From positions 226,858-290,857 of the forward strand of contig JAJTXY010000004.1 of the NCBI GenBank assembly GCA_021463865.1: a DNA stretch of 64,000 nucleotides, given 5' to 3'. The DNA is from Anaerolineae bacterium (lineage in GTDB: Bacteria > Chloroflexota > Anaerolineae > Aggregatilineales > J027). This document shows, piece after piece, positions 1 through 64,000 of this stretch. The notes below the pieces were generated by a model. That model saw only the letters and a list, made by a program, of their open reading frames with translations, had not been told where the DNA came from and searched no databases. A program made the translations under genes and the position numbers. The stretch's first letter is position 1. The number at the start of each line of letters is the position of its first letter.

Positions 1-1
1 C

Positions 2-1240
2 ATGGACTCAATTTCTCTACTACATCAAGCATTTCCGGAGATGTCACGTGAAGCCGTGCATCAACTGAATCTCCTCGCGCGGGTCAAATCCTATTCCGAA
101 GGGGTCGTGTTGTGCGCTGAGGGAGCTTATGAAAACACGTTCTATCTCATCATGGATGGCGAGGTAGAAATTCTGAAGCAGTTTGACGCGGCGGGTGGCG
201 AAAGATTTATCCGCCATCTAAACACCGGCGAGTTTTTTGGCGAAATGTCCATTATTGTTGACGGGCCACGCACAGCGACTGTCCGCACCACCCAACCGAC
301 GACAGTCCTTGAAATTGACCGTGATTCGATTATGAGAATGCTCCGTACTAGCCCAGAGATGGCCTTGTCTATGGTACGGACGACCATTGATCGCCTGCGC
401 ATGAATGATCGTTTGCAAATTGAGGAAATGCACCGGGCCTATGAAGCGTTACAGCGTCTAGATCGGGCCAAGCTGGACTTTATTCAGGTCGCCGCACACG
501 AATTACGCACCCCAATTACCATTATTCGTGGCTATCGGGATGTACTGTCATCCCACCCTGTCGTGAAAAAAGATACGGACTTGTTGCGTATCATCAATGG
601 CATGGGCGAAGGCACGGAGCGCATGTTTGAAATCGTCAACAGCATGTTGGATGTCAGCAAAATTGACAACCAAACCCTGCAAGTCGCCTTTGTGCCCGTC
701 TTGCCACGCATGGTTTTTTCCGAAACCCTCCACACCTTCGAAAAAGCCTGCGCCCAACGCAGCATCACCATTCGCCAACATCACCAAAAATCTCCCACCG
801 TACCTTTTATTCATGGTGATCCGGTGCTGCTGAATAAAGTGTTCTACCAACTTCTATCCAATGCCATCAAATATTCACCCGATGGTTCGGTGATTGATGT
901 CATTACCCGTGAGGCAATGGACGGTGAATTAGGTCATTGTTTTGAAATCATTGTTGCCGATCATGGCATCGGTATCGCTGCTGAACAGATGCCATTCATC
1001 TTTGAAAAATTCTATCAAGGCGGAAATGTCAGCCTGCATTCTTCCAGTAAAACTGCCTTTCGTGGAGGGGGTCCCGGTTTGGGATTAGCGATCTCCAAAG
1101 GAATTATCGAGGCGCATGGTGGCAAAATTGAGGCTGACAGCCCCGGACGAGACGAAAAGTTGTGTCCGGGAACTACTTTCCGCGTGCTTTTACCTGTCGG
1201 GAAACCCGAAGATTCGCTCAAGTCGCCAAACGGCGGGTAA
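2..1240 (+). CDS. cNMP-binding sensor histidine kinase
   Basis: Cytoplasmic histidine kinase (412 aa) without membrane segments. Residues about 10-130 form a cyclic-nucleotide-binding fold; GEFFGEMS at 76-83 and RTAT at 90-93 match the phosphate-binding cassette of CAP-family sensors. A short helical linker leads to a HisKA domain with an intact H-box (AAHELRTP, phospho-acceptor H166). The ATPase domain has an N-box (LLSNAIKYSP), a G1 box (DHGIGI) and a G2 box (GPGLGLAI). It probably autophosphorylates in response to a nucleotide or similar ligand; the partner regulator is not adjacent. The ATG is at base 2, so the upstream region and any RBS lie outside the window and a slightly longer N-terminus cannot be excluded, although the sequence reads like a natural start. 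Confidence 0.88.
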   Translation: MDSISLLHQAFPEMSREAVHQLNLLARVKSYSEGVVLCAEGAYENTFYLIMDGEVEILKQFDAAGGERFIRHLNTGEFFGEMSIIVDGPRTATVRTTQPTTVLEIDRDSIMRMLRTSPEMALSMVRTTIDRLRMNDRLQIEEMHRAYEALQRLDRAKLDFIQVAAHELRTPITIIRGYRDVLSSHPVVKKDTDLLRIINGMGEGTERMFEIVNSMLDVSKIDNQTLQVAFVPVLPRMVFSETLHTFEKACAQRSITIRQHHQKSPTVPFIHGDPVLLNKVFYQLLSNAIKYSPDGSVIDVITREAMDGELGHCFEIIVADHGIGIAAEQMPFIFEKFYQGGNVSLHSSSKTAFRGGGPGLGLAISKGIIEAHGGKIEADSPGRDEKLCPGTTFRVLLPVGKPEDSLKSPNGG

Positions 1241-1315
1241 ATTTTGGTGGTTGTTGTGTTAAAATGTACAATTGCGCCTTTACCCCAGTCACATTGCATA
1301 ATGTAAACTGGGCGC

Positions 1316-1343
1316 TTGTCAATTGATGTCCCCACGCTACAAT
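1316..1343 (+). promoter_or_regulatory. sigma70-type promoter for the CopC-like gene
   Basis: TTGTCA (1316-1321), a 16-base spacer and TACAAT (1338-1343), followed 44 bases later by a GTG start with GGAGGA in front. A palindrome pairing CCCAGT with ACTGGG (about 1284-1312) lies just upstream and may be the end of the kinase transcript or an operator. Confidence 0.5.
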
Positions 1344-1386
1344 AACGTAGCTAAAAATTTAAACCGAACCGAACGGAGGAACTTCT

Positions 1387-2715
1387 GTGCGTAAGTTTGT
1401 CTTTTCATTATTCTTAATTTTGGTCTATGCCCTGAACTTTGCAGGATTGAACATTAAATCCGCTGCGGCACAGGACAGCTTGGAACTCGTGTGCAGTGCC
1501 CCCGCCGATGGAGCCGAGTTGGATTATCTGCCTGAAACCGTTGTGCTTCGCTTCAGCGCCGACCTTGCCGAAGGCACAGCCGTATTTGTGGCCGATGAAG
1601 CAACCAGCGCCCGTGTAGATATCAGTGGTAGTCTCGTCGTCGAAGGTGCGATTGCAACGGTGGGTGTTGATGCCTCCAGCGACCCTGACAGCGAAGGTGG
1701 TGACGCTGACACGGCCTACCTCGAAGCTGGCAAGGCCTATGAAGTATTCGTCGTCACCAAAGTGGATGGCAAAGCGACCCGCTTCACGGTGACGTTCAGC
1801 ATTGCCGAAGGTGCCACCGAAGTTCAACCGATGGCGATGAAGAACGACTGCGTAGATGGTGACGTGAATGGCGACGGCGTGGAGGATAACGCAGCCATAA
1901 TGCCAACTGAAGAAGCTACCGAAGAAGCCACTGCCGAAGCGACTGAGGAAGTCACTGAAGAGCCAACGGTTGAGGCCACCGAAGAAACCACTGCCGAACC
2001 TACCGAAGAAGTGACTGTTGAGGCGACTGAAGAAGCTACCGCCGAACCCACTGAGGAAGCCACCGAAGAGCCGACTGAAGTTGCTACCGAAGAAGCTACC
2101 GTTGAGGCCACTGAAGAAGCCACTGCCGAACCTACCGAAGAAGTGACTGCTGAGGCGACTGAGGAAGCTACCGCCGAACCCACTGAAGAGGCTACAGTTG
2201 AGGCCACTGAATCCACATTGGCCGAACCTCAACCGTATACGGCTGGTACTGTGAATTTCACTGTCAGCGCCCCGGCTGGTTATGCCGTAAAGACTGATGA
2301 AAACTTCTTTGTGCTGCCTGTTGTGGTTGCTGCCGCCGATGAAGCAACGGTTGATGCCTATCTTGCTAACCCGGACGCCGTTCAGGGATTTGCAGTGATC
2401 TTCACAACCTTTACCAGTGCCGACCTTGCCAGTTTTGGTTTAGCGGCGGAGGCTACACCCGCTGACATCATTGCCGCGCTGGTTCGTGCCGACTCGACCC
2501 CCAGTGAACCTGCCGAAGCAACGGTTGCGGGTGCGCCAGCCTTAAAAGTAGACTTTACCAACGCCACCTCTGGCAAGAGCGGAACGTTCTATCTGGTATC
2601 ATTTGAAGGTGGCAATTACCTGTTGATTCAAGGGAGTGCTGCAACCACCGACTGGCCTAACTACACGGCAACCTTTGAAGAGGTTGTGGCCGCCATCGCC
2701 GTCGCCGCTGAATAA
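1387..2715 (+). CDS. Secreted CopC-like protein with Thr/Glu-rich repeat
   Basis: Exported protein (442 aa). A signal peptide (about 1-29, ending AAAQ) is followed by a CopC/Ig-like domain (about 30-140; [20 protein letters not shown] fits the SAPADGA...P..V.L.F pattern of CopC domains). After a short DVNGDGVED calcium-loop-like stretch comes a long low-complexity spacer of TEEATAEPT-type units (about 173-280), and then a C-terminal globular domain of about 155 aa that I do not recognise. The spacer is typical of surface proteins that hold a domain away from the membrane. Start: GTG with GGAGGA 7 bases upstream. A strong terminator follows the stop. No copper-binding His/Met cluster is evident, so a copper role is not supported. 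Confidence 0.75.
1903..2226 (+). repeat. Thr/Glu/Ala-rich coding repeat
   Basis: About 108 codons made of near-repeats of [12 protein letters not shown] and variants, in frame within the secreted protein. The DNA is itself repetitive (gaagaagctacc, gaggccactgaa units), so copy-number change by slippage is likely. Confidence 0.9.
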
Positions 2716-2735
2716 AAATCCAATCTAAAACCTAC

Positions 2736-2767
2736 AAAACCGCTTGGAGATTCTCTAGGCGGTTTTT
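2736..2767 (+). terminator. rho-independent terminator
   Basis: AAAACCGC pairs with GCGGTTTT, with a further inner GGAGA/TCTCT pairing, followed by a T run. It lies 20 bases after the stop of the CopC-like gene. Confidence 0.85.
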
Positions 2768-2846
2768 TGTTTCTTCTAGTTCATCATATTCTGCACAGAC
2801 AAAATATGACTTTTTACCTTTTTCCCCAACCACCCTACTAATTTTG

Positions 2847-2874
2847 TTGCAACCCATTTAAAAATCAGTACAAT
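2847..2874 (+). promoter_or_regulatory. sigma70-type promoter for the cytochrome genes
   Basis: TTGCAA (2847-2852), 16-base spacer, TACAAT (2869-2874), 30 bases before the ATG of the monoheme ORF. Confidence 0.5.
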
Positions 2875-2903
2875 CATACTCATATTGTGGAAATCAACGG
2901 TGA

Positions 2904-3875
2904 ATGATGCTCAAGCGCCAATATCTTGGATACATGATTTTGGGGCTGGGGTTGATTCTTCTCATCATTGTCTTGTTATCGCCGCAAACAGAATCAGCCA
3001 ACAGTCAAAGCACTTTACATTCAGACAAATGGCTAGAACCATTTACTCTGTCTGTAATATGTGGCGAGGAAGATTGCCCCCCCAATTTCCCGGCCAAGAT
3101 TCCACCTGCCTCCGATTTTTCCCCCAAAATGAGTTTCGCTGGCGAGTTTGATTGTATCAAGTGTCATGGTGGTGGCATTACGACGGACATCAATTTCCTC
3201 GTATCGCCCCAAGAAATCACCCACCAGTTACAAGTCCGCTTCCTCGCCATTAGCAAGCGCGTTTTTGCCTTACAGCCTTCCCAAGACAGCAGCCACTATC
3301 AAACCCTGATGGATGGTTATATGCAGATTCATCAGCAACACATATTGGAGCATCCCATTTCCGATCCGGTGGAGGTTGGTAACGCGCTGCGTCTGCTGAC
3401 GACAGTCGAGAACCTAGTCAGTAAAGTCGAGAATCCAAGCCACTGGTCTGAAATCCAAGCCTTACCGTTTAGCGGGATTCACGAGGCTGCCCCTCCCCTT
3501 AAACATGATAAAAAATGTGGACCGGAGGGAGTCTGTCGGCAGTTCATTCATAGTATCAAACCACCTGCTTCATCTCCAGAGAAGCATGTTAGTGACACGC
3601 CCATTATGCCCATTGAAATCAGATGGTCTGTTTTGCGGCGTGGCCCTCCTGCCTTCTCTACATTAATATCATCTACTACAAGAAGACTGCAACCATTGAT
3701 CTATGGGCGGTCTTCTTTTGTTTTAGCACGATCCGTCATTATCCCCATATGTAGTTTTTCTCATTATCCAAATTTAACAAAGGAGCAGCCTATCGAGCGA
3801 ACAGTAGTAAAGGTAGCCAGTGATTTAGGATTATATGTCACTACATCGAAACGTCTGGAGAAAAGTTTACGATGA
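2904..3875 (+). CDS. Membrane-anchored monoheme c-type cytochrome-like protein
   Basis: An N-terminal membrane anchor or signal (about 9-27) is followed by one CxxCH heme site (C84, C87, H88), predicting a small exported cytochrome c partner of the decaheme protein downstream. I do not recognise the rest. The last 70 or so codons are doubtful: a strong hairpin (3680-3717) lies inside the reading frame, and from about residue 250 the peptide no longer looks natural. A +1 shift anywhere after about 3490 would give TAA at 3664, 14 bases before that hairpin, which is where a real stop would be expected. Against this, the stated frame ends in an ATGA overlap with the next gene. So the N-terminal two thirds are well supported and the C-terminus is uncertain. 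Confidence 0.55.
   Translation: MMLKRQYLGYMILGLGLILLIIVLLSPQTESANSQSTLHSDKWLEPFTLSVICGEEDCPPNFPAKIPPASDFSPKMSFAGEFDCIKCHGGGITTDINFLVSPQEITHQLQVRFLAISKRVFALQPSQDSSHYQTLMDGYMQIHQQHILEHPISDPVEVGNALRLLTTVENLVSKVENPSHWSEIQALPFSGIHEAAPPLKHDKKCGPEGVCRQFIHSIKPPASSPEKHVSDTPIMPIEIRWSVLRRGPPAFSTLISSTTRRLQPLIYGRSSFVLARSVIIPICSFSHYPNLTKEQPIERTVVKVASDLGLYVTTSKRLEKSLR
3680..3720 (+). terminator. strong hairpin with T run inside the cytochrome ORF
   Basis: AAGAAGACTGC pairs with GCGGTCTTCTT over 11 bp with one G-T pair, followed by TTTTG. It has the form of a rho-independent terminator although an ORF spans it. Confidence 0.7.
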
Positions 3876-6040
3876 AAATGTACCGTTATTTTATTGCGCT
3901 TGGGTTGCTGCTCATCGCAACAGCCCTCGTAGTCGGGGTACAAGCTCAAGATGGTGGTCAGGAAAACCCGCAAGGTGAACCCCCAACTTTCTTGCGCGAG
4001 TATTACGATCAATGGGTGGCGTCCCCCCATGCTGATGCTGAAGCCGAAGCCTTTATTCACTGGGACGAAGATGGGGTAGTCGAAGTTGACTGCGCCAAAT
4101 GTCACTCCACCCCCGGTTATGTGGATTACCTCGGCGGCGATGGATCGCCCGCTGGTACCGTTGAAGTTGCACCGCCGATTGGCACTGTCGTAAACTGCGA
4201 TGCCTGCCACAATCCCGTTGCCGCAAGCCTGACCAACGTTACCTTCCCGTCAGGCGCAGAAGTTGTGAATTTGTCGGATTCAACCCGTTGTATGATCTGC
4301 CATCAAGGGCGTGCTTCCGGTCTATCGGTTGAGAACGCAATTACCGAGGCCGGCCTGACCGATCTCAATACCGTCAGTGCCGACCTCCGTTTCATCAACA
4401 TCCATTACTATGCCGCAGCCGCGACCCTTTATGGCTCTGAGGCGCACGCTGGCTATGAATTCCCCGGCAAGAGCTATCAACCCCGTAATAACCACGTTGA
4501 AGAATATGACACCTGTATTGAATGCCACAGCCCGCACACCCTTGAAGTGAAGATTACAGAATGTGCGGCTTGCCATGAAGACGTTGAAAGCGTTGAAGAC
4601 CTCGCCGATGTTCGGATGCAGGGTTCAATGAGTGACTATGATGGCGATGGCGATCTTGAAGAAGGCATCAAGGGCGAACTCGATACCTTGAAAGAAATGA
4701 CGTATGCCGCTATTCAAGCCTATGCCACTAATGTTGCTGGTACGGCTCTCGTCTATGACGAACATGCCTACCCCTATTTCTTCATCGACACGAATGCGAA
4801 CGGGGCAGTGGATGAAGGCGAAGCTGCTTTCCCGAATGCCTATAATACGTGGACAGGGTTACTACTACAATCAGCTTATAACTACCAAGTCACGATGAAA
4901 GACCCCGGTGGTTATGTTCACAATCCGAAGTATCACATCGAACTGCTGTACGACACACTCGAAGCCTTAAATGTTGCGATGGGTACGGGCGAAGGTGGAG
5001 TAGCCGCTCAGGTTCGGAACGACCCCGGTCACTTTGATGCGACAGGTGAACCCTTCCGTCACTGGGATGAAGACGGTGAAGTCCCCGGCACCTGCGCTCG
5101 CTGCCATACGGCGGGTGGGTTGCCCGTTTACCTGAAGAATGGTGTCAATATTGCGGCTGAACCTACCGCGTCACTCGAATGTACCACCTGCCATAACGTG
5201 GCCGACTTCCCGGCTGTCTATGAAGTTGCTGAAGTGACCTTCCCCAGTGGTGCCAGAGCATCGTTTGAAGAAAACGACCCCAATAACCTCTGCATTAGCT
5301 GTCATCAGGGCCGCGAATCCACAGTTAGCGTTAATCGTGCGATTACCGCCGCTGGGGTTGGTGATGATGAAGTCACAGATAAGCTGACCTTCCGTAATGT
5401 CCATTACTTTGCGGCTGGTGCAACTTGGTTCGGTGGTGAAGTTCAGGGTGCCTATCAATATGAAGGCAAAGAATACAATGGTCGTAACGAGCATGTTCGC
5501 AGTTTCAATACCTGCAACGAATGCCATGAACAACACCAACTGACCATTCAATATGACCTCTGCATTGACTGCCATGAAGACGTCGAAGAACCCGAAGATG
5601 TCCTCTCCATTCGTATGGAAGACGAAGACGTTGACCCGGTAGACTATGATGGTGACGGCAGCACGGATGAACCCATCCGCGACGAAATTGCCGCCTATCA
5701 GGATGCCCTCTACGCAGCGATTCAAGCCTATGCCACCAACACTGTTGGCACTGGTATTGTCTATGATGCACATACTCACCCGTATTGGTATATTGACACC
5801 AATGGTGATGGTGTAACCGACGCTGACGAAGTGAATAGCGACAACCGTTATGCTACGTGGACACCCAATCTGCTCCGCGCTGCCTACAACTATCAATACT
5901 CCGTTAAAGACCCCGGTGTGTTTGCCCACAACCCAGACTACATCCTACAGGTCTTGTACGACAGCCTTGAAACTATTGGTGGTCCAGACGCCGTAGCGAC
6001 GTTCACCCGCGCTCCTGTCAAGGTAGCTGAAGACGACTAA
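3872..6040 (+). CDS. Decaheme c-type cytochrome, internally duplicated
   Basis: Exported electron-transfer protein (722 aa). The signal peptide (about 1-26, ending VQAQ) is followed by ten CxxCH heme sites: CAKCH 74, CDACH 109, CMICH 140, CIECH 215, CAACH 231, CARCH 408, and then CTTCH, CISCH, CNECH and CIDCH in the second half. Residues about 45-370 and 380-715 are two copies of one five-heme module: FIHWDEDG/FRHWDEDG before the first heme, the same heme spacing, and the same ending with NYQ...DPG...HNP. Each module also has acidic DxDGDG-type loops that could bind calcium. RBS GGAGAAAA precedes the start; ATG at 3878 is an alternative. It probably carries electrons outside the cytoplasmic membrane. 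The partner could be the monoheme ORF upstream. Confidence 0.88.
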   Translation: MKMYRYFIALGLLLIATALVVGVQAQDGGQENPQGEPPTFLREYYDQWVASPHADAEAEAFIHWDEDGVVEVDCAKCHSTPGYVDYLGGDGSPAGTVEVAPPIGTVVNCDACHNPVAASLTNVTFPSGAEVVNLSDSTRCMICHQGRASGLSVENAITEAGLTDLNTVSADLRFINIHYYAAAATLYGSEAHAGYEFPGKSYQPRNNHVEEYDTCIECHSPHTLEVKITECAACHEDVESVEDLADVRMQGSMSDYDGDGDLEEGIKGELDTLKEMTYAAIQAYATNVAGTALVYDEHAYPYFFIDTNANGAVDEGEAAFPNAYNTWTGLLLQSAYNYQVTMKDPGGYVHNPKYHIELLYDTLEALNVAMGTGEGGVAAQVRNDPGHFDATGEPFRHWDEDGEVPGTCARCHTAGGLPVYLKNGVNIAAEPTASLECTTCHNVADFPAVYEVAEVTFPSGARASFEENDPNNLCISCHQGRESTVSVNRAITAAGVGDDEVTDKLTFRNVHYFAAGATWFGGEVQGAYQYEGKEYNGRNEHVRSFNTCNECHEQHQLTIQYDLCIDCHEDVEEPEDVLSIRMEDEDVDPVDYDGDGSTDEPIRDEIAAYQDALYAAIQAYATNTVGTGIVYDAHTHPYWYIDTNGDGVTDADEVNSDNRYATWTPNLLRAAYNYQYSVKDPGVFAHNPDYILQVLYDSLETIGGPDAVATFTRAPVKVAEDD

Positions 6041-6079
6041 ACTGAGTCACACTCAGTAACCCCAGAAGCGGTATCCCCC

Positions 6080-6100
6080 AAGCGGTGATGCCGCTTTTGA
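6080..6100 (+). terminator. rho-independent terminator
   Basis: AAGCGG, loop TGATG, CCGCTTTT; 40 bases after the decaheme cytochrome stop. A second AAGCGG copy at 6066-6071 could compete for the same right arm. Confidence 0.65.
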
Positions 6101-6177
6101 TTTTCTATGATTTGGTTGCTCGGATTCAGGATGCGGGGTAATGTTTTAGGCAGATTTCCGGCATTAAGGATCAAGGC

Positions 6178-6450
6178 ATGAATCGAGAACTAGTCTTTAG
6201 CATGTTTCAGGTGGATGAAACGGGGATTATTCGCACCCCCGGCCCATTTGAAGGGCAAAACCTCTACATCCCCTATTTTTGGTACTTGCACATCAGTGGC
6301 TACCGTGAAGATGTGCGGGAGGGGGTCGTGACTTTTCGCGTGCGCATGGAAGATCGCGCCCAATTTCCAGAATTAGCGAATCGGGATATGGTGCGCCTGA
6401 AACAGCACGAAAATGGGATGATTATAGAAATATCCAAATTGACAAGCTAG
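6178..6450 (+). CDS. Hypothetical protein, 90 aa
   Basis: Small cytoplasmic protein without signal peptide, membrane segment or motif known to me. It has many aromatic residues in the first half (YIPYFWYLHISGY) and alternating hydrophobic/polar residues consistent with a compact beta-rich fold. RBS AAGGA lies upstream. The gene ends 14 bases before the GTG of the arabinofuranosidase gene, so the two are probably co-transcribed. Function unknown. Confidence 0.65.
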   Translation: MNRELVFSMFQVDETGIIRTPGPFEGQNLYIPYFWYLHISGYREDVREGVVTFRVRMEDRAQFPELANRDMVRLKQHENGMIIEISKLTS

Positions 6451-6464
6451 AAAGGACAAAAAAC

Positions 6465-7952
6465 GTGATTGAAACTACTTTATCTGTTCAGAGTGATAGC
6501 CCAATCGGTACAATTTCTCAGCGTCTTTATGGACATTTCGCGGAGCATTTAGGTCGCTGTTGTTATGATGGTTTATGGGTCGGCAAATCCAATACTGACA
6601 TCCCACACTATGATGGATTTCGCGCCGATGTCGTGGACGCACTCAAAAAATTACCTGTCCCAATGCTGCGTTGGCCGGGAGGCTGCTACGCCGATCATTA
6701 TCATTGGCGGGATGGCATTGGCTCGCAGGAAAAACGATCTGTCCGCTTGGGGATGTCATGCGGATTACAGGTCGAGGACGACAATAGTCTCGGCACACAC
6801 GAATTTATCAACCTATGTCGTATGTTAGGAGCAGAACCCTATCTCGCGGGGAATGTTGGCAGCGGTTCCATACAGGAACTCTGTGATTGGGTTGAATATT
6901 GCAACAGCAGTGTTCGGACAAGCCTTGCACGAGAACGAGCCGCCAATGGGTCGCCTCAACCTTTTGGCGTGCGGTTATGGGGCGTCGGTAATGAAAATTG
7001 GGGGTGCGGAGGCAATTATGATGCCGAAACGTATGCCAAAGAGTATCGTCGCTATGCCACCATGCTGCGGCACGTTGATCCCAGTGCCGAACTGGTTGCC
7101 TGTGGGCAGGAAGACGAGTGGAATATCCAATTTCTCGAAACCAATCGCCGCCACCTCGATCTAATTGACCACCTCTCCATCCATCGTTATTGGATACAAG
7201 GCGGGCCAGAAATCGAGTTCTCCGAAACACAATATTACACGTTATTGCATGAAGCCCACGCCACAGAGGATTTTGTTCGCCGTACCGCCGATTTTATTCA
7301 CCAGCATCTCGGTAGTCAGCGTCATCGTATTGGTGTCGCTTTGGATGAATGGGGCGTATGGCATCCTGAAGCGCGAACGTGGGGGCCTGACTCCGAAAAT
7401 CACCGGACGCCGATCACCTATGAACAGGCGGGTACACTGCGTGATGCGTTGGCGGCGGCAATCGCCCTTGAAGGCTTTCACCGTCAATGCCATGTCCTTA
7501 CACTGGCAAATCTCGCCCAAATTGTGAATGTGCTTCATGCCCCCATCATGACCGATGGCGCGGCGATGTGGGTGACACCCACTTACCATGCCTTGCAGCT
7601 TCACACGCCCCATATCGGCGCAACTGCCCTACCCGTCGAGATTGTCCATAGTGCGACGCTGCCGGGCCAAGAAAGCGCGGTCACTGCAACCGCTTCAACA
7701 CAAGCAGGCAAACTAGCCGTGACCCTCATCAATCGGCACTTTGATCAATCCGCCTCCGTTCAACTCACCACTCCCACTGTCACCGATTTAGAAAACGCGG
7801 TCTTATTGACTGCCGAGCAGCCCAACGCCGTGAATAGCAGCGATAATCCAGCCCTTGTCAGTCCGGTAAAAATGACGGTTCATGCAGATGGAACAGGGTG
7901 TTGGCGTGTTGAATTGCCACCCCATGCGATTGCGACCATCCAATTTAGATAG
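6465..7952 (+). CDS. GH51 alpha-L-arabinofuranosidase
   Basis: Intracellular glycoside hydrolase (495 aa, family length) releasing terminal arabinose from arabino-oligosaccharides. Family marks: YGHFAEHLGRCCYDGLWVG (22-40), LRWPGGCYADHYHW (68-81), acid/base Glu in WGVGNENWG (E177) and nucleophile Glu in LDEWGVW (E295). The TIM barrel is followed by a beta-sandwich (about 390-495). No signal peptide, as usual for GH51. Start GTG with AAAGGA 8 bases upstream; the ORF has no better ATG. It sits between two genes of unknown function, without sugar transporters nearby. Confidence 0.92.
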   Translation: MIETTLSVQSDSPIGTISQRLYGHFAEHLGRCCYDGLWVGKSNTDIPHYDGFRADVVDALKKLPVPMLRWPGGCYADHYHWRDGIGSQEKRSVRLGMSCGLQVEDDNSLGTHEFINLCRMLGAEPYLAGNVGSGSIQELCDWVEYCNSSVRTSLARERAANGSPQPFGVRLWGVGNENWGCGGNYDAETYAKEYRRYATMLRHVDPSAELVACGQEDEWNIQFLETNRRHLDLIDHLSIHRYWIQGGPEIEFSETQYYTLLHEAHATEDFVRRTADFIHQHLGSQRHRIGVALDEWGVWHPEARTWGPDSENHRTPITYEQAGTLRDALAAAIALEGFHRQCHVLTLANLAQIVNVLHAPIMTDGAAMWVTPTYHALQLHTPHIGATALPVEIVHSATLPGQESAVTATASTQAGKLAVTLINRHFDQSASVQLTTPTVTDLENAVLLTAEQPNAVNSSDNPALVSPVKMTVHADGTGCWRVELPPHAIATIQFR

Positions 7953-7962
7953 GGCAAAATTT

Positions 7963-9120
7963 ATGGGTAATTTACCGACTGTCGCCGATATTGATCAAAT
8001 CTGTACCCTGACCAATCCCGTCATTCGCAATTTGCAGATTACGCAGTGTTATCACGAACTGGCGGCTGCCATGACTGCCCGTACTGGAATCAGCGCGAAT
8101 TGGTGTACCTTTGCGACATGGGCCTCCAAACAAGCAGGCCAGACCATTCGTAAGCAAGATTTTGCCCGCACATTGGAGGGGATTTCACTCACCGCCCCAG
8201 TTGTACCGGATATAACCGCAGCGGCAAAGGCTTTCGGCTCCAAACGCAGTGATGGCGAGATTCGAGAGTCGGTGTTTGAGGTGCTAAATCCATTGGCCGC
8301 GCTTGACCGGGCCAGTGATGCGGTGGGGCGTGGCAACAAAAAAGTCTTTGAGGAAATCGGACGCGAATTCGCACGGTTCTATGATACGTGTCTCCATGAT
8401 TCCGTTTTTGATGCCGATAAAATCGCGCTTTTTTGTGAATCACTGCGCCCCGGCGAACCACCGGATGGTCAGCAATATCTCCGACAGGCATTCAAATTCT
8501 ACTATCAAGCCTTCTTTGAAAACGATCTCAAAACACGGGCCGAAATGATGCTGCTGGCGAATATCATGATTGGCTTTCATGAGCAGACCCGTTTGCAACC
8601 GGAAATTGCCGAGGCCATGAATGCCGCGTTGATTGACCGCAGGGAATTTCGGCGGCAGTTGCTCAATGCCCTGTTTCCCAATCGCGGTTGGTTCGCCCAG
8701 TTACGCCTATTTTTTAAGCGTTTGTTAGGCAGGCCCAGCCCATTTGATCCGCTGCTAGACCGCCTCTTAACTGAAGCCCGCCGCCAAGCGCATCTCGTTA
8801 TTACCAAATACTTGATGACCATCGAACTACCACATGGCCTGCTGCTGCGTCTGGGTGAGGATGTTCCGGCTGAATTTCCGACCTCATTACAGCAGCTTGT
8901 TTTGCTTGATCTTGTGAGCCTGCTCGAAAAAATTGACCCTACGCCAAACAGTACCCATGACAGCCGTGCAGTGGATTGGGCACTATTACCAGATCGGTTG
9001 CATTTTATTGTGGACATGTTCCGCTGCTATCACGAATCCGCCGACCTATTTGAGCCGCCCTTTACGGCAGCCCAAGTCGAAATTTTGAAGACAGGTCGCT
9101 TACCGGATGGACGGCTGTAA
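7963..9120 (+). CDS. Hypothetical helical protein, 385 aa
   Basis: Mostly alpha-helical soluble protein. The N-terminal third is the distinctive part (ITQCYHELAAAMTARTG, then NWCTFATWASKQAGQTIR), which I associate with uncharacterised bacterial proteins of similar size; I know no function. Cys, Trp and His in that block may be functional. The start was set at ATG 7963 with AGGGC just upstream; a longer frame opens at 7882 inside the arabinofuranosidase gene but lacks an RBS. The gene starts 10 bases after that gene and is probably in the same transcript. Confidence 0.6.
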   Translation: MGNLPTVADIDQICTLTNPVIRNLQITQCYHELAAAMTARTGISANWCTFATWASKQAGQTIRKQDFARTLEGISLTAPVVPDITAAAKAFGSKRSDGEIRESVFEVLNPLAALDRASDAVGRGNKKVFEEIGREFARFYDTCLHDSVFDADKIALFCESLRPGEPPDGQQYLRQAFKFYYQAFFENDLKTRAEMMLLANIMIGFHEQTRLQPEIAEAMNAALIDRREFRRQLLNALFPNRGWFAQLRLFFKRLLGRPSPFDPLLDRLLTEARRQAHLVITKYLMTIELPHGLLLRLGEDVPAEFPTSLQQLVLLDLVSLLEKIDPTPNSTHDSRAVDWALLPDRLHFIVDMFRCYHESADLFEPPFTAAQVEILKTGRLPDGRL

Positions 9121-9124
9121 TTAA

Positions 9125-9151
9125 AAAGTCACCCCACAAGCAGGTGACTTT
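9125..9151 (+). terminator. hairpin between convergent genes
   Basis: AAAGTCACC pairs with GGTGACTTT over 9 bp, 4 bases after the stop of the 385-aa gene. The T run is short. A-rich on the left and T-rich on the right, so it may work in both directions. Confidence 0.6.
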
Positions 9152-9226
9152 CATGACAGTTAGATTACCTTGAATATTGTCGGCTCATTTAAAGGGGGGC
9201 CGGGTAGAGGTGATACTAGCCCACGC

Positions 9227-9529
9227 CTATAGTTGTAGGTGGGAACGTCCGCGAATGACCTTCTGTTTGTAGTTCGTGACATATTTGAGCAGGTTCGATT
9301 TCAAATCATCCCACTCTGGTGAGGCCATAATCTGGCGCATGGTCTGTAAGTCATCCGTCATCGCCTCAACCACAATTTGCGGGCTTTTTTCGCCATACAT
9401 GGTGTACCATGCTTCAATTGGCATCACCCCCAATGTAGTAAGGCGCGGCGCGAATTCCTGTACCATGAATTCAAAATGTTCCTGATCATGACCGGGTTGA
9501 ATGTCCCAACTCAACAGCAGCTTAATCAT
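9227..9529 (-). CDS. Small dimeric alpha/beta-barrel-like protein
   Basis: Protein of 100 aa with the pattern of ferredoxin-like alpha/beta dimers (NIPSNAP/ABM type): a first strand (MIKLLLSWDI), a helix with His/Glu (GHDQEHFEFMVQEF), a second strand with conserved aromatics, and a C-terminal helix (QTMRQIMASPEWDDLKSNLL). Function unknown. It starts 4 bases after the MBL-fold gene stop, with AAGGA inside that gene's end, so the two are translated from one minus-strand transcript. Confidence 0.6.
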   Translation of the reverse strand: MIKLLLSWDIQPGHDQEHFEFMVQEFAPRLTTLGVMPIEAWYTMYGEKSPQIVVEAMTDDLQTMRQIMASPEWDDLKSNLLKYVTNYKQKVIRGRSHLQL

Positions 9530-9533
9530 CCAT

Positions 9534-10172
9534 TTATTCCTTGAGGCTTAACAACACCACTTGTGTTTGTTCTGGCAAGCTCCCCGATGTCACCCGCAAG
9601 GTTTCTTCATACAACGGGGTGCTGACCCCCATCTCTTTGAGAAAGCGGTCAACCGGGTCTAATGATAACACAGTCTGTTCGGTTTTGTAGTGCATGGGCA
9701 CGACTAAACTGGGTTCAAGCAAACTAATCACCTCGGCGGCTTGGCTGGAATTTAGCCCCCCGCCACCACCCACCGGGACGAGTGCCACATCAATATGCCC
9801 CAGCGCGTCAATTTCAGATTGATTAGGGATATGGTCAAGATCGCCTAAATGCGCGACGGTGACCCCCTGAAAATCCATCACATAGACCACGTTATAGCGC
9901 GGCGGGTCGCTTTGTAGATTGTGCATTGCCGCCCCGGTGATAAACACTCCCCCGATTTCATACTCCCCCGGCCCAATGAGGGCATATTTATAGCCCTGCA
10001 CGGTCTCCATGTTATTATGGCCCGGTGAATTGTGGCTTACGGTGACAATATCAGCTTTGAGGCGCGGTTGGTTATAGCCAATGATGGCAGCATCGAATGG
10101 ATCAGTCACTACAGTCGCCTTGTTGCGTTCGGTCAAGCGAAAACAACTATGTCCATACCACGTAATATCCAT
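9534..10172 (-). CDS. MBL-fold metallo-hydrolase-like protein
   Basis: Metallo-beta-lactamase fold (212 aa) related to UPF0173/YtkL-type hydrolases: N-terminal ITWYGHSCFRL, DPFD after the second strand, AHLGDLDHIP near the middle and a late His in VVPMHYKTE. The main metal motif is altered: where the family has THxHxDH this protein has SHNSPGHNN, keeping only two of the usual ligands. It may therefore bind one metal, or be non-catalytic. RBS GGGGCG precedes the ATG. It is first in a two-gene minus-strand operon and diverges from the SPFH-like gene. Confidence 0.75.
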   Translation of the reverse strand: MDITWYGHSCFRLTERNKATVVTDPFDAAIIGYNQPRLKADIVTVSHNSPGHNNMETVQGYKYALIGPGEYEIGGVFITGAAMHNLQSDPPRYNVVYVMDFQGVTVAHLGDLDHIPNQSEIDALGHIDVALVPVGGGGGLNSSQAAEVISLLEPSLVVPMHYKTEQTVLSLDPVDRFLKEMGVSTPLYEETLRVTSGSLPEQTQVVLLSLKE

Positions 10173-10304
10173 AAACGCCCCTTTTCAACCTAGTGCCGCT
10201 GGACAAATCAAGACATATGTTCGACATAACCCATCTATTATAGCGCAGAAACCCCAACTTTCAAGATTGAGCGTGAGACCGCCCCTCTATCCAAAAATGC
10301 TGTC

Positions 10305-10333
10305 TTGTTGTGAGCAACAGTGCCCACTATACT
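10305..10333 (+). promoter_or_regulatory. sigma70-type promoter for the SPFH-like gene
   Basis: TTGTTG (10305-10310), 17-base spacer, TATACT (10328-10333), 45 bases before the ATG. Confidence 0.55.
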
Positions 10334-10377
10334 AGGTTTTAAAATGCCAAGTTTTGAGTTGTTTTGAGGTTTGTTGA

Positions 10378-11496
10378 ATGACTGCACCACCTGAATCGCA
10401 GCCACAGATGCCCCCTAGCCCATTTATACGGCTGCTACAGGTTTGGGGCACGTTTTGTGCAATCGGGGTAATCGGGGGGCTACTGGTCTATGTTATTGGT
10501 AAAAGCCTCACGGATAGCAGCATTATTGAAGGTTTTTTTGCCCTCCTTGCCATCGGTTTCGCCATCTTAGGTTCAGCAGCGGCCTTTTCGCCTATTAAAC
10601 TCGTCTATCTCAGCGGGGAGGCCGACCAATGGCATTTACTCTTAGGCTGGGATGACCGCCTCATTCGTTTTTTGCCCAGCGGGATGGTGCGAATTAAACC
10701 TGTTCAACAGACCCGCAAATGGAAGCGCATTCACCCCCTTGTGATTAAACACGATATGCAGGTCTACACGGGCAGTCATGATCTTTTTGACGTTCACTTC
10801 AAAGTAGTGCTCACGGTCAATCCATACGGTATTCAATACATGGATGCCCAAATGCTCTACGACCAGTACCAAGATGGCCTGATTGCCTTCGTTATCAGCA
10901 CCATTGAAGACATAATCGTGCGAAAAATGCGCAGTATCCATTCGTTTGTACAGGTTACCGAGGAACGTTCGATTGAAGGGGCGATTATCCATTCCATCAA
11001 TACCGGACTGGAAATGTTAGCGGCGCGGGGGGTCACGGTGGTCGCCGAACAGACCTTTGTGGACATCATGATTCCCAAAGAGGCATTGGCCCAACGCCTC
11101 CGCACCCGCTCGGATTTGATTGAGTTACAAGTGATTCGCAATGCTGCACACGAAATGGGCATCCCTCTCACCGAATTATTGGTGCAGCAGGTCTTAAGCA
11201 AATTGACCAGCCCGCAGCGTGCCACCCGCATTTCGCAACAAGAGGTCATGGCGGCCCTTGAGCTTATTAGTCGTCAGCAGCATACCCAAACCCAACCAAC
11301 TTTTGTCGCGCCAGAGCCACCGCCTATTCCGCCGCCACCACCCGAAAACGAGTTTGTGGCTGACGACACAGGGCCAATTGCATCCGAACCCGCGAAACCC
11401 ACCACGTACATTGAAGGGGCATATCGCTATTCGGATGACAATGACCCCGACGCGGATGGCAACCGACCCACCCGCTATATCTCGCCGTTTGATTAA
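10378..11496 (+). CDS. Membrane protein with SPFH/band-7-like domain
   Basis: 372 aa: a Pro-rich N-terminus, two membrane helices (about 22-45 and 55-75) and a cytoplasmic or extracytoplasmic domain (about 80-290) with the strand/helix order of SPFH (stomatin/prohibitin) proteins, including a long charged helical part (VTEERSIEGAIIHSINTGLEMLAARGV). The C-terminal tail is Pro-rich (PPIPPPPPE), then acidic and disordered. SPFH proteins form rings on the membrane; a role in membrane organisation is inferred only. Its stop overlaps by 4 bases the stop of the convergent SH3b gene. Confidence 0.55.
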   Translation: MTAPPESQPQMPPSPFIRLLQVWGTFCAIGVIGGLLVYVIGKSLTDSSIIEGFFALLAIGFAILGSAAAFSPIKLVYLSGEADQWHLLLGWDDRLIRFLPSGMVRIKPVQQTRKWKRIHPLVIKHDMQVYTGSHDLFDVHFKVVLTVNPYGIQYMDAQMLYDQYQDGLIAFVISTIEDIIVRKMRSIHSFVQVTEERSIEGAIIHSINTGLEMLAARGVTVVAEQTFVDIMIPKEALAQRLRTRSDLIELQVIRNAAHEMGIPLTELLVQQVLSKLTSPQRATRISQQEVMAALELISRQQHTQTQPTFVAPEPPPIPPPPPENEFVADDTGPIASEPAKPTTYIEGAYRYSDDNDPDADGNRPTRYISPFD

Positions 11497-13121
11497 CGTA
11501 CCGGGGCAAGATAGTAGAAATTCTCGCCTTCCCAGCCCTCGCTCATCCAACCAATGCGTTCATCGGGCAGGCGTACTTCCCACCATGTATGCCCACCGCC
11601 GCATAACGGCCCGCCTACAATTGTAATCATCGTCAGGCGGGGCACTTCATAAATGACCGTGCCATTGGGATGGGCTTGGCGGAAACGCACCCCCACCTCG
11701 ACAATTGCCACATCGCCCCATGATAAGCGGCTGAGTTTGGCATCAGCGCAAATGAGGCGTCCGTTTTCGCCAAATGCCCCCGCCGAAAGAATGAAATAGG
11801 CATCGGCCAAAGAAGCATCTACTTTTGAAAGCTGACGGCTTTGCATCACCCACCCACTCTTGGCATCGTCCGAGACAACCGGTATCCATGTGGCGTAGCT
11901 TTCATAATCACACACGGCGTCCCCTACCCCAATCGTAAACAGTTGACCCGGCCCAAAATTATCGCCAGCGGGGGCACTAGTCGAATTAGGTTCGGATTGA
12001 AAGGTCAGTGATAACGCTTGTTGGGTAACGGTCACCCGATCACCGGGGCGGAACACATTCGGCAGTTGGCCCGTGCAGCTTTCGCCAAAACTAGCAGTGG
12101 CCCGCATATAATCCAGATAATATTCCTTGCGTTGACCAAAGACCTCCGACATCCACCCCGTCATGCCGTCCTCTAGTTGAACCTGCCACCATGTATTGGT
12201 GTTACCACACTCCGGCCCACCGATGATTGTCATTTTTTGGCCCAATGGCAGACCAAGAATCACTGCTCCTTCCGGTGGGCTTTCGCGCAGATTGACCGTC
12301 GGTTGGGGCAAATCTTCCCGAATCATGACTTGCTCACCTACCCGTAGAAAACTTGGCTGCGAGTCTTCGCATAATTTTTTGCCAACACGCGCTCCATGTG
12401 GCTCCAAGAAATAATACGATTCTGTGCCGAGCGATTCCGAAGCCCAACCAATCGTCGCATCCGGCAGCAGCACTTCATACCATGTATGCCCACCGCCGCA
12501 CAACGGCCCATCCAAAACGCCTATCTCGGTACCAGCAGGCAGCGTGGTAATAATCTCGCCATCCACCGGGCGAGTACGCACGTTCAGCGGGGCGGGCACA
12601 TTCTGTGACACAATCGCTCGTCCATTGATTTGCATAAACGTCGGTTTGCCGTCAGCACAGGCAGCTATCCCTAGCGCAAAATACGTCATGCCCACTGGGA
12701 TTTCTACCGGGTCTTGCGAAAGGGACGGCGTTTCGGTTTGACGGCTTTCGGCTTTAGGAATTAGAAAATAGCCATCAAAACTCCCCAGCGACTCTGCCGC
12801 CCAACCCTGTAGGCCATTGTCCAGTTCGACTTGATAAAATGTGTAGCCCGAATCACATTCCGGGCCACCAACAACCGTCATAGTAGTTCCCGCTGGCATG
12901 GCCTGTAAAATAATGCCGTTAGGGGTCGGGGCTTGGCGCAAATTTAATGGCGCGGGGACGGTCTCTGCGACAATTGCCTCCATCCCTACAACCAACTGCG
13001 ACGGTTTTCCGTCTGCGCAAACCGGCGTTGGCGTTTGGGCTATCGCTGGGCGAATGGGAAGTGGTAAAAACGTGACAGCAAGCAACATTAGCAAAAAAAT
13101 AGGCAAGAAAGGTCGGTTCAC
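11493..13121 (-). CDS. Secreted protein with five SH3b-type repeats
   Basis: Exported protein (542 aa) with an N-terminal signal (LPIFLLMLLAVTFLPLPI, ending AIAQ) and five repeats of about 90-100 aa. Each opens with a Cys (CADGKPS, CADGKPT, CEDSQPS, CTGQLPN, CADAKLS) and carries the bacterial SH3 core: LNLR..P, a central GG-C pair (GGPECDSGYT), and GWMSE at the end. Repeat four is degenerate. Paired cysteines suggest disulfides outside the cell. Binding to cell wall or other ligands is plausible. Start set at GTG with AAAGGA 9 bases upstream; an in-frame TTG at 13142 would add seven residues. Confidence 0.8.
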   Translation of the reverse strand: MNRPFLPIFLLMLLAVTFLPLPIRPAIAQTPTPVCADGKPSQLVVGMEAIVAETVPAPLNLRQAPTPNGIILQAMPAGTTMTVVGGPECDSGYTFYQVELDNGLQGWAAESLGSFDGYFLIPKAESRQTETPSLSQDPVEIPVGMTYFALGIAACADGKPTFMQINGRAIVSQNVPAPLNVRTRPVDGEIITTLPAGTEIGVLDGPLCGGGHTWYEVLLPDATIGWASESLGTESYYFLEPHGARVGKKLCEDSQPSFLRVGEQVMIREDLPQPTVNLRESPPEGAVILGLPLGQKMTIIGGPECGNTNTWWQVQLEDGMTGWMSEVFGQRKEYYLDYMRATASFGESCTGQLPNVFRPGDRVTVTQQALSLTFQSEPNSTSAPAGDNFGPGQLFTIGVGDAVCDYESYATWIPVVSDDAKSGWVMQSRQLSKVDASLADAYFILSAGAFGENGRLICADAKLSRLSWGDVAIVEVGVRFRQAHPNGTVIYEVPRLTMITIVGGPLCGGGHTWWEVRLPDERIGWMSEGWEGENFYYLAPVR

Positions 13122-13202
13122 CTGTCTATTTCCTTTACCCAAAAAGTGAATATACCTATAAGAGTAAGCGTCTTTTGGTAGGATGCCAAGTCAGCAAAAA
13201 TC

Positions 13203-13231
13203 TTGACTTCAATGGCACAGTTAGGTACACT
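13203..13231 (+). promoter_or_regulatory. promoter of tRNA-Gly
   Basis: TTGACT (13203-13208), 17-base spacer, TACACT (13226-13231). The predicted start lies a few bases before the tRNA 5' end. Confidence 0.7.
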
Positions 13232-13246
13232 ATTGATCAGTGAAAT

Positions 13247-13317
13247 GCGGGTATGGTGTAGTGGTAACACAACAGCTTCCCAAGCTGTTGACACGGGTTC
13301 GAGTCCCGTTACCCGCT
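13247..13317 (+). tRNA. tRNA-Gly (anticodon CCC)
   Basis: Full cloverleaf of 71 bases. Acceptor GCGGGTA pairs with TACCCGC (13310-13316); the D arm contains GTAGTGGTAAC; the anticodon stem AACAGC/GCTGTT encloses TTCCCAA with CCC at 13279-13281; the T arm is ACGGGTTCGAGTCCCGT. The discriminator is T, followed by TCA, so the CCA end is not encoded. Confidence 0.95.
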
Positions 13318-13321
13318 TCAA

Positions 13322-13951
13322 TTAAGGCATCAACTCCTCAGTTGGTGCTTTTTGATTCTCAGCGCGACTCCACCGGGCCAGCAGCATCAATGACCAACAG
13401 TTGACGGCGAAATGTGCCGCGATTGGCATCCACAAACTCCCATGCCAATTCGCCAGCAGTCCTAACCCCAACCCTGCCAACACCGCATAAATGAAATAAA
13501 GCCGCGTCATGGCGTGAAGCACCCCAAAAATCAACGCGGTCAGGATCAGACCCAACGTCGGCTGCATCGCTCCCCGAAAAAAAATCTCCTCCGGCACAGC
13601 AGCAATCAAACTCAAGGCGACGGCGTGCCAGCCGTAAATAGATTCCAGTTCTAGTGCTTGAGCGATTTTTTGCCGGATCGCTGCAAACCCTTCGATATAG
13701 CGCCCACCATACCACATGCCAAGCGCAAACACCGTGCCGAGCAACAATCCAATTCCGATCCCCTGCCATGCCGCGAATTTACCTGCAAACCACGCCGTCC
13801 AGATATTCTCATTTTGGGCGACTCCAACCCACAACACCGCCGCTGTAATAAGCAACCCTCCCAAAAAGCCACCGTAAAACAGCAGACGCATCGGGCCAGT
13901 ACGCGGTTGGGGAACGGGCAAATAGGGCGTGGGATATATGGATTCGTGCAT
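13322..13951 (-). CDS. CPBP-family intramembrane metalloprotease
   Basis: Polytopic membrane protein (209 aa) of the CPBP/Abi family (CAAX-prenyl-protease-like glutamic metalloproteases). Motif 1 EEIFFRG (E121, E122, R126), motif 2 FGVLHAM (H146) and motif 3 HFAVN (H180, N184) are all present, so it should be active. About six hydrophobic helices. Bacterial members process membrane proteins or self-immunity targets; there is no bacteriocin gene next to it. It runs towards the tRNA and stops 5 bases from it. Confidence 0.85.
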   Translation of the reverse strand: MHESIYPTPYLPVPQPRTGPMRLLFYGGFLGGLLITAAVLWVGVAQNENIWTAWFAGKFAAWQGIGIGLLLGTVFALGMWYGGRYIEGFAAIRQKIAQALELESIYGWHAVALSLIAAVPEEIFFRGAMQPTLGLILTALIFGVLHAMTRLYFIYAVLAGLGLGLLANWHGSLWMPIAAHFAVNCWSLMLLARWSRAENQKAPTEELMP

Positions 13952-14199
13952 TATTTTTCAATATCCAAAGATGAGTATTTCAGCCTTCTTCAACCCTACC
14001 CGATTCGTCGAACAGAATCTATCCACTAAATGGGCTATTTCATGCGATTTCAATTCCAAACAAAACCTAGACAATTTAGGCGTAAAGATTTTAGGGTGTT
14101 GGTCGGTATAGGCTATGTGAATAAAGATTGCGTTAAGGTGAGAATATCTTCCTGCCAATAGCACAATCTTTGATCGTTTTAGCATTGGAGGGAATCTAT

Positions 14200-15183
14200 A
14201 TGGCAACCAAGTATAGTAAATTCTGGATGGGAGCACTTGCGGTAATGGTCTTTGTCTTCGGTAGTGTTCTTGTCCTATCTGTTCCAACAGTGGCGGCACA
14301 AGACGGCGGCGACGATGATGAAATTGACGTGCTCATTGAAATTGTCGGGGTGGTCGAATCCATTGAAGATGATGAGATCATCATTGATGGCTACGTCATC
14401 GCACCAGCCGGAGCCTTCAACCCGTCGGAACTTGAAGTCGGCATGACCGTCAGCATCACAGGGTATTTGCTCAATGATGATACGATTCAAGTCATTAGCT
14501 TTGAGATTGTGACCGACCTTGATGAAGATGGTGTCCTAGATACAGAGGACAATTGCCCCGAAGACCCCAATCCCGATCAACTCGATACCGATGGTGACGG
14601 CGTCGGCGATCTCTGCGACCCCGATTTGCTCGACACTGATGAAGATGCCATCGTGGACAGCCTCGACAACTGCCCCGAAGTCGCTAATGCTGACCAACTG
14701 GATACCGATGCCGATGGGGTCGGCGATCTCTGCGATGATGACGATGAAGAAGAAACCTGTGGGCGATCCAATCACCCCGTCGCAACCGCCCTATCCGAAG
14801 AATTCGACGTGGACTATGACACCATCATAGGCTGGCACTGCGACGGCTTTGGCTTCGGTGAGATTGCACGCGCTCTGCTGCTTGGTGAACAAGCTGAGGT
14901 AGACCCACAAGAACTGCTTGACCTGAAGGCAGGCGGCGAAGGTTGGGGCAATATCCTAAAAGACTACGATGTGCATCCTAGTGAGTTAGCACCGGGTCGT
15001 GTTATTTCGGGTCGCCATCATAATGATGATGACGAAGATACAGATACCTCTACCGCCGGAGCCGATAATCAGAACAATGGGAACGGCAATAACGGCAATG
15101 GAAATGGCAACGGCAACAATGGGAATGGGAACAACGGCAATAAGGGGAACAATGGAAATAAAGGTGGCAATGGTCGCAAATAA
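14200..15183 (+). CDS. Secreted DUF5666-like / thrombospondin type 3 repeat protein
   Basis: Exported protein (327 aa): signal peptide (about 1-34, ending AAAQ), an OB-like DUF5666-type domain (about 43-110), then two thrombospondin type-3 calcium-binding repeats ([20 protein letters not shown] and [22 protein letters not shown], each closing with [11 protein letters not shown]). Next is a helical segment (about 188-270; [29 protein letters not shown]) and a disordered Asn/Gly tail. Calcium-stabilised, surface-located. Start ATG 14200 has GGAGGG 7 bases upstream and the signal peptide begins right after it; a TTG 30 bases earlier is disfavoured. Confidence 0.75.
15070..15178 (+). repeat. Asn/Gly-rich coding tail
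   Basis: About 36 codons of NGN, GNN and GNK units at the C-terminus of the thrombospondin-repeat protein; repetitive aacggcaatgg-type DNA. Confidence 0.85.
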
Positions 15184-15215
15184 GTAACCGCCCGTTTCCA
15201 TAAAACGCTACATAG

Positions 15216-15243
15216 AGGGTGGCCTTTGGTCGCCCTTCTTTTT
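15216..15243 (+). terminator. rho-independent terminator
   Basis: AGGGTGGCC, loop TTT, GGTCGCCCT (two G-T pairs), then a T-rich run. Ends the thrombospondin-repeat transcript. Confidence 0.8.
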
Positions 15244-15260
15244 TGTCCCCAATGCCCCCA

Positions 15261-15289
15261 TTGAAATGCCCTGTTCGCTATGCTACAAT
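15261..15289 (+). promoter_or_regulatory. promoter of rplS
   Basis: TTGAAA (15261-15266), 17-base spacer, TACAAT (15284-15289). It leaves a leader of about 70 bases before the rplS ATG. Confidence 0.65.
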
Positions 15290-15364
15290 CGCGCCGCTGT
15301 GGTGACTGCAAAATAAGTCCCTCACCTATTGAAGAAAACCGACTTAGCGTCAAGGATTTAAACA

Positions 15365-15721
15365 ATGGACTTGATTAAGAGTCTCGAAGCCCCGGATCGT
15401 GGTTTTCCCGAACTATATCCCGGCGACGAGGTGCGTGTACACGTGCGTATTGTGGAAGGCGGCAAAGAGCGTATTCAGGTCTTCCCCGGCATCATTATCC
15501 GCCTAAGAAAAGGTGGCAATGACAAGAGCTTTACGGTGCGCCGTATTGCCAGCCATGGGATTGGGGTGGAACGTACTTTCCTGTATAAAAGCCCACGCAT
15601 TGAGAAAATTGAAGTGCTGCGGCATTCCAAAGTACGCCGCGCCCAACTGTATTACATGCGTGACTTGCGGGGTAAGAAAGCCCGTTTGAAAGAACAGGTT
15701 AAAGTCAACCGCAATAAGTAG
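15365..15721 (+). CDS. rplS: 50S ribosomal protein L19
   Basis: 118 aa, full family length. It has the L19 hallmarks: [20 protein letters not shown] near the start, [30 protein letters not shown], and a basic end ([21 protein letters not shown]). L19 sits at the 30S-50S interface. Here it is a single-gene unit with its own promoter and terminator, not in the usual rpsP-rimM-trmD-rplS operon. Confidence 0.97.
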
Positions 15722-15770
15722 TCGCATGAGGGTTTCCTTTTGCGCCGCAATCGGACCATGATCCGCGTAT

Positions 15771-15796
15771 AACCCGCCCGCACTGCGGGTTTTTTG
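15771..15796 (+). terminator. rho-independent terminator of rplS
   Basis: AACCCGC (15771-15777) pairs with GCGGGTT (15785-15791), followed by TTTTT. Confidence 0.85.
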
Positions 15797-15836
15797 CGTT
15801 GATGGGGGCACATCAAAAACCGCGAGGTGAACGGCC

Positions 15837-17339
15837 ATGCGATTCTGGATGATTACCCTTTTATCAAGTCTGTTTATTATCTTCACAACCTCCCCCACCG
15901 CCGGACAAGGGAATCCTGCTCCCCGCAGCATCACAGCCGAAGACGCTGCCAATTTGCGCGTTTTGACCCTGCTGGCCCATCACGCCGCGCCCATCGCCGA
16001 AACTTCATTTAGCCCCAACAGCACAGCTTTTTTGACCACCAGCCTTGATGGAACGCTGTGCATTTGGAATGTCGCTGCCCGCCGCCAAACACCGGGACAA
16101 CTCCGCTTCTGCTTAGAAGGCTATTCGCCGGGTGTCACCATGTTTGCGTGGTCGCCGGACGATACACAGTTGGCAGTAACATTGGGCGATGGATTGCAGA
16201 TCGCGCTCTATGATATTGCTCCAATCGTTGAACCCGATGAATGGGCCGACATCACGCCGATTTTTACCCTGCCTGTCAATGATACTCCCTATCTCAGCCT
16301 CGATTTTGTAGCGGAGGGTCAACGATTGCTCGCCCATGATTTGTTTGATACTTTCACGCTCTTTACGCTTGACGCCGATTCTGAAGTATTAGCAGGCGTC
16401 GAAGGAATGGAAGGAGTCATGAGCGCTGCGGATAACCGAGTGGCTGTAGTGGATTTTGATGGCAATATCTTGCTGTTGAATACTGCCGATGGTGAAGAAA
16501 TTGCCGAGCTAGAAACAGACGGAGCCAGTCATGCCTTGTTTTCGCCGGGCGGACGCTGGTTAGCGACATGGGGGGGTGACGCCGTTCAGATTTGGGATAC
16601 TTCCCGCCAGCGAATCCCCGAACCGCGCACTCTTGAAGCGCAAGCTGATAACCTACAATTCACACCAGATGGCCGTTTCCTAGCGACATGGGAAGGTCAA
16701 AATATTCGTTTGTGGAATATCGAAACAGGCGAAACAACAGGTACTTTGCCCGACCATCGCGGTGGAATACGTCTGCTCGTTTTCGGAGCCGACAGTACCC
16801 GTGCCGTTTCCGTAAATACACAGGGTTATGCCCGCTATTGGGCCATTTCTAATGAAGGGGTACCAACGCTGCGTTTCTGGTTCGAGGGTGAGATAGATCA
16901 AGTGTTGGTCGGGCCAGATTCCAACAGCCTGATTACGCTGAGGCAGGATATTGAAGCCCGCTTCTGGGATTTTGAACGTGGACAGGTACGTGGACGATAT
17001 GACCTTTCGGATGCCCCCCTGATCAGCCCGGATTGGACACTCATCGCCATTAGTACAGGAAATCTGGTCACGTGGCATGGGTTGAATGATGATCCACGCG
17101 CCTTTGATTGGATGCCCATTGGTTTTACGACTGCCATTATCAATATCCGCCCCACCCCGTCGCAAGAACTTCAGCGCATCGGCGTCTTAACAGCGAATAC
17201 CCCCGTCTTTGCTATCGCACGGACTGAGGACGCCACATGGTTGCAAATCCACTTGCCCGATGACACCACAGGCTGGATTCAACCGGACACTCTCAGATTG
17301 ACTAACAATCCGGATGAGTTGCCGATTTTGTCCGAATAA
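15837..17339 (+). CDS. Secreted WD40-repeat protein with C-terminal SH3b domain
   Basis: Exported protein (500 aa). Signal peptide about 1-22, then WD40-type units (TSLDGTLCIWNV, AWSPDDTQLAV, WLATWGGDAVQIWDTSR, FLATWEGQNIRLWNIETG, ADSTRAVSVNTQGYARYWAI, RFWDFERG) forming one beta-propeller from about 40 to 420. The last 65 residues read as a bacterial SH3 domain (IINIRPTPSQELQRIGVLTA, DTTGWIQPDTLRL). Probably an extracytoplasmic scaffold. RBS GAGGTGA precedes the ATG. Confidence 0.75.
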   Translation: MRFWMITLLSSLFIIFTTSPTAGQGNPAPRSITAEDAANLRVLTLLAHHAAPIAETSFSPNSTAFLTTSLDGTLCIWNVAARRQTPGQLRFCLEGYSPGVTMFAWSPDDTQLAVTLGDGLQIALYDIAPIVEPDEWADITPIFTLPVNDTPYLSLDFVAEGQRLLAHDLFDTFTLFTLDADSEVLAGVEGMEGVMSAADNRVAVVDFDGNILLLNTADGEEIAELETDGASHALFSPGGRWLATWGGDAVQIWDTSRQRIPEPRTLEAQADNLQFTPDGRFLATWEGQNIRLWNIETGETTGTLPDHRGGIRLLVFGADSTRAVSVNTQGYARYWAISNEGVPTLRFWFEGEIDQVLVGPDSNSLITLRQDIEARFWDFERGQVRGRYDLSDAPLISPDWTLIAISTGNLVTWHGLNDDPRAFDWMPIGFTTAIINIRPTPSQELQRIGVLTANTPVFAIARTEDATWLQIHLPDDTTGWIQPDTLRLTNNPDELPILSE

Positions 17340-17570
17340 CAAACCCGATAGGGCGTTTTGCAAAAATTCACGGGAAATTAGCACAACTTTTATTGCCTTT
17401 TAAGCAACCTATGATACTCTTGGAATAAAGCATTATTTATTAGGAGACATGATAAGGGATACTTTTTATTATCCTGATACTAATCATTTTCCAACCATCG
17501 CTTCCTGCGCTACTTTGATTCATCACTCTCACTGTCATCATTATCTTAGTGAAAGAAGCAAGGGCTTTTT

Positions 17571-19484
17571 ATGTTATCACGCTTTTCACACTGGTTCAGT
17601 AATCTTCCTACCAAATCTAAATTGCGATTTGGATTCGGTCTAATCATTGCTCTCATCGTGTTGAGCACAGGTATTGGCTTTATTGATATCAACGCTGAAA
17701 GCAAGGCGCGTGAGAAAGTTGAATATTCACAAAAAGAGTCTATTCTGGCAGGCAACCTTAAGGCAGAAATGATTAAAGTTCGGCTGCAAGAATCTCAAGG
17801 TGGCATTCTCTTCCTCACCGGAGGCACACCTATTGAAGAGATCATTGCCCCCATTTCTGATCAGACCAAACAGACTTTGGATCTTCTGGCTGAATTGGAA
17901 AGGGTTGACACGGAATTCTCTAAGCTAGAACAAGATACAACGATCACAGAAAAGCGAAAATCCTCGATTGAGGAAATTCGGAATCTGGTGCTGGAATATG
18001 ACCGACGCATCCAAGACATGATTTTTCAAATGGTTAACGTTCGTGGGGATGAGGAAACCGGCCTTGCAGCAGAGTTGTTGAACAACCTAGATCAGATCAA
18101 CCGATTTGTAGATGCTGGTGATGCGATCAGCAAAGCCAATGTTTACATTGGATTTAGTGATATTACCTCAACAGGCATTGAACTCCAGGCAGAGATTGAG
18201 GCGCTGCGAGCAAAGGTCAATGAGACGGACCTATCTGAAGAAAAGAAATCAAGCGTTCTCGCCATGATTGATGAGACCGCAAGTAAATCTGCGGAGATCC
18301 GCCAAATTGATATAGATGTGTCCGGCAGCTATTTTGGGCTTACGTCCCTAAGCGCCGATATTGAAACAAAAGCCGAGGAATTTTCTGAAGAAGCATCTCT
18401 ACAGCAGGAGCAAATCTTAACTGATCTCGAAAACATCCAGCAAAGAGGGCGTTATATCCAATTGATGGTGGGGTTATTGACCGTTGCGCTTGCAATTCTA
18501 CTCACCACGATTATCAGCCAGAGTATTTCGAAACCCATCGGGATTCTCACCAAGATGACCCAAACCATCTCAAGTGGGGCCTACAACCAACGCACGAATA
18601 TCAAAACCAATGATGAAGTTGGTGAATTAGCGAAATCTTTTGATAAAATGGCCGCCGAAATTCAGCAGCGGGAGGCGCATCTGGTTGCACAAGCCGAAGA
18701 GTTAAAAATCGCCACCGCCCAAGCCCAAAGCGCCGCCCGTATCAAAAGTGAATTTCTTGCCAATATGTCGCATGAATTACGCACCCCCCTCAATGCAATC
18801 ATTGGTTTTAGCGACATGTTGTTGATGGGTATTGCAGGTGAATTAAACAGCCAACAACGCCACCAAGTTGAGCGCCTGCGCCTGAATGGAAATCGGTTGT
18901 TGGCGCTGGTAAACGATATTTTGGATCTCACCCGCATTGAAGCCAAGCGCGTCGAGTTGATTCTCAAACCATTTTCGCCACGTGCCCTTTCAGAGCGCTT
19001 GGGAAGTCAAATGGAAGTCCTTGCGAAGGAAAATGCCCTCAAATTTGAAGTAAAGGTGGACTCGAACGTTCCCGACCAACTGATTGGCGATGAGAAACGC
19101 ATTGAGCAGGTGATGGTGAATCTGATCTCGAACGCCTTCAAGTTTACCCACCAAGGCTCGGTGCGGCTTGAGATCAAGACTAATCTACCCGAACGGCAGT
19201 GGACAATCGCCGTCACGGATACGGGAATTGGTATTCCCCCCCATGCCATTAATATGATTTTCGAAGAATTTCGCCAGCTAGACGGCACCTCGACCCGTGC
19301 CTATCAAGGAAGCGGCTTAGGTCTAGCGATTACCCGCAATCTTGTCCGCATCATGAATGGCGAAATCAAAGTCCAAAGCAAACTTGGCGAAGGCAGCACT
19401 TTTACTGTAATTCTGCCAATCCTTGAAGAAGGGCCTGCTGGTCAAAAAGCAGAACCCGTTGTTGCCGCGCCAGTCACAGTATAG
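17571..19484 (+). CDS. Membrane-bound sensor histidine kinase (HAMP)
   Basis: 637 aa. TM1 at about 21-40, an extracytoplasmic helical sensor of about 255 aa resembling four-helix-bundle chemoreceptor sensors, TM2 about 297-317, HAMP about 318-370, then HisKA with intact H-box (ANMSHELRTP, H401) and an ATPase domain with N-box (NLISNAFKFT), G1 (DTGIGI) and G2 (GSGLGLAI). The long helical sensor may detect membrane or small-molecule signals. Two receiver-only proteins follow directly (gap of 9 bases, then an ATGA overlap), so this is a three-gene signalling operon. Confidence 0.9.
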   Translation: MLSRFSHWFSNLPTKSKLRFGFGLIIALIVLSTGIGFIDINAESKAREKVEYSQKESILAGNLKAEMIKVRLQESQGGILFLTGGTPIEEIIAPISDQTKQTLDLLAELERVDTEFSKLEQDTTITEKRKSSIEEIRNLVLEYDRRIQDMIFQMVNVRGDEETGLAAELLNNLDQINRFVDAGDAISKANVYIGFSDITSTGIELQAEIEALRAKVNETDLSEEKKSSVLAMIDETASKSAEIRQIDIDVSGSYFGLTSLSADIETKAEEFSEEASLQQEQILTDLENIQQRGRYIQLMVGLLTVALAILLTTIISQSISKPIGILTKMTQTISSGAYNQRTNIKTNDEVGELAKSFDKMAAEIQQREAHLVAQAEELKIATAQAQSAARIKSEFLANMSHELRTPLNAIIGFSDMLLMGIAGELNSQQRHQVERLRLNGNRLLALVNDILDLTRIEAKRVELILKPFSPRALSERLGSQMEVLAKENALKFEVKVDSNVPDQLIGDEKRIEQVMVNLISNAFKFTHQGSVRLEIKTNLPERQWTIAVTDTGIGIPPHAINMIFEEFRQLDGTSTRAYQGSGLGLAITRNLVRIMNGEIKVQSKLGEGSTFTVILPILEEGPAGQKAEPVVAAPVTV

Positions 19485-19493
19485 GAGTGGGTC

Positions 19494-20012
19494 ATGTTGG
19501 ATTGGAAAAATACGGGCGGATGGACAGTCTTGGTTGTGGATGATGAACCCGATAATTTGGAAGTAGTTGCCACTGTATTGTCGTTTTTTGGGATGACTGT
19601 CAAAACCGCCACCGATGGAATACAAGGCTTAGAGCAACTGAAGCATCTGACCCCTACACTTATCCTTCTTGATCTTGCGATGCCTCATATGGATGGATGG
19701 CGGATGCACGAGGAAATTCGGAATATTCCTCACCTACAGCAAGTGCCTGTGGTGGCGCTCACTGCTCATGCCATGATCGGGGATGAAGAACGTATTCTTG
19801 CAGCAGGTTTCGATGGGTATTTGAGTAAACCTGTAAACCTACCTACCCTCCTACAGGATATGGAGCAAGCCATAGCGAAAAAAGTGAATAGGGCAAATAC
19901 ACAAGATACTCCGGCGTCTGTGGAAAATACACTACAAGCACCAGCATCTCAACAGATTGAAGATGTGGACAAACCCATAGGCGATTTTAGTGTGAAGGAA
20001 ATCCCCCAATGA
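19494..20012 (+). CDS. Single-domain response regulator
   Basis: 172 aa. Receiver domain about 11-125: acidic pair DDE (16-18), phospho-acceptor D60 in LILLDLAMP, Thr in ALTAHAM and Lys K112 in YLSKPV. The C-terminal 45 residues are Gln/Asp/Ala-rich and without a DNA-binding domain. It probably receives phosphate from the adjacent kinase and acts by protein contact. The last four bases (ATGA) overlap the next receiver gene, implying coupled translation. Confidence 0.9.
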   Translation: MLDWKNTGGWTVLVVDDEPDNLEVVATVLSFFGMTVKTATDGIQGLEQLKHLTPTLILLDLAMPHMDGWRMHEEIRNIPHLQQVPVVALTAHAMIGDEERILAAGFDGYLSKPVNLPTLLQDMEQAIAKKVNRANTQDTPASVENTLQAPASQQIEDVDKPIGDFSVKEIPQ

Positions 20013-20392
20013 CCGTTCAAACTTGGCAAGTTCTCGTGGTGGAAGATGAACAGGACAGTATGGAATTGATACGTGGACTCTTAGAGCATCATGGCATTCC
20101 TTCAATTGGGGTGCGCAGTGCCGAAGATGCACTTAAAATTCTGCCAGACGTCTCCCCCACTCTTATTTTGATAGACCTATCGCTGCCGGGTAAAAATGGT
20201 TGGGAACTACTTAAAATCTTGCAGACAAGCGAGACTCATTCAAAGATTCCCCGCATTGCAATCACCGCCTATCACACGGCAGAGCTAGCCGAATATGCCA
20301 TTCAAGCAGGTTTTAATGCCTATTTTGCCAAGCCAATTACTGCCACCACCTTTGTACGGGAGCTTGAAGCAGTAGTGCAAAATATCAATTAA
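20009..20392 (+). CDS. Single-domain response regulator
   Basis: 127 aa, a receiver domain only: EDE acidic pair (12-14), D56 in LILIDLSLP, Thr in AITAYHT and K108 in YFAKPI. It shares the fold and conserved residues of the preceding regulator but diverges in the signalling face, which suggests the kinase feeds two outputs or a relay. Confidence 0.9.
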   Translation: MTVQTWQVLVVEDEQDSMELIRGLLEHHGIPSIGVRSAEDALKILPDVSPTLILIDLSLPGKNGWELLKILQTSETHSKIPRIAITAYHTAELAEYAIQAGFNAYFAKPITATTFVRELEAVVQNIN

Positions 20393-20467
20393 AACTACAG
20401 CCCCTTTTGCCAGCCATCGGTGTTTTAGGGGGTATGATTCACATACGCAATGGTAAGGTATCGAATA

Positions 20468-20914
20468 ATGGAAAAAATCAAATCAATCCTCCAAAACAAA
20501 TCAGCCGCCGGGTTATATCTCCTCGCTTCACCCATCCCCGCAGAAACATTGCAAGCACTAGCAGAAGAACAGAAATTCAGCTTTTCGCACGTGCGTGGGC
20601 AGGGGGTCGCCACTGAGGATGCCTTCATGGATGAAATCCAACAGGCTGGTAATTTTCCTGACTATTTTGGGCGCATGGATGAATCTATCGTAGATTGCTT
20701 ACAGGATTTAGATCACTGGTATCCCCGCCGCAAAGGATTTGTGTTTTTCTACGACCATGCTGAACAACTTGCATCTGGCGATCCCGAAACCTTTGAAATG
20801 GCGATAGATTGTTTCCAACAAGGGCTGCAATTTTGGCGCGAGCGTGGTCAAAAACCGTTCTACATCTTTTTAAGCGGTGTCGGCCTGACTTTGGACGAAG
20901 CCACTCTCATTTAA
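20468..20914 (+). CDS. Barstar-family RNase inhibitor
   Basis: 148 aa, barstar fold. The signature is the inhibitor helix FPDYFGRMDESIVDCLQDL; aligned with barstar, E72 takes the place of Asp35 and D76 that of Asp39, the residues that plug the barnase active site. VRGQGVATEDAFMDEI matches the first helix region. No barnase-like RNase is visible near it, so it may protect against RNase toxins from other cells or regulate an unlinked enzyme. Start ATG 20468 with AAGGT 8 bases upstream; an ATG at 20450 is possible. Confidence 0.82.
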   Translation: MEKIKSILQNKSAAGLYLLASPIPAETLQALAEEQKFSFSHVRGQGVATEDAFMDEIQQAGNFPDYFGRMDESIVDCLQDLDHWYPRRKGFVFFYDHAEQLASGDPETFEMAIDCFQQGLQFWRERGQKPFYIFLSGVGLTLDEATLI

Positions 20915-21250
20915 ACCTATGCCCTAATGCGCTATGCAAAAAATCTCCCGGCCTATCCGAGTGGTCATCATTCTCTGGGTCGCCACTTTTTGTGGACAAT
21001 CCATCTGAGTGACACGTCATTCGACAATGATCAAACCCTCACCCTACTACGTACACAGGGGACACTCGACGAACGGCTAAACAACATTGGGATACCGGGG
21101 GAATCATGTTCGCCTGTTTTTTCTAGTAACCGGACTCCTGACCAGCTATCCCAAAATGTGCGCCTATTTAATAAATTACGCCCCACAGCAAAACGGTGTT
21201 AAAATCCTGCCCAAATTGAACACCCTTTCTCCACAAAGGATTTTTTTCCA
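20915..21250 (+). other. 336-base interval without a confident gene
   Basis: A 91-codon frame (20927-21202) crosses this interval but shows no recognisable family and has no RBS. It may be a gene remnant or chance. The only other signal is AAAGGA (21236-21241) before the GH57 gene. Confidence 0.5.
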
Positions 21251-23131
21251 ATGAAAAATGCCCTCGGCGCATTTACATTTGTCCTGCACAGCCACCTACC
21301 CTATGCGCGTTTGGCGGGGCGTTGGCCGCATGGCGAAGAATGGATTCACGAAGCCGCCAGCGAGACGTATATCCCCTTACTAAACGCGCTCTATGATTTA
21401 CGGGCCGAGGGCGTCCCCTACAAAATTACCATCGGCATTACCCCTGTGTTGGCGGAACAACTGGCCGATGCGGATGTATGTGACCATCTGGACGAATACC
21501 TAGAGGATAAAATCGCCCGTGCCAAACAGGATATTTTGCGTTTTCGTGGCGATTTATGGGAAGAGACTGCACCGCATGGGGTCGAGCGCACCGAAGCCGA
21601 AGAAAGCAACCTCCCACCTGTAGACCGTGAGGCCGTCGAAGAAACCTTTATGGAATCGGAGGCGATTGAAGAAGCCAAAGAACTCGCCGGGGAAATGGGT
21701 GCCGAGAAAGTTGCCCCCGAAAAGCCATGGTGGGTCGGCCACAAACATCTTGAATCATTGGCGGAATGGTATCTGCGGTATTACGAAACCATCAAGGATT
21801 CATTTGACCGCAAATATCATCGTGACATCATTGGCGCATTCCGTCAACTACAGGACGAAGGCTATATCGAAATTATCACCTGTGCCGCGACACATGGCTA
21901 CTTACCCCTGCTCGGCACGGACGCCGCCATTCGTGGTCAACTGCACACGGGTGTCACCAGCTATCAACGCCTATTTGGTCGCAATCCACGCGGCATCTGG
22001 CTACCCGAATGTGCCTATCGTCCGGCCTATTATGACCAAAATGGCAAAATTCGCCCCGGCATCGAGAAATTCCTTGCCGCTGAGGGTATCAGCATCTTTT
22101 TCAGCGAAACACATCTGGTAACGGGTGGTGCACCAGTAGGCGTGGCGGCGGGTGAAATCATCGGGCCATATGGCGCAATTAAACGCCGCTATCTAATCCC
22201 TATGTCCGAAGTCCCTGCCCCGGATTTTCAGGCGACCACCTTTGAACCCTATTACGTCAGCGACACCACCTCCGGCATGAATGCCGAAGACCACAGCAGT
22301 GTAGCGGTGATTGGCCGCAATAATGAAACGGGCCAACAGGTGTGGTCGGCCACCGTTGGGTATCCCGGCGACTTCGACTATCGTGAATTTCACCGCAAAG
22401 ATAGTGTCAGCGGGCTGCAATATTGGCGGGTGACGGGCAATACGGTGGATTTGGGCGAGAAAGATTTTTATCACCCCGATTGGGCCGAGGGCAAGGTCAA
22501 AGCGCACGCCGCCGATTTTGTGGGTCTGGTGGAGCGTATTTTGACAGCATGGCGTGGCAATGGCAATGATTATGGCCTCATCGCCAGCAACTATGACACC
22601 GAGCTATTTGGACACTGGTGGTTCGAGGGCGTGGACTGGATCAAAGAAGTGCTGCGTGGCCTCGCCAAAAGTGAAGTGGTGGATTTAGTGACCGCCCCAC
22701 AATATGTAGAAGATCACCCCCCCAAACAAATTTTGCACCTCCCCGAAGGCAGTTGGGGCGCGGGGGGCACACATTTTACGTGGAATAACATCGAGGTCAA
22801 TTGGATGTGGCCGCCCATTCACGAGGCCGAACAGCGCATGACCCAGCTAGCCAATCGCCATAAAGACGACTGGAGCAACGAGAACCTACGCAAAACGCTG
22901 AATCAGGCTGCCCGCGAATTACTACTGGCAGAAAGTTCGGACTGGCCTTTCTTGGTGACAACCGGACAGGCCCGTAACTATGCCATTCAGCGGTTTAGCC
23001 AGCACATGGAACGCTTCCGCAAATTATGCGAGAGTGTTGAAGTCGGGCAACCCGACGGCATTCTAACTGAAGAATATTGGCAATTGGACAAACTGTATCC
23101 CAATATTGATTACCGATGGTGGTGTGAATAG
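21251..23131 (+). CDS. GH57 glycoside hydrolase, probable 1,4-alpha-glucan branching enzyme
   Basis: 626 aa, the length of GH57 branching enzymes with a C-terminal helical DUF1957 part. Marks: FTFVLHSHLPYARLAGRWPH at the N-terminus (metal/substrate His-x-His), ATHGYLPLL, nucleophile E253 in GIWLPECAYRP and acid D449 in YDTELFGHWWFEG. The C-terminal domain includes WPFLVTTGQA. It would branch glycogen-like glucans in the cytoplasm. There is an insertion of about 60 charged residues (about 115-170; Glu-rich) which I cannot explain. Some GH57 members are amylases, so specificity is inferred. Confidence 0.85.
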   Translation: MKNALGAFTFVLHSHLPYARLAGRWPHGEEWIHEAASETYIPLLNALYDLRAEGVPYKITIGITPVLAEQLADADVCDHLDEYLEDKIARAKQDILRFRGDLWEETAPHGVERTEAEESNLPPVDREAVEETFMESEAIEEAKELAGEMGAEKVAPEKPWWVGHKHLESLAEWYLRYYETIKDSFDRKYHRDIIGAFRQLQDEGYIEIITCAATHGYLPLLGTDAAIRGQLHTGVTSYQRLFGRNPRGIWLPECAYRPAYYDQNGKIRPGIEKFLAAEGISIFFSETHLVTGGAPVGVAAGEIIGPYGAIKRRYLIPMSEVPAPDFQATTFEPYYVSDTTSGMNAEDHSSVAVIGRNNETGQQVWSATVGYPGDFDYREFHRKDSVSGLQYWRVTGNTVDLGEKDFYHPDWAEGKVKAHAADFVGLVERILTAWRGNGNDYGLIASNYDTELFGHWWFEGVDWIKEVLRGLAKSEVVDLVTAPQYVEDHPPKQILHLPEGSWGAGGTHFTWNNIEVNWMWPPIHEAEQRMTQLANRHKDDWSNENLRKTLNQAARELLLAESSDWPFLVTTGQARNYAIQRFSQHMERFRKLCESVEVGQPDGILTEEYWQLDKLYPNIDYRWWCE

Positions 23132-23141
23132 GGAGTTTGAT

Positions 23142-23360
23142 ATGCAAGATACGCTCCATTTCCATATTGAACGCTTCGACGATGATGGGGTTTACTATGT
23201 GGTCAGTGGTGTGGAAATTGCGCTCACGACGGACGGCGAAACACTTGAGGAAGCCTTACGCAATCTACGTGAAGCGGTTGAACTCTATTTTGAGGGGGAC
23301 AATCTACCCAAACTTCCTAAAATTGAAGTCAATATTGAAGTGACGGCTGAATATGCCTAA
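23142..23360 (+). CDS. HicB-like antitoxin
   Basis: 72 aa with the HicB partial RNase-H fold: FHIERFDDDGVYYVVSGVEIALTTDGETLEEALRNLREAVELYFE matches the family's first strands and helix. No DNA-binding extension is visible, so repression, if any, needs the complex. GGGAG lies 7 bases before the ATG; the gene starts 10 bases after the GH57 stop and overlaps the toxin gene by 8 bases. Confidence 0.82.
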   Translation: MQDTLHFHIERFDDDGVYYVVSGVEIALTTDGETLEEALRNLREAVELYFEGDNLPKLPKIEVNIEVTAEYA

Positions 23361-23601
23361 ATTACGTCGTCTTTCTGGCAAACAAATTCTGAAGATTTTG
23401 CAGGAATTCGGTTTCGAGATTTATAGCCAAAAAGGAAGCCATATCAGACTTCAGAGAACTGTAGACGGGCAAGAACAACGGCTATTGGTTGCAGTACATG
23501 GCAGCAAGACCATCAAACCGGGAACTATCAAAAGCATCTATCGAGAGGCTTGCCGATTCATTCCAGAAGATGAGATTCGGCAGCATTTTTATACCGAATG
23601 A
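23353..23601 (+). CDS. HicA-like mRNA interferase toxin
   Basis: 82 aa, HicA/YcfA double-stranded-RNA-binding-like fold: LSGKQILKILQEFGFEIYSQKGSHIRLQR with the catalytic His H30 in GSH, then LLVAVHGSKTIKPGTIKSIYREA. Length and residues suggest an active toxin. Order is antitoxin first, toxin second, the reverse of the E. coli operon but common in other bacteria. Confidence 0.85.
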   Translation: MPKLRRLSGKQILKILQEFGFEIYSQKGSHIRLQRTVDGQEQRLLVAVHGSKTIKPGTIKSIYREACRFIPEDEIRQHFYTE

Positions 23602-23613
23602 GTAAGATACTAA

Positions 23614-24312
23614 TTGACAACAGCAGATAAATCACACGTACAGGGGATGTTTGGGCGGATCGCTCCCCGTTACGATTTGATGAACCGCCTGATGACATTT
23701 GGGCGCGACAAAAGCTGGCGGAAGTTTGTTGTCCAGCAGGCCCATGTACCACCTCAAGGCCATGTCTTGGATATTGCTGCCGGAACAGGCGACATCGCGT
23801 TTGAGGTGCGCCGCCAATACCCCGGCACTACCGTCATTGCGGCGGATTTCGCCCTACCGATGATGGTTGTTGGACAAAAACGCACCAACGGCTCAACGGT
23901 GGACTGGTTGGGGGCAAACGCATTGGCCCTCCCCCTCCCCGATAACGCCTTTGATGCCGTCGTCAGTGGTTTCCTATTCCGCAACGTGCCGGATATTGAT
24001 GTGGCGCTACAGGAGCAATGGCGGATTCTGAAACCCGGTGGCTATCTGGTCACACTCGATACCAGCCCTCCTCCAAAAAATCTGCTGCGCCCTTTTATCA
24101 ACATCCATCTGAAATATGTGATTCCAACGGTAGGCAAATTGATTTCGGGGGACAGCAGTGCCTATCGTTATCTGCCCCAAAGCACATTGGAATTTAAGAC
24201 ACCTGAAGCCCTTGCCGAACGGATTCGCGGGGCAGGTTTTCAACAGGTGGGCTATCAAAATTTCATGCTCAAAACCATCGCCGTTCATTGGGGACAGAAA
24301 CCCCTTGACTGA
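23614..24312 (+). CDS. ubiE: UbiE/MenG quinone C-methyltransferase
   Basis: 232 aa SAM-dependent methyltransferase for the last step of menaquinone (or ubiquinone) synthesis. FGRIAPRYDLMNRLMTFG is the family N-terminal block; SAM site LDIAAGTGDIAFE; FLFRNVPD and LKPGG are further family motifs; the end (AGFQQVGYQNFM) matches too. Start is TTG with a weak purine-rich site; no better in-frame start precedes the conserved block. It follows hicBA by 12 bases. Confidence 0.88.
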   Translation: MTTADKSHVQGMFGRIAPRYDLMNRLMTFGRDKSWRKFVVQQAHVPPQGHVLDIAAGTGDIAFEVRRQYPGTTVIAADFALPMMVVGQKRTNGSTVDWLGANALALPLPDNAFDAVVSGFLFRNVPDIDVALQEQWRILKPGGYLVTLDTSPPPKNLLRPFINIHLKYVIPTVGKLISGDSSAYRYLPQSTLEFKTPEALAERIRGAGFQQVGYQNFMLKTIAVHWGQKPLD

Positions 24313-24375
24313 TAGATACGAGAGCCTCACCCAAGAAGACAGTGCCTTTTGTCCTCAAAATGAGGTTAAAAAATT

Positions 24376-24404
24376 TTGACAGTCCCCCTGAGATTCCGTA
24401 AAAT
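24376..24404 (+). promoter_or_regulatory. promoter of the EF-G-like gene
   Basis: Consensus TTGACA (24376-24381), 17-base spacer, TAAAAT (24399-24404). Confidence 0.75.
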
Positions 24405-24498
24405 CCAGACAAATGCTTTGTGAAGATGCCCCCCTACAAGCTCATCTTCCAAACCAGCAATAGTAAGCTCTTTAAAAGTATTGAAGGGTAAAGCCATT

Positions 24499-26583
24499 AT
24501 GAGGGATTACAACTCAGAATCCATCCGAAATATCACGTTAGCTGGACATCAAGGAGCGGGAAAAACCATGCTGGTGGAGAGCCTGTTGTTTCATTCAGGT
24601 GCCACCAATCGCATGGGTAAAATAGAGGACGGAAGCACCGTCTCAGACTTTGATGATGATGAACGTGAACGTCAGTTAAGTATCAACACCGCGCTTGTCC
24701 CTGTCGAATTTGGCGATTGTAAAATCAACATACTCGACACCCCCGGTTTTACCGATTTTCAAGGCGAAGTTCAGCAGGCCATTCGCAGCACTGATGCGGT
24801 TGTGGTCGTAGTGGACGCGGTGGCTGGCCCCGAAGTCGGCACCGAAATGGCCTTCCAATATGCCATAGACTTTAACCAACCCGTGATGGTTGTCATCAAC
24901 AAAATGGATCGGGAAAACGCCAATTTTAACCGCACCTTAGAGGCCCTGCGTGAGCGCTTTCCCGAACGCAAATTTATTCCGGTGATTCTGCCCTTTGGTG
25001 AACAGTCCAATTTCAAGGGCGTGCTCAATGCTGTCACGCAAAAACTCTATCTGGGTAAAGGTGACAAGGGCGAAGAAGCGCCAGCCGATTTAGTGGATAT
25101 GCTGCAAGAAGCGCATTTGGCCGTAGTCGAAGCCGCCGCCGAAGCGGATGACGCCTATATTGAAAAATATTTTGAGACAAACGAACTCAGCTTTGATGAA
25201 ATCCGTGACGGGATGCGTAAAGCTGCCCGTAACGCTGACCTTGCCACCACCCCCGTCTTTGTGACCAGCGGATCTACTGGGGTTGGGATTGTGCCCTTAT
25301 TAGAAGCGCTCACGGTTTACGTTCAGCCCGCTACCGGACGACGTGTCAGCACCAAGACCGACCTTGAATCCAATGAAATCGAGTTTGTGAACCCACCCCA
25401 AAGCGACAATGGCCCATTCTTGGCCTATGTATTCAAGAGTTCAACTGACAAATTCGGAACGCTAACCTACTTCCGCATCTTCTCCGGCTCAGTCAAGGGC
25501 AACGACACCGTTTGGAATCCCAACACCCAACAAGAAGAACGGTTGGGTCAGTTGTTGTTGATGCGCGGCAAAGAGCAAATTCCAGTGGATGTCCTACATG
25601 CGGGTGACATTGGCGCAGTTGCTAAACTCAAGAATACCTATACGGGCAACACGTTAACTACTAAAGCGTTTGGGCGATTTGTGCCGGGGCCAAAATTCCC
25701 TGCCCCAGTCTATGCCGTCGCGGTTCACCCCAAAACTCAGGCCGACAGCGCCAAGATTGCAACCGTTTTGGCCTCACTCTGTCAGGGCGACCAAACACTA
25801 AAATGGCGGCAGGATGCCGCAACCAAACAGGTCGTCTTTGAAGGCATGGGCAGCGTCCAACTGGATATCGCCCTCAAACGTGCCGAACGTCTCGGTTGCA
25901 ATATGACCATCGAAGTGCCCAAAGTGCCCTATCAGGAAACCATTACCAAGAAAGCCCAATCGGTCTATCGCCACAAAAAACAAACCGGTGGCGCGGGTCA
26001 ATTTGCCGAAGTCCATCTGCGTGTCGAACCCATCCCGGCGGAAAACGGCTTTGAGTTCAAGAGCGAGATTGTCGGCGGCTCAATTTCCGGCCCCTTCGTC
26101 CAAAGTACCGAAAAAGGCGTGCGCCAGAACTTGAACAATGGTGTCATCGCTGGTTATCCAGTGGTTGGCGTGCGGGCAGTGGTCTTTGATGGCAAAGAAC
26201 ATCCCGTAGACTCCAAAGACATCGCCTTCCAAGTCGCAGGCCGTGAATCCTTTAAAGACGCCTTCAAACAAGCTGGCCCTGTGCTTTTGGAGCCAATTGT
26301 GAATGTGCGTGTGACCGTGCCGGAAGAAAACACGGGCGACATTATGAGCGACATGACCACCCGGCGTGGACGTGTACAGGGTATGGATACGGTAGCCGGA
26401 CGCACGATCATCAATGCGACGGTGCCACACGCCGAGATGCTGCGTTATTCCAACGACCTGCGTTCAATGACCGGCGGACGTGGAATTTTCACAATGGAAT
26501 TTAGCCATTATGAAACCATGCCCAGCAATTTGGCAGCGGATGTCATCGCACAGCACAAAGCCACCGAACACGAAGACGAATAA
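24499..26583 (+). CDS. Elongation factor G-like GTPase
   Basis: 694 aa translational GTPase with all five EF-G domains: G1 GHQGAGKT (16-23), NKMD (134-137), domain IV block (QTGGAGQFAEVHLRVEP) and the C-terminal domain V (RGRVQGMDT, EMLRYSNDLRSMTGGRG). It belongs to the EF-G-like paralogue group, not canonical FusA: G1 lacks the AHIDAGKT form and switch II reads DTPGFTDF, with Phe84 where EF-G has the catalytic His. This substitution (aromatic for His) is seen in other EF-G-like paralogues. Function is unsettled in the family; a specialised translocation or recycling role is possible. Start ATG 24499 with GAAGGG upstream; a TTG at 24481 is an alternative. Confidence 0.88.
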   Translation: MRDYNSESIRNITLAGHQGAGKTMLVESLLFHSGATNRMGKIEDGSTVSDFDDDERERQLSINTALVPVEFGDCKINILDTPGFTDFQGEVQQAIRSTDAVVVVVDAVAGPEVGTEMAFQYAIDFNQPVMVVINKMDRENANFNRTLEALRERFPERKFIPVILPFGEQSNFKGVLNAVTQKLYLGKGDKGEEAPADLVDMLQEAHLAVVEAAAEADDAYIEKYFETNELSFDEIRDGMRKAARNADLATTPVFVTSGSTGVGIVPLLEALTVYVQPATGRRVSTKTDLESNEIEFVNPPQSDNGPFLAYVFKSSTDKFGTLTYFRIFSGSVKGNDTVWNPNTQQEERLGQLLLMRGKEQIPVDVLHAGDIGAVAKLKNTYTGNTLTTKAFGRFVPGPKFPAPVYAVAVHPKTQADSAKIATVLASLCQGDQTLKWRQDAATKQVVFEGMGSVQLDIALKRAERLGCNMTIEVPKVPYQETITKKAQSVYRHKKQTGGAGQFAEVHLRVEPIPAENGFEFKSEIVGGSISGPFVQSTEKGVRQNLNNGVIAGYPVVGVRAVVFDGKEHPVDSKDIAFQVAGRESFKDAFKQAGPVLLEPIVNVRVTVPEENTGDIMSDMTTRRGRVQGMDTVAGRTIINATVPHAEMLRYSNDLRSMTGGRGIFTMEFSHYETMPSNLAADVIAQHKATEHEDE

Positions 26584-26606
26584 ACTTAAATTCCGTAATT
26601 TTTTGC

Positions 26607-26637
26607 ATAGGGCGGGCACAAAACCGCCCTATTTTTT
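26607..26637 (+). terminator. rho-independent terminator
   Basis: ATAGGGCGG (26607-26615) pairs with CCGCCCTAT (26624-26632), followed by a six-T run. Confidence 0.9.
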
Positions 26638-26668
26638 CGAAAATGATGACAAACTTCACATGAATTTT

Positions 26669-26697
26669 TTGACAACCATCCTACCTCTTGGTAAATT
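26669..26697 (+). promoter_or_regulatory. promoter of the ATP synthase Fo operon
   Basis: TTGACA (26669-26674), 17-base spacer, TAAATT (26692-26697), 35 bases before the first gene. Confidence 0.7.
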
Positions 26698-26732
26698 TGT
26701 GAAGCACGGCGCAAGTGACACCCAACGAATTT

Positions 26733-26993
26733 ATGAGCAAGCCAAAACGTAAGGATTATTTCATCAATCTAGGGTTGGCGGCTCTAGCAGGATTAAGCGG
26801 CTGCATCTCGATTATCGTCTTGATGGTTGGGATCGCGTTAGGAATCTTGCTTGATTCGCGGGTGTTCGACAGCACGCCACTCTTCACAATTTTGTGCATT
26901 GTGGGAAGTGTGCCGATCAGTTTATTGACCATGTTGGTCATCGCCATCCGGTCTGCTAAAACAATTGAAAAACGGCAATACGGCAAATCTTAA
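26733..26993 (+). CDS. AtpZ/AtpI-like accessory protein
   Basis: 86 aa with two membrane helices (about 15-40 and 50-72) and the loop motif GIALGILLDSR that resembles GxxLGxxLD of AtpZ/AtpI proteins. These assist c-ring assembly or ion uptake by the ATP synthase, and the gene is placed first before atpB as usual. ATG 26733 was chosen; GTG 26715 would add six residues. Neither has a convincing RBS. Confidence 0.7.
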   Translation: MSKPKRKDYFINLGLAALAGLSGCISIIVLMVGIALGILLDSRVFDSTPLFTILCIVGSVPISLLTMLVIAIRSAKTIEKRQYGKS

Positions 26994-27098
26994 ACCGTGC
27001 CGCAGTTGTGCCATGCCGGGTGTTGGTAGGTAGTTGTATCGTCATCGTTTACACATAGGAGGAGTGCTTTTGCTCGGCTCAAAGAAAGGAGTCCGTTA

Positions 27099-28418
27099 AT
27101 GAGTCACGGACATGATGATCACGGTCACGCCGCGTCATCAGGAGTAGTAAACCCCGTCGCAATGAAGGGTTGCTTGTATTTACTAATTGGGTTAGCCATT
27201 GCAGCATTGGCCTGCGGTGCATTGCCATATTATGTGCTTCCCAAACTAGGATATGGAATCGCCGTACCAGTCATCACCATCTTTGGTGAACCGTTGGCAA
27301 AGGAAAAGTTCCAAATCCTCGGCTTTAATGTCACCAACACGGCCATTGCGCTTATTTTGGTTGATGTTATTGTCTTGGCGATAGCCTTCGCATTGCGTAA
27401 TCCCCAACGAGTCCCCAAGGGTTTTCAAGGTGGATTTGAACTCATTGTGGACTATCTGTATGGTGTCACCAAAAATGTGGTGGGTCCCAAGGATGCCCGC
27501 AAGATTTTCCCCCTCATCGCTACCTTCTTCATCGTGGTGTTGACCGCTAACTGGACAAAACTCTTGCCGGGTTTTGAAACCATTGGAGCGCTTCATTGTG
27601 CAGAGTCTAGCGATTTGGTCACCATGAGTGGTTATCCCATTCATGCCGAAGATGAAGATCTGCCGTTTGAAGGTTCTATCTTCTCCAACATCTATCTTTT
27701 GAAGGTCGAAGAAGGGCTGGATTCCGGCACAAAGGCTACCCCTGAAGGCTACGAAGAATGCGAAGCCAAGTATTTTGGGGTTGTCCACGCCGAAGAAGAA
27801 ACCCACGCTGAAGAAGGCGAAGAAGCGGTAACAACCGAAGGCGAGACGCCAACAGGTGAAGGCGAAAATGCTGAAGCCACTGCTGAAAACGGTGAAGGTG
27901 AAACCACTGAAGCTACAGCCGAAGGTGGTGAAGGCGCAGCAGCGGAAGAAGAACATGTCTATTCCGAAGCCGCTGACCGTCTGGTTGTGACACCCTTCCT
28001 ACGCGGTGCGGCCACCGACCTGAACTTCACATTGGCATTAGCGATTATTGCCATGTTTGCTGTGCAATATTACGGTGTTCAAAAATTGGGCTTGGGATAC
28101 TTCTCCAAGTTTGTGAACTTGCCCGCGCTGGGGAATATGAGCAAGAAGCCGATGGGCCTGATGGATTTTGTCGTCGGGCTTTTGGAAGTGCTGTCTGAAG
28201 TCTCGAAGATTATCAGTTTTGCCTTCCGTCTTTTCGGCGTTATCTTCGCGGGTGGTATTCTGTTGATTGTGGCAACGTTCCTAACGGGTGCGTTGGCCCC
28301 TGCCGCCGTCTATGGCATAGAGTTTTTCATCGGCGCGATTCAAGCGTTTGTGTTCTTCATTCTACCTCTGGTATTGATCAATCTTGCGATGGTCTCCCAC
28401 CACGGTGATGACCACTAA
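27099..28418 (+). CDS. atpB: ATP synthase subunit a with large acidic insertion
   Basis: Fo stator/proton-channel subunit (439 aa against about 250-300 usual). Membrane helices at about 22-45, 80-100, 145-165, 312-332 and after 350; the essential Arg lies in FAFRLFGVIFAGG, equivalent to E. coli Arg210. The N-terminus is His-rich (SHGHDDHGHA). Between LLPGFETI (about 156) and TDLNFTLAL (about 305) is an extra segment of about 115-130 aa that becomes a Glu/Thr/Ala/Gly low-complexity stretch (THAEEGEEAVTTEGETPTGE and more). By E. coli topology it faces outside. Strong RBS GAAAGGAG. Co-transcribed with atpE and atpF. Confidence 0.93.
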   Translation: MSHGHDDHGHAASSGVVNPVAMKGCLYLLIGLAIAALACGALPYYVLPKLGYGIAVPVITIFGEPLAKEKFQILGFNVTNTAIALILVDVIVLAIAFALRNPQRVPKGFQGGFELIVDYLYGVTKNVVGPKDARKIFPLIATFFIVVLTANWTKLLPGFETIGALHCAESSDLVTMSGYPIHAEDEDLPFEGSIFSNIYLLKVEEGLDSGTKATPEGYEECEAKYFGVVHAEEETHAEEGEEAVTTEGETPTGEGENAEATAENGEGETTEATAEGGEGAAAEEEHVYSEAADRLVVTPFLRGAATDLNFTLALAIIAMFAVQYYGVQKLGLGYFSKFVNLPALGNMSKKPMGLMDFVVGLLEVLSEVSKIISFAFRLFGVIFAGGILLIVATFLTGALAPAAVYGIEFFIGAIQAFVFFILPLVLINLAMVSHHGDDH

Positions 28419-28426
28419 ATCTATAG

Positions 28427-28693
<267 letters not shown>

Positions 28694-28721
28694 TCCCCCA
28701 CAGGAGGCTGAGAAAAGGCAC

Positions 28722-29423
28722 ATGGATGCGTTAGGTATTAATATTGGGTTTCTAATTGCCCAAATCATCAACTTCGGCGTGATCTTTTTCCTGTTGCGTA
28801 AGTTTGTATGGGGCAAATTGTTAGACACCATTGATAAGCGCCGCCAAGACATCGAAAAGGGTCTGGAAGACGCCCGTATCGCCGCTGAAGCTCGTGCTAA
28901 TGCGGAAAAAGAAGCGGAAAACATCAAGGCTGCTGCCCGTGCCGAAGCCCAAAAGATTGTGGCCGATGCACGTGGTCGTGGCGAGGAAGCTGGCAAAGAC
29001 GTGCTGGCGAAGGCTAACACCGACGCCGAAGCAATTCGCGCTGAAGCCCGTACCAAAGCCGAAGAAGAACGTTCCCAATTGCTGTCCGACATGCGCGGTC
29101 AGGTGATCTCGCTGGCGATAGCCGCCGCGAACCGCCTCATCGGTGAAAGCATTGACGAAAAGAAGCAGCAGCAAATCGTGACTGACTTCTTCAGCAAATC
29201 TCCCGAAAATGTCAAAGGTCTGGGTGCCAATATCGAAGTCGTCAGCGCCCTGCCCCTCAATGACAATGAGAAGAAAGACATTCTCAACAAGACGGGTGCT
29301 TCCAATGCCGATTGGAAAGTTGATCCGGCAATCTTGGGTGGTCTCATCATCCGCGCAGGTGATAAGGTCGTGGATGGCAGCGTGCGCTCTGGTCTAGGCG
29401 CGTTGTCGTCTCGCCTGAACTAA
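28722..29423 (+). CDS. atpF: ATP synthase b subunit fused to delta C-terminal domain
   Basis: 233 aa. N-terminal membrane helix (about 8-26), long charged coiled coil (about 30-140) as in subunit b, then a segment (about 150-233) that matches the C-terminal domain of subunit delta: VDPAILGGLIIRAGDKVVDGSV and a final GLGALSSRL. The N-terminal six-helix part of delta is absent. It would form the peripheral stalk. No atpH, atpA, atpG, atpD or atpC follows; the next gene is on the other strand, so F1 genes must be elsewhere. Confidence 0.88.
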   Translation: MDALGINIGFLIAQIINFGVIFFLLRKFVWGKLLDTIDKRRQDIEKGLEDARIAAEARANAEKEAENIKAAARAEAQKIVADARGRGEEAGKDVLAKANTDAEAIRAEARTKAEEERSQLLSDMRGQVISLAIAAANRLIGESIDEKKQQQIVTDFFSKSPENVKGLGANIEVVSALPLNDNEKKDILNKTGASNADWKVDPAILGGLIIRAGDKVVDGSVRSGLGALSSRLN

Positions 29424-29443
29424 TCACAAACTTACGAACGTTC

Positions 29444-29475
29444 AAAAGGGCAATCCAAAAGGGTTGTCCTTTTTG
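29444..29475 (+). terminator. terminator of the Fo operon
   Basis: AAAAGGGCAA pairs with TTGTCCTTTT over 10 bp (one G-T), then TTG. Symmetrical A/T arms could also serve the convergent gene. Confidence 0.8.
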
Positions 29476-29479
29476 ATTG

Positions 29480-31786
29480 CTAGGGCCAGAGTTGCCGCCA
29501 CCAATCCAGCAAACTTTGGAAGCCAAGTGTTTTGCCAAAACGTTGAACGGGGAGTCCCGATGTCGGAGTCATGGCCGATTCTAGGGCGTCAATGGTCGCC
29601 TGATAATCACCCGCAACTTGGGTCATCGCTTGGGCATTATAGGTCGCCATAAACTCAACGACAAAGGTAGCTGTTGCGGCGCTTTGGGTCTGTTCAGCTT
29701 CAATATTGACTGCTTGGGCAGTAGCGGTTGCCATTAGGCCATTATAGTCGGCAGCATAAGTCGCTTGTGCATTCGCCTGTTCATTGGCCTGCGCCGTCGC
29801 CGTCTGGTAAATCGAATCCAACAGCACCGTATTACCCATATTTTCTTCGATCAAATTGCTGTTACGAGTCGCCAATTGATTGGCCCGAAACGCGCTTTCC
29901 GTTCCCAGCGAGACAATACGTCCTATTTGTTGGTTCAGTTCAGCAAGGGCCGTCGCGTTTTCCTGATTGATAATGACTTGAGTCCGCGTCGCATCACGGT
30001 CAGCACGAGTCAGAGGGGTGGCTGTCGGATCAAGGCCGATCCCCAAACGTGGCCCGCCAATCAGTCCTGCTAACACCAATAAACCTGCTGCGCCAACCCC
30101 TGCCGTCCCAATCGCTAGGCGACGATACGTTCGACTCATCTGGTCTTTTCGGCGCAGTTCCAGCGTATCTTCGTCTGGCTCGCCAGTCTCAACGGTTTCC
30201 AATGCGTCGGCGGTATCCTCCATTTCGATAGGTGGGGCAGCAATCGGGATGCGGCCCGTCGCCCTTTCACCTTCTAGCCATGTATTGACCACCACCAATT
30301 CTGTCCAATTGCTGGCCGTCAGGTCATCGCCCGGCCTATGTAGCGCACGCACCTGATAGATGCTGGGGCGCTGTTTGGCGGGTTCAAAAAAGTTGCGACC
30401 TTCAATCGTATGAATTTTCTGATTCTTGTTATTTTCTCCCGACTGCTGCCGCACCTCATACAACTGTGCCCCTCGGACGGGTGTCCATACAATCCGGGCA
30501 AGGGTCACACTTTCAAAATAAGGCACACGCAGACGTTTAGGCGCTTGGACATCATTGCTCCATTGGGATGGGCTACGCGGTGCAAATACACTGTTCGCGC
30601 TCCGTACCCGGAAATACCAACCCGATGGCTGAATATCCTCGGTCTCAAAAGTGGTATCTGTGCCACGATAGAAGGTCATCGTTTGGGAACTATCAAATTC
30701 AGAGTCAGGCGAGGCTTCGACCTCATAGAGATTGGCTTGGTTAACCTTTGACCATGTGACGACAAAACCATGCTGACCCCATTCAATCGGCTGCAAGATC
30801 GGCGGCACCAGTTGAATTGGGGTAATCATAATCGGGTTGCTGGGCTTACCGGGCATATTTTGGCTGTAGGGGACAACCCGATAATACGTCTCGCCCACTG
30901 ACGGCGGTTGCACATTATGAACACGTTGGCGGGCATCGGTCATATCCGCGACAATCACTGGCTCATTAAACGTAGGCGATGAAGATTGTTCGATGCGATA
31001 ACCTGTTGCACGTGGGCTGTTTGTCCAAGACAAGACAGCCTGTGAAAAATTTTCCCAACGATATTGCAGCGTCACATCACCGGGGTCAGGATTGACTCGA
31101 TAGAGCCGTATATCCATCAATATTGCTGGCAAAGTTTGGGTGTGGGCTTCTGCAATCCGCTGCAATGCCGCGTTGCCCACGAACGGAAGCTCATCAATTA
31201 AGGGGCGCAGAGGACTGGAAAAAATCAATAGACGTTCGACATAGTGGATCGAAAAAACTTGTGAGTGCGGGCGAATGCGATCCGGTGAAACCCCATTGGC
31301 AGGCGACCAGCCCTCCCCCGGGAACAAGCCCTCATCAAGCGATAATGCGGTACGCCGATGATTCAATACTCGCAGTCCAGATGTCCCCAACCAACTAAGC
31401 CAAATCCGCCCTTCTGGAATTTCACGAGTCAGTGCCCCAATAATCATGGCATGGGTGCTGTCTCCCTTGCCAATGGAACGCGCCTCATGTTGCAGATAGG
31501 TATAAAAAGATTCGGAAAATTCTCCGGCATCGGCGTTTTTCTGGGGAAAACTATGCCACAGCCACTCAACGGTTTGCTCGGTTAACGCAACCGCTTCTAC
31601 CCCCTGCCCAAACGCAAAAACGAGTTGTTTTTCGTCGTAGCGCACCCGCAGTTGAGCCGACAAATCGTCGGGTTTGTTGTTGTAGAGCAGCATTCGCAAC
31701 CGCCCATGCTGAATCTCATACTGCCTAACGGGATCGCCGGAAGGGTTTAGAATGACATCCGAAAAGAGGATTGATTGGTCGGTCAT
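29480..31786 (-). CDS. FN3-domain membrane protein with N-terminal phosphatase-like domain
   Basis: 768 aa. Residues 1-240 resemble a PP2C-like or similar alpha/beta domain (AFGQGVEAVALTEQTVEWLW, IWLSWLGTSGLRVL), but I cannot place metal-binding Asp residues with certainty. About 245-520 are three fibronectin-III-like domains (SWTNSPRATGYRIEQS, VTWSKVNQANLYEVEA, VWTPVRGAQLYEVRQQ). A membrane helix follows (about 560-585), then an extended Ala/Thr/Gln-rich helical tail (ATAQANEQANAQATYAADYN). So the FN3 part is intracellular if the helix is the only one. Start ATG 31786; a TTG nine bases before is less likely. Function unknown; the PP2C idea is weak. Confidence 0.55.
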   Translation of the reverse strand: MTDQSILFSDVILNPSGDPVRQYEIQHGRLRMLLYNNKPDDLSAQLRVRYDEKQLVFAFGQGVEAVALTEQTVEWLWHSFPQKNADAGEFSESFYTYLQHEARSIGKGDSTHAMIIGALTREIPEGRIWLSWLGTSGLRVLNHRRTALSLDEGLFPGEGWSPANGVSPDRIRPHSQVFSIHYVERLLIFSSPLRPLIDELPFVGNAALQRIAEAHTQTLPAILMDIRLYRVNPDPGDVTLQYRWENFSQAVLSWTNSPRATGYRIEQSSSPTFNEPVIVADMTDARQRVHNVQPPSVGETYYRVVPYSQNMPGKPSNPIMITPIQLVPPILQPIEWGQHGFVVTWSKVNQANLYEVEASPDSEFDSSQTMTFYRGTDTTFETEDIQPSGWYFRVRSANSVFAPRSPSQWSNDVQAPKRLRVPYFESVTLARIVWTPVRGAQLYEVRQQSGENNKNQKIHTIEGRNFFEPAKQRPSIYQVRALHRPGDDLTASNWTELVVVNTWLEGERATGRIPIAAPPIEMEDTADALETVETGEPDEDTLELRRKDQMSRTYRRLAIGTAGVGAAGLLVLAGLIGGPRLGIGLDPTATPLTRADRDATRTQVIINQENATALAELNQQIGRIVSLGTESAFRANQLATRNSNLIEENMGNTVLLDSIYQTATAQANEQANAQATYAADYNGLMATATAQAVNIEAEQTQSAATATFVVEFMATYNAQAMTQVAGDYQATIDALESAMTPTSGLPVQRFGKTLGFQSLLDWWRQLWP

Positions 31787-32019
31787 GAAGTGCAATTTTC
31801 CTAATAAGGGCGTTTTTGAGCTTTTGCCGATGTGAGAAGGCTATCCAACAATAATAAATTGATTATAACCTAGTAGAAAAAATGGAGAAAGCAAGTTACG
31901 TATTGCGAATTTTAACAATTTCCACAACACAAATTCCATTAAAACTGCTATAGTGTTAGGGGATGTCAGAAAATCCTGTAAAAACCGTTAAGGTCATTAC
32001 CTATCAATAAGGAGACATG

Positions 32020-33258
32020 ATGGCTAAATTAAGCCGTATATTGTTGATACTTTTCGTTGTAACGGTCATGATTGGAACCTCTGCCAAGATCAGCCGTGCC
32101 CAAGATGGCGGCAACGGCGATACCTTGACCCGCTATGCTGAAGAACTATATGTCAATATTAATCAGGGACTCATTGCCCTCGAAGAACGTCCTCTCCAAC
32201 GTAATGAAACGCTTGATGCTGTAGCCCAAGTCATTGCCGATGAATTAGAAGCAACTGGGTCATATACCTCGGTGCCGCCTGTCCTTGCCGATGATCTCGG
32301 CTATCCGCGTTGGCCGGATAACGGTCAGCGCATCATTAGCCTGCCCTATAATGGCATTGGCATCCAAACTCCCGCCGAAGCCGCTGATTATTGGGTGGAA
32401 GCGATTGCCGAAACACTGGCCGACAGCAAGTTCCGTGAAATCGGCATCGGGGTATCCAACTATGTCGCACAGGCTGGTGGTACCGTGCAGACGGCCTATG
32501 CAATTGTCTTAGGTGCTCAACCCAACGTGATCCCGGTGGTCGTCAATGATGGCGCAGCAAAGGTCTACAGCCAAGAAGTCGAGTTGTATGTCCATAACGA
32601 ACTGACCCTCTCCTATGAAACCGATGCGATCACTTTGCAGCGTGCCAATGAGGTACGGTTTGCCAACAGTGAAGCGGACTTGGAACAAGCGTCATGGCAG
32701 CTTTGGGATGATGTGAATTATGCCGTACCATGGCAACTCACTGAAGGTTTGGGCGCAAAAGAAGTTTGGGTTGAACTGCGCGACACCAAAGGGGTGACTG
32801 TAAAGTCAGTAGCAAATGTAGAGGTTGCTGACCCTGCCACCTCACCGGACGCCGCTACCCTGCCTGCCCCCTCACCCATCACCCTTGTGATGACATACGG
32901 CGGCGACACCTTCACACTTCAAGTGGAATCTGACCGCCCCACTGTTAAGCTACAAGAGGTCTACTTCACCTGGTTCGACGATACCCGCGCCTACGAACTG
33001 GAAAATGCCGACAATCTGGCGGATGTTAACCTTGCTGAGTTCCCAACCAGTGATTGCATCCAGATTCGGGTACGCAGTCAACAAAGCACTATCGCCATTC
33101 CCGGCTGTGCCACCATTTACCTTGAAGCCAATGAGTTTACTGAGCCTACACAGGTCTTTTGGGGCACTGAATTTGAAACTTTCACCGTGCTGGATGGCCC
33201 GCGTGATCTAGGATTCTGCGAGTCCGACGCGGGACGTTGTGAAATCCGGCTACGTTAA
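32020..33258 (+). CDS. Secreted protein with divergent CAP-like domain
   Basis: 412 aa, signal peptide about 1-29 (ending SRAQ). Residues about 35-185 have the pattern of CAP/SCP domains (an early helix LYVNINQGLIALEERPLQRN, AADYWVEAIAETLADSKFREIGIGVS, then a YAIVLGAQPN strand), but the His/Glu cluster of canonical CAP proteins is missing. The C-terminal half holds beta-sandwich modules (about 195-280 and 285-400). GGAG lies 5 bases before ATG 32020; the ATG three bases upstream would leave too little spacing. A terminator follows. Confidence 0.6.
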   Translation: MAKLSRILLILFVVTVMIGTSAKISRAQDGGNGDTLTRYAEELYVNINQGLIALEERPLQRNETLDAVAQVIADELEATGSYTSVPPVLADDLGYPRWPDNGQRIISLPYNGIGIQTPAEAADYWVEAIAETLADSKFREIGIGVSNYVAQAGGTVQTAYAIVLGAQPNVIPVVVNDGAAKVYSQEVELYVHNELTLSYETDAITLQRANEVRFANSEADLEQASWQLWDDVNYAVPWQLTEGLGAKEVWVELRDTKGVTVKSVANVEVADPATSPDAATLPAPSPITLVMTYGGDTFTLQVESDRPTVKLQEVYFTWFDDTRAYELENADNLADVNLAEFPTSDCIQIRVRSQQSTIAIPGCATIYLEANEFTEPTQVFWGTEFETFTVLDGPRDLGFCESDAGRCEIRLR

Positions 33259-33273
33259 GCGGAGATAATCAAG

Positions 33274-33306
33274 AGGGCGGCCCAATTTCTGGAACCGCCC
33301 TTTTAT
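33274..33306 (+). terminator. rho-independent terminator
   Basis: AGGGCGG pairs with CCGCCCT, followed by TTTATTTT. It separates the CAP-like gene from a convergent protease gene and may serve both. Confidence 0.8.
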
Positions 33307-33311
33307 TTTGC

Positions 33312-34658
33312 CTATTGTCCGAACGGAGTGACTGTCGGGGGGAATTGATAGGCTTCTGTTGGGGGAATAAAGGGTTGGGGATTGTAACCGAGATAGGCTC
33401 GCCATTCGGGTTCCAATTCAGCCAAACTCTTGCCTGTCACGGCAATGAGCGCATCATCCATGCGGGTGTTGCGGCTAATCAAATCGAACCACTGGGCAAT
33501 GCCTTCCATACTATACTGCCCGTAAATCCACTGAATGAAGGACGCCCCCATCCAATAGCCCGGTGCGTTGCAACCGTTGGGGATGTTGCCACCACCACCC
33601 GGCCCCGTGCCTTGCAAGGTAGGAATATCTTGTCCCTCCGTATGGTCACGCAGACCCGTCCCAGCACGAACCGAATTAAGCGAAAACCACGTCGCGCCAC
33701 CCTCAATAAACCACGTTGGGCCACCTACATTTTTATCAAATTGATAGAGGTGGGTCACTTCATGCGTAATAACTTCGGTCATATAGTTATAAAGCCATTC
33801 GGTGGTTTGCTCCACTGGTGATGGATTACGGGGGCAAGATGAGATAAACCCCAATTCTTGGAAACGTTGCACTGTCATACCCAAATCGTTACTAGTGAAC
33901 CCAGCCCGCCGACTGTTTCCCGCCGCACCCGCATTGGAAAATTCACCAAAGGTATCCGCATCCGAAAACACCACTGCGATAGGTCTAAAGCTGAGAGGCT
34001 CACCAAAACCCAGCAACCAACGCTCTTGAACAGCCGCCATCCCATTCATCACTACTTGGGCAAAATCTTCGTCCTGACCAAACCAATACAACTCCAGTTG
34101 GTCATTGGCCGCGCGATACCATACCCGTGTTGGGTCGCTGTAAACATAATTTTGTGGGGTTGTCTCTACCGAGTTGCCTGCCAGATCAATCGCCCGCCAG
34201 AAAAAGTCCATGCGCTGCCATGGGGGTTGATCGGAAGTGTCATATAGCACCGCCACCCACTCATTTTCACCGTCGCCACGTCCCGCCGGAACACGAGTCC
34301 CGGAGCCATGTGGATAACGAATGAACAATGTAACCTGATCAAGTTCTTGTTCAGTTTCAATTGTGACCGTAAAGGTCGCCCCATCCGGATAATGAGAAAC
34401 GACGCTGGTATCGCCAAATATCACTTCCCCGTCCTTCTCACCCGTGAATACAACTGGATCAGCGTTGCCCCCCACTTCTTCCACCGCAACGGTGTCCACT
34501 TCAACACTCGGCGGGGTCATGGTTGGATAATCCGTGCCCTGCAATCGGGGCGAGGCCAGTACCGGAAAAGCATAACTAACCAACAGCATCACAATCAGCA
34601 GCGAAACGGCAGTTCCCGACAAGCCTACTGCCCAAATACGGACTTGTTTATTTGCCAT
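33312..34658 (-). CDS. Secreted gluzincin-type metalloprotease (peptidase MA-like)
   Basis: 448 aa, signal peptide (about 12-36). An N-terminal beta-domain (about 75-170; FTVTIETEQELDQVTLFIRY) precedes a zinc protease domain with HEVTH (H299, E300, H303) and the third ligand in FIEGGATWFS (E319), the gluzincin arrangement of peptidase-MA-like proteins. The catalytic residues are intact. It would act outside the cell. Start ATG 34658 with GGAGG 7 bases upstream; the in-frame TTG just before it is too close to the RBS. Confidence 0.82.
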   Translation of the reverse strand: MANKQVRIWAVGLSGTAVSLLIVMLLVSYAFPVLASPRLQGTDYPTMTPPSVEVDTVAVEEVGGNADPVVFTGEKDGEVIFGDTSVVSHYPDGATFTVTIETEQELDQVTLFIRYPHGSGTRVPAGRGDGENEWVAVLYDTSDQPPWQRMDFFWRAIDLAGNSVETTPQNYVYSDPTRVWYRAANDQLELYWFGQDEDFAQVVMNGMAAVQERWLLGFGEPLSFRPIAVVFSDADTFGEFSNAGAAGNSRRAGFTSNDLGMTVQRFQELGFISSCPRNPSPVEQTTEWLYNYMTEVITHEVTHLYQFDKNVGGPTWFIEGGATWFSLNSVRAGTGLRDHTEGQDIPTLQGTGPGGGGNIPNGCNAPGYWMGASFIQWIYGQYSMEGIAQWFDLISRNTRMDDALIAVTGKSLAELEPEWRAYLGYNPQPFIPPTEAYQFPPTVTPFGQ

Positions 34659-34730
34659 CAAAAATCCTCCAAATGAAACTTGCTTCCATACACAAGATTT
34701 TAACCCGTAGATCGAAAAGGGGTTCGATCT

Positions 34731-34767
34731 AAAACAGAACAGGCCATCGTAATTTAACGACAGCCTG
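34731..34767 (-). terminator. terminator for rpmJ
   Basis: Read on the minus strand: CAGGCTGTCGT, loop TAAATT, ACGATGGCCTG (11 bp, two G-T pairs), then TTCTGTTTT. It lies about 40 bases after the rpmJ stop. Confidence 0.7.
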
Positions 34768-34784
34768 CTATCTGCTTAGGAATC

Positions 34785-34805
34785 GCCAGATACCGCATAT
34801 CTGGC
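34785..34805 (-). repeat. perfect inverted repeat just after rpmJ
   Basis: GCCAGATA, loop CCGCA, TATCTGGC: 8 bp, four bases beyond the rpmJ stop. A third inverted repeat TAGATCGA/TCGATCTA lies at 34708-34731. Neither has a T run. Confidence 0.6.
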
Positions 34806-34808
34806 CGT

Positions 34809-34925
34809 TTAGCCTTGACGCTGTTTGTGCTTGGGGTTGGTAGAGCAAATAACGAACAGCACACCCTTGCGCCGCACGAATTTGCAATTGGCACACATCA
34901 AGCGCACTGAAGAACGTACTTTCAT
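34809..34925 (-). CDS. rpmJ: 50S ribosomal protein L36
   Basis: 38 codons: [20 protein letters not shown], then [18 protein letters not shown]. The zinc-ribbon ligands C11, C14, C27 and H33 are all present, so this is the zinc-binding form. Full L36 length. GGAAAGG lies upstream. It stands alone between a protease gene and a carbonic anhydrase gene, not beside infA-rpsM-rpsK as in most bacteria, which suggests either an unlinked copy or a second one. Confidence 0.95.
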
Positions 34926-34987
34926 GATGGTAAAAACCTTTCCGAAAAATTCAACCCCGCCATTATAGCAGGCACGTCATGGCTTGC

Positions 34988-35608
34988 CTATGCCGAGAAT
35001 TTTGTCGCTGGCTCTGGCAAGACCTCAAAATGACCACTCGATTCATCCAGTGCAAGAATTTGACCCGTCTCTAGTTCAAATATCCAGCCATGCACCCGCA
35101 GTTGTCCTGTGATTTCTTTTTGGCGCAGAAGCTCAATTTCACGCAACCCTTTTAGGCTCTGGACGACCGATTTTTCAAGGATAGCTCGGTCATGAGCGGT
35201 ATGAGAGTCAAGGTCAGCCTTGATGAGGTCATTCATGCCAATCCAGCGGGCCAGATTGGGAAACTGCTCTGCATCCACCCCCGCTGCCAACGTATTCAGC
35301 ATGACACAATCGGTATGTCCGCACACCACCACCTCTCGAATCGAGGGCATCCGGCTGAGGGTCAATTCAATCCCAGCAGCGATGGCAAAATCTGTTTCGC
35401 CCTGCCCCGGCACCAAACCACCCGGCACCCGCACCGCCATCATTTCCCCCGGTGTAATGCCGAGGATAAGTTCAGGAATGACACGGCTGTCGAAACATCC
35501 AATAAATAAAATGGTTGGGCTAGGTCGTTGGCTGCCTGTGCCAAGTTGATTTTGATACTTAGAACGATAGGCGCGTGAGGACGCTTCATACCCTGCAAAA
35601 TTATCCAT
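34988..35608 (-). CDS. Beta-class carbonic anhydrase
   Basis: 206 aa, interconverts CO2 and bicarbonate in the cytoplasm. Zinc ligands C38 (GCFDSRV), H98 and C101 (CGHTDC), with the D40-R42 dyad of the active site. Length and order match the family; the spacing C-x59-H-x2-C is typical. It diverges from the lipoprotein gene 64 bases away. Confidence 0.92.
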   Translation of the reverse strand: MDNFAGYEASSRAYRSKYQNQLGTGSQRPSPTILFIGCFDSRVIPELILGITPGEMMAVRVPGGLVPGQGETDFAIAAGIELTLSRMPSIREVVVCGHTDCVMLNTLAAGVDAEQFPNLARWIGMNDLIKADLDSHTAHDRAILEKSVVQSLKGLREIELLRQKEITGQLRVHGWIFELETGQILALDESSGHFEVLPEPATKFSA

Positions 35609-35672
35609 GCAATTTCACCTTTCTTCTGATTATGCTTGCGGGAGAACTTGATGTTTTTGTATACTTCTCCGT

Positions 35673-36170
35673 ATGAAACTAAGAAAACACTTGCTGCCCA
35701 CCCTCTTAATGATGGTCTTTCTGCTTGCGACCAGCCTTTCGGCCTGCCAAGATGATGTACCCGAACCAGAAAAACCAACGGGTGATCCTGCCCAAGCCGC
35801 CGAAGATTTCATTGCGGCTCTCTTTAGCGGCAATGCCACCGCCGTGCGTGAGCTTTCAAGCGATCAAACCCGTCTATCCTTCCTCGATACCGCAACGGCC
35901 TATGCCAACGCCAATGCCGAAATTGACTTGAGCCAAACCAAATTTGAGGTCATCGCCGAACAAGCGGTAGATCGTCGTACCATTCGTATGTCGGGTATTT
36001 GGGTCATCTCCGCTGATACCTCTGACGGACAACGTGCCACTGAAGTCCATGACACCAACTTAGAACCCGCTGTTCTTTTGGGTTTGTGGTTCAAAGGCGG
36101 TAAATGGCGTGTAGACGGCATGAAAGCGGAAGAAAGCCAGAATTTGCCAACGCTTACGCCGACATCTTAA
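35673..36170 (+). CDS. Lipoprotein, DUF4878-like
   Basis: 165 aa with a lipobox (LSAC, Cys25) after a hydrophobic signal, so it should be lipid-anchored outside the membrane. A single small alpha+beta domain (about 40-155) with AEDFIAALFSGNATAVRELSS at its start and WFKGGKWRVDGM at its end resembles the NTF2-like DUF4878 fold. Function unknown. Confidence 0.65.
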   Translation: MKLRKHLLPTLLMMVFLLATSLSACQDDVPEPEKPTGDPAQAAEDFIAALFSGNATAVRELSSDQTRLSFLDTATAYANANAEIDLSQTKFEVIAEQAVDRRTIRMSGIWVISADTSDGQRATEVHDTNLEPAVLLGLWFKGGKWRVDGMKAEESQNLPTLTPTS

Positions 36171-36315
36171 CCCACACCCTCTATTTTTACAACAATTATT
36201 CAAAAAATTCCTGAGAGGTCATATAAGGGATTTTCTCTTGTTATCCTTATACGGATGAATCCCCGACCTATCCAAAACATTTTTTCAACTAAAGACAGCT
36301 TCTCGCTTTTTTCGT

Positions 36316-36343
36316 TTGACATCCCCCTCACAAGGCATACAAT
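36316..36343 (+). promoter_or_regulatory. promoter of the peptide-export operon
   Basis: TTGACA (36316-36321), 16-base spacer, TACAAT (36338-36343), 46 bases before the HlyD-like start. Confidence 0.7.
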
Positions 36344-36388
36344 CAATGGTAGTACCCCATTTTGCTATACACAGCGGGATTTAGTGCG

Positions 36389-36997
36389 ATGCAAAACGTC
36401 CAAAATAGACTCTTCCGCAAAGTTGCGCTTGATCGGCTCTCCTCGCCCGAACAGCTTGACCAGTTGATGAAAATCACCTCCCCCCGCGCATGGCTGGCAC
36501 TGATTGCGATTGCGATTTTGCTGGGGGCAAGCGGGTTATGGGCCATTTTTGGCAGTATCCCCGAAGAAACCGAGGGCAATGGGGTTTTGGTTAACAACCC
36601 TACGAGTGGTGGATTAGAAGCGGTCATCTATGTCCCCCTAAGCGAAGGCGCACAACTCCGACCCGGTATGGATGTCGAAGTCGAAGTTTCGACGGTCAAA
36701 ACGGAGACCTATGGCTATGTCAAGGCAGTGGTACGCGAAGTTGGGGATGTGCCCGTTACCCATCAGCAGGTATTAGACACCGTTGGGAATGACGAGATTG
36801 CCAATTCAACATTGCCGTCTGGCCCGGCTATTGAGGTGAGGTTGGAACTCAAACCCAGTGATGATACCGAAAGCGGTTTTGAGTGGACTTCTAAAGATGG
36901 CCCACCACGAGAATTGACGGTTGGCACACCCATTGTCGCCATTATCACGGTCAGCGAAGATCGTCCCATTAGCCGTGTTTTTCCGGTCTTTGAATAG
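36389..36997 (+). CDS. Short HlyD/NHLM-type membrane-fusion protein
   Basis: 202 aa. Cytoplasmic N-terminus (FRKVALDRLSSPEQLDQLMK, typical of the NHLM secretion adaptor), one membrane helix (about 38-58), then a split beta-barrel part: NGVLVNNPTSGGLEAVIYVP, GAQLRPGMDVEVEVSTVK and the closing strand RELTVGTPIVAIITV. The long coiled-coil hairpin of HlyD proteins and most of the lipoyl half are missing; the family usually has well over 250 residues. It reads as complete in frame, so this is a compact form or an internal deletion. Start ATG 36389; a TTG 27 bases upstream is possible. First gene of the export operon. Confidence 0.78.
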   Translation: MQNVQNRLFRKVALDRLSSPEQLDQLMKITSPRAWLALIAIAILLGASGLWAIFGSIPEETEGNGVLVNNPTSGGLEAVIYVPLSEGAQLRPGMDVEVEVSTVKTETYGYVKAVVREVGDVPVTHQQVLDTVGNDEIANSTLPSGPAIEVRLELKPSDDTESGFEWTSKDGPPRELTVGTPIVAIITVSEDRPISRVFPVFE

Positions 36998-37010
36998 GGT
37001 ATAGAATATT

Positions 37011-39263
37011 ATGACCCAAGCTGAAAACATCCAAAAGCCTATCGCCGAAGAGAAGGTTAGCAAACGTGCCCGCACCCCGACCCTGCTGCAAATGGAGGCC
37101 GTTGAATGTGGAGCGGCAGCACTAGGGATTGTCCTGCGCTACTATGGTCGTTATGTACCACTGGAAGAATTGCGGGTGGAATGCGGCGTCTCGCGGGATG
37201 GCAGCAAAGCCAGCAATATGCTGAAGGCCGCGCGAAAATATGGCCTTGAATGCCGTGCCATCAAACGTGAACCCGAGGGGCTAAAATCACTTAAATTTCC
37301 GATTATCGTCTTTTGGAACTTTAATCACTTCTTGGTAGTAGAGGGATTTGGCAAAAAGGTCGTCTATCTCAATGACCCCGCGATTGGCCCGCGCACTGTT
37401 TCGCATGAGGAATTCGATCAAGGGTTTACTGGAGTGGCCCTGCTATTTGAACCCGGCTCCAATTTTCAAGAGGGTGGGGATAAGCCCAACCTCATCACAG
37501 CGCTGCAAAGTCGGTTGCATGGGTCAGAAGTCGCGCTGGCTTTCGTCGTCATCACCAGCCTGTTTTTGGTGATACCGGGGTTCATCATCCCCACTTTTTC
37601 GCGGATATTTATTGACGACATCCTCATCGGTCAGCAGGAATGGATTGCGGCTTTGCTCATCGGCATGGCCCTCACCGCCGTGCTGCGTGCCGTATTGACA
37701 TGGTTTCAGCAGCTATATTTGCTGCGCATGGAAACCAAACTTGCCCTCAGCAGCAGCAGCCGATTTTTCTGGCATGTCCTCCGCCTGCCCATTGAATTTT
37801 TTGCCCAGCGCTATGGGGCAGAAATCGGGTCACGGGTGGCGATTAATGACCGCGTGGCCCAACTCCTCTCTGGCGAACTCGCTACCACCATGATTAGCGC
37901 AGTGCTGGTGATTTTCTATGCCGTTTTGATGTTCCAATATGATATTTTGCTGACCCTCATCGGCATTCTGATCGCCGCCCTCAATATTTTGGGTCTGCGC
38001 TATGTCTCACGCCGCCGGATTGATGCCAATCAGCGGGTATTGCAGGAGCGCGGCAAGATGCTTGGTACAGCTACGAGCGGACTGCAAATCATTGAGACTC
38101 TCAAAGCCACCGGGGCGGAATCCGATTTTTTTGCACGTTGGGCCGGATATCAAGCCAAAACCTTAAATGCTGATCAGGAACTGGGCCTGTCCTCTCAATT
38201 ATTAAGCGTGCTGCCGCCCCTGCTTGGCGCAATCAACACTGCCGCGATTCTGGTGTTGGGGGGGCTGCGTGTCATTGAAGGTGAGATGACCGTCGGTATG
38301 CTGGTAGCTTTCCAAAGTTTGATGGGGAGCTTCCTCAGCCCGGTCAATCAATTGGTGAATCTGGGGGGCCGACTGCAAGAGGTCACGGGGGATATGGGCC
38401 GTCTCGATGATGTCCTGCGTTATCACCCCGACCCGCAAGTGGATCGTGATATTCCGATGAATGGGGAAAACGGCAGCGAAGCCCAAGTCAAATTGGAGGG
38501 ATATGTCGAACTCAAAAATATTACTTTTGGCTACAGCCGTCTTGAAGCACCTCTCATTCAGGATTTCAACCTCAAATTAAAACCGGGCCAGCGGGTTGCT
38601 TTAGTTGGCGGCTCAGGCAGTGGTAAATCCACCATTTCAAAATTAGTGGTGGGTTTATATGAGGCATGGGACGGCGAAATTTTGTTTGATGGCAAGCCGC
38701 GTCAAGAAATCCCGCGCAGCATCATGAATAATTCGGTGGCAATGGTGGATCAAGATATTTTCATGTTTGAAGGCTCGATCCGCGATAATCTGACGCTATG
38801 GGATGCCACCATCCCACGCACCGATATTTATCAAGCCGCTAAAGATGCCGCTATTCATAACGACATTGTGACCCGCCCCGGTGGATACGACCATATCATC
38901 GAGGAAGATGGCCGCAACTTTAGCGGGGGTCAGCGCCAGCGATTGGAAATTGCCCGCGCACTGGTCGGCAACCCAACCGTTTTGGTCTTGGATGAGGCCA
39001 CCAGCGCCCTTGACCCCGTAACCGAATTGATGATTGATGATAATCTGCGGCGGCGTGGCTGTACGTGTTTGATTGTAGCCCACCGCATCAGCACCATCCG
39101 TGATTGTGATGAAATCATCGTGTTGGAACAAGGCAAGGTCGTGCAGCGCGGCACCCATGATGAGATGGTTAAACAAGAAGGGCCATATGCTGCCCTGATT
39201 GGCGCGGAAGCCCCCGAAAAGAAGAAACGCACCGCCAAGTCCTTATTGGATAAACTGGTTTAA
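37011..39263 (+). CDS. NHLM-type peptidase/ABC exporter (PCAT)
   Basis: 750 aa. The N-terminal C39 peptidase (about 22-150) cleaves leaders after double glycine: Q27, C33 (VECGAAAL), H106 (NHFLVVEG) and D122 (LNDPAIG) are all present. Six-helix membrane domain about 170-440, then ATPase with Walker [10 protein letters not shown] (533-541), signature FSGGQRQR and Walker [13 protein letters not shown]. It should remove the Nif11-type leaders of the two precursors at 52 kb and export the cores. It follows the HlyD gene by 13 bases. The last codons overlap nothing; a foreign methylase gene begins 2 bases later. Confidence 0.93.
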
Positions 39264-39264
39264 C

Positions 39265-40536
39265 ATGATGACTAACCCAGCTTTACGAGAATTCCATTTC
39301 GATAATGGTGTCTACAGAAGAACTCCATTGAATACATCTGCCATAGATAAAGATAGCCTCGATATCAAGAGAAAAGTCCGCAGTAATCCTTTACCTTGGA
39401 ATGGTCAATTTTCACCTCAATTAATAGAGACGTTATTGCAAGAATACGCAAACGAGGAAACTTCTGTATTTGATCCATTTTTAGGGAGCGGCACTGTACT
39501 ACTTGAGGCAGGTTTACATGGTATTCAAGCAGTCGGAACAGAACTCAATCCAGCAGCGTTTACCTTATCCCGGCTTTATGAATATATCAACATACCGATA
39601 CAAACACGTCAAAGATATCTGAAGAAAATCTCGATACTCCTCCAAGAAGAATTTAAGTTAGCTCTCCCTCTTTTTCATGGTCATGAAAGTGTTATTCCGG
39701 AAAATACCACAGAGGAACTACAATCCAAACTCATTGAGACTTCATTGAAAATTGATGACCGCCTAGAAAATCAACTTTTGGAGGCACTTATAATCTTACT
39801 CGATTTTGGTAAGGCAAACTTCTCGGTAGAAAAAATCTTTTCGACATGGAAAAAAATCTCGCAACTAATAACGAGTTTGCCTTTTTCCGAATCACCCATT
39901 AAAAGCTATCTTGGCGACGCGCGTCGAACCCCAATACCCAACCAAAGTATTGATTTAATCATTACATCCCCACCCTACATCAATGTTTTTAATTACCACC
40001 AACAATACCGTATGTCCGCTGAGGCACTACAGTGGGATCCACTTAGCATCGCCAAATCTGAAATTGGCTCAAATCGTAAGCACAGAAACAACCGGCTCTT
40101 TACCGTCATTCAATACTGTTTGGATATAAGTCAGGTCTTTCATGAATTGGCAAGAGTATGCAAGACAGACAGTAGATTAATTTTTATAGTAGGAAGAGAA
40201 TCTACTGTACGTGGTATGAGTTTCTATAATGGCGAAATTGTAGCTGAGATAGCCGGACAATGTTTAAATTTCAATTTATTGACAAGACAAGAACGAGTAT
40301 TCGTTAATCGCTTTGGCAGTACCATTGTAGAAGACATTTTGCACTTTTCTCCTCCAACAGAAGTTATCGCACCTGAATTCTATTTAGAGCGTTCTAGAGG
40401 AGTATCAGATGCAATTTTAAAAGCTGCCTACTCTAAGGCCCCCGAAGAAATTAAAGATGATATTGGGAATGCCCTAGAAAATGTCTATCGCATTGAACCT
40501 TCCCCGATATTCCAATTATCAAAAGAACCAGAATAG
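39265..40536 (+). CDS. Type II DNA methyltransferase (N4-cytosine-type motifs)
   Basis: 423 aa. SAM motif FDPFLGSGT (69-77) comes before the catalytic TSPPY (234-238); SPPY is typical of N4-cytosine, though some N6-adenine enzymes share it. The long middle (80-230) would hold the target recognition domain. Codon use is clearly A/T-richer than both flanking transporter genes. It pairs with the endonuclease gene 12 bases downstream. Start ATG 39265 is 2 bases after the transporter stop; a longer frame into that gene is unlikely. Confidence 0.88.
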   Translation: MMTNPALREFHFDNGVYRRTPLNTSAIDKDSLDIKRKVRSNPLPWNGQFSPQLIETLLQEYANEETSVFDPFLGSGTVLLEAGLHGIQAVGTELNPAAFTLSRLYEYINIPIQTRQRYLKKISILLQEEFKLALPLFHGHESVIPENTTEELQSKLIETSLKIDDRLENQLLEALIILLDFGKANFSVEKIFSTWKKISQLITSLPFSESPIKSYLGDARRTPIPNQSIDLIITSPPYINVFNYHQQYRMSAEALQWDPLSIAKSEIGSNRKHRNNRLFTVIQYCLDISQVFHELARVCKTDSRLIFIVGRESTVRGMSFYNGEIVAEIAGQCLNFNLLTRQERVFVNRFGSTIVEDILHFSPPTEVIAPEFYLERSRGVSDAILKAAYSKAPEEIKDDIGNALENVYRIEPSPIFQLSKEPE

Positions 40537-40548
40537 GAATCTCAAATC

Positions 40549-41457
40549 TTGAATCTGCAAAACTCGCATCATGATAAATTAAAGGCACTTCTTGAAAACC
40601 CCAAGCTCCCAATGGAAGATAAGCTCAAAGTTCAAGAGGCGATATTACGCCATGCAACTTTTATACAACAACTGCACGAAATAAAAGGGGACTTTGAGTT
40701 TGTCATTAACACAATGGTCTCTTTGTTGAATGAATACAAACGATATATTGAGATGGACCTTATTTTTGATAGTCCAAATGACTTTCTGTATAGGCAAAAA
40801 GGCCAAATCAAGCTCGAAAACACAATCATCGAAGAATTTCTCCCTATATTAGTTCTTGCGACTTTAGATGACCACATTCAAAGTCAAAACCTGACCATTG
40901 GCTCAAAAACTTGCTTTTCGGGAATTCGCTTTGAGTCGGGTATTCGAGCAAGCAAACCCGGTGCAGGTATACAAATTCGAGAAAAGGATCAGGATTTTGC
41001 CCTTTCCAGAGAATTATTTATTCAATCCTCTCATTATCACGACTTTCGAGAAAGCCTTACTTTAGCAAGCAACATTGCCTACTTAGTGGCAGAATGCAAA
41101 ACCAATCTTGATAAAACCATGTTTCAAGAGGCAGCGGCGACGGCTGTTGACATCAAAAGCGCTGTACCGGGAGCAAAATATTATTTATTGTGTGAATGGC
41201 TGGACATGACACCGATTAGCACAAGCACCACAGCAATTGATGAAATTATCATATTGCGGAAAGCCCGAAGGCTACCCTCAGATATTCGTGGTCAATTTAA
41301 TACCTATCAAGGGCGGCAAAAACACCGTCAATTCTATACAGACTATTTAACGGTCCATCCCTTTGCCGTAGACACCTTTTCCCGATTTATTATGCATATC
41401 TATAATTTGATTACAGAACACAATGAAGAAAACGTTCTATCCAAAGGCTACTTCTAA
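40549..41457 (+). CDS. Type II restriction endonuclease, Bpu10I-like
   Basis: 302 aa. VAECKTNLDKTMFQEAAAT carries the ExK of a PD-(D/E)xK nuclease (E182, K184), and the following region GAKYYLLCEWLDMTPIS resembles the Bpu10I endonuclease family, which cuts an asymmetric CCTNAGC site; this family name is from memory and should be treated as probable. Same A/T-rich composition as the methylase. Start TTG with GGAAT upstream; no ATG fits the conserved N-terminus. Together they form a restriction-modification module inserted in the export operon. Confidence 0.75.
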   Translation: MNLQNSHHDKLKALLENPKLPMEDKLKVQEAILRHATFIQQLHEIKGDFEFVINTMVSLLNEYKRYIEMDLIFDSPNDFLYRQKGQIKLENTIIEEFLPILVLATLDDHIQSQNLTIGSKTCFSGIRFESGIRASKPGAGIQIREKDQDFALSRELFIQSSHYHDFRESLTLASNIAYLVAECKTNLDKTMFQEAAATAVDIKSAVPGAKYYLLCEWLDMTPISTSTTAIDEIIILRKARRLPSDIRGQFNTYQGRQKHRQFYTDYLTVHPFAVDTFSRFIMHIYNLITEHNEENVLSKGYF

Positions 41458-41490
41458 TTAGAGTTATGGATACACTTTGGGGAGATTGTT

Positions 41491-44424
41491 TTGAACGAAG
41501 AAATTAAAGCCACAACTTCCGACGCATGGGAATTATTCCTGCTCCGCCTGCGTTATAAAGAAGGTCGCCTGCTGACCGTCAGTGGCAATCAACCGCTGCT
41601 GCTGGATGACAAAGATTCGGTCTGGTTGGTCTATTCTGGCTTGGTGGACGTGTTTGCAGTTAAGATTAAAAATGGCGAGGCCGTGGGTGCGCGTGCCCAT
41701 CTCTTTCGCGGTGAAACAGGTCATTTGCTTCTTGGCATGGATTTAGCGGGCCGCAGTTTGGGCTTATTGGCGAACAACGCCCCCGGTACACAATTGCTGA
41801 AAATGCGTCAATCGCGTCTAAAAGAACTGGCCCAAGAACCGGAATATGCCGGGATTATCGCGGGGCTGCTCGAAAAATGGGCGGCAGGGCTTTCGGCGGG
41901 GATTGCACGCGGCATCGGGCCAAAAGATTACGAAGTGCTGGAGGCGGGTAAAAATAAATCGTTGAAAGCCACCCAGACGGCTCGGCCCAAACGTGGCTTG
42001 GTGTGGGTGCGGCATGTCAAGGGGTCATCCCGCCTGATGACCTTGCAAGATGTCCCAATGATTCAAGGGGAAACATTTTTCCCGGTCTCGCGTGAAACAT
42101 GGCTCACTGCCCTTGATGAAGTGACTCTTGCCACCCTCAACACCGAGGGAGTCATTGCGCGGGATAAAGAGTGGAACTGTGTGTCGGCTTTCCATGCCAT
42201 TACCCTTGACAGTGTAGCCACCAATCTCAAACAAAATTTACATAACGAATGGGCACGGCTACAAGAGAAAAATGCCTCTGATTCGACCAAAGTGGAGCAC
42301 GCCTTTTCGCAGTTAGCGGCGACATGGGGTACAGCCGATCTGATCGCCTATACCAGTCTGGACAATCGTGACCCTGTTCTGGCAGCCTGTCAACTGCTCG
42401 GCAACATTCAGCAAATTCCCATTCGTACCCAACCCGCTACTGACCGCAAATACAGCCACAGCCAGCAGGTCGAACGCATTGCACAGGCGTCACGGGTACG
42501 TACCCGCAAGGTCGTTTTGCAGGGCGAATGGTGGAATAATGACAGCGGCCCGATGGTGGCGTTTGTGGAAGAAAGCAAGAAGCCCGTTGTACTTGTGTTC
42601 GAAGGGTTAGGCTATCAACTTCATGACCCTTTTGAAAAAAACGCCGTCGCGGTGAATGCCGAACTCGCTACCCAATTAGAACCTTTCGCCTTTGCCTTCT
42701 ATCGCCCTCTGCCCGCCCGTGAATTGAATGGGCTTGATTTACTGCGGTTCGGGATGCGCGGCGCAAAAAATGACCTACTTATGATGCTGTTGATGGGGAT
42801 TGCCGGTGGCATCCTCAGCATGGTCACACCCATTTTTATCGGCATCCTATTTGACACGACCATCCCGCGTGGCAATCGTTCAGATTTGTTGATTATCGGG
42901 ATATTTTTGCTGGCGACGGCCTTTGCTTCGGCGCTGTTTCAGGTCACGCGCAGCATTGCCCTGCTACGGATTAGTGGCAAATTGGATAGTTCGATTCAGG
43001 CCGCCATTTGGGATCGGGTGCTGGCCCTACCCGCCTCGTTTTTCCGCAGCTATTCGGCAGGCGATCTCAGCAGCCGCGCGATGGGTATTGACCTCATCCG
43101 ACGCACCCTTTCCGGTACGATTACGCTGTCCCTATTTACAGGTATCTTCTCGATTTTCAGCTTTGGCCTGCTGTTTTATTACGATGTCAGCCTCGCTTTG
43201 ATTGCCTCAGGGCTAGTGACATTCGCGTTTATCGTGACGACCATCTCCGGCTTTCTGCAATTACGCTATCAACGGCGCATCACCAACATTCAGGGGCGGA
43301 TTTCCAGCCGCGTCCTGCAATTCATCAACGGCGTTTCCAAGTTCCGCATCGCTGGGGCGGAAAATCGGGCCTTTTCAATTTGGGCGGGGGAATTTGCCGA
43401 ACAAAAACGCTTGGCCTATCGCGCCCGTATGGTCGAAAATCGGCTGACCGTATTTAATGCCATTTTCCCGGTCTTGGCCTTAATAGTTATCTTTGGGGTA
43501 GTCGCCAACCGCGATGCCAGTGCCCTAACGACGGGCACATTTTTGGCCTTCTATATCGCCTTTACCCAATTTTTGACCGCCAGTCTTGACCTCAGCCGCA
43601 CATTGGTTTCGGCGTTGAGTGTGGTGCCTGTATATGAACGGGCCAAGCCGATTCTGCACGCCCTCCCCGAAGCCGACGATGCGAAGTCTGACCCCGGCGA
43701 ATTGACCGGGAATATCGAAGTCAGCAGCTTGTCCTTCCGCTATCGGGGCGATGGCCCACTGATTTTGAAAAATATCTCGTTGACGATTAATCGCGGGGAG
43801 TTTGTGGCACTGGTTGGCGCATCGGGGTGTGGCAAATCCACCTTGATGCGTTTGCTGCTTGGTTTTGAAAAACCCGAATCCGGTGCGATTTTCTTCGATG
43901 GGCAAGATTTAGCCGAACTCGATTTACGGGCGGTGCGGCGTCAGATGGGGGTCGTATTGCAAAACAGCCGACTGATGTCCGGCGATATTTACACCAACAT
44001 CATCGGGGCCAGCCTGCTCACCATTGATGATGCGTGGGAGGCGGCACGGCAGGCGGGTATTGAAGATGATATTAAAGCCATGCCGATGGGGATGCACACC
44101 GTCGTCAGCGAAGGCGGCAGCACCCTCTCCGGTGGACAACGCCAACGCCTGTTGATTGCCCGCGCCCTCGTCAACAAGCCGCGTATCATCTTTTTTGATG
44201 AGGCCACCAGCGCCCTCGACAATCGCACACAGGCCACCGTCAGCCAGAGCCTTGATAATCTGGACGTGACCCGCATCGTGATTGCCCACCGCCTCAGCAC
44301 GATTCAAAATGCAGATCGGATTATCGTGATGGACGCGGGGCAAATTGTGCAGGTGGGGACGTATCAGGAGTTGATTAACCAGCGTGGCCTGTTTTCCCAA
44401 CTCGCCAAACGTCAATTTGCGTAG
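41491..44424 (+). CDS. NHLM-type ABC transporter, second subunit
   Basis: 977 aa. The N-terminal 400 residues lack a C39 peptidase and include a cNMP-binding-like beta region (LLLDDKDSVWLVYSGLVDVF) and a charged regulatory part, as in the second NHLM transporter. Membrane domain about 420-700, then ATPase with Walker A GASGCGKST (776-784), LSGGQRQR and [10 protein letters not shown]. It probably forms a heterodimer or works with the PCAT gene for export. TTG start with GGGGAGA. Ends 8 bases before lanM. Confidence 0.9.
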   Translation: MNEEIKATTSDAWELFLLRLRYKEGRLLTVSGNQPLLLDDKDSVWLVYSGLVDVFAVKIKNGEAVGARAHLFRGETGHLLLGMDLAGRSLGLLANNAPGTQLLKMRQSRLKELAQEPEYAGIIAGLLEKWAAGLSAGIARGIGPKDYEVLEAGKNKSLKATQTARPKRGLVWVRHVKGSSRLMTLQDVPMIQGETFFPVSRETWLTALDEVTLATLNTEGVIARDKEWNCVSAFHAITLDSVATNLKQNLHNEWARLQEKNASDSTKVEHAFSQLAATWGTADLIAYTSLDNRDPVLAACQLLGNIQQIPIRTQPATDRKYSHSQQVERIAQASRVRTRKVVLQGEWWNNDSGPMVAFVEESKKPVVLVFEGLGYQLHDPFEKNAVAVNAELATQLEPFAFAFYRPLPARELNGLDLLRFGMRGAKNDLLMMLLMGIAGGILSMVTPIFIGILFDTTIPRGNRSDLLIIGIFLLATAFASALFQVTRSIALLRISGKLDSSIQAAIWDRVLALPASFFRSYSAGDLSSRAMGIDLIRRTLSGTITLSLFTGIFSIFSFGLLFYYDVSLALIASGLVTFAFIVTTISGFLQLRYQRRITNIQGRISSRVLQFINGVSKFRIAGAENRAFSIWAGEFAEQKRLAYRARMVENRLTVFNAIFPVLALIVIFGVVANRDASALTTGTFLAFYIAFTQFLTASLDLSRTLVSALSVVPVYERAKPILHALPEADDAKSDPGELTGNIEVSSLSFRYRGDGPLILKNISLTINRGEFVALVGASGCGKSTLMRLLLGFEKPESGAIFFDGQDLAELDLRAVRRQMGVVLQNSRLMSGDIYTNIIGASLLTIDDAWEAARQAGIEDDIKAMPMGMHTVVSEGGSTLSGGQRQRLLIARALVNKPRIIFFDEATSALDNRTQATVSQSLDNLDVTRIVIAHRLSTIQNADRIIVMDAGQIVQVGTYQELINQRGLFSQLAKRQFA

Positions 44425-44432
44425 GCGGCCCT

Positions 44433-46964
44433 ATGTCGGCGGCGGACAATTATCGAGATACGCTGATTACCATTGTGGAAAAATCAGCGACCCTTGCGGA
44501 ACGACTCAGCGGCGAATTTGTGCCGATCAACGACCCCACCGAAGCCGAAATTATTGAGACCCGCCTAAAAACATGGATGCAGACGGCGGCACAAGGCGAC
44601 CCGGAACGTTTTCGTAAGCGACTAGAATGGGATGGCCTGACACTAGAACAGGTCAAACCGTTGCTGGGGTCGGTGCGACGACGTGATCCCAATGCTCCCC
44701 TGCCCCTCTGGGCTGAATTACTAGAAACTGTATTTCAAACTACTCAGACATCTACCCTTGAAGAAACAAAAATATATTTTGGGCATCAAGTAGCCATAGA
44801 ATTTGAGGAAATCTTATTTCCATTCATCGTCGTTGCAATGAAGGATATATCAGCTAAAAGAGCGACAATTGAGCGATTTGACCTTCAGTTCTCTCCGTCG
44901 TATTCAAACCTTGCGCTAAGTCTACTTCAAACCCTATCGTCAATATCAGCGCGAGGATTGATGGTAGCCTTCAAAACCTTCCAAACAATAGAACATAGGG
45001 ATTCACCTTTCGTTAAAACTAACGAAGCATCTGAGGAAAATTATCTCGCTTTTGTCCAATCAATGCTAAAGGGTGAGTTTGAATCTTTCTGTGCTCATTA
45101 TTCGGTTTTAGCAAGGTTATTGGCAACCACCACGTTATTTTGGATTGAAGCCGTTTGGGAAATGCTCTTACGTTTATTGGATGATGGCAAAACCCTTGAT
45201 GAGATTTTTAAATTCGTGATAGTAGGGAACTATCTTTTTATTGAGCAACTTCAATCAGGTCTTTCGGATTTTCACCATGATGGAAGAACTGTGATGCGAA
45301 TAAGATTCCCTGCCCAAGAGATTATTTATAAACCACGTCCTCTTGAGCTAGATGTTGCTTTCGCCAAGTTACAGGAATGGTTTAACATATGGTCAAATCC
45401 CCTATCGCCACTCAAAACCTTAAAATTCATAGAAATGGATTCCTATGGGTGGGTCGAACGATTATTTCCTCTTAAATATAACCACAGAAAAATACTAGAG
45501 GTTTCTTTCAGGCAGGCAGGATTCATGTTTGGATTAATACATGCCCTTGCTGCCAATGACTGTCATGCAGAAAATGTTATGAACATCACTGCATATCCCG
45601 TTCTGATTGATGCCGAAACGCTGATGCACCACCGCGTCCCCGATATTGAATACCATTTCCCAGATGCCCGCGCCGCTGCCCATGCCATCCTTGAAAACTC
45701 TGTATTACGAACGCAATTTCTGCCCAAATGGGAATTAGGTGCAAATGGGCAGTTCGTGGATATGAGTGCGCTCGGTAATGAAGCTACGTCCCCTAAAGAC
45801 TATGAAGCCGAAATCATCAACGGCTTCACCGAAATGTACCATTTTTTGATGGCCCATCGGGAAGAATTATTAGCTGAGGGTAGCCCACTGGAAGGGTTCA
45901 AAAATCAGCGGGTGCGCTATGTGTTCCGACCTACGCAGACCTATCAAACCGTGTTGCAGCACACCCTCCAACCGCGCTATTTACATGAGGGCATTGATCG
46001 CAGTATCCAAATTGAATCGCTGAATCGGGTGCTGCTGGCATGGGATGAAAAACCCGTTTTTTGGGACATCCACAAAGGCGAGGCACAGGCGATGGAACAG
46101 ATGGATGTGCCGCTGCTGACCTACAATTCCAGCGACACCAGCCTGCACATTGGCGACATCACCATCGAAAATGTCTTTGACCGTCCAGCCTACACCCTCG
46201 TGATTGAACGACTCAATTCTATGAGCGAGGATGATTTACAACAGCAAATTGGGTTTATTCGAGGGTCACTGTTTTGTCGTATTGCCCATGAATTACCTGA
46301 TACAGAGGATGAGATACCCGCAGTTTTGCAGAACGCCACCTCCCTCCCCCGTGAATTATTGATGAGTGAGGCGGGTCAAATTGCCGATGAGTTACAGGCA
46401 CGGGCGATTTGGGGGGAGGATGGTAGCGCGACATGGATAACGTTGACGTATCACTTTGCCGCCAATCGGTATCAGTTCGGGCAAATCAGTGATGGCCTCT
46501 ATGATGGGGCGTGTGGAGTCGCATTTTTCCTCGCAGCCCTGCATCGTGTTGTGGGTTGGCCGGGGGCGCGAGAATTAGCCCTTGCTGCCATCAAACCTTT
46601 GCAAAATCGGCTGTACCATCCGGTGTTGAGTCAGCGACTGGCACGAAATTTGGGGGTCAATGGGCCGAGTGGTCTCAAATCCATCACCTATGCCCTGCGT
46701 CATATCAGAGAATGGCTGGATGAACCGCGTTTATTAGAGGATGTGCGGCGAGTGGAATCGCTCATCAGCCCTGAACGGGATTTAACAGAACAACAAGCGA
46801 GGCGGATTCCCGAAAATGTGTTTACCCAATCCACCGAACGCTGGCGAATCGAAAACCACTTGCCAGAGGGTGTGCAATTATGGGGATTGTATGGGGGTCG
46901 CGCCGGGGTCGGTTACGAACTCCTAAAAATGCTCGATACCCGCCTGCCTTCAATTCCTTTCTAG
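44433..46964 (+). CDS. LanM-type synthetase with intact dehydratase and deleted cyclase core
   Basis: 843 aa (LanM enzymes usually exceed 950). The dehydratase phosphorylates Ser/Thr and eliminates phosphate to Dha/Dhb. Its residues are kept: D279 and H281 (SDFHHDGR), the Lys of YKPR, D376, H378 and N381 (NDCHAEN), D393 and E395 (LIDAETL), R495 and T501 (VRYVFRPT). The LanC part begins normally (GLYDGACGVAFFLAALH, about 692) and its second repeat is present, but after LISPERDLTEQQ (about 785) the sequence jumps to the last helix (GLYGGRAGVGYELLKM), missing about 200 residues with the zinc Cys/Cys-His ligands. So it should dehydrate but not cyclise. Bases about 44740-45600 are A/T-richer than the rest of the gene. 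Confidence 0.88.
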   Translation: MSAADNYRDTLITIVEKSATLAERLSGEFVPINDPTEAEIIETRLKTWMQTAAQGDPERFRKRLEWDGLTLEQVKPLLGSVRRRDPNAPLPLWAELLETVFQTTQTSTLEETKIYFGHQVAIEFEEILFPFIVVAMKDISAKRATIERFDLQFSPSYSNLALSLLQTLSSISARGLMVAFKTFQTIEHRDSPFVKTNEASEENYLAFVQSMLKGEFESFCAHYSVLARLLATTTLFWIEAVWEMLLRLLDDGKTLDEIFKFVIVGNYLFIEQLQSGLSDFHHDGRTVMRIRFPAQEIIYKPRPLELDVAFAKLQEWFNIWSNPLSPLKTLKFIEMDSYGWVERLFPLKYNHRKILEVSFRQAGFMFGLIHALAANDCHAENVMNITAYPVLIDAETLMHHRVPDIEYHFPDARAAAHAILENSVLRTQFLPKWELGANGQFVDMSALGNEATSPKDYEAEIINGFTEMYHFLMAHREELLAEGSPLEGFKNQRVRYVFRPTQTYQTVLQHTLQPRYLHEGIDRSIQIESLNRVLLAWDEKPVFWDIHKGEAQAMEQMDVPLLTYNSSDTSLHIGDITIENVFDRPAYTLVIERLNSMSEDDLQQQIGFIRGSLFCRIAHELPDTEDEIPAVLQNATSLPRELLMSEAGQIADELQARAIWGEDGSATWITLTYHFAANRYQFGQISDGLYDGACGVAFFLAALHRVVGWPGARELALAAIKPLQNRLYHPVLSQRLARNLGVNGPSGLKSITYALRHIREWLDEPRLLEDVRRVESLISPERDLTEQQARRIPENVFTQSTERWRIENHLPEGVQLWGLYGGRAGVGYELLKMLDTRLPSIPF

Positions 46965-46970
46965 GCGGGT
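46938..46970 (+). repeat. hairpin over the lanM stop codon
   Basis: ACCCGCCT (46938-46945) pairs with AGGCGGGT (46963-46970), 17-base loop, no T run. It may slow or end the operon transcript. Confidence 0.5.
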
Positions 46971-46993
46971 CTGTGCTAAATTTGGGGTAACGT

Positions 46994-46999
46994 TATAAT
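46994..46999 (+). promoter_or_regulatory. -10 element for the kinase gene
   Basis: Exact TATAAT 55 bases before the ATG. No good -35 at the right distance, so an activator may be needed. Confidence 0.4.
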
Positions 47000-47054
47000 C
47001 TACCATTGCCTCTATTGCTAAACTAAAAATTGCTTTTGATGACGAGGACGCAGA

Positions 47055-50000
47055 ATGGATAACCTCAGCGGTCAAACGCTTAAGGGCTATGAATTAAAAG
47101 AATTGATTGGGCAAGGGGGTTTTGGGGCAGTTTATCGGGCCTTTCAAACCCTTGTAAAGCGCGAAGTGGCAGTCAAAATTATTTTGCCGCAGTATGCCAA
47201 TCACCCCGATTTTATCCGCAATTTTGAGGCCGAAGCCCAACTGATTGCCCGGCTAGAGCATCTCCATATCGTCCCGCTCTATGATTATTGGCGTGAGCCG
47301 GACGGGGCCTATCTGGTCATGCGCTGGCTGCGCGGGGGTAGTTTACAATCCTCCCTGCGTCAAGGGGCTTGGAATATTGAAAGCGCCGCCCGCCTGCTCG
47401 ATCAAATGGCTGCTGCACTGACCGTTGCCCATCGCAACAACGTCATCCACCGCGACATCAAACCGGGTAACATTCTGCTGGATCAAGATGGCAACGCTTA
47501 TCTGACTGACTTTGGTATTGCCAAAAATCTGGAATCGGGCGACGGGGCGGAGGAAAAAGGCGCAGTCGTCGGTTCACCTGCCTATATGTCGCCAGAGCAG
47601 ATTCGCAGCGAAGAAATTAGCCCACAAACCGATATTTATAGCCTCGGTGTGGTCATGTATGAGGTACTGACGGGTGAACAGCCTTATGGCCCCAACCTGA
47701 CCTCGTCCGAACTCATTTTTAAGCACCTAGGCGAACCGCTGCCAGAACTGCGTAAATTCCGCGCCGATCTCCCAGCAGGTCTAGACCTTGTAATTGAAAG
47801 GGCCACCGCCAAACGCCCCGATGAACGTTTCACCGATGCCATCGAATTTGCCAAAGAATTTCGCAAGGCCGTCAATCTGACCGCGACTTTTGGTGGATTA
47901 ACACCCTCAACGGATGTCGTCACCACCGAAACAGGCTCACCCTTGTTTACCATCAAGGGCGCAGGAACCGGTCGTATTACGATTGATGCGGAGGCACTTG
48001 GTATTGCAATGCCAGAGCCGGAAAATCCGTATAAAGGTCTGCGGGCCTTCCAAGAAGCCGACGCTGCTGATTTCTTTGGACGCAGCAAGCTGATTGAACG
48101 TCTGCAAAATCGCTTGATGGAAGATCACCCAATGGCCCGTTTCTTAGCGGTCATTGGGCCTAGCGGCAGCGGTAAATCCAGTGTAGTCAAAGCGGGTGTG
48201 CTGCCAAATTTACGTAAGGGGGCACTGTCGGGTTCTGACCGCTGGTTCTATGTCGAAATGGTGCCGGGGATTCATCCAGTAGGCAAATTGGCCCAAGCCC
48301 TGCTGAGTGTTGCCATTGATCCACCTCCCGGCCTGCCTCGCCAATTGCGGGAACATGAACGCGGTTTGGTGCAGGCGGTCAATCGCATCTTGCCGGATGA
48401 TAATTCCGAGTTGGTACTGATTATTGACCAATTTGAAGAAGTCTTTACCCAAGCCGAAGATGAGCAAGAACGCGACCATTTCTTAAAGAGCCTCCTAGCC
48501 GCTACAACTGACCCCGAAAGCCGTCTGCGGGTGATCGCCACCCTGCGAGCCGATTTCTATGACCGCCCCCTACTTTTCCCAGAATTTGGCAATCTGATGC
48601 GCGAACGTACTGAAGTCGTTCTGCCGCTAGGTGCAGCCGAGTTAGAAGAGGCGATTGTCGGGCCAGCCCATCGGGTCGGCATGACAGTTGATGAAAAACT
48701 GATTGCGGCGGTGGTCGGCGATGTCAGCGGTGAAGCAGGTGCTTTGCCCTTGCTGCAATATGCCCTAACCGAAGTCTTTGAGCGGCGCAAGGGACGTAAT
48801 CTCACCCTCGAAGCCTATCAGGACAGTGGCGGCGCATTAGGGGCGTTGGCGCGGCGGGCTGAAGATTTGTACAACGAAATGAATGCCGATCAACAGGCCA
48901 CCGTGCGTCAATTGTTCCTCCGCATGGTCACGCTCGGCGAAGGCACGGAAGATACGCGCCGTCGGGTGCGTTGGGCCGAGTTGTTCTCGGTTGCCGCCGA
49001 CCAAGACCAGATGCAAGCGGTTATGGATGCTTTCACTCGTTATCGCCTGCTCACCACTGACGCCGACCCCGCCACACGCGAACCTACCATTACCGTCGCA
49101 CATGAAGCCCTGATTCGTAAATGGGAACGGTTGCGGGGATGGCTCAATGACAGCCGCGAAGACTTGTTGTTGCAGCGCCGCTTGAGCCAAGCCACCGATG
49201 AATGGCTCAATTCCAAGCGAGATCGCAGTTTCCTTGCCAGCGGGGTACGCCTCGGTCAATTCGAGCAGTTGCTCGCAAGCGGAGATATTGCCCTTAGCCA
49301 AGAAGAACGAGAATTTGTGCAGGCCAGTGTGGTCGAACGGGAGGCACAGGCTGCCGAAGAAGAATCACGGAAAGCCAAAGAACTTGAATTAAAGCGTCGT
49401 TCGCGCAATCGTTCAATAGCCGCCGCTGTTGCCGCGGGGGTGGCGCTCATGGGGATTATCCTCACCGCCATCGCCCTCTATCAACGCGCCGAGGCACAGG
49501 AAGCACGCTCCGACGCTGAAGATAACGCCGCCACTGCGACCATTGCTCAGGGGCAAGCCGAATATAATGCGGCAACGGCAGTCGTCGCGCAGGGGCAAGC
49601 CGAAGCCAGTGAACAAGAGGCTCGCAGCCTTTCCTTAGCCTATTATTCACAGCAAGCCCTCCAAGAAAACGCGGTCAATACGGCGATTGCACTGGGAATG
49701 GAAGCTGTGGCTATCCCCTCCCCCAATGCCCTTGCCGAAAATGCCTTGTTTAATGCGGCTGTCACGCCCGGTACACGCCATGTATTAACAGAAACGGACG
49801 TGACATTGGCAACCGCTATCAGCGCCGATGGTCTGTATGGCCTCTCTTCATCAGGTAATCCATTTGGTGAAGCCGCAGATACCAGTGTCAAATATTGGGA
49901 TTTAGAGACTGGACAGGTGATCCACACCCTCACAGGTCATGTTGCCGCAGTTTGGGACGTCGCTTTTAGTCCCGATGGAACACAGGCCCTTTCGTGTGAT

Positions 50001-51803
50001 GCGGACGGCGTTATCATCCTTTGGAATCTAGTGGATGGCACGGAGGTTAAACGTTTCCAAGCAGGCGTAAAATGGGTATTGACCGTTACGTTCACACCCG
50101 ATGGCAAAGGTTTTGTGTCGGGTGGTGGTGATAATCTCAATAATGCCGATTTTAGCCCCGATTCGACTGAACTCGCCCTGTGGGACATCGGCAGCGGCGA
50201 GATCGTTCGACGCTTTGAAGGGCATCAAAAACCGGTATGGAGTGTTGCGGTCAGTGCCGATGGTCAATCGCTCCTATCGGCTTCGGCTGATCCCTTTGGC
50301 ACAGGTGGCGCGGTGGACAACTCCGTGCGTCTATGGAACATTGAAACAGGTGAGGAGCAGCGCCAATTCACCAGCGATTTGACGGGTTTCCTCAGTGTGG
50401 TGCTCACCCCGGATGGCACTGGGGCACTGGCGGGCTTAGGCGGCGGTGATCCAGTCGTCGTGTACTATAATCTTGCCGATGGCACAGAACGCCGATTTGA
50501 ACAGGCCCATACCGATGCGATATGGGCAGTAAGTATAACCGGGGATGGACACACGGCCCTATCTGGTGGTGGGGATAACCTGATGATTCTTTGGAATATC
50601 GAGACAGGCAAACCCATTCGTACCTTCATCGGACATGGTTCAGCCGTTTTGGGGGCCACCATCAGCCCTGATGGCCGTACCGGATTTTCCGCCGGGTCAT
50701 TTGATACTACGTTACGGATTTGGGACTTGGTCAACGGGGCTGAAATTCAGCAAAATAGCATTGGGCAGACAGCCCCACCCACCGTATTCACCCTAGATCA
50801 GTCGCAGACCCAAGCCCTATTAGGTACTTCAGATGGCAGTGTGGTGCAGTGGGATACTACCGAAAACCGCCTCATCTATTCTTTGGCTGGGCATAAAACC
50901 GAAATCCGCTCTGTCGCCATTAGCCCTGATGGGAAATTCGGAGCAGCCGGGGCCATTAACGATACGGATGCGGGCGAAGAAAATGCCGATATTCTCGTCT
51001 GGAATTTAGAAACAGGCGAAGAGGTTTATCGGCTGGTAGGTCATACTCGTGAGGTAAACGCACTTGCCTTTAGCCCCGATGGATCGCGCCTCTACTCTGG
51101 CAGTAATGACAATGACCCAGCCAAACGAGTCCGGGTGTGGAATATGGCGACTGGTGAAGAAGAAGCCATTGATTTTGGGGAACAATCGGAAACGATTTGG
51201 AGTATCACCCTGAGTCCTGATGGAACCACCTTAGCGATTGGCAATGCAGCAGGTGAAATCAAGCTGCTTGATGCGGCCAGTGGTGAACCCCACGCTATTG
51301 CATTTAGCGAAGGGCATACCAATCTGGTCAGAAGCCTTATATTTAGTGCCAATGGAACGCAGTTGCTATCCGGCTCGGCGGACAACAACGTGATTTTGTG
51401 GGATGCGACGACGGGGGCTAAGATTCGTGAATTTCGCGGGCATACGGGTGCAGTCGAAAGCGCTGTTCTGAGTGGAGATGGCAGCTTTATGCTCTCAGCG
51501 GGTGACGATGGTACGATACGCCTCTGGAGCGTAGCCACTGGTCAACAAACCCGGCTCTACGATGGGCATGAAGGCATTGTGGCGGGCGCATATTTCATTG
51601 GCGGCAGTCAAACCTTTTTATCGGCAGGGGAAGATCAAACTATACGGCGGTGGCAGACACTTGGCACACTGGACGAACTTTTGCAATGGGTCGAGGCCAA
51701 TCGAGATGTGACCCCCCTCACCGATGAAGAACGCCAACGGTATGGCTTGCCCGTAGCAATTGCACCAGAAGACGAAGGCACAACCAGTGACACTTTGAAT
51801 TAG
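47055..51803 (+). CDS. Ser/Thr kinase - nSTAND NTPase - WD40 protein
   Basis: 1582 aa. Protein kinase (about 10-275): glycine loop GQGGFGAVYRA, K41, HRDIKPGN (D134), DFG (D152); all catalytic residues present. NTPase of the nSTAND1 class (about 322-640; PYKGLRAFQEADAADFFGR, Walker A GPSGSGKSS near 368, DQFEEVFTQ as Walker B). A membrane helix at about 785-808, then 14 WD40 units (about 905-1545) that could form two propellers. Such multidomain kinases are often signal integrators or conflict-sensing proteins. It sits between lanM and the precursor genes, so it may sense or regulate the peptide system, but this is position only. Confidence 0.9.
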   Translation: MDNLSGQTLKGYELKELIGQGGFGAVYRAFQTLVKREVAVKIILPQYANHPDFIRNFEAEAQLIARLEHLHIVPLYDYWREPDGAYLVMRWLRGGSLQSSLRQGAWNIESAARLLDQMAAALTVAHRNNVIHRDIKPGNILLDQDGNAYLTDFGIAKNLESGDGAEEKGAVVGSPAYMSPEQIRSEEISPQTDIYSLGVVMYEVLTGEQPYGPNLTSSELIFKHLGEPLPELRKFRADLPAGLDLVIERATAKRPDERFTDAIEFAKEFRKAVNLTATFGGLTPSTDVVTTETGSPLFTIKGAGTGRITIDAEALGIAMPEPENPYKGLRAFQEADAADFFGRSKLIERLQNRLMEDHPMARFLAVIGPSGSGKSSVVKAGVLPNLRKGALSGSDRWFYVEMVPGIHPVGKLAQALLSVAIDPPPGLPRQLREHERGLVQAVNRILPDDNSELVLIIDQFEEVFTQAEDEQERDHFLKSLLAATTDPESRLRVIATLRADFYDRPLLFPEFGNLMRERTEVVLPLGAAELEEAIVGPAHRVGMTVDEKLIAAVVGDVSGEAGALPLLQYALTEVFERRKGRNLTLEAYQDSGGALGALARRAEDLYNEMNADQQATVRQLFLRMVTLGEGTEDTRRRVRWAELFSVAADQDQMQAVMDAFTRYRLLTTDADPATREPTITVAHEALIRKWERLRGWLNDSREDLLLQRRLSQATDEWLNSKRDRSFLASGVRLGQFEQLLASGDIALSQEEREFVQASVVEREAQAAEEESRKAKELELKRRSRNRSIAAAVAAGVALMGIILTAIALYQRAEAQEARSDAEDNAATATIAQGQAEYNAATAVVAQGQAEASEQEARSLSLAYYSQQALQENAVNTAIALGMEAVAIPSPNALAENALFNAAVTPGTRHVLTETDVTLATAISADGLYGLSSSGNPFGEAADTSVKYWDLETGQVIHTLTGHVAAVWDVAFSPDGTQALSCDADGVIILWNLVDGTEVKRFQAGVKWVLTVTFTPDGKGFVSGGGDNLNNADFSPDSTELALWDIGSGEIVRRFEGHQKPVWSVAVSADGQSLLSASADPFGTGGAVDNSVRLWNIETGEEQRQFTSDLTGFLSVVLTPDGTGALAGLGGGDPVVVYYNLADGTERRFEQAHTDAIWAVSITGDGHTALSGGGDNLMILWNIETGKPIRTFIGHGSAVLGATISPDGRTGFSAGSFDTTLRIWDLVNGAEIQQNSIGQTAPPTVFTLDQSQTQALLGTSDGSVVQWDTTENRLIYSLAGHKTEIRSVAISPDGKFGAAGAINDTDAGEENADILVWNLETGEEVYRLVGHTREVNALAFSPDGSRLYSGSNDNDPAKRVRVWNMATGEEEAIDFGEQSETIWSITLSPDGTTLAIGNAAGEIKLLDAASGEPHAIAFSEGHTNLVRSLIFSANGTQLLSGSADNNVILWDATTGAKIREFRGHTGAVESAVLSGDGSFMLSAGDDGTIRLWSVATGQQTRLYDGHEGIVAGAYFIGGSQTFLSAGEDQTIRRWQTLGTLDELLQWVEANRDVTPLTDEERQRYGLPVAIAPEDEGTTSDTLN

Positions 51804-52131
51804 CCTCCGATTCATATGGCTTAAATAAAGGATGGCTTAGGGCTGTCCTTTTTTTGTTAACGAAAAGAAAATATCTTATGAAAAATTCGTGGAGAAACAG
51901 GCTGTCTTTGGAAAATAGTGTAGAATACTTTTAAATAGCAAGCACTTAGTCGTAGGAAAGCCGTTGGGTTAGAAACGCAGCGCTTTTTTAGGACTATTCA
52001 CGACAAAAATAATGTCACATGCAAACTGGAAATCGTTCGGTACTGTTTAGTGGTAGATAGCCACAACCGATCTATTTCTGAAAATAGAATAGCCATCTAT
52101 CGCTCAACACCATACTGATAGGAGAACTGCT
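51804..52131 (+). promoter_or_regulatory. 328-base leader region of precursor 1
   Basis: It holds the terminator at 51827-51856, then ATGAAAAATTC (51878-51888), a possible -10 TAGAAT (51921-51926) inside GGAAAATAGTGTAGAAT, and a long A/T-rich leader with partly self-complementary GATAG/CTATC blocks (about 52050-52110). AGGAG lies 10 bases before the precursor ATG. No further gene seen. Confidence 0.4.
51827..51856 (+). terminator. rho-independent terminator of the kinase gene
   Basis: AAAGGATGGC pairs with GCTGTCCTTT (two G-T pairs), then TTTTTG. Confidence 0.8.
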
Positions 52132-52413
52132 ATGTCTAAGCAAATTGCCCTTCAATTCTTGCAAAAAGCAGCGACCGATAAAGCCCTCCAAGAAAAAATC
52201 CGTTCGGCCTCGGTGGATGCCATGCTGAAAATTGCCAAGAGTTCAGGTTTCGACTTCAGCGCAGCCGATTACAAAGCCGCTGTATCTGCCTTCCAAGAAC
52301 TGGCCTCCGATGAACTGTCAGAAGATGTATTGGACATGATCGCGGGGGGTACTGGCTTCAGCGGTGTACGTTTGGATGACAGCGCGACAAATACGAGTGA
52401 CGCCGAGGGTTAA
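52132..52413 (+). CDS. Nif11-type RiPP precursor peptide 1
   Basis: 93 aa. The leader (1-73) has the Nif11-like features: MSKQIALQFLQKAATDKALQ, SGFDFSAADYKAAV and ELSEDVLDMIAGG ending in a double glycine (G72-G73). The C39 domain at 37 kb should cut there and free a 20-residue core beginning TGFSGVRLDD and ending SDAEG. The core has no Cys; it has five Ser/Thr, plus acidic residues, so it can be dehydrated or ester-linked but not made into lanthionine. AGGAG 10 bases before ATG. Confidence 0.87.
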   Translation: MSKQIALQFLQKAATDKALQEKIRSASVDAMLKIAKSSGFDFSAADYKAAVSAFQELASDELSEDVLDMIAGGTGFSGVRLDDSATNTSDAEG

Positions 52414-52428
52414 AAAAGCCTACCTCCA

Positions 52429-52464
52429 CTGTGGCGCAGAGACCCTTGATTGGCTGCGCCACAG
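52429..52464 (+). repeat. perfect hairpin between the two precursor genes
   Basis: CTGTGGCGCAG (52429-52439) pairs with CTGCGCCACAG (52454-52464), 14-base loop, no T run. It could mark the mRNA 3' end or protect it. Confidence 0.65.
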
Positions 52465-52649
52465 CACTATTTGGCACTAAGCCCTGTGAAACTCGTAAAG
52501 ATTTCATGAAAAATTCCTAGCTTTTATACTATACCAAGCGGAAATCGTGTATGATTCAAACAAGGTCGAATTTATTTTGAACACTCTTTCGTTTTACAAA
52601 ATGACTCAACCGTGATTTATGGAACTCTAGTTAGCAAAGGAATCCCTCT

Positions 52650-52892
52650 ATGTCCAAGACAATTGTTCTGGAATATCTGCGCAAAACCAATGGCGTAGCG
52701 ACCTTTGAAGAAATCAGCAAAACGGCGCGTATCAGCATGGCCGACTACAAAGCCGCAGTCATGGCCTTTCAAGAAGAAATTAGCCTCGCTAATGATGAAC
52801 TGCCTGAAGACCTACTCGACATGGTAGCCGGTGGTACAGGGTTCAGCCGCGTCCGTGAAGACGAGGGCGGCTATGGTGACGCCGAGGGCTAA
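52650..52892 (+). CDS. Nif11-type RiPP precursor peptide 2
   Basis: 80 aa, a shorter paralogue of precursor 1. Leader 1-62 (MSKTIVLEYLRKTNG, MADYKAAVMAFQEE, ELPEDLLDMVAGG) ends at G61-G62. The 18-residue core begins TGFSRVREDE and ends GDAEG. It shares with precursor 1 TGFSxVR at the core start and DAEG at the end, and likewise lacks Cys; only Thr1 and Ser4 are dehydratable. The leader is shortened in its first helical half. AAAGGA precedes the ATG. Confidence 0.85.
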   Translation: MSKTIVLEYLRKTNGVATFEEISKTARISMADYKAAVMAFQEEISLANDELPEDLLDMVAGGTGFSRVREDEGGYGDAEG

Positions 52893-52929
52893 TCTCGGAT
52901 CGCTTTTCAACCAAGCAGTATGAAATAAA

Positions 52930-52959
52930 AAGGGCGGCCTATCATATGGGGTCGCCCTT
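52930..52959 (-). terminator. bidirectional terminator
   Basis: AAGGGCGGCC pairs with GGTCGCCCTT. On the minus strand the right arm is followed by TTTTTATTTC, so it ends the GAF gene; on the plus strand only a short T run follows precursor 2. Confidence 0.8.
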
Positions 52960-52979
52960 ATTCATCCCGTCGAAATCCC

Positions 52980-53867
52980 TTACGACGAGGGTTTATCGCC
53001 CGCATTAAACTGCTTCCGCATAGCCTTCGCCTGTGCCGTCAGGCTCTGGAAGAAGTCGCTGTCGGTAATCTCGCTTACCTGCTCCATCACCTTCGCTTGA
53101 TCAATCTGGATTTGCAGGCGCTCAACCTCTTGCCGGGCTTTATTCAAGTCATCTTTCACCTTGGTGAAATTCTGCGCGTTTTCGATAGCGATAGCTGCTT
53201 GTGTGCCAAAGGCGGTCAAGAGGGGAATATCACGCGGATCAAAAACTCCTTGTTCGATACGGTTGTCCGTATACAGCACCCCTACCCCTTCACCACGCAC
53301 CATCAATGGAATACACATAATGGAACGCAGGCCATGTGCGGCGACGCTGGCATTCTGCTTAAAGCGTTCATCTGCCTGTGCGTTGGTGGTGATGATGGCC
53401 TCCCCTTGCTCCAATGCTGCGCTGACCACACTCCGACTAAACACCGCCTCGTCATCCGCCAAATTTTCCTGATCCCAATTACGAGCGGCGCGGAATTTTA
53501 ATTCACCACTGCGCTTCTCTTTCAACAGCAGATATGCACGTTCGGCCCCTGTCAATGCAATCACCGTATCCATGACGTCTTGCAAAACACGGTCTAGTTC
53601 CAACGACGACGTAATCAAGGCGCTGGTTCGCACCAATTCTTCCAACTGACCCCGTTCAGTGGATAGCCGACGGCTGGATTTTTCAATTCCGTCCACATCC
53701 CGGCGAATATTCTGCATCATGCCGCTGATGTCTAATGAAATCTGGACACCATGCGAGGCAAGCTGTTGAAACAGACGGCTTAAGACCGTCTCAAGCTGTT
53801 GGGCATTGGACGACAACCGAGTGAAGCGCTCTAAAATCTCAGGGTCAAGCACGTTTTGCTTCGCCAT
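52980..53867 (-). CDS. GAF-domain protein
   Basis: 295 aa, no membrane helix. N-terminal helical region (about 1-75; heptad-like around LETVLSRLFQQLASH), GAF domain about 80-235 (LDRVLQDVMDTVIALTGAERAYLL, SIMCIPLMVRGEGVGVLYTD, AFGTQAAIAIENA), then a coiled coil (about 235-290). No output domain is fused, so it probably works through a partner. It lies between the precursors and the first ATP-grasp gene, on the opposite strand to the precursors. Confidence 0.8.
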   Translation of the reverse strand: MAKQNVLDPEILERFTRLSSNAQQLETVLSRLFQQLASHGVQISLDISGMMQNIRRDVDGIEKSSRRLSTERGQLEELVRTSALITSSLELDRVLQDVMDTVIALTGAERAYLLLKEKRSGELKFRAARNWDQENLADDEAVFSRSVVSAALEQGEAIITTNAQADERFKQNASVAAHGLRSIMCIPLMVRGEGVGVLYTDNRIEQGVFDPRDIPLLTAFGTQAAIAIENAQNFTKVKDDLNKARQEVERLQIQIDQAKVMEQVSEITDSDFFQSLTAQAKAMRKQFNAGDKPSS

Positions 53868-53948
53868 AGGTGGTTATTACTCTCTCTTGATGTCTACTAC
53901 CTTAACGCCACTCATCATAACGGAAATTGGGGCAGAACACAAAAACCA

Positions 53949-55154
53949 TTAAGCCGGGGGGCGCTGCCAATAATCCGCTACTGCCGAAAAATCTTGGCTA
54001 ATCCGCTGGGCATAGCTGTTGAGCAATTCCATTACCCGATCCGCGCTTGGAGATGCAACAATCATGCCGACATGATATTTTTTGTTCAAGCGCCAGACAA
54101 CTTCAGGATCATTATAGGCCGAGGTGTCGGGATATTCTTGGCGTGCCAGCGAGATCACAATTCCGGCGTAATCTTCGCGCACTTTGGGCAATTGATAGGG
54201 CACACCGCGCAAATGGGCAATTTCCATACGTACCCACTCGACCCAAGGATTTAACCCAGTAGCGGCCTCAATCAAATCCGCGATATTCGCTCCCCCTACC
54301 CGTGCAGCAACCTCCAAGAAATAGAATTTGCCATCCTCACCTTTAATATATTCAGCATGGGCGATACCACGTTCCATACCTAAAGCCTGCAACAACTTGA
54401 TATTCAATTGACGGAGGGCCATCGCATCGGCAGAATCGCGTTCGAGAGTGCGTGTCATAAATACCCCGCCGTCATGCGAGACATTCAGCGGCGGCTTGGC
54501 ATATTTATGCACAATCGAAAACACCACATCACCATTGTTGACAATTGAATCTACATGGAATACATCCCCCGGCACAAATCGTTCAAGCAGATAGGCCGAC
54601 TGCTCATCCCCTATTGATTCCAACTGCGGCCACAACTCATCGGCGTTTTGAATCTTTTTCATGCCCACTGCCCCGGCCCATGTACGTGGCTTGAGCATCC
54701 AAGGGGCTGGTACCCGTTGGGTAAACTGATGAATCTGGTCATGGTTGAGTACCCCCACAAAATCCGGCACTGGAATGCCTGCTTCATGGGCACGGGTTCG
54801 CATCGCCAATTTATCGCGGAAAAAACGAGCCGCGCTGTGTCCCATCCCCGGCATTCGCAGGTGTTCGCGCACAATCGCCGCCATCTCCACATCATATTCA
54901 TCAAGGGGGATGATCTGGTCAATCTTGCGAGTGCGATAGAGATAACTCACCGCGTTGATAACATGCTGCATATTCGAGAGGTCGGGCATAAAATACACTT
55001 CGTCAATACTGTCACGCGGCCAATCTTCGTTTACCCATTTTTCTTTGGCGATCAAAATGACCCGGCAGCCCTGACGATGGGCCTCCCGCATGAGGTCTTT
55101 CCCCTTAAACTCACTGGCGAGACACAAAAATGTAATTTGGGGGGTCTCCGACAT
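53949..55154 (-). CDS. ATP-grasp ligase
   Basis: 401 aa. Pre-ATP-grasp Rossmann-like part (about 8-100; ITFLCLASEFKGKDLMREAH, IIPLDEYDVEMAAIV), then the ATP-grasp core (about 105-320): MLKPRTWAGAVGMKKI as the phosphate-binding loop region, YLLERFVPGDVFHVDSIV and the metal-binding strand FYFLEVAARVGGAN. This arrangement is that of carboxylate-amine ligases of the carbamoyl-phosphate/peptide ligase type; substrate unknown. Minus strand, in the same direction as the GAF gene. ATG 55154 with GGAG 8 bases upstream. Confidence 0.82.
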   Translation of the reverse strand: MSETPQITFLCLASEFKGKDLMREAHRQGCRVILIAKEKWVNEDWPRDSIDEVYFMPDLSNMQHVINAVSYLYRTRKIDQIIPLDEYDVEMAAIVREHLRMPGMGHSAARFFRDKLAMRTRAHEAGIPVPDFVGVLNHDQIHQFTQRVPAPWMLKPRTWAGAVGMKKIQNADELWPQLESIGDEQSAYLLERFVPGDVFHVDSIVNNGDVVFSIVHKYAKPPLNVSHDGGVFMTRTLERDSADAMALRQLNIKLLQALGMERGIAHAEYIKGEDGKFYFLEVAARVGGANIADLIEAATGLNPWVEWVRMEIAHLRGVPYQLPKVREDYAGIVISLARQEYPDTSAYNDPEVVWRLNKKYHVGMIVASPSADRVMELLNSYAQRISQDFSAVADYWQRPPA

Positions 55155-55271
55155 CAAGAAATCTCCTTATAATTGTTTTTCAAGCAAGTGTATCAGGAAA
55201 ATCAGCCAATAGCACTTCGCCCCAATCATCGTTAGAATGAATTCAAGTAACAGCCGTACTAGAGAAGTGAT

Positions 55272-56414
55272 ATGTTTGTGTTTTCACCCAACTACCCTTA
55301 TCAAGAACCTGATAATTATGCTTTATTGCCGATTCCTGAACGCCTGAGTGCGCCTTCAACCATTACAGGGCGAAACGTGGTCATGGCGTTTATAGATTCC
55401 GGGTTCTATCCCCATCCCGATTTGGATAATCGTATCCTAGCGCATATTGATGTCGCTACCCATCAACCTGTCGAATCCACCCAAGACGTACCCCATGACC
55501 ATATCTATAGCTGGCACGGCCAGATGACTTCAGTTGTTGCAGCAGGCAGTGGTCTGACCTCCAGAGGTAAATATCGTGGAATCGCCAGTGCTGCCAAAAC
55601 GGTACTCGTTCGCATCACCAATCGGCGGGGACAGGTTAAGGAACAGGATATTCTACGGGGTCTGGATTGGGTGATTGATAATCACCGTCGCTTCGGTATT
55701 CGGATTGTCAATGTGTCGGTTGGTGGGGATCATGAAACCAGCGACCCGCTGCACTTTTTATTCAGGGCTATTCGCAAGCTGACGGATGCCGGAATCGTGG
55801 TGGTCACAGCAGCAGGCAATTCCAGTAAACCGATTTTGCTACCCCCGGCCAGTTCGCCCGATGCCATTACCGTTGGCGGCTTTGATGACCGCAACACGCT
55901 CGATCCCTCTCGGTGGCAGGTTTATCATCACAGCTATGGCAAAACATATGACGGCCAAACAAAACCGGATGTGATTGCCCCGGCGACATGGATTGCCTCA
56001 CCCATTATGCCCGGTTCGACAATGGAAAAAGAATCGCGCTGGTTAGCCCCTCTGCTCCGTGCCCCCAGTGACGAAGCCATCCGCCAAATTTTATGGAATG
56101 GCTACGCGGATTTAGGTTTCTCGCGCAATCAAGCCGAAAAACCCGATCTTGAAGTGCTGATGGAATTACAAAAACGCCTTCATGCTCATAAAATTATTGA
56201 CGAGCATCATCAGCATGTAGACGGCACATCGGTTTCAACCGCGATTGTGTCGTCGGTGATCGCCCAGATGTTGGAGATCAACCCAAGTTTGACACCCGTG
56301 CAGGTTCGGAATATTCTCGTGTCAACGGCGACTCGTCTGGTCGGCGTCCCAACCGAACAGCAAGGCGCAGGTATTGTAAACCCAACCATAGCGATAAAAA
56401 TGGCAGCTTCTTAA
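55272..56414 (+). CDS. Leaderless S8 subtilase
   Basis: 380 aa subtilisin-type serine protease. Triad D42 (FIDSGF), H82 (YSWHGQ) and S320 (DGTSVST). Oxyanion residue Asn in AAGNSS. No signal peptide and no propeptide of the usual length, so it would be made active in the cytoplasm or be released some other way. Between the oxyanion region and Ser it has an insertion of about 50 aa (RWLAPLLRAPSDEAIRQ onwards). Such subtilases act as leader peptidases in several RiPP pathways; here this is an inference from position. Confidence 0.88.
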   Translation: MFVFSPNYPYQEPDNYALLPIPERLSAPSTITGRNVVMAFIDSGFYPHPDLDNRILAHIDVATHQPVESTQDVPHDHIYSWHGQMTSVVAAGSGLTSRGKYRGIASAAKTVLVRITNRRGQVKEQDILRGLDWVIDNHRRFGIRIVNVSVGGDHETSDPLHFLFRAIRKLTDAGIVVVTAAGNSSKPILLPPASSPDAITVGGFDDRNTLDPSRWQVYHHSYGKTYDGQTKPDVIAPATWIASPIMPGSTMEKESRWLAPLLRAPSDEAIRQILWNGYADLGFSRNQAEKPDLEVLMELQKRLHAHKIIDEHHQHVDGTSVSTAIVSSVIAQMLEINPSLTPVQVRNILVSTATRLVGVPTEQQGAGIVNPTIAIKMAAS

Positions 56415-56440
56415 TCAAAATTGCTTTAGGAAAAAATGTG

Positions 56441-57160
56441 ATGAATCGTGAATATCATGCGTGGCACAGTCCCTCCCTGAATCGCAAAATGGAACTATTG
56501 GTGTTCGGACATGCCGGGGCCAAAGTCCTGATTTTTCCGACCTCGCAGGGAAAATTTTATGAGTGGGAAGACCGGGGGATGATGTGGATACTACACGAAC
56601 ATCTTGAACGTGGGTGGTTGCAATGTTATTGTGTGGACAGCGTGGATGCTGAAAGCTGGTATGCAAAATGGGCACACCCCGGCGGACGCGCCTATCGCCA
56701 TTCGCAATATGTGGGGTATCTGTACAACGAAGTTCTACCTTTTATGAATTGGAAAAACCCGACCCCATATACCATTACAATGGGAGCAAGTTTTGGTGCG
56801 TTTCATGCTATGTCGTTTGGCCTTAAACATCCTTGGGCCATCAATCGTGTCTTGGCAATGAGTGGCCTGTATGATATTCGCGGTTTTACCGATGGCTACA
56901 GTGATGATAACGTCTATTTCAACAACCCGATGCAGTTCATTGCTAACGAACACGATGATGGACGGCTTGCTCAGTTACGCCAGATGGATATTATTATGGC
57001 AACAGGACGTGATGACCGCTTGATAGGCAGCGCTCGACGACTATCGGCTTTGTTGTGGGAAAAAGGCATTGGCAATGCCCTGCGCGAGTGGGATGGCTGG
57101 TCACACGACTGGCCGTACTGGCAAAAAATGATGTTGATGTATATCGGCGGACATGATTAA
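56441..57160 (+). CDS. Esterase-like alpha/beta hydrolase
   Basis: 239 aa, esterase D/tributyrin type. Nucleophile Ser in GASFGAFH (about residue 117), an acid in GRDDRL and a His in WSHDWPYW near the end, all in the expected order. No signal peptide. It lies between the subtilase and an ATP-grasp gene with gaps of 26 and 34 bases, so a joint operon is likely. Start ATG 56441 with TAGGA; the in-frame GTG just before it is less well placed. A role in hydrolysing an ester or activated peptide is possible. Confidence 0.82.
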   Translation: MNREYHAWHSPSLNRKMELLVFGHAGAKVLIFPTSQGKFYEWEDRGMMWILHEHLERGWLQCYCVDSVDAESWYAKWAHPGGRAYRHSQYVGYLYNEVLPFMNWKNPTPYTITMGASFGAFHAMSFGLKHPWAINRVLAMSGLYDIRGFTDGYSDDNVYFNNPMQFIANEHDDGRLAQLRQMDIIMATGRDDRLIGSARRLSALLWEKGIGNALREWDGWSHDWPYWQKMMLMYIGGHD

Positions 57161-57194
57161 AGAATAATACCATTTTTTGATAAGGAGCGTTTTT

Positions 57195-58220
57195 ATGGCA
57201 TCCAAAGAACCCCTGCGCATTGGTTTGTTTGTGGGACGCGAATGGTCATGGCCGCCAGCATTTATTGAAGAAGTCAACCGACGCAATGAAGGGGTTATTG
57301 CCGAATATGTGAAGGTCGGGGGCACACAAATGAACGAACCCTGCCCCTACCGCGTCATTATAGATCGTATCTCGCATGAAGTCCCCTACTATCGCTCCTA
57401 TCTCAAAAACGCCGCATTGCAAGGTGTCAAGGTCATCAATGACCCCTTTATGTGGACAGCCGACGATAAGTTTTTTGGCGCATCCCTCGCTGAACAATTA
57501 GGCGTAAAATCCCCCAAAACAATTGTCCTGCCCAATCGAGATTATGTCCCCGGCATTGTCAAAACCGAGAGCTTGCGAAATCTAGTTTATCCAATGGATT
57601 GGCAGGCGATTGTCAATTATGTTGGGATGCCCTGCGTGCTAAAAGATGCACATGGCGGTGGCTGGCGGGACGTTTATATCGTCAACAGCATGGATGATCT
57701 CATCTTCCGCTATAACGGCAGCGCTCTGCTGACTATGATTGTGCAGGAATTTATCGAGTGGGATAACTATGCCCGTTTGATGTGCTTGGGCCAAAATGAC
57801 ATCTATGTGATGAAATATGACCCCAAGAGCCGCCGTTATCATGAGGAGCACGATTTTTCACCCGAACTTTATAGTCGCATGGTAGAGGACGCGACCAAAC
57901 TCGTGCGTGCCTTTGGCTACGACATGAACACGGTTGAGTTTGCCATTCGAGACGGCGTGCCCTACGCCATAGATTTTATGAACCCCGCCCCCGATATGGA
58001 TGTCAATTCATTGGGTCGCAAGCATTTTGATTGGATGGTCACGCATATGGCCGATATGACCATCCGACTGGCAAAATCTAACGAAGGCACCGCTGATCGT
58101 TACGAATGGGCGCGTGTTGTGGCAGAGACCCAATCTCCCAAAGTGGGTAAGGCCGTCGCCCCCAAGACGAAGGCTGTTGCTCCAAAAACCAAACCCACTA
58201 AGCCCAAATCCTCTTCCTAA
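57195..58220 (+). CDS. ATP-grasp ligase with Lys/Pro-rich tail
   Basis: 341 aa. N-terminal Rossmann-like domain (LRIGLFVGREWSWPPAF), then an ATP-grasp core (about 95-300): MPCVLKDAHGGGWRDVYIV, LTMIVQEFIEWDNYARLM, DMNTVEFAIRDGVPYAIDFM. Size like the RimK/microviridin-ligase group, but the sequence is not clearly theirs. The last 25 residues are a disordered basic tail with a repeated AVAPKTK, added to the fold. AAGGAG lies 7 bases before ATG. Substrate unknown. Confidence 0.82.
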   Translation: MASKEPLRIGLFVGREWSWPPAFIEEVNRRNEGVIAEYVKVGGTQMNEPCPYRVIIDRISHEVPYYRSYLKNAALQGVKVINDPFMWTADDKFFGASLAEQLGVKSPKTIVLPNRDYVPGIVKTESLRNLVYPMDWQAIVNYVGMPCVLKDAHGGGWRDVYIVNSMDDLIFRYNGSALLTMIVQEFIEWDNYARLMCLGQNDIYVMKYDPKSRRYHEEHDFSPELYSRMVEDATKLVRAFGYDMNTVEFAIRDGVPYAIDFMNPAPDMDVNSLGRKHFDWMVTHMADMTIRLAKSNEGTADRYEWARVVAETQSPKVGKAVAPKTKAVAPKTKPTKPKSSS

Positions 58221-58229
58221 GCATTAAAG

Positions 58230-58256
58230 GGGCAGGCTAATCACCTGCCCTTCTTT
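58230..58256 (+). terminator. rho-independent terminator
   Basis: GGGCAGG (58230-58236) pairs with CCTGCCC (58244-58250), then TTCTTT. Confidence 0.75.
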
Positions 58257-58296
58257 CTAAAGGCGCTCAATTATATTTATTGGAAAGGTAATTCTT

Positions 58297-59661
58297 ATGT
58301 TGGTTACAAAAGAAGCCGTTGAACTCTATCATAGTTTATTGAATGACCAATTAGTCGCCGACTCTTTTGAAAAGTTTAATCACAGCCTCCGCGCCCGACG
58401 CCTCTATTTTGGAGATCGCCCTCTCTGTACTGTTCTCCGTCCTCAGTTTTATTCCAAAGAACTTTGGGCCTATATCGCACACGAAACGGAAACCATGCTG
58501 CGTGCCTTCCGGAAAGCCCATGCCGCTTGTATGACCAATACGAATCTCCGTGCCCAACTTGACCTTGAGGCCTATGAAGAGGAACTGTTTAGCCTTGACA
58601 TTGGCTATGAAGCCCCTTGGACAACCTCCCGATTGGACTCCTTTTTCACACGTGAGGTCGGCCAACCACCCAGCCTGCGTTTTGTTGAATATAATGCGGA
58701 AACGCCAGCAGGCATGAGTTATGCCGATGAACTTGCCAGTGCCTTTATGGAACTAGAGCCGATTAAGCAATTTCAGCAGCATTACCACATCCATGCCATG
58801 CCTGTTCAGCCGGATTTGTTAGGCGCGTTGCAAGATGTGTGGCGGGAATGGGGTGGCACGGGTACGCCCCAAATCTGCATTGTAGATTGGCAAGACCTCC
58901 CCACCCATAATGAGCATGAAATCTGCCGTGATTATTTCATCGCCAACGGCTGTCCTACTATTTTGGCAGACCCGCAGGAATTGGAATATCGCAATGGACA
59001 CCTATGGGTCAAAGACTTTCGCGTAGATTTCATCTATAAGCGTGTACTGTCCTCCGAACTGATTAACAAACTGGGGGTGAATAACGTCATCGTTCGTGCT
59101 ATCAAAGATCATGCCGTCTGTATGAGCAATGCCTTTAGCGCCAAACTCATGGCAAAAAAGGCCAGTTTTGCTCTCCTAAGTGACGAGCAAAATCACTATC
59201 TCTTTACCTCGGATGAAATCGGCGCGATTGAAGCCCATATTCCTTGGACCCGCCGCGTGAGTGAACGCCATACTTATTTTCATGGGCAGACCATTGATCT
59301 TGTCCCCTTTATCGCCGATAACCGCGAAAATTTGGTATTGAAGCCGAACGACGAGTATGGAGGATTGGGGGTAGTGCTGGGATGGGAGGCCGATTCTGAG
59401 GCATGGAACGCGACCCTTCAGAAAGCCTTGCATAATCCCTATGTTGTTCAAGAACGGGTTGCGATTGGACAGGGCGATTACCCTTATTTGGAAGATGGCA
59501 AGCTGGCTATCCGTCAGCGTATGGTGGATACCGATCCCTATATCTTTCATGGGAAGCGTGTCAATGGCTGTCTCACGCGCATTTCCTCGCAATCGCTCTT
59601 GAATGTAACAGCGGGGGGTGGCTCGGTCATCCCGACCTTTATCATCGAAAAGCAAAACTGA
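58297..59661 (+). CDS. Circularly permuted ATP-grasp-like protein
   Basis: 454 aa. Motifs of the glutathionylspermidine-synthase-like / circularly permuted ATP-grasp group: RFVEYNAETPAGMSY, VDFIYKRVL, NLVLKPNDEYGGLGVVLGW, YVVQERV, and the end TRISSQSLLNVTAGGGSVIP. Such enzymes form amide bonds, often with an amine. The gene follows the ATP-grasp gene across a terminator, so it may have its own promoter. Substrate unknown; the pairing of an esterase and two ligases suggests a dedicated pathway. Confidence 0.8.
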   Translation: MLVTKEAVELYHSLLNDQLVADSFEKFNHSLRARRLYFGDRPLCTVLRPQFYSKELWAYIAHETETMLRAFRKAHAACMTNTNLRAQLDLEAYEEELFSLDIGYEAPWTTSRLDSFFTREVGQPPSLRFVEYNAETPAGMSYADELASAFMELEPIKQFQQHYHIHAMPVQPDLLGALQDVWREWGGTGTPQICIVDWQDLPTHNEHEICRDYFIANGCPTILADPQELEYRNGHLWVKDFRVDFIYKRVLSSELINKLGVNNVIVRAIKDHAVCMSNAFSAKLMAKKASFALLSDEQNHYLFTSDEIGAIEAHIPWTRRVSERHTYFHGQTIDLVPFIADNRENLVLKPNDEYGGLGVVLGWEADSEAWNATLQKALHNPYVVQERVAIGQGDYPYLEDGKLAIRQRMVDTDPYIFHGKRVNGCLTRISSQSLLNVTAGGGSVIPTFIIEKQN

Positions 59662-59883
59662 CGAGGGCGTGAGGGGGCAACTGATTATTACCCCTCACCA
59701 TAATATATCTTCCGTTGTCTATTAATTCCACAATTCTACTATTATCACGACTTCGACAATCTTTATAAAAAATTCATGAAGAATGGCTCTCTTTTTGTGA
59801 ATTTTTCGTCTTAACTTGTGAAAACTACATGAATATTTGAGGTTTTGGGTAACTTTACTTCCAACCTCAGCTATAATTTGGAA

Positions 59884-60074
59884 TGAAAGGTTTGCAAGGT
59901 GATAATAGTTTTCTAAAGATCGGTTTTTGGGGAAATCGTCAAAAAATTATTCGTAGCATTTCCCAAAAACGTGGAGCCAATGAAGCTCACACCCCTGTAA
60001 AGCGAAGCCGGTGGGGGCCGCACACAGGTATGAAGAACCATCCAAAGAAAACACCGCTTGTTGTGGGGTTTTAA
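59884..60074 (+). ncRNA. candidate structured RNA, about 190 bases
   Basis: Between TATAAT (59872) and a terminator (AAAACACC/GGGGTTTT, 60048-60072). It contains a strong stem, GTTTTTGGGGAAAT (59923-59936) with ATTTCCCAAAAAC (59958-59970); a small hairpin GTGGAGC/GCTCAC (59971-59990); then alternative pairings CCCC/GGGG and CCTGT (59994-59998) with ACAGG (60024-60028). Competing stems next to a terminator could be a riboswitch or attenuator for the downstream kinase, or an independent RNA. I cannot match it to a known class. Confidence 0.35.
60048..60074 (+). terminator. terminator of the candidate RNA
   Basis: AAAACACC pairs with GGGGTTTT (one mismatch), followed by TTTTAATT. Confidence 0.6.
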
Positions 60075-60229
60075 TTGCATCTATTCTTGCAATTGAATAA
60101 AATATCGCACGGGACAATAAAAACGTTCCAATCCTTCTCACCACCTTGTCTTCCTTTCAACCGAATATGCCCAGTATAAAACTGGGTGGTTCAAAACCTC
60201 TACGTGCTACTTAGAACCGAGAAGAGGGT

Positions 60230-62236
60230 ATGACCGTGCTACTCACGCAGAATCGTCACCCAATGGAGGCTTCGGTGGAAGCAACCGACATGGATCATTC
60301 GATGAGCTTGGATAATGATGCTTATTTCGAAAATGTTGTTGCCAGCCTTATCGCCGGTGTCATCCTTATCAATCGTCAGGGGCAGGTCACCTATTGCAAC
60401 GGCAAGTTTGAAGAACTGCTCAAGACCAATCGCAATGAATTGATTGATCGCCCTTACAGCACGGTGTTTAACCAAATTGCTTCTATCAGCAATCAAGGAC
60501 AAAAGCTGTACGGAGAACTCAATACTGCCCTTGCAAGCCTAGAAAAATCCCCCCGTTTATTGGTGACAACCCCCCAGCCCAATGTCAGTCATTATGAAAT
60601 TCAATTTTTTGAGGTGACAGACGAACTTTCAAAATTGATTGGGTGGGGTTTGTTGGTACGTGATGTAACCCGCGAGCGCAATGAAATCGTCCAGCAATCC
60701 GAACAGCTTTCGATTGTTTCGCGGGTGCTCCTAGCGCCGCTTGCCACCATCAAAGGCTATGCCTCAACCCTGTTAAGCAATCATCGCTATTGGGGTGAGA
60801 ACGAGCGCGAGGGTTTTTTGGAAAGCATCAACGAAAGCATTGATGCCCTCACGCATCATCTGGAAAATATTCGTGAAATCTCCCGATTTGAAACCGCCAA
60901 CGTCACCCTCGATAAGCGCCCTACCGATGTGCGCCGTCTGGTAGAACGTGTTTCACAGACCCTGACATTCCAAATGACGGGACGTGGCATTGATTTCAAC
61001 ATCAAAGATAACCTGCCGATGGTGAATCTGGATACCCTGCGGATTGAGCGTGTCCTGCGGAATATCCTCGACAACGCGATTCGCTATTCCCAACAAGGCA
61101 AACGCATTGTCGTTTCCGCCGAAGTGATTGGGGAGGAATTGCACATCAGTGTAGAAGATCAGGGCATGGGCATTCCAAAAGAGCATCTGCCACGCATCTT
61201 TGAATGTTTCTATCGGGTGGGGTATGGCCCGGCTGAAACAACCAAAGGTGCCGGGCTAGGACTCTATGTTGCACGGGGTCTGGTCATGGCACACGCTGGA
61301 CGTATCTGGGCCGAAAGCACTCCCGGCATCGGGACCAAGGTTACGTTTACCCTGCCCGTCGAAGGAGTGGTTTTGCCTGAAGCACCACGCCTACCGACGC
61401 CAGCAACTGCGCCAATCACGGCATCTATCCCAGCAGCGCCACCGCCTGTCACTATCATTACGACACCCGCCGTCCAGACAATCAGTGTGCCGAAGCCGAA
61501 GCCGATTCAGCAGCAAATCACCGATCCCGATTCAGCAACAGTTTTAGTCATTGAGGACGACCACTCAATGAAGACACTGTTGGAAACCATGCTTAAGACG
61601 GTTGGGTATAAAGTTCTATATGCCCTTTCCGGCAGCATCGGCCTGCAATTGGCGGCAACCGAAAATCCCGACATCATTTTATTAGACATCAGCCTGCCCG
61701 ATGTAAATGGCTTTGATGTGTGCGCCCGTATCCGCGAGTTTTCCAGTGTGCCTGTTGTCATGATTACCGGGCACAAATCCGATAAGGATGTCGTCAAGGG
61801 GTTGGATGTTGGCGCGGACGATTATTTGATTAAACCTGTCAACAAAGCCGAATTGTTAGCACGGGTTCGGGCCAACCTACGGCGTTCGCGGGTCCCGATT
61901 GAAGCCGCCACCACCGAACCTTCGCTTAAAGTGGGCGACCTGATGATTGATTTTGCTCAACGCAAGGTCACGATGCGCGGTAAGAATATCAAATTGACCC
62001 CGATTGAATATAAGTTGCTCTATAACTTGGCGGTCAACACAGGCCGCGTGCTAACCCATGAACAACTGCTCGATAAGGTGTGGGGCGTGGGATATGAAGG
62101 TGAGCGCCAGCACCTATGGGTCAATATTAGTCGCCTGCGCCGTAAACTCGAACGAAATCCCAGTAAGCCGGAATATATCGCCACTGAGCCGGGTGTGGGC
62201 TATTACCTCCCATCCCCCGACCAACTTGAAAGCTAA
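60230..62236 (+). CDS. Histidine kinase (degenerate H-box) - receiver - winged-helix fusion
   Basis: 668 aa. PAS domain about 28-148, HisKA about 155-222, ATPase about 260-378 (N-box LDNAIRYS, G1 DQGMGI, G2 GAGLGLYV), Pro-rich linker, receiver about 437-550 (D486 in LLDISLP, K535 in LIKPVN) and an OmpR-type winged helix about 570-660 (TPIEYKLLYNL, WVNISRLRRKLE). The H-box reads SRVLLAPL: Arg165 stands where the phospho-accepting His should be, while the ATPase boxes and receiver are intact. No membrane segment, so it is a soluble sensor-to-DNA protein. AGAGGG precedes the ATG. Confidence 0.9.
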   Translation: MTVLLTQNRHPMEASVEATDMDHSMSLDNDAYFENVVASLIAGVILINRQGQVTYCNGKFEELLKTNRNELIDRPYSTVFNQIASISNQGQKLYGELNTALASLEKSPRLLVTTPQPNVSHYEIQFFEVTDELSKLIGWGLLVRDVTRERNEIVQQSEQLSIVSRVLLAPLATIKGYASTLLSNHRYWGENEREGFLESINESIDALTHHLENIREISRFETANVTLDKRPTDVRRLVERVSQTLTFQMTGRGIDFNIKDNLPMVNLDTLRIERVLRNILDNAIRYSQQGKRIVVSAEVIGEELHISVEDQGMGIPKEHLPRIFECFYRVGYGPAETTKGAGLGLYVARGLVMAHAGRIWAESTPGIGTKVTFTLPVEGVVLPEAPRLPTPATAPITASIPAAPPPVTIITTPAVQTISVPKPKPIQQQITDPDSATVLVIEDDHSMKTLLETMLKTVGYKVLYALSGSIGLQLAATENPDIILLDISLPDVNGFDVCARIREFSSVPVVMITGHKSDKDVVKGLDVGADDYLIKPVNKAELLARVRANLRRSRVPIEAATTEPSLKVGDLMIDFAQRKVTMRGKNIKLTPIEYKLLYNLAVNTGRVLTHEQLLDKVWGVGYEGERQHLWVNISRLRRKLERNPSKPEYIATEPGVGYYLPSPDQLES

Positions 62237-62271
62237 TTCCTTCACCTCGTTAGGCAACTGCAAGGAAACAG

Positions 62272-62309
62272 GCGGCCTGCGTTTTTGAGAATGCAAGGCC
62301 GCTCTTTTA
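62272..62309 (+). terminator. rho-independent terminator
   Basis: GCGGCCT (62272-62278) pairs with AGGCCGC (62296-62302), then TCTTTTAT. Confidence 0.7.
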
Positions 62310-62369
62310 TTATGTCCTTATATACAGCAACCTTTTGGCAGAATTTGCGACTCAATTGTTAGGTGACAC

Positions 62370-63137
62370 ATGCGATTTAAAGAAAAAGTGGTGATCGTCA
62401 CAGGTGGTGCAACGGGTATAGGCCGCGCCGCATCCATTTTATTTGCCGCAGAAGGCGCTCATGTCCTTGTCGCGGACATTAATCCCGATAAGGGTCAAGA
62501 GACGCTCGATGCAATTCGGCGAGAGGGTGGTCAGGCGACCTTTTTCCAAGTGGATGTATCAAATGAGGCGCACGTCGTGGCCCTAACTCAGCAGGCTGAC
62601 GCCCAATTCGGAGGCGTGGATGTGCTATTTAATAATGCTGGGATTGGCCTGTCCAAAGCGGCTGCCGACACTTCTAGCGCCGAATGGGACAAAATCTTGG
62701 GAGTTAACCTCAAGGGATGCTTTTTCTTTTGCAAATACACCCTGCCTTTGATGCAAAAGCGTGGGGGTGGCAGCATTGTCATCAACGCCTCCGCCAATGG
62801 GGTTATGGCTGAACCTGCCATCGCCGCCTATTGTGCATCCAAAGGGGGACTGATCGCGTTTACCCGCAGTCTGGCGCTGGATTATGCCAAATATAACGTG
62901 CGAGTGAACTGCATCAACGCGGGGTATATTGACACCCCCATTAACACTGAATTTTTCGCCACACCGGGCAGTTGGGAATTTGCCGCCAAACTGCATCCGA
63001 TTGGGCGAGTAGGTCGGCCCGAAGAAGTCGCTAAGGCCGCCCTCTTTTTGGCGTCAGATGATGCCTCATTTATCACCGGAGCGGCTCTTGCAGTAGATGG
63101 TGGCCTAACAGCCGCTATCGGCGGGGCTGTTCTATAA
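62370..63137 (+). CDS. SDR-family oxidoreductase
   Basis: 255 aa classical short-chain dehydrogenase. NAD(P) motif TGGATGIG (about 11-18), VDV, NNAG, the catalytic Ser in INASANG and YCASK (Tyr and Lys), and the end DGGLTAAIGG. D after the second strand (ADINPD) favours NAD. Substrate not predictable. It is followed 21 bases later by a sugar aminotransferase gene, so a sugar or polyketide-type substrate is possible. Confidence 0.9.
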   Translation: MRFKEKVVIVTGGATGIGRAASILFAAEGAHVLVADINPDKGQETLDAIRREGGQATFFQVDVSNEAHVVALTQQADAQFGGVDVLFNNAGIGLSKAAADTSSAEWDKILGVNLKGCFFFCKYTLPLMQKRGGGSIVINASANGVMAEPAIAAYCASKGGLIAFTRSLALDYAKYNVRVNCINAGYIDTPINTEFFATPGSWEFAAKLHPIGRVGRPEEVAKAALFLASDDASFITGAALAVDGGLTAAIGGAVL

Positions 63138-63158
63138 AGGAATCGCTAGGGAGAAAAC

Positions 63159-64000
63159 ATGTCACACACACCTGCAACCGCAGCCAAAGTCATCCCGTTT
63201 AACAAACCGTATCTAGGCGCTGAAGAACTCGAAGCCATTACCGAGGTTTTTGAATCTGGCAATATCGGCGGCAACGGCAAAGTCGGATCGAATCTTTCTG
63301 CCCTGCTGCAACAAAAATTTGGTTTACATCGTGCGCTATTGACTACTTCCTGCACCCATGCGCTCGAAATGGCAGGCATGGCCCTCGATTGGGGTCCCGG
63401 TGATGAAGTCATTTTGCCAAGTTTTGCCTTTGTGACTGCCGCCACTGCTGTTGTACGTCAAGGGGCAACGCCAATCTTTGCTGAGATTGACGAAAAGACG
63501 TGGAATATTGACCCTGCTGACGTGGAACGCCATATCACCCCCCGCACCCGCGCCATTATTCCGGTGCATTATGCCGGCCAAGGCTGCGATATGGACGCTT
63601 TGATGGCGATTGCCAAGAAACACAACTTGGATATTGTCGAGGACGCGGCACAAGGCATTGGTGCGAAATATAACGGCCAGTGGCTTGGCACGATTGGCGA
63701 CATCGGGGCCTACAGTTTCCATGTCACCAAAAATGTGATCTGCGGTGAGGGTGGTGCATTTCTGACCAATCGGGAAGATATTGCCCAACGCGCCGAAATC
63801 ATTATGGAAAAAGGCACCAATCGCAGCCAATTTTTGCGCGGGGCTGCCGAAAAATATTCGTGGGTAGACATCGGCTCCAGCTACGTTGTATCGGATTTGT
63901 TAGCCGCCATCGCACGTGCCCAATTTGCCAAGATGGACGAAATCAATCGGATGCGTGGGGTGGTGTGGCAGCGGTATCAGGAAGGTCTCGCCGATTTAGC
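63159..64000 (+). CDS. wecE: WecE/RffA-type dTDP-4-keto-sugar aminotransferase (partial)
   Basis: The first 280 codons are present and the gene runs off the window edge. DegT/DnrJ/EryC1 PLP-dependent aminotransferase: IPFNKPYLGAEELEAI, TTSCTHALEMAGMALD, GDEVILPSFAFVTAATA, PVHYAGQGCDMDALMAIAKK, EDAAQGIGAKYNG, then the PLP Lys in YSFHVTKNV and EKGTNRSQF. These blocks match dTDP-4-amino-4,6-dideoxygalactose transaminase (WecE/RffA), which uses Glu to aminate a 4-keto sugar for surface glycans. GGGAG precedes the ATG. Confidence 0.88.
   Translation, partial: MSHTPATAAKVIPFNKPYLGAEELEAITEVFESGNIGGNGKVGSNLSALLQQKFGLHRALLTTSCTHALEMAGMALDWGPGDEVILPSFAFVTAATAVVRQGATPIFAEIDEKTWNIDPADVERHITPRTRAIIPVHYAGQGCDMDALMAIAKKHNLDIVEDAAQGIGAKYNGQWLGTIGDIGAYSFHVTKNVICGEGGAFLTNREDIAQRAEIIMEKGTNRSQFLRGAAEKYSWVDIGSSYVVSDLLAAIARAQFAKMDEINRMRGVVWQRYQEGLADL

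Follow-up and report, generated by a model that had tools for sequence, protein, structure and literature searches.

The gene cluster and its precursors

The window, a stretch of 64,000 nucleotides from an Anaerolineae genome of the phylum Chloroflexota, carries on a single strand a set of genes resembling those of class II lanthipeptides. The features of this cluster are listed below.

36362–36997, + strand: HlyD-like secretion adaptor of the NHLP export system (TIGR03794, 182.8 bits, cut-off 156.2); the other four genomes also have it upstream of their transporters
37011–39263, + strand: NHLP ABC transporter 1 with a C39 peptidase domain, expected to cut after Gly-Gly (TIGR03796, 1142 bits, cut-off 853.3; Pfam Peptidase_C39, E 3.6e-37)
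41491–44424, + strand: NHLP ABC transporter 2, permease/ATPase (TIGR03797, 979.4 bits, cut-off 709.4)
44433–46964, + strand: LanM class II lanthipeptide synthetase, 843 aa, with the dehydratase half intact in the residues checked and the cyclase half mostly deleted (TIGR03897, 502.8 bits; Pfam DUF4135, E 6.5e-87)
46488–46964, + strand: remnant of the LanC cyclase, LanM residues 686–843 (LANC_like model positions 93–291 missing)
47055–51803, + strand: Ser/Thr protein kinase–nSTAND NTPase–WD40 protein (Pfam Pkinase, E 3e-52; nSTAND1, E 5.5e-123; WD40)
52132–52413, + strand: precursor 1, a Nif11-type leader and a Cys-free core of 20 residues at 52351–52410 (TIGR03798, 56.2 bits, cut-off 32.3); conserved in five of five genomes
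52650–52892, + strand: precursor 2, a paralogue with a shortened leader and a Cys-free core of 18 residues at 52836–52889 (58% identical overall to precursor 1); in five of five genomes
52930–52959, + strand: G+C-rich hairpin 3′ of precursor 2, a possible transcription end (RNA fold of 52915–52975, −21 kcal/mol, z −3.28)

The NHLP export set is complete, its HlyD, peptidase-ABC and ABC components all scoring above their cut-offs. The same-strand order of HlyD, C39-ABC, second ABC, LanM, kinase-nSTAND-WD40 gene and two precursors recurs, apart from insertions, in five genomes of one genus, namely, the window genome (G000), G001 (locus L021), G002 (L018), G003 (L019), and G004 (L020). The LanM, transporter, and precursor frames are open in all of them, and the kinase-nSTAND-WD40 gene, whose product perhaps serves in regulation or self-protection, always separates LanM from the precursors. 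At 39199–41457, the two transporters are interrupted by an inserted pair of genes, for a DNA methyltransferase and for a Bpu10I-like restriction endonuclease (Pfam E 1.5e-88); the window and G003 have this pair, whereas G001, G002, and G004 do not. G002 and G003 have, in addition, a gene encoding about 200 aa that follows HlyD and precedes the first transporter. As for signals around the precursors, the terminator scan listed three hairpins other than the one following precursor 2, and no signal exceeding shuffled sequences was obtained in the promoter scan.

The genes located 3′ of the precursors encode a GAF protein and, at 53949–59661, three ATP-grasp-like proteins, a subtilase, and an esterase-like protein; they are syntenic within the genus. 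No graspetide maturase family is among the matches listed for the three ATP-grasp-like proteins (NCBIfam and Pfam, E ≤ 0.01; for 53949–55157, the best 25 of 40 NCBIfam matches). The one encoded at 57177–58220 gives only a RimK match, below cut-off. Because its homologue occurs in 16 of 41 related genomes and nine of these have no LanM match, the ATP-grasp block is regarded as a separate locus and is not counted in the cluster.

Precursors 1 and 2 (93 and 80 aa) were both found as open reading frames at the positions listed, with the reading first given for them. Their leaders end in DMIAGG and DMVAGG, and the cores that follow are TGFSGVRLDDSATNTSDAEG and TGFSRVREDEGGYGDAEG, respectively. Cys is absent from the whole of both peptides, leader and core. 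Precursor 1 belongs to the Nif11 leader family; precursor 2, with its shortened leader, is matched by no model of NCBIfam or Pfam at E ≤ 0.01, but it is 58% identical to precursor 1.

The original prediction held that these are Gly-Gly-type precursors whose cores are conserved at both ends around a variable centre. The likeness of the two cores is not due to chance: when the second core was shuffled 20,000 times, no shuffle scored as high in the alignment as the actual sequence. At least six of the first seven residues were matched in 2 of 200,000 shuffles, and the ending DAEG appeared in 84 of 200,000. The pattern extends to 11 precursors in the five genomes. Thr1, Gly2, Phe, Ser4/5, Val, one middle Asp, and the final Asp-x-Glu-Gly are invariant, and the remainder of the middle varies. 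There are six distinct cores among the 11; one departs from the others by an inserted Ser and a His replacing Arg (TGSFSRVH...), another by ending in DDEG. Homologues conserved in the leader only would have spoken against the prediction, but the homologues found are conserved beyond the leader. Enzymatic recognition at the two ends, also suggested in that prediction, is possible. Thr1 and Ser4/5, already singled out at that stage, are indeed the only Ser/Thr positions common to all 11 cores, and in four genomes Thr1 and Ser4 are the sole Ser/Thr residues of the precursor 2 core. Cys is lacking in 11 of 11 precursors.

A search of the order's 154 genomes with a profile of these precursors gave 11 matches in the five genomes. 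In the remaining 149 it gave a single match, in G479 outside the genus (E 0.0026), which lies inside a frame of 831 aa and is taken as chance. Across four genomes, no two precursor 1 cores differ at more than one residue, although the genes have diverged at synonymous sites (dN of 0 to 0.022 as compared to dS of 0.26 to 1.14, over few sites). In L021, precursor 2 is present in two copies.

The LanM enzyme and its variation within the genus

The window LanM, at 843 aa, is shorter than the zinc-complete LanMs of the phylum, which mostly have about 1,070–1,170 aa. The equivalents of CylM D252, H254, K274, D347, H349, N352, D364, R506, and T512 are kept, nine of nine in all five genomes. Conversely, in an alignment with 62 other LanM ORFs, the equivalents of the CylM zinc ligands C875, C911, and H912 are deleted in five of five. 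The dehydratase residues other than K274, as well as the three zinc ligands, are named in PMC4550811. All three ligands are removed by an in-frame deletion of about 200 residues, so that only positions 4–92 and, weakly, 292–346 of the 350 positions of Pfam LANC_like are matched. The C-terminal motif GGRAGVGYELL is kept in frame, and the deletion is therefore internal and not a truncation. A sequencing artefact is unlikely, since the cyclase deletion is common to five assemblies and a second deletion, described below, to two.

The dN/dS is 0.07–0.11 for the C-terminal half of LanM and, in ten pairwise comparisons, 0.08–0.13 for the LanC stub; judged by these ratios, both are under strong purifying selection. 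The AlphaFold2 model of the window LanM, built from 38 sequences, has a mean pLDDT of 85 and a pTM of 0.84, and its best structural matches are CylM (Z 25.0, rmsd 6.7, 713 aligned) and LicM2 (Z 24.9, rmsd 5.0, 689 aligned). The model keeps strands 669–674 and 679–684, located about where CylM has a sheet that has been proposed to bind the leader (PMC4550811). Nine predicted helices follow these strands, two of them in or adjoining a low-confidence stretch at 791–802.

Variation within the genus is unevenly distributed along the enzyme. The window LanM and those of L019–L021 are 93–95% identical over residues 1–96, 37–39% over 97–395, 72–76% over 396–445, and 87–88% over 446–843. This suggests a mosaic gene, within which two different dehydratase modules have been exchanged. 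Both versions keep the catalytic residues, and neither has the cyclase. In addition, a stretch of 43 dehydratase residues near residue 449 is missing from the window LanM and its near-twin in L018, and kept in L019–L021. This gap could weaken the activity and is the main reason for caution that the sequences give. Selection between the window and L018 enzymes nevertheless looks purifying (dS 0.067, dN 0.006). As the five genomes represent one lineage, they are counted as one event.

LanM loci across the phylum

DUF4135 matches were obtained in 37 of 400 genomes sampled across the phylum, with at most four candidates scored per genome, and in 9 of the 154 genomes of the order. The 63 LanM ORFs compared here come from the window and the fetched loci and are not an exhaustive set. 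Seven LanM places of the 400-genome sample lie outside it, five of which were read separately, the others being G170:C1:2206340 and G303:C323; L033 and L034 gave no ORF, and at least five divergent LanM ORFs escaped the motif filter (L042:7195, L057:4100, L068:9184, L070:9804, and L082:6717). Precursor candidates were identified by a heuristic Gly-Gly search, an earlier and looser search having returned many chance ORFs. The search covered 4 kb downstream, extended to 6.2 kb at the five genus loci because there the precursors lie beyond the large kinase gene.

The zinc triad is complete in 45 of the 63 ORFs, substituted in five, and absent in 13; no precursor candidate lies near 26. Among the zinc-complete LanMs, 24 have a candidate nearby, and for 23 of these LanMs its core carries Cys (six of the 23 share three candidates). 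The lone Cys-free case, L059, looks like a chance ORF. Precursors with NHLP leaders beside zinc-complete LanMs (L031, L035, L037, and L038) have Cys in the core. A candidate is found near 10 of the 13 zinc-absent LanMs, Cys-free in the five genus genomes and in G347, Cys-bearing in four.

The LanM of G347 has no LanC match and adjoins an aldo/keto reductase gene and a Cys-free Nif11 precursor with the core AKGATIYISRNSVIISVW. In a tree from which six short or broken ORFs of the 63 were left out, this enzyme groups with the window clade (FastTree local support 0.89), next to zinc-complete enzymes of the CCC type (0.84). Ten of the eleven Nif11-model matches of G347 were read as ORFs (the eleventh is C1:2913246), and Cys occurs in none of the ten. 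Five Cys-free Nif11 precursors stand in tandem at L083 of this genome (7427–9557), three of them with GGINPQPL or GGLNPQPL at the border between leader and core. At L084 (7592–10231), a Cys-free Nif11 precursor adjoins a radical SAM C-methyltransferase (TIGR03975, 603 bits).

It is not the case that loss of the cyclase always goes with Cys-free cores. In another Chloroflexota genus, g95 (L040 and L098–L102), a dehydratase-only LanM of 611 or 723 aa stands beside a two-Cys candidate in six of six genomes, and no LanC match was found in three of the six. Beyond L040 and its five sister genomes, the counter-cases are L041 (an ORF of 619 aa), L064, and L068. L041 and L068 each have a further LanM that does carry a LanC domain; the L041 candidate may be a chance ORF, and L064 may be a broken reading frame. 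Substituted ligands (SYH, -YH, or AAH) occur in L042, L057, L070, L073, and L082, with Cys-bearing candidates at the first three and none at L073 and L082. The LanM of L057 is adjacent to another one whose LanC domain is full, which suggests a division of labour between the paired synthetases.

Proposed linear dehydropeptides, alternative readings, and known systems

We consider it probable that enzyme and substrate have both lost the chemistry of lanthionine formation, which leaves dehydration, chiefly at Thr1 and Ser4, and the export of linear dehydropeptides. The Nif11-type leaders would guide the precursors to LanM, where the lipid-kinase-like dehydratase domain would phosphorylate conserved Ser/Thr residues of the core, above all Thr1 and Ser4. 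Elimination of phosphate would then give Dhb and Dha. With no Cys to add and no zinc cyclase, the chain would stay linear. The C39 peptidase of the NHLP transporter would cut after Gly-Gly and export the acidic dehydropeptides. The freed N-terminal Dhb is expected to turn into a 2-oxobutyryl group, as in other lantibiotics.

The dehydration step draws support from the conservation of the dehydratase residues, which are kept although residues 97–395 are just 37–39% identical between the two versions of the enzyme. It has been reported that zinc-ligand mutants of the lacticin 481 synthetase keep dehydration, with cyclisation impaired (a study cited in PMC10301443), and that excised dehydration domains of CylM, HalM2, and NukM suffice (PMC10676384). 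In the dehydrazole enzyme, the cyclase-like domain is necessary for dehydration (PMC10676384), and the LanC stub may thus matter here. It probably survives by carrying the presumed leader-binding strands and by packing against the dehydratase.

An unlikely alternative is that the cores are exported unmodified or only phosphorylated, the LanM being a leader-binding chaperone or a dead enzyme. The cyclase is gone, the window LanM has its second gap of 43 residues in the dehydratase, and LanM-like proteins devoid of catalytic residues do exist, for example, CA_C0082 (PMC10301443). Unlike CA_C0082, however, this enzyme keeps, in five of five genomes, each of the nine residues checked for phosphorylation and elimination, even across its 37–39% identical segment, and its presumed targets Thr1 and Ser4/5 are invariant in the 11 cores.

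It is quite unlikely that dehydration is followed by ring closure of a non-thiol kind, either by addition of an amine or carboxylate to Dha/Dhb or through ester or amide links between Ser/Thr and Asp/Glu. The latter links belonged to the original prediction, and this part of it is not supported: no graspetide ligase was recognised among the matches listed, and the tested ATP-grasp gene has homologues in nine genomes that lack a LanM match. Both Ser/Thr and Asp/Glu are present in 11 of 11 cores, which is weakly specific for graspetides. The RiPP-modifying enzyme recognised beside the precursors is the LanM dehydratase, from which Ser/Thr residues are predicted to lose water with no cross-link being made. 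Forming an ester would likewise cost one water, so that mass alone is not decisive between the two. The conservation of the C-terminal Asp and Glu and of the mid-core Asp is in keeping with such rings, and class III synthetases cyclise without a zinc motif (PMC10301443). Yet most of the cyclase barrel is missing here, beyond the ligands alone, and the interval from HlyD to the precursors holds no further gene except the kinase-nSTAND-WD40 gene and the inserted restriction-modification pair. The graspetide reading was rejected on the matches listed in the family scans and on the ATP-grasp gene occurring without the cluster. The YcaO/azole reading was rejected too, as YcaO was matched in none of six genomes at E ≤ 0.001 and in 5 of 14 control genomes.

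The large cyclase deletion, the second deletion in two genomes, the mosaic N-terminal half, and the restriction-modification pair inserted between the transporter genes of two genomes could also be those of a decaying remnant of a former lanthipeptide pathway. This is very unlikely in view of the dN/dS of about 0.1 in the C-terminal half of LanM, stub included, the low dN in the precursor 1 core, the open LanM, transporter, and precursor frames of five genomes, and the extra precursor copy in L021. Most improbable is an ordinary lanthipeptide made from Cys-containing precursors elsewhere or with a cyclase in trans: the genes for prochlorosin (Nif11) precursors often lie apart from that of the LanM (PMC7268733), and in G001 a second LanM, which is zinc-complete, is accompanied by a Cys-rich precursor candidate of its own, but G000 has one Nif11-model match, the 11-precursor profile finds no further leader-related precursors in the five genomes, and no other LanC match was found in four of them (G000, G002, G003, and G004).

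If linear dehydropeptides are indeed the products, a natural lanthipeptide synthetase has been pared down to its dehydratase, with the Cys residues of its substrate lost to match. The system would then offer a clean test of whether dehydroamino acids alone can give RiPP function, and its retained LanC stub would be a natural minimal construct to ask what the dehydratase requires of the cyclase domain in order to bind the leader. Cys-free dehydropeptides would also escape mining pipelines that discard cores without Cys. Indeed, ORFs without core Cys were discarded in a large lanthipeptide survey (PMC7268733), and precursors having both Ser/Thr and Cys were chosen in an archaeal one (PMC10105419). 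A tentative and somewhat doubtful extension is that a Chloroflexota LanM clade, sister to zinc-bearing LanMs of the CCC type, has given up ring formation along with the Nif11 peptides on which it acts. Its present products would be a family of linear dehydropeptides without Cys, in which the Dha and the N-terminal Dhb (or 2-oxobutyryl) would serve as the active electrophilic groups. The parts of the system are already known; in the portions of the open-access literature consulted, no report was found of a matched loss of cyclase and core cysteines in a conserved, selected cluster.

With class II lanthipeptide systems (CylM, LicM2, and the lacticin 481 synthetase), the cluster shares the LanM family match, a lipid-kinase-like dehydratase with the nine checked catalytic residues, the Gly-Gly leader, and C39-ABC export. 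It differs by the deletion of the zinc ligands and of about 200 LanC positions, and no lanthionine can form within a core that has no Cys. The Nif11-type leader, the paralogous precursors, and the NHLP transporter set are features of Nif11-derived peptides, including prochlorosins (PMC2887384). The LanM that makes the hypervariable prochlorosins is promiscuous and accepts some Cys-free peptides among its substrates (PMC10783134, PMC11251773), whereas here every core is Cys-free and conserved and the enzyme has no cyclase.

Dehydrazoles (LanMbC and YcaO, carnazolamide) also depend on a DUF4135 dehydratase without a zinc site, which makes Dha without lanthionine; their enzymes differ in having a whole cyclase domain of class III type, in being leader-independent, in acting on Ser before azoles, and in having a YcaO partner (PMC10676384). 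The D-Unk clusters, with 47 predicted peptides, likewise combine a DUF4135 dehydratase with a non-canonical cyclase, one that lacks a known triad; the survey describing them began from the LanC domain (PMC11251773). Finally, the Clostridium proteins of the CA_C0082 type are LanM-like and have no zinc site. They are without the dehydratase residues as well, and C. acetobutylicum is said in the same source to be without all other lanthipeptide genes (PMC10301443), whereas in the cluster described here the dehydratase residues, the precursors, and the exporter are all present.
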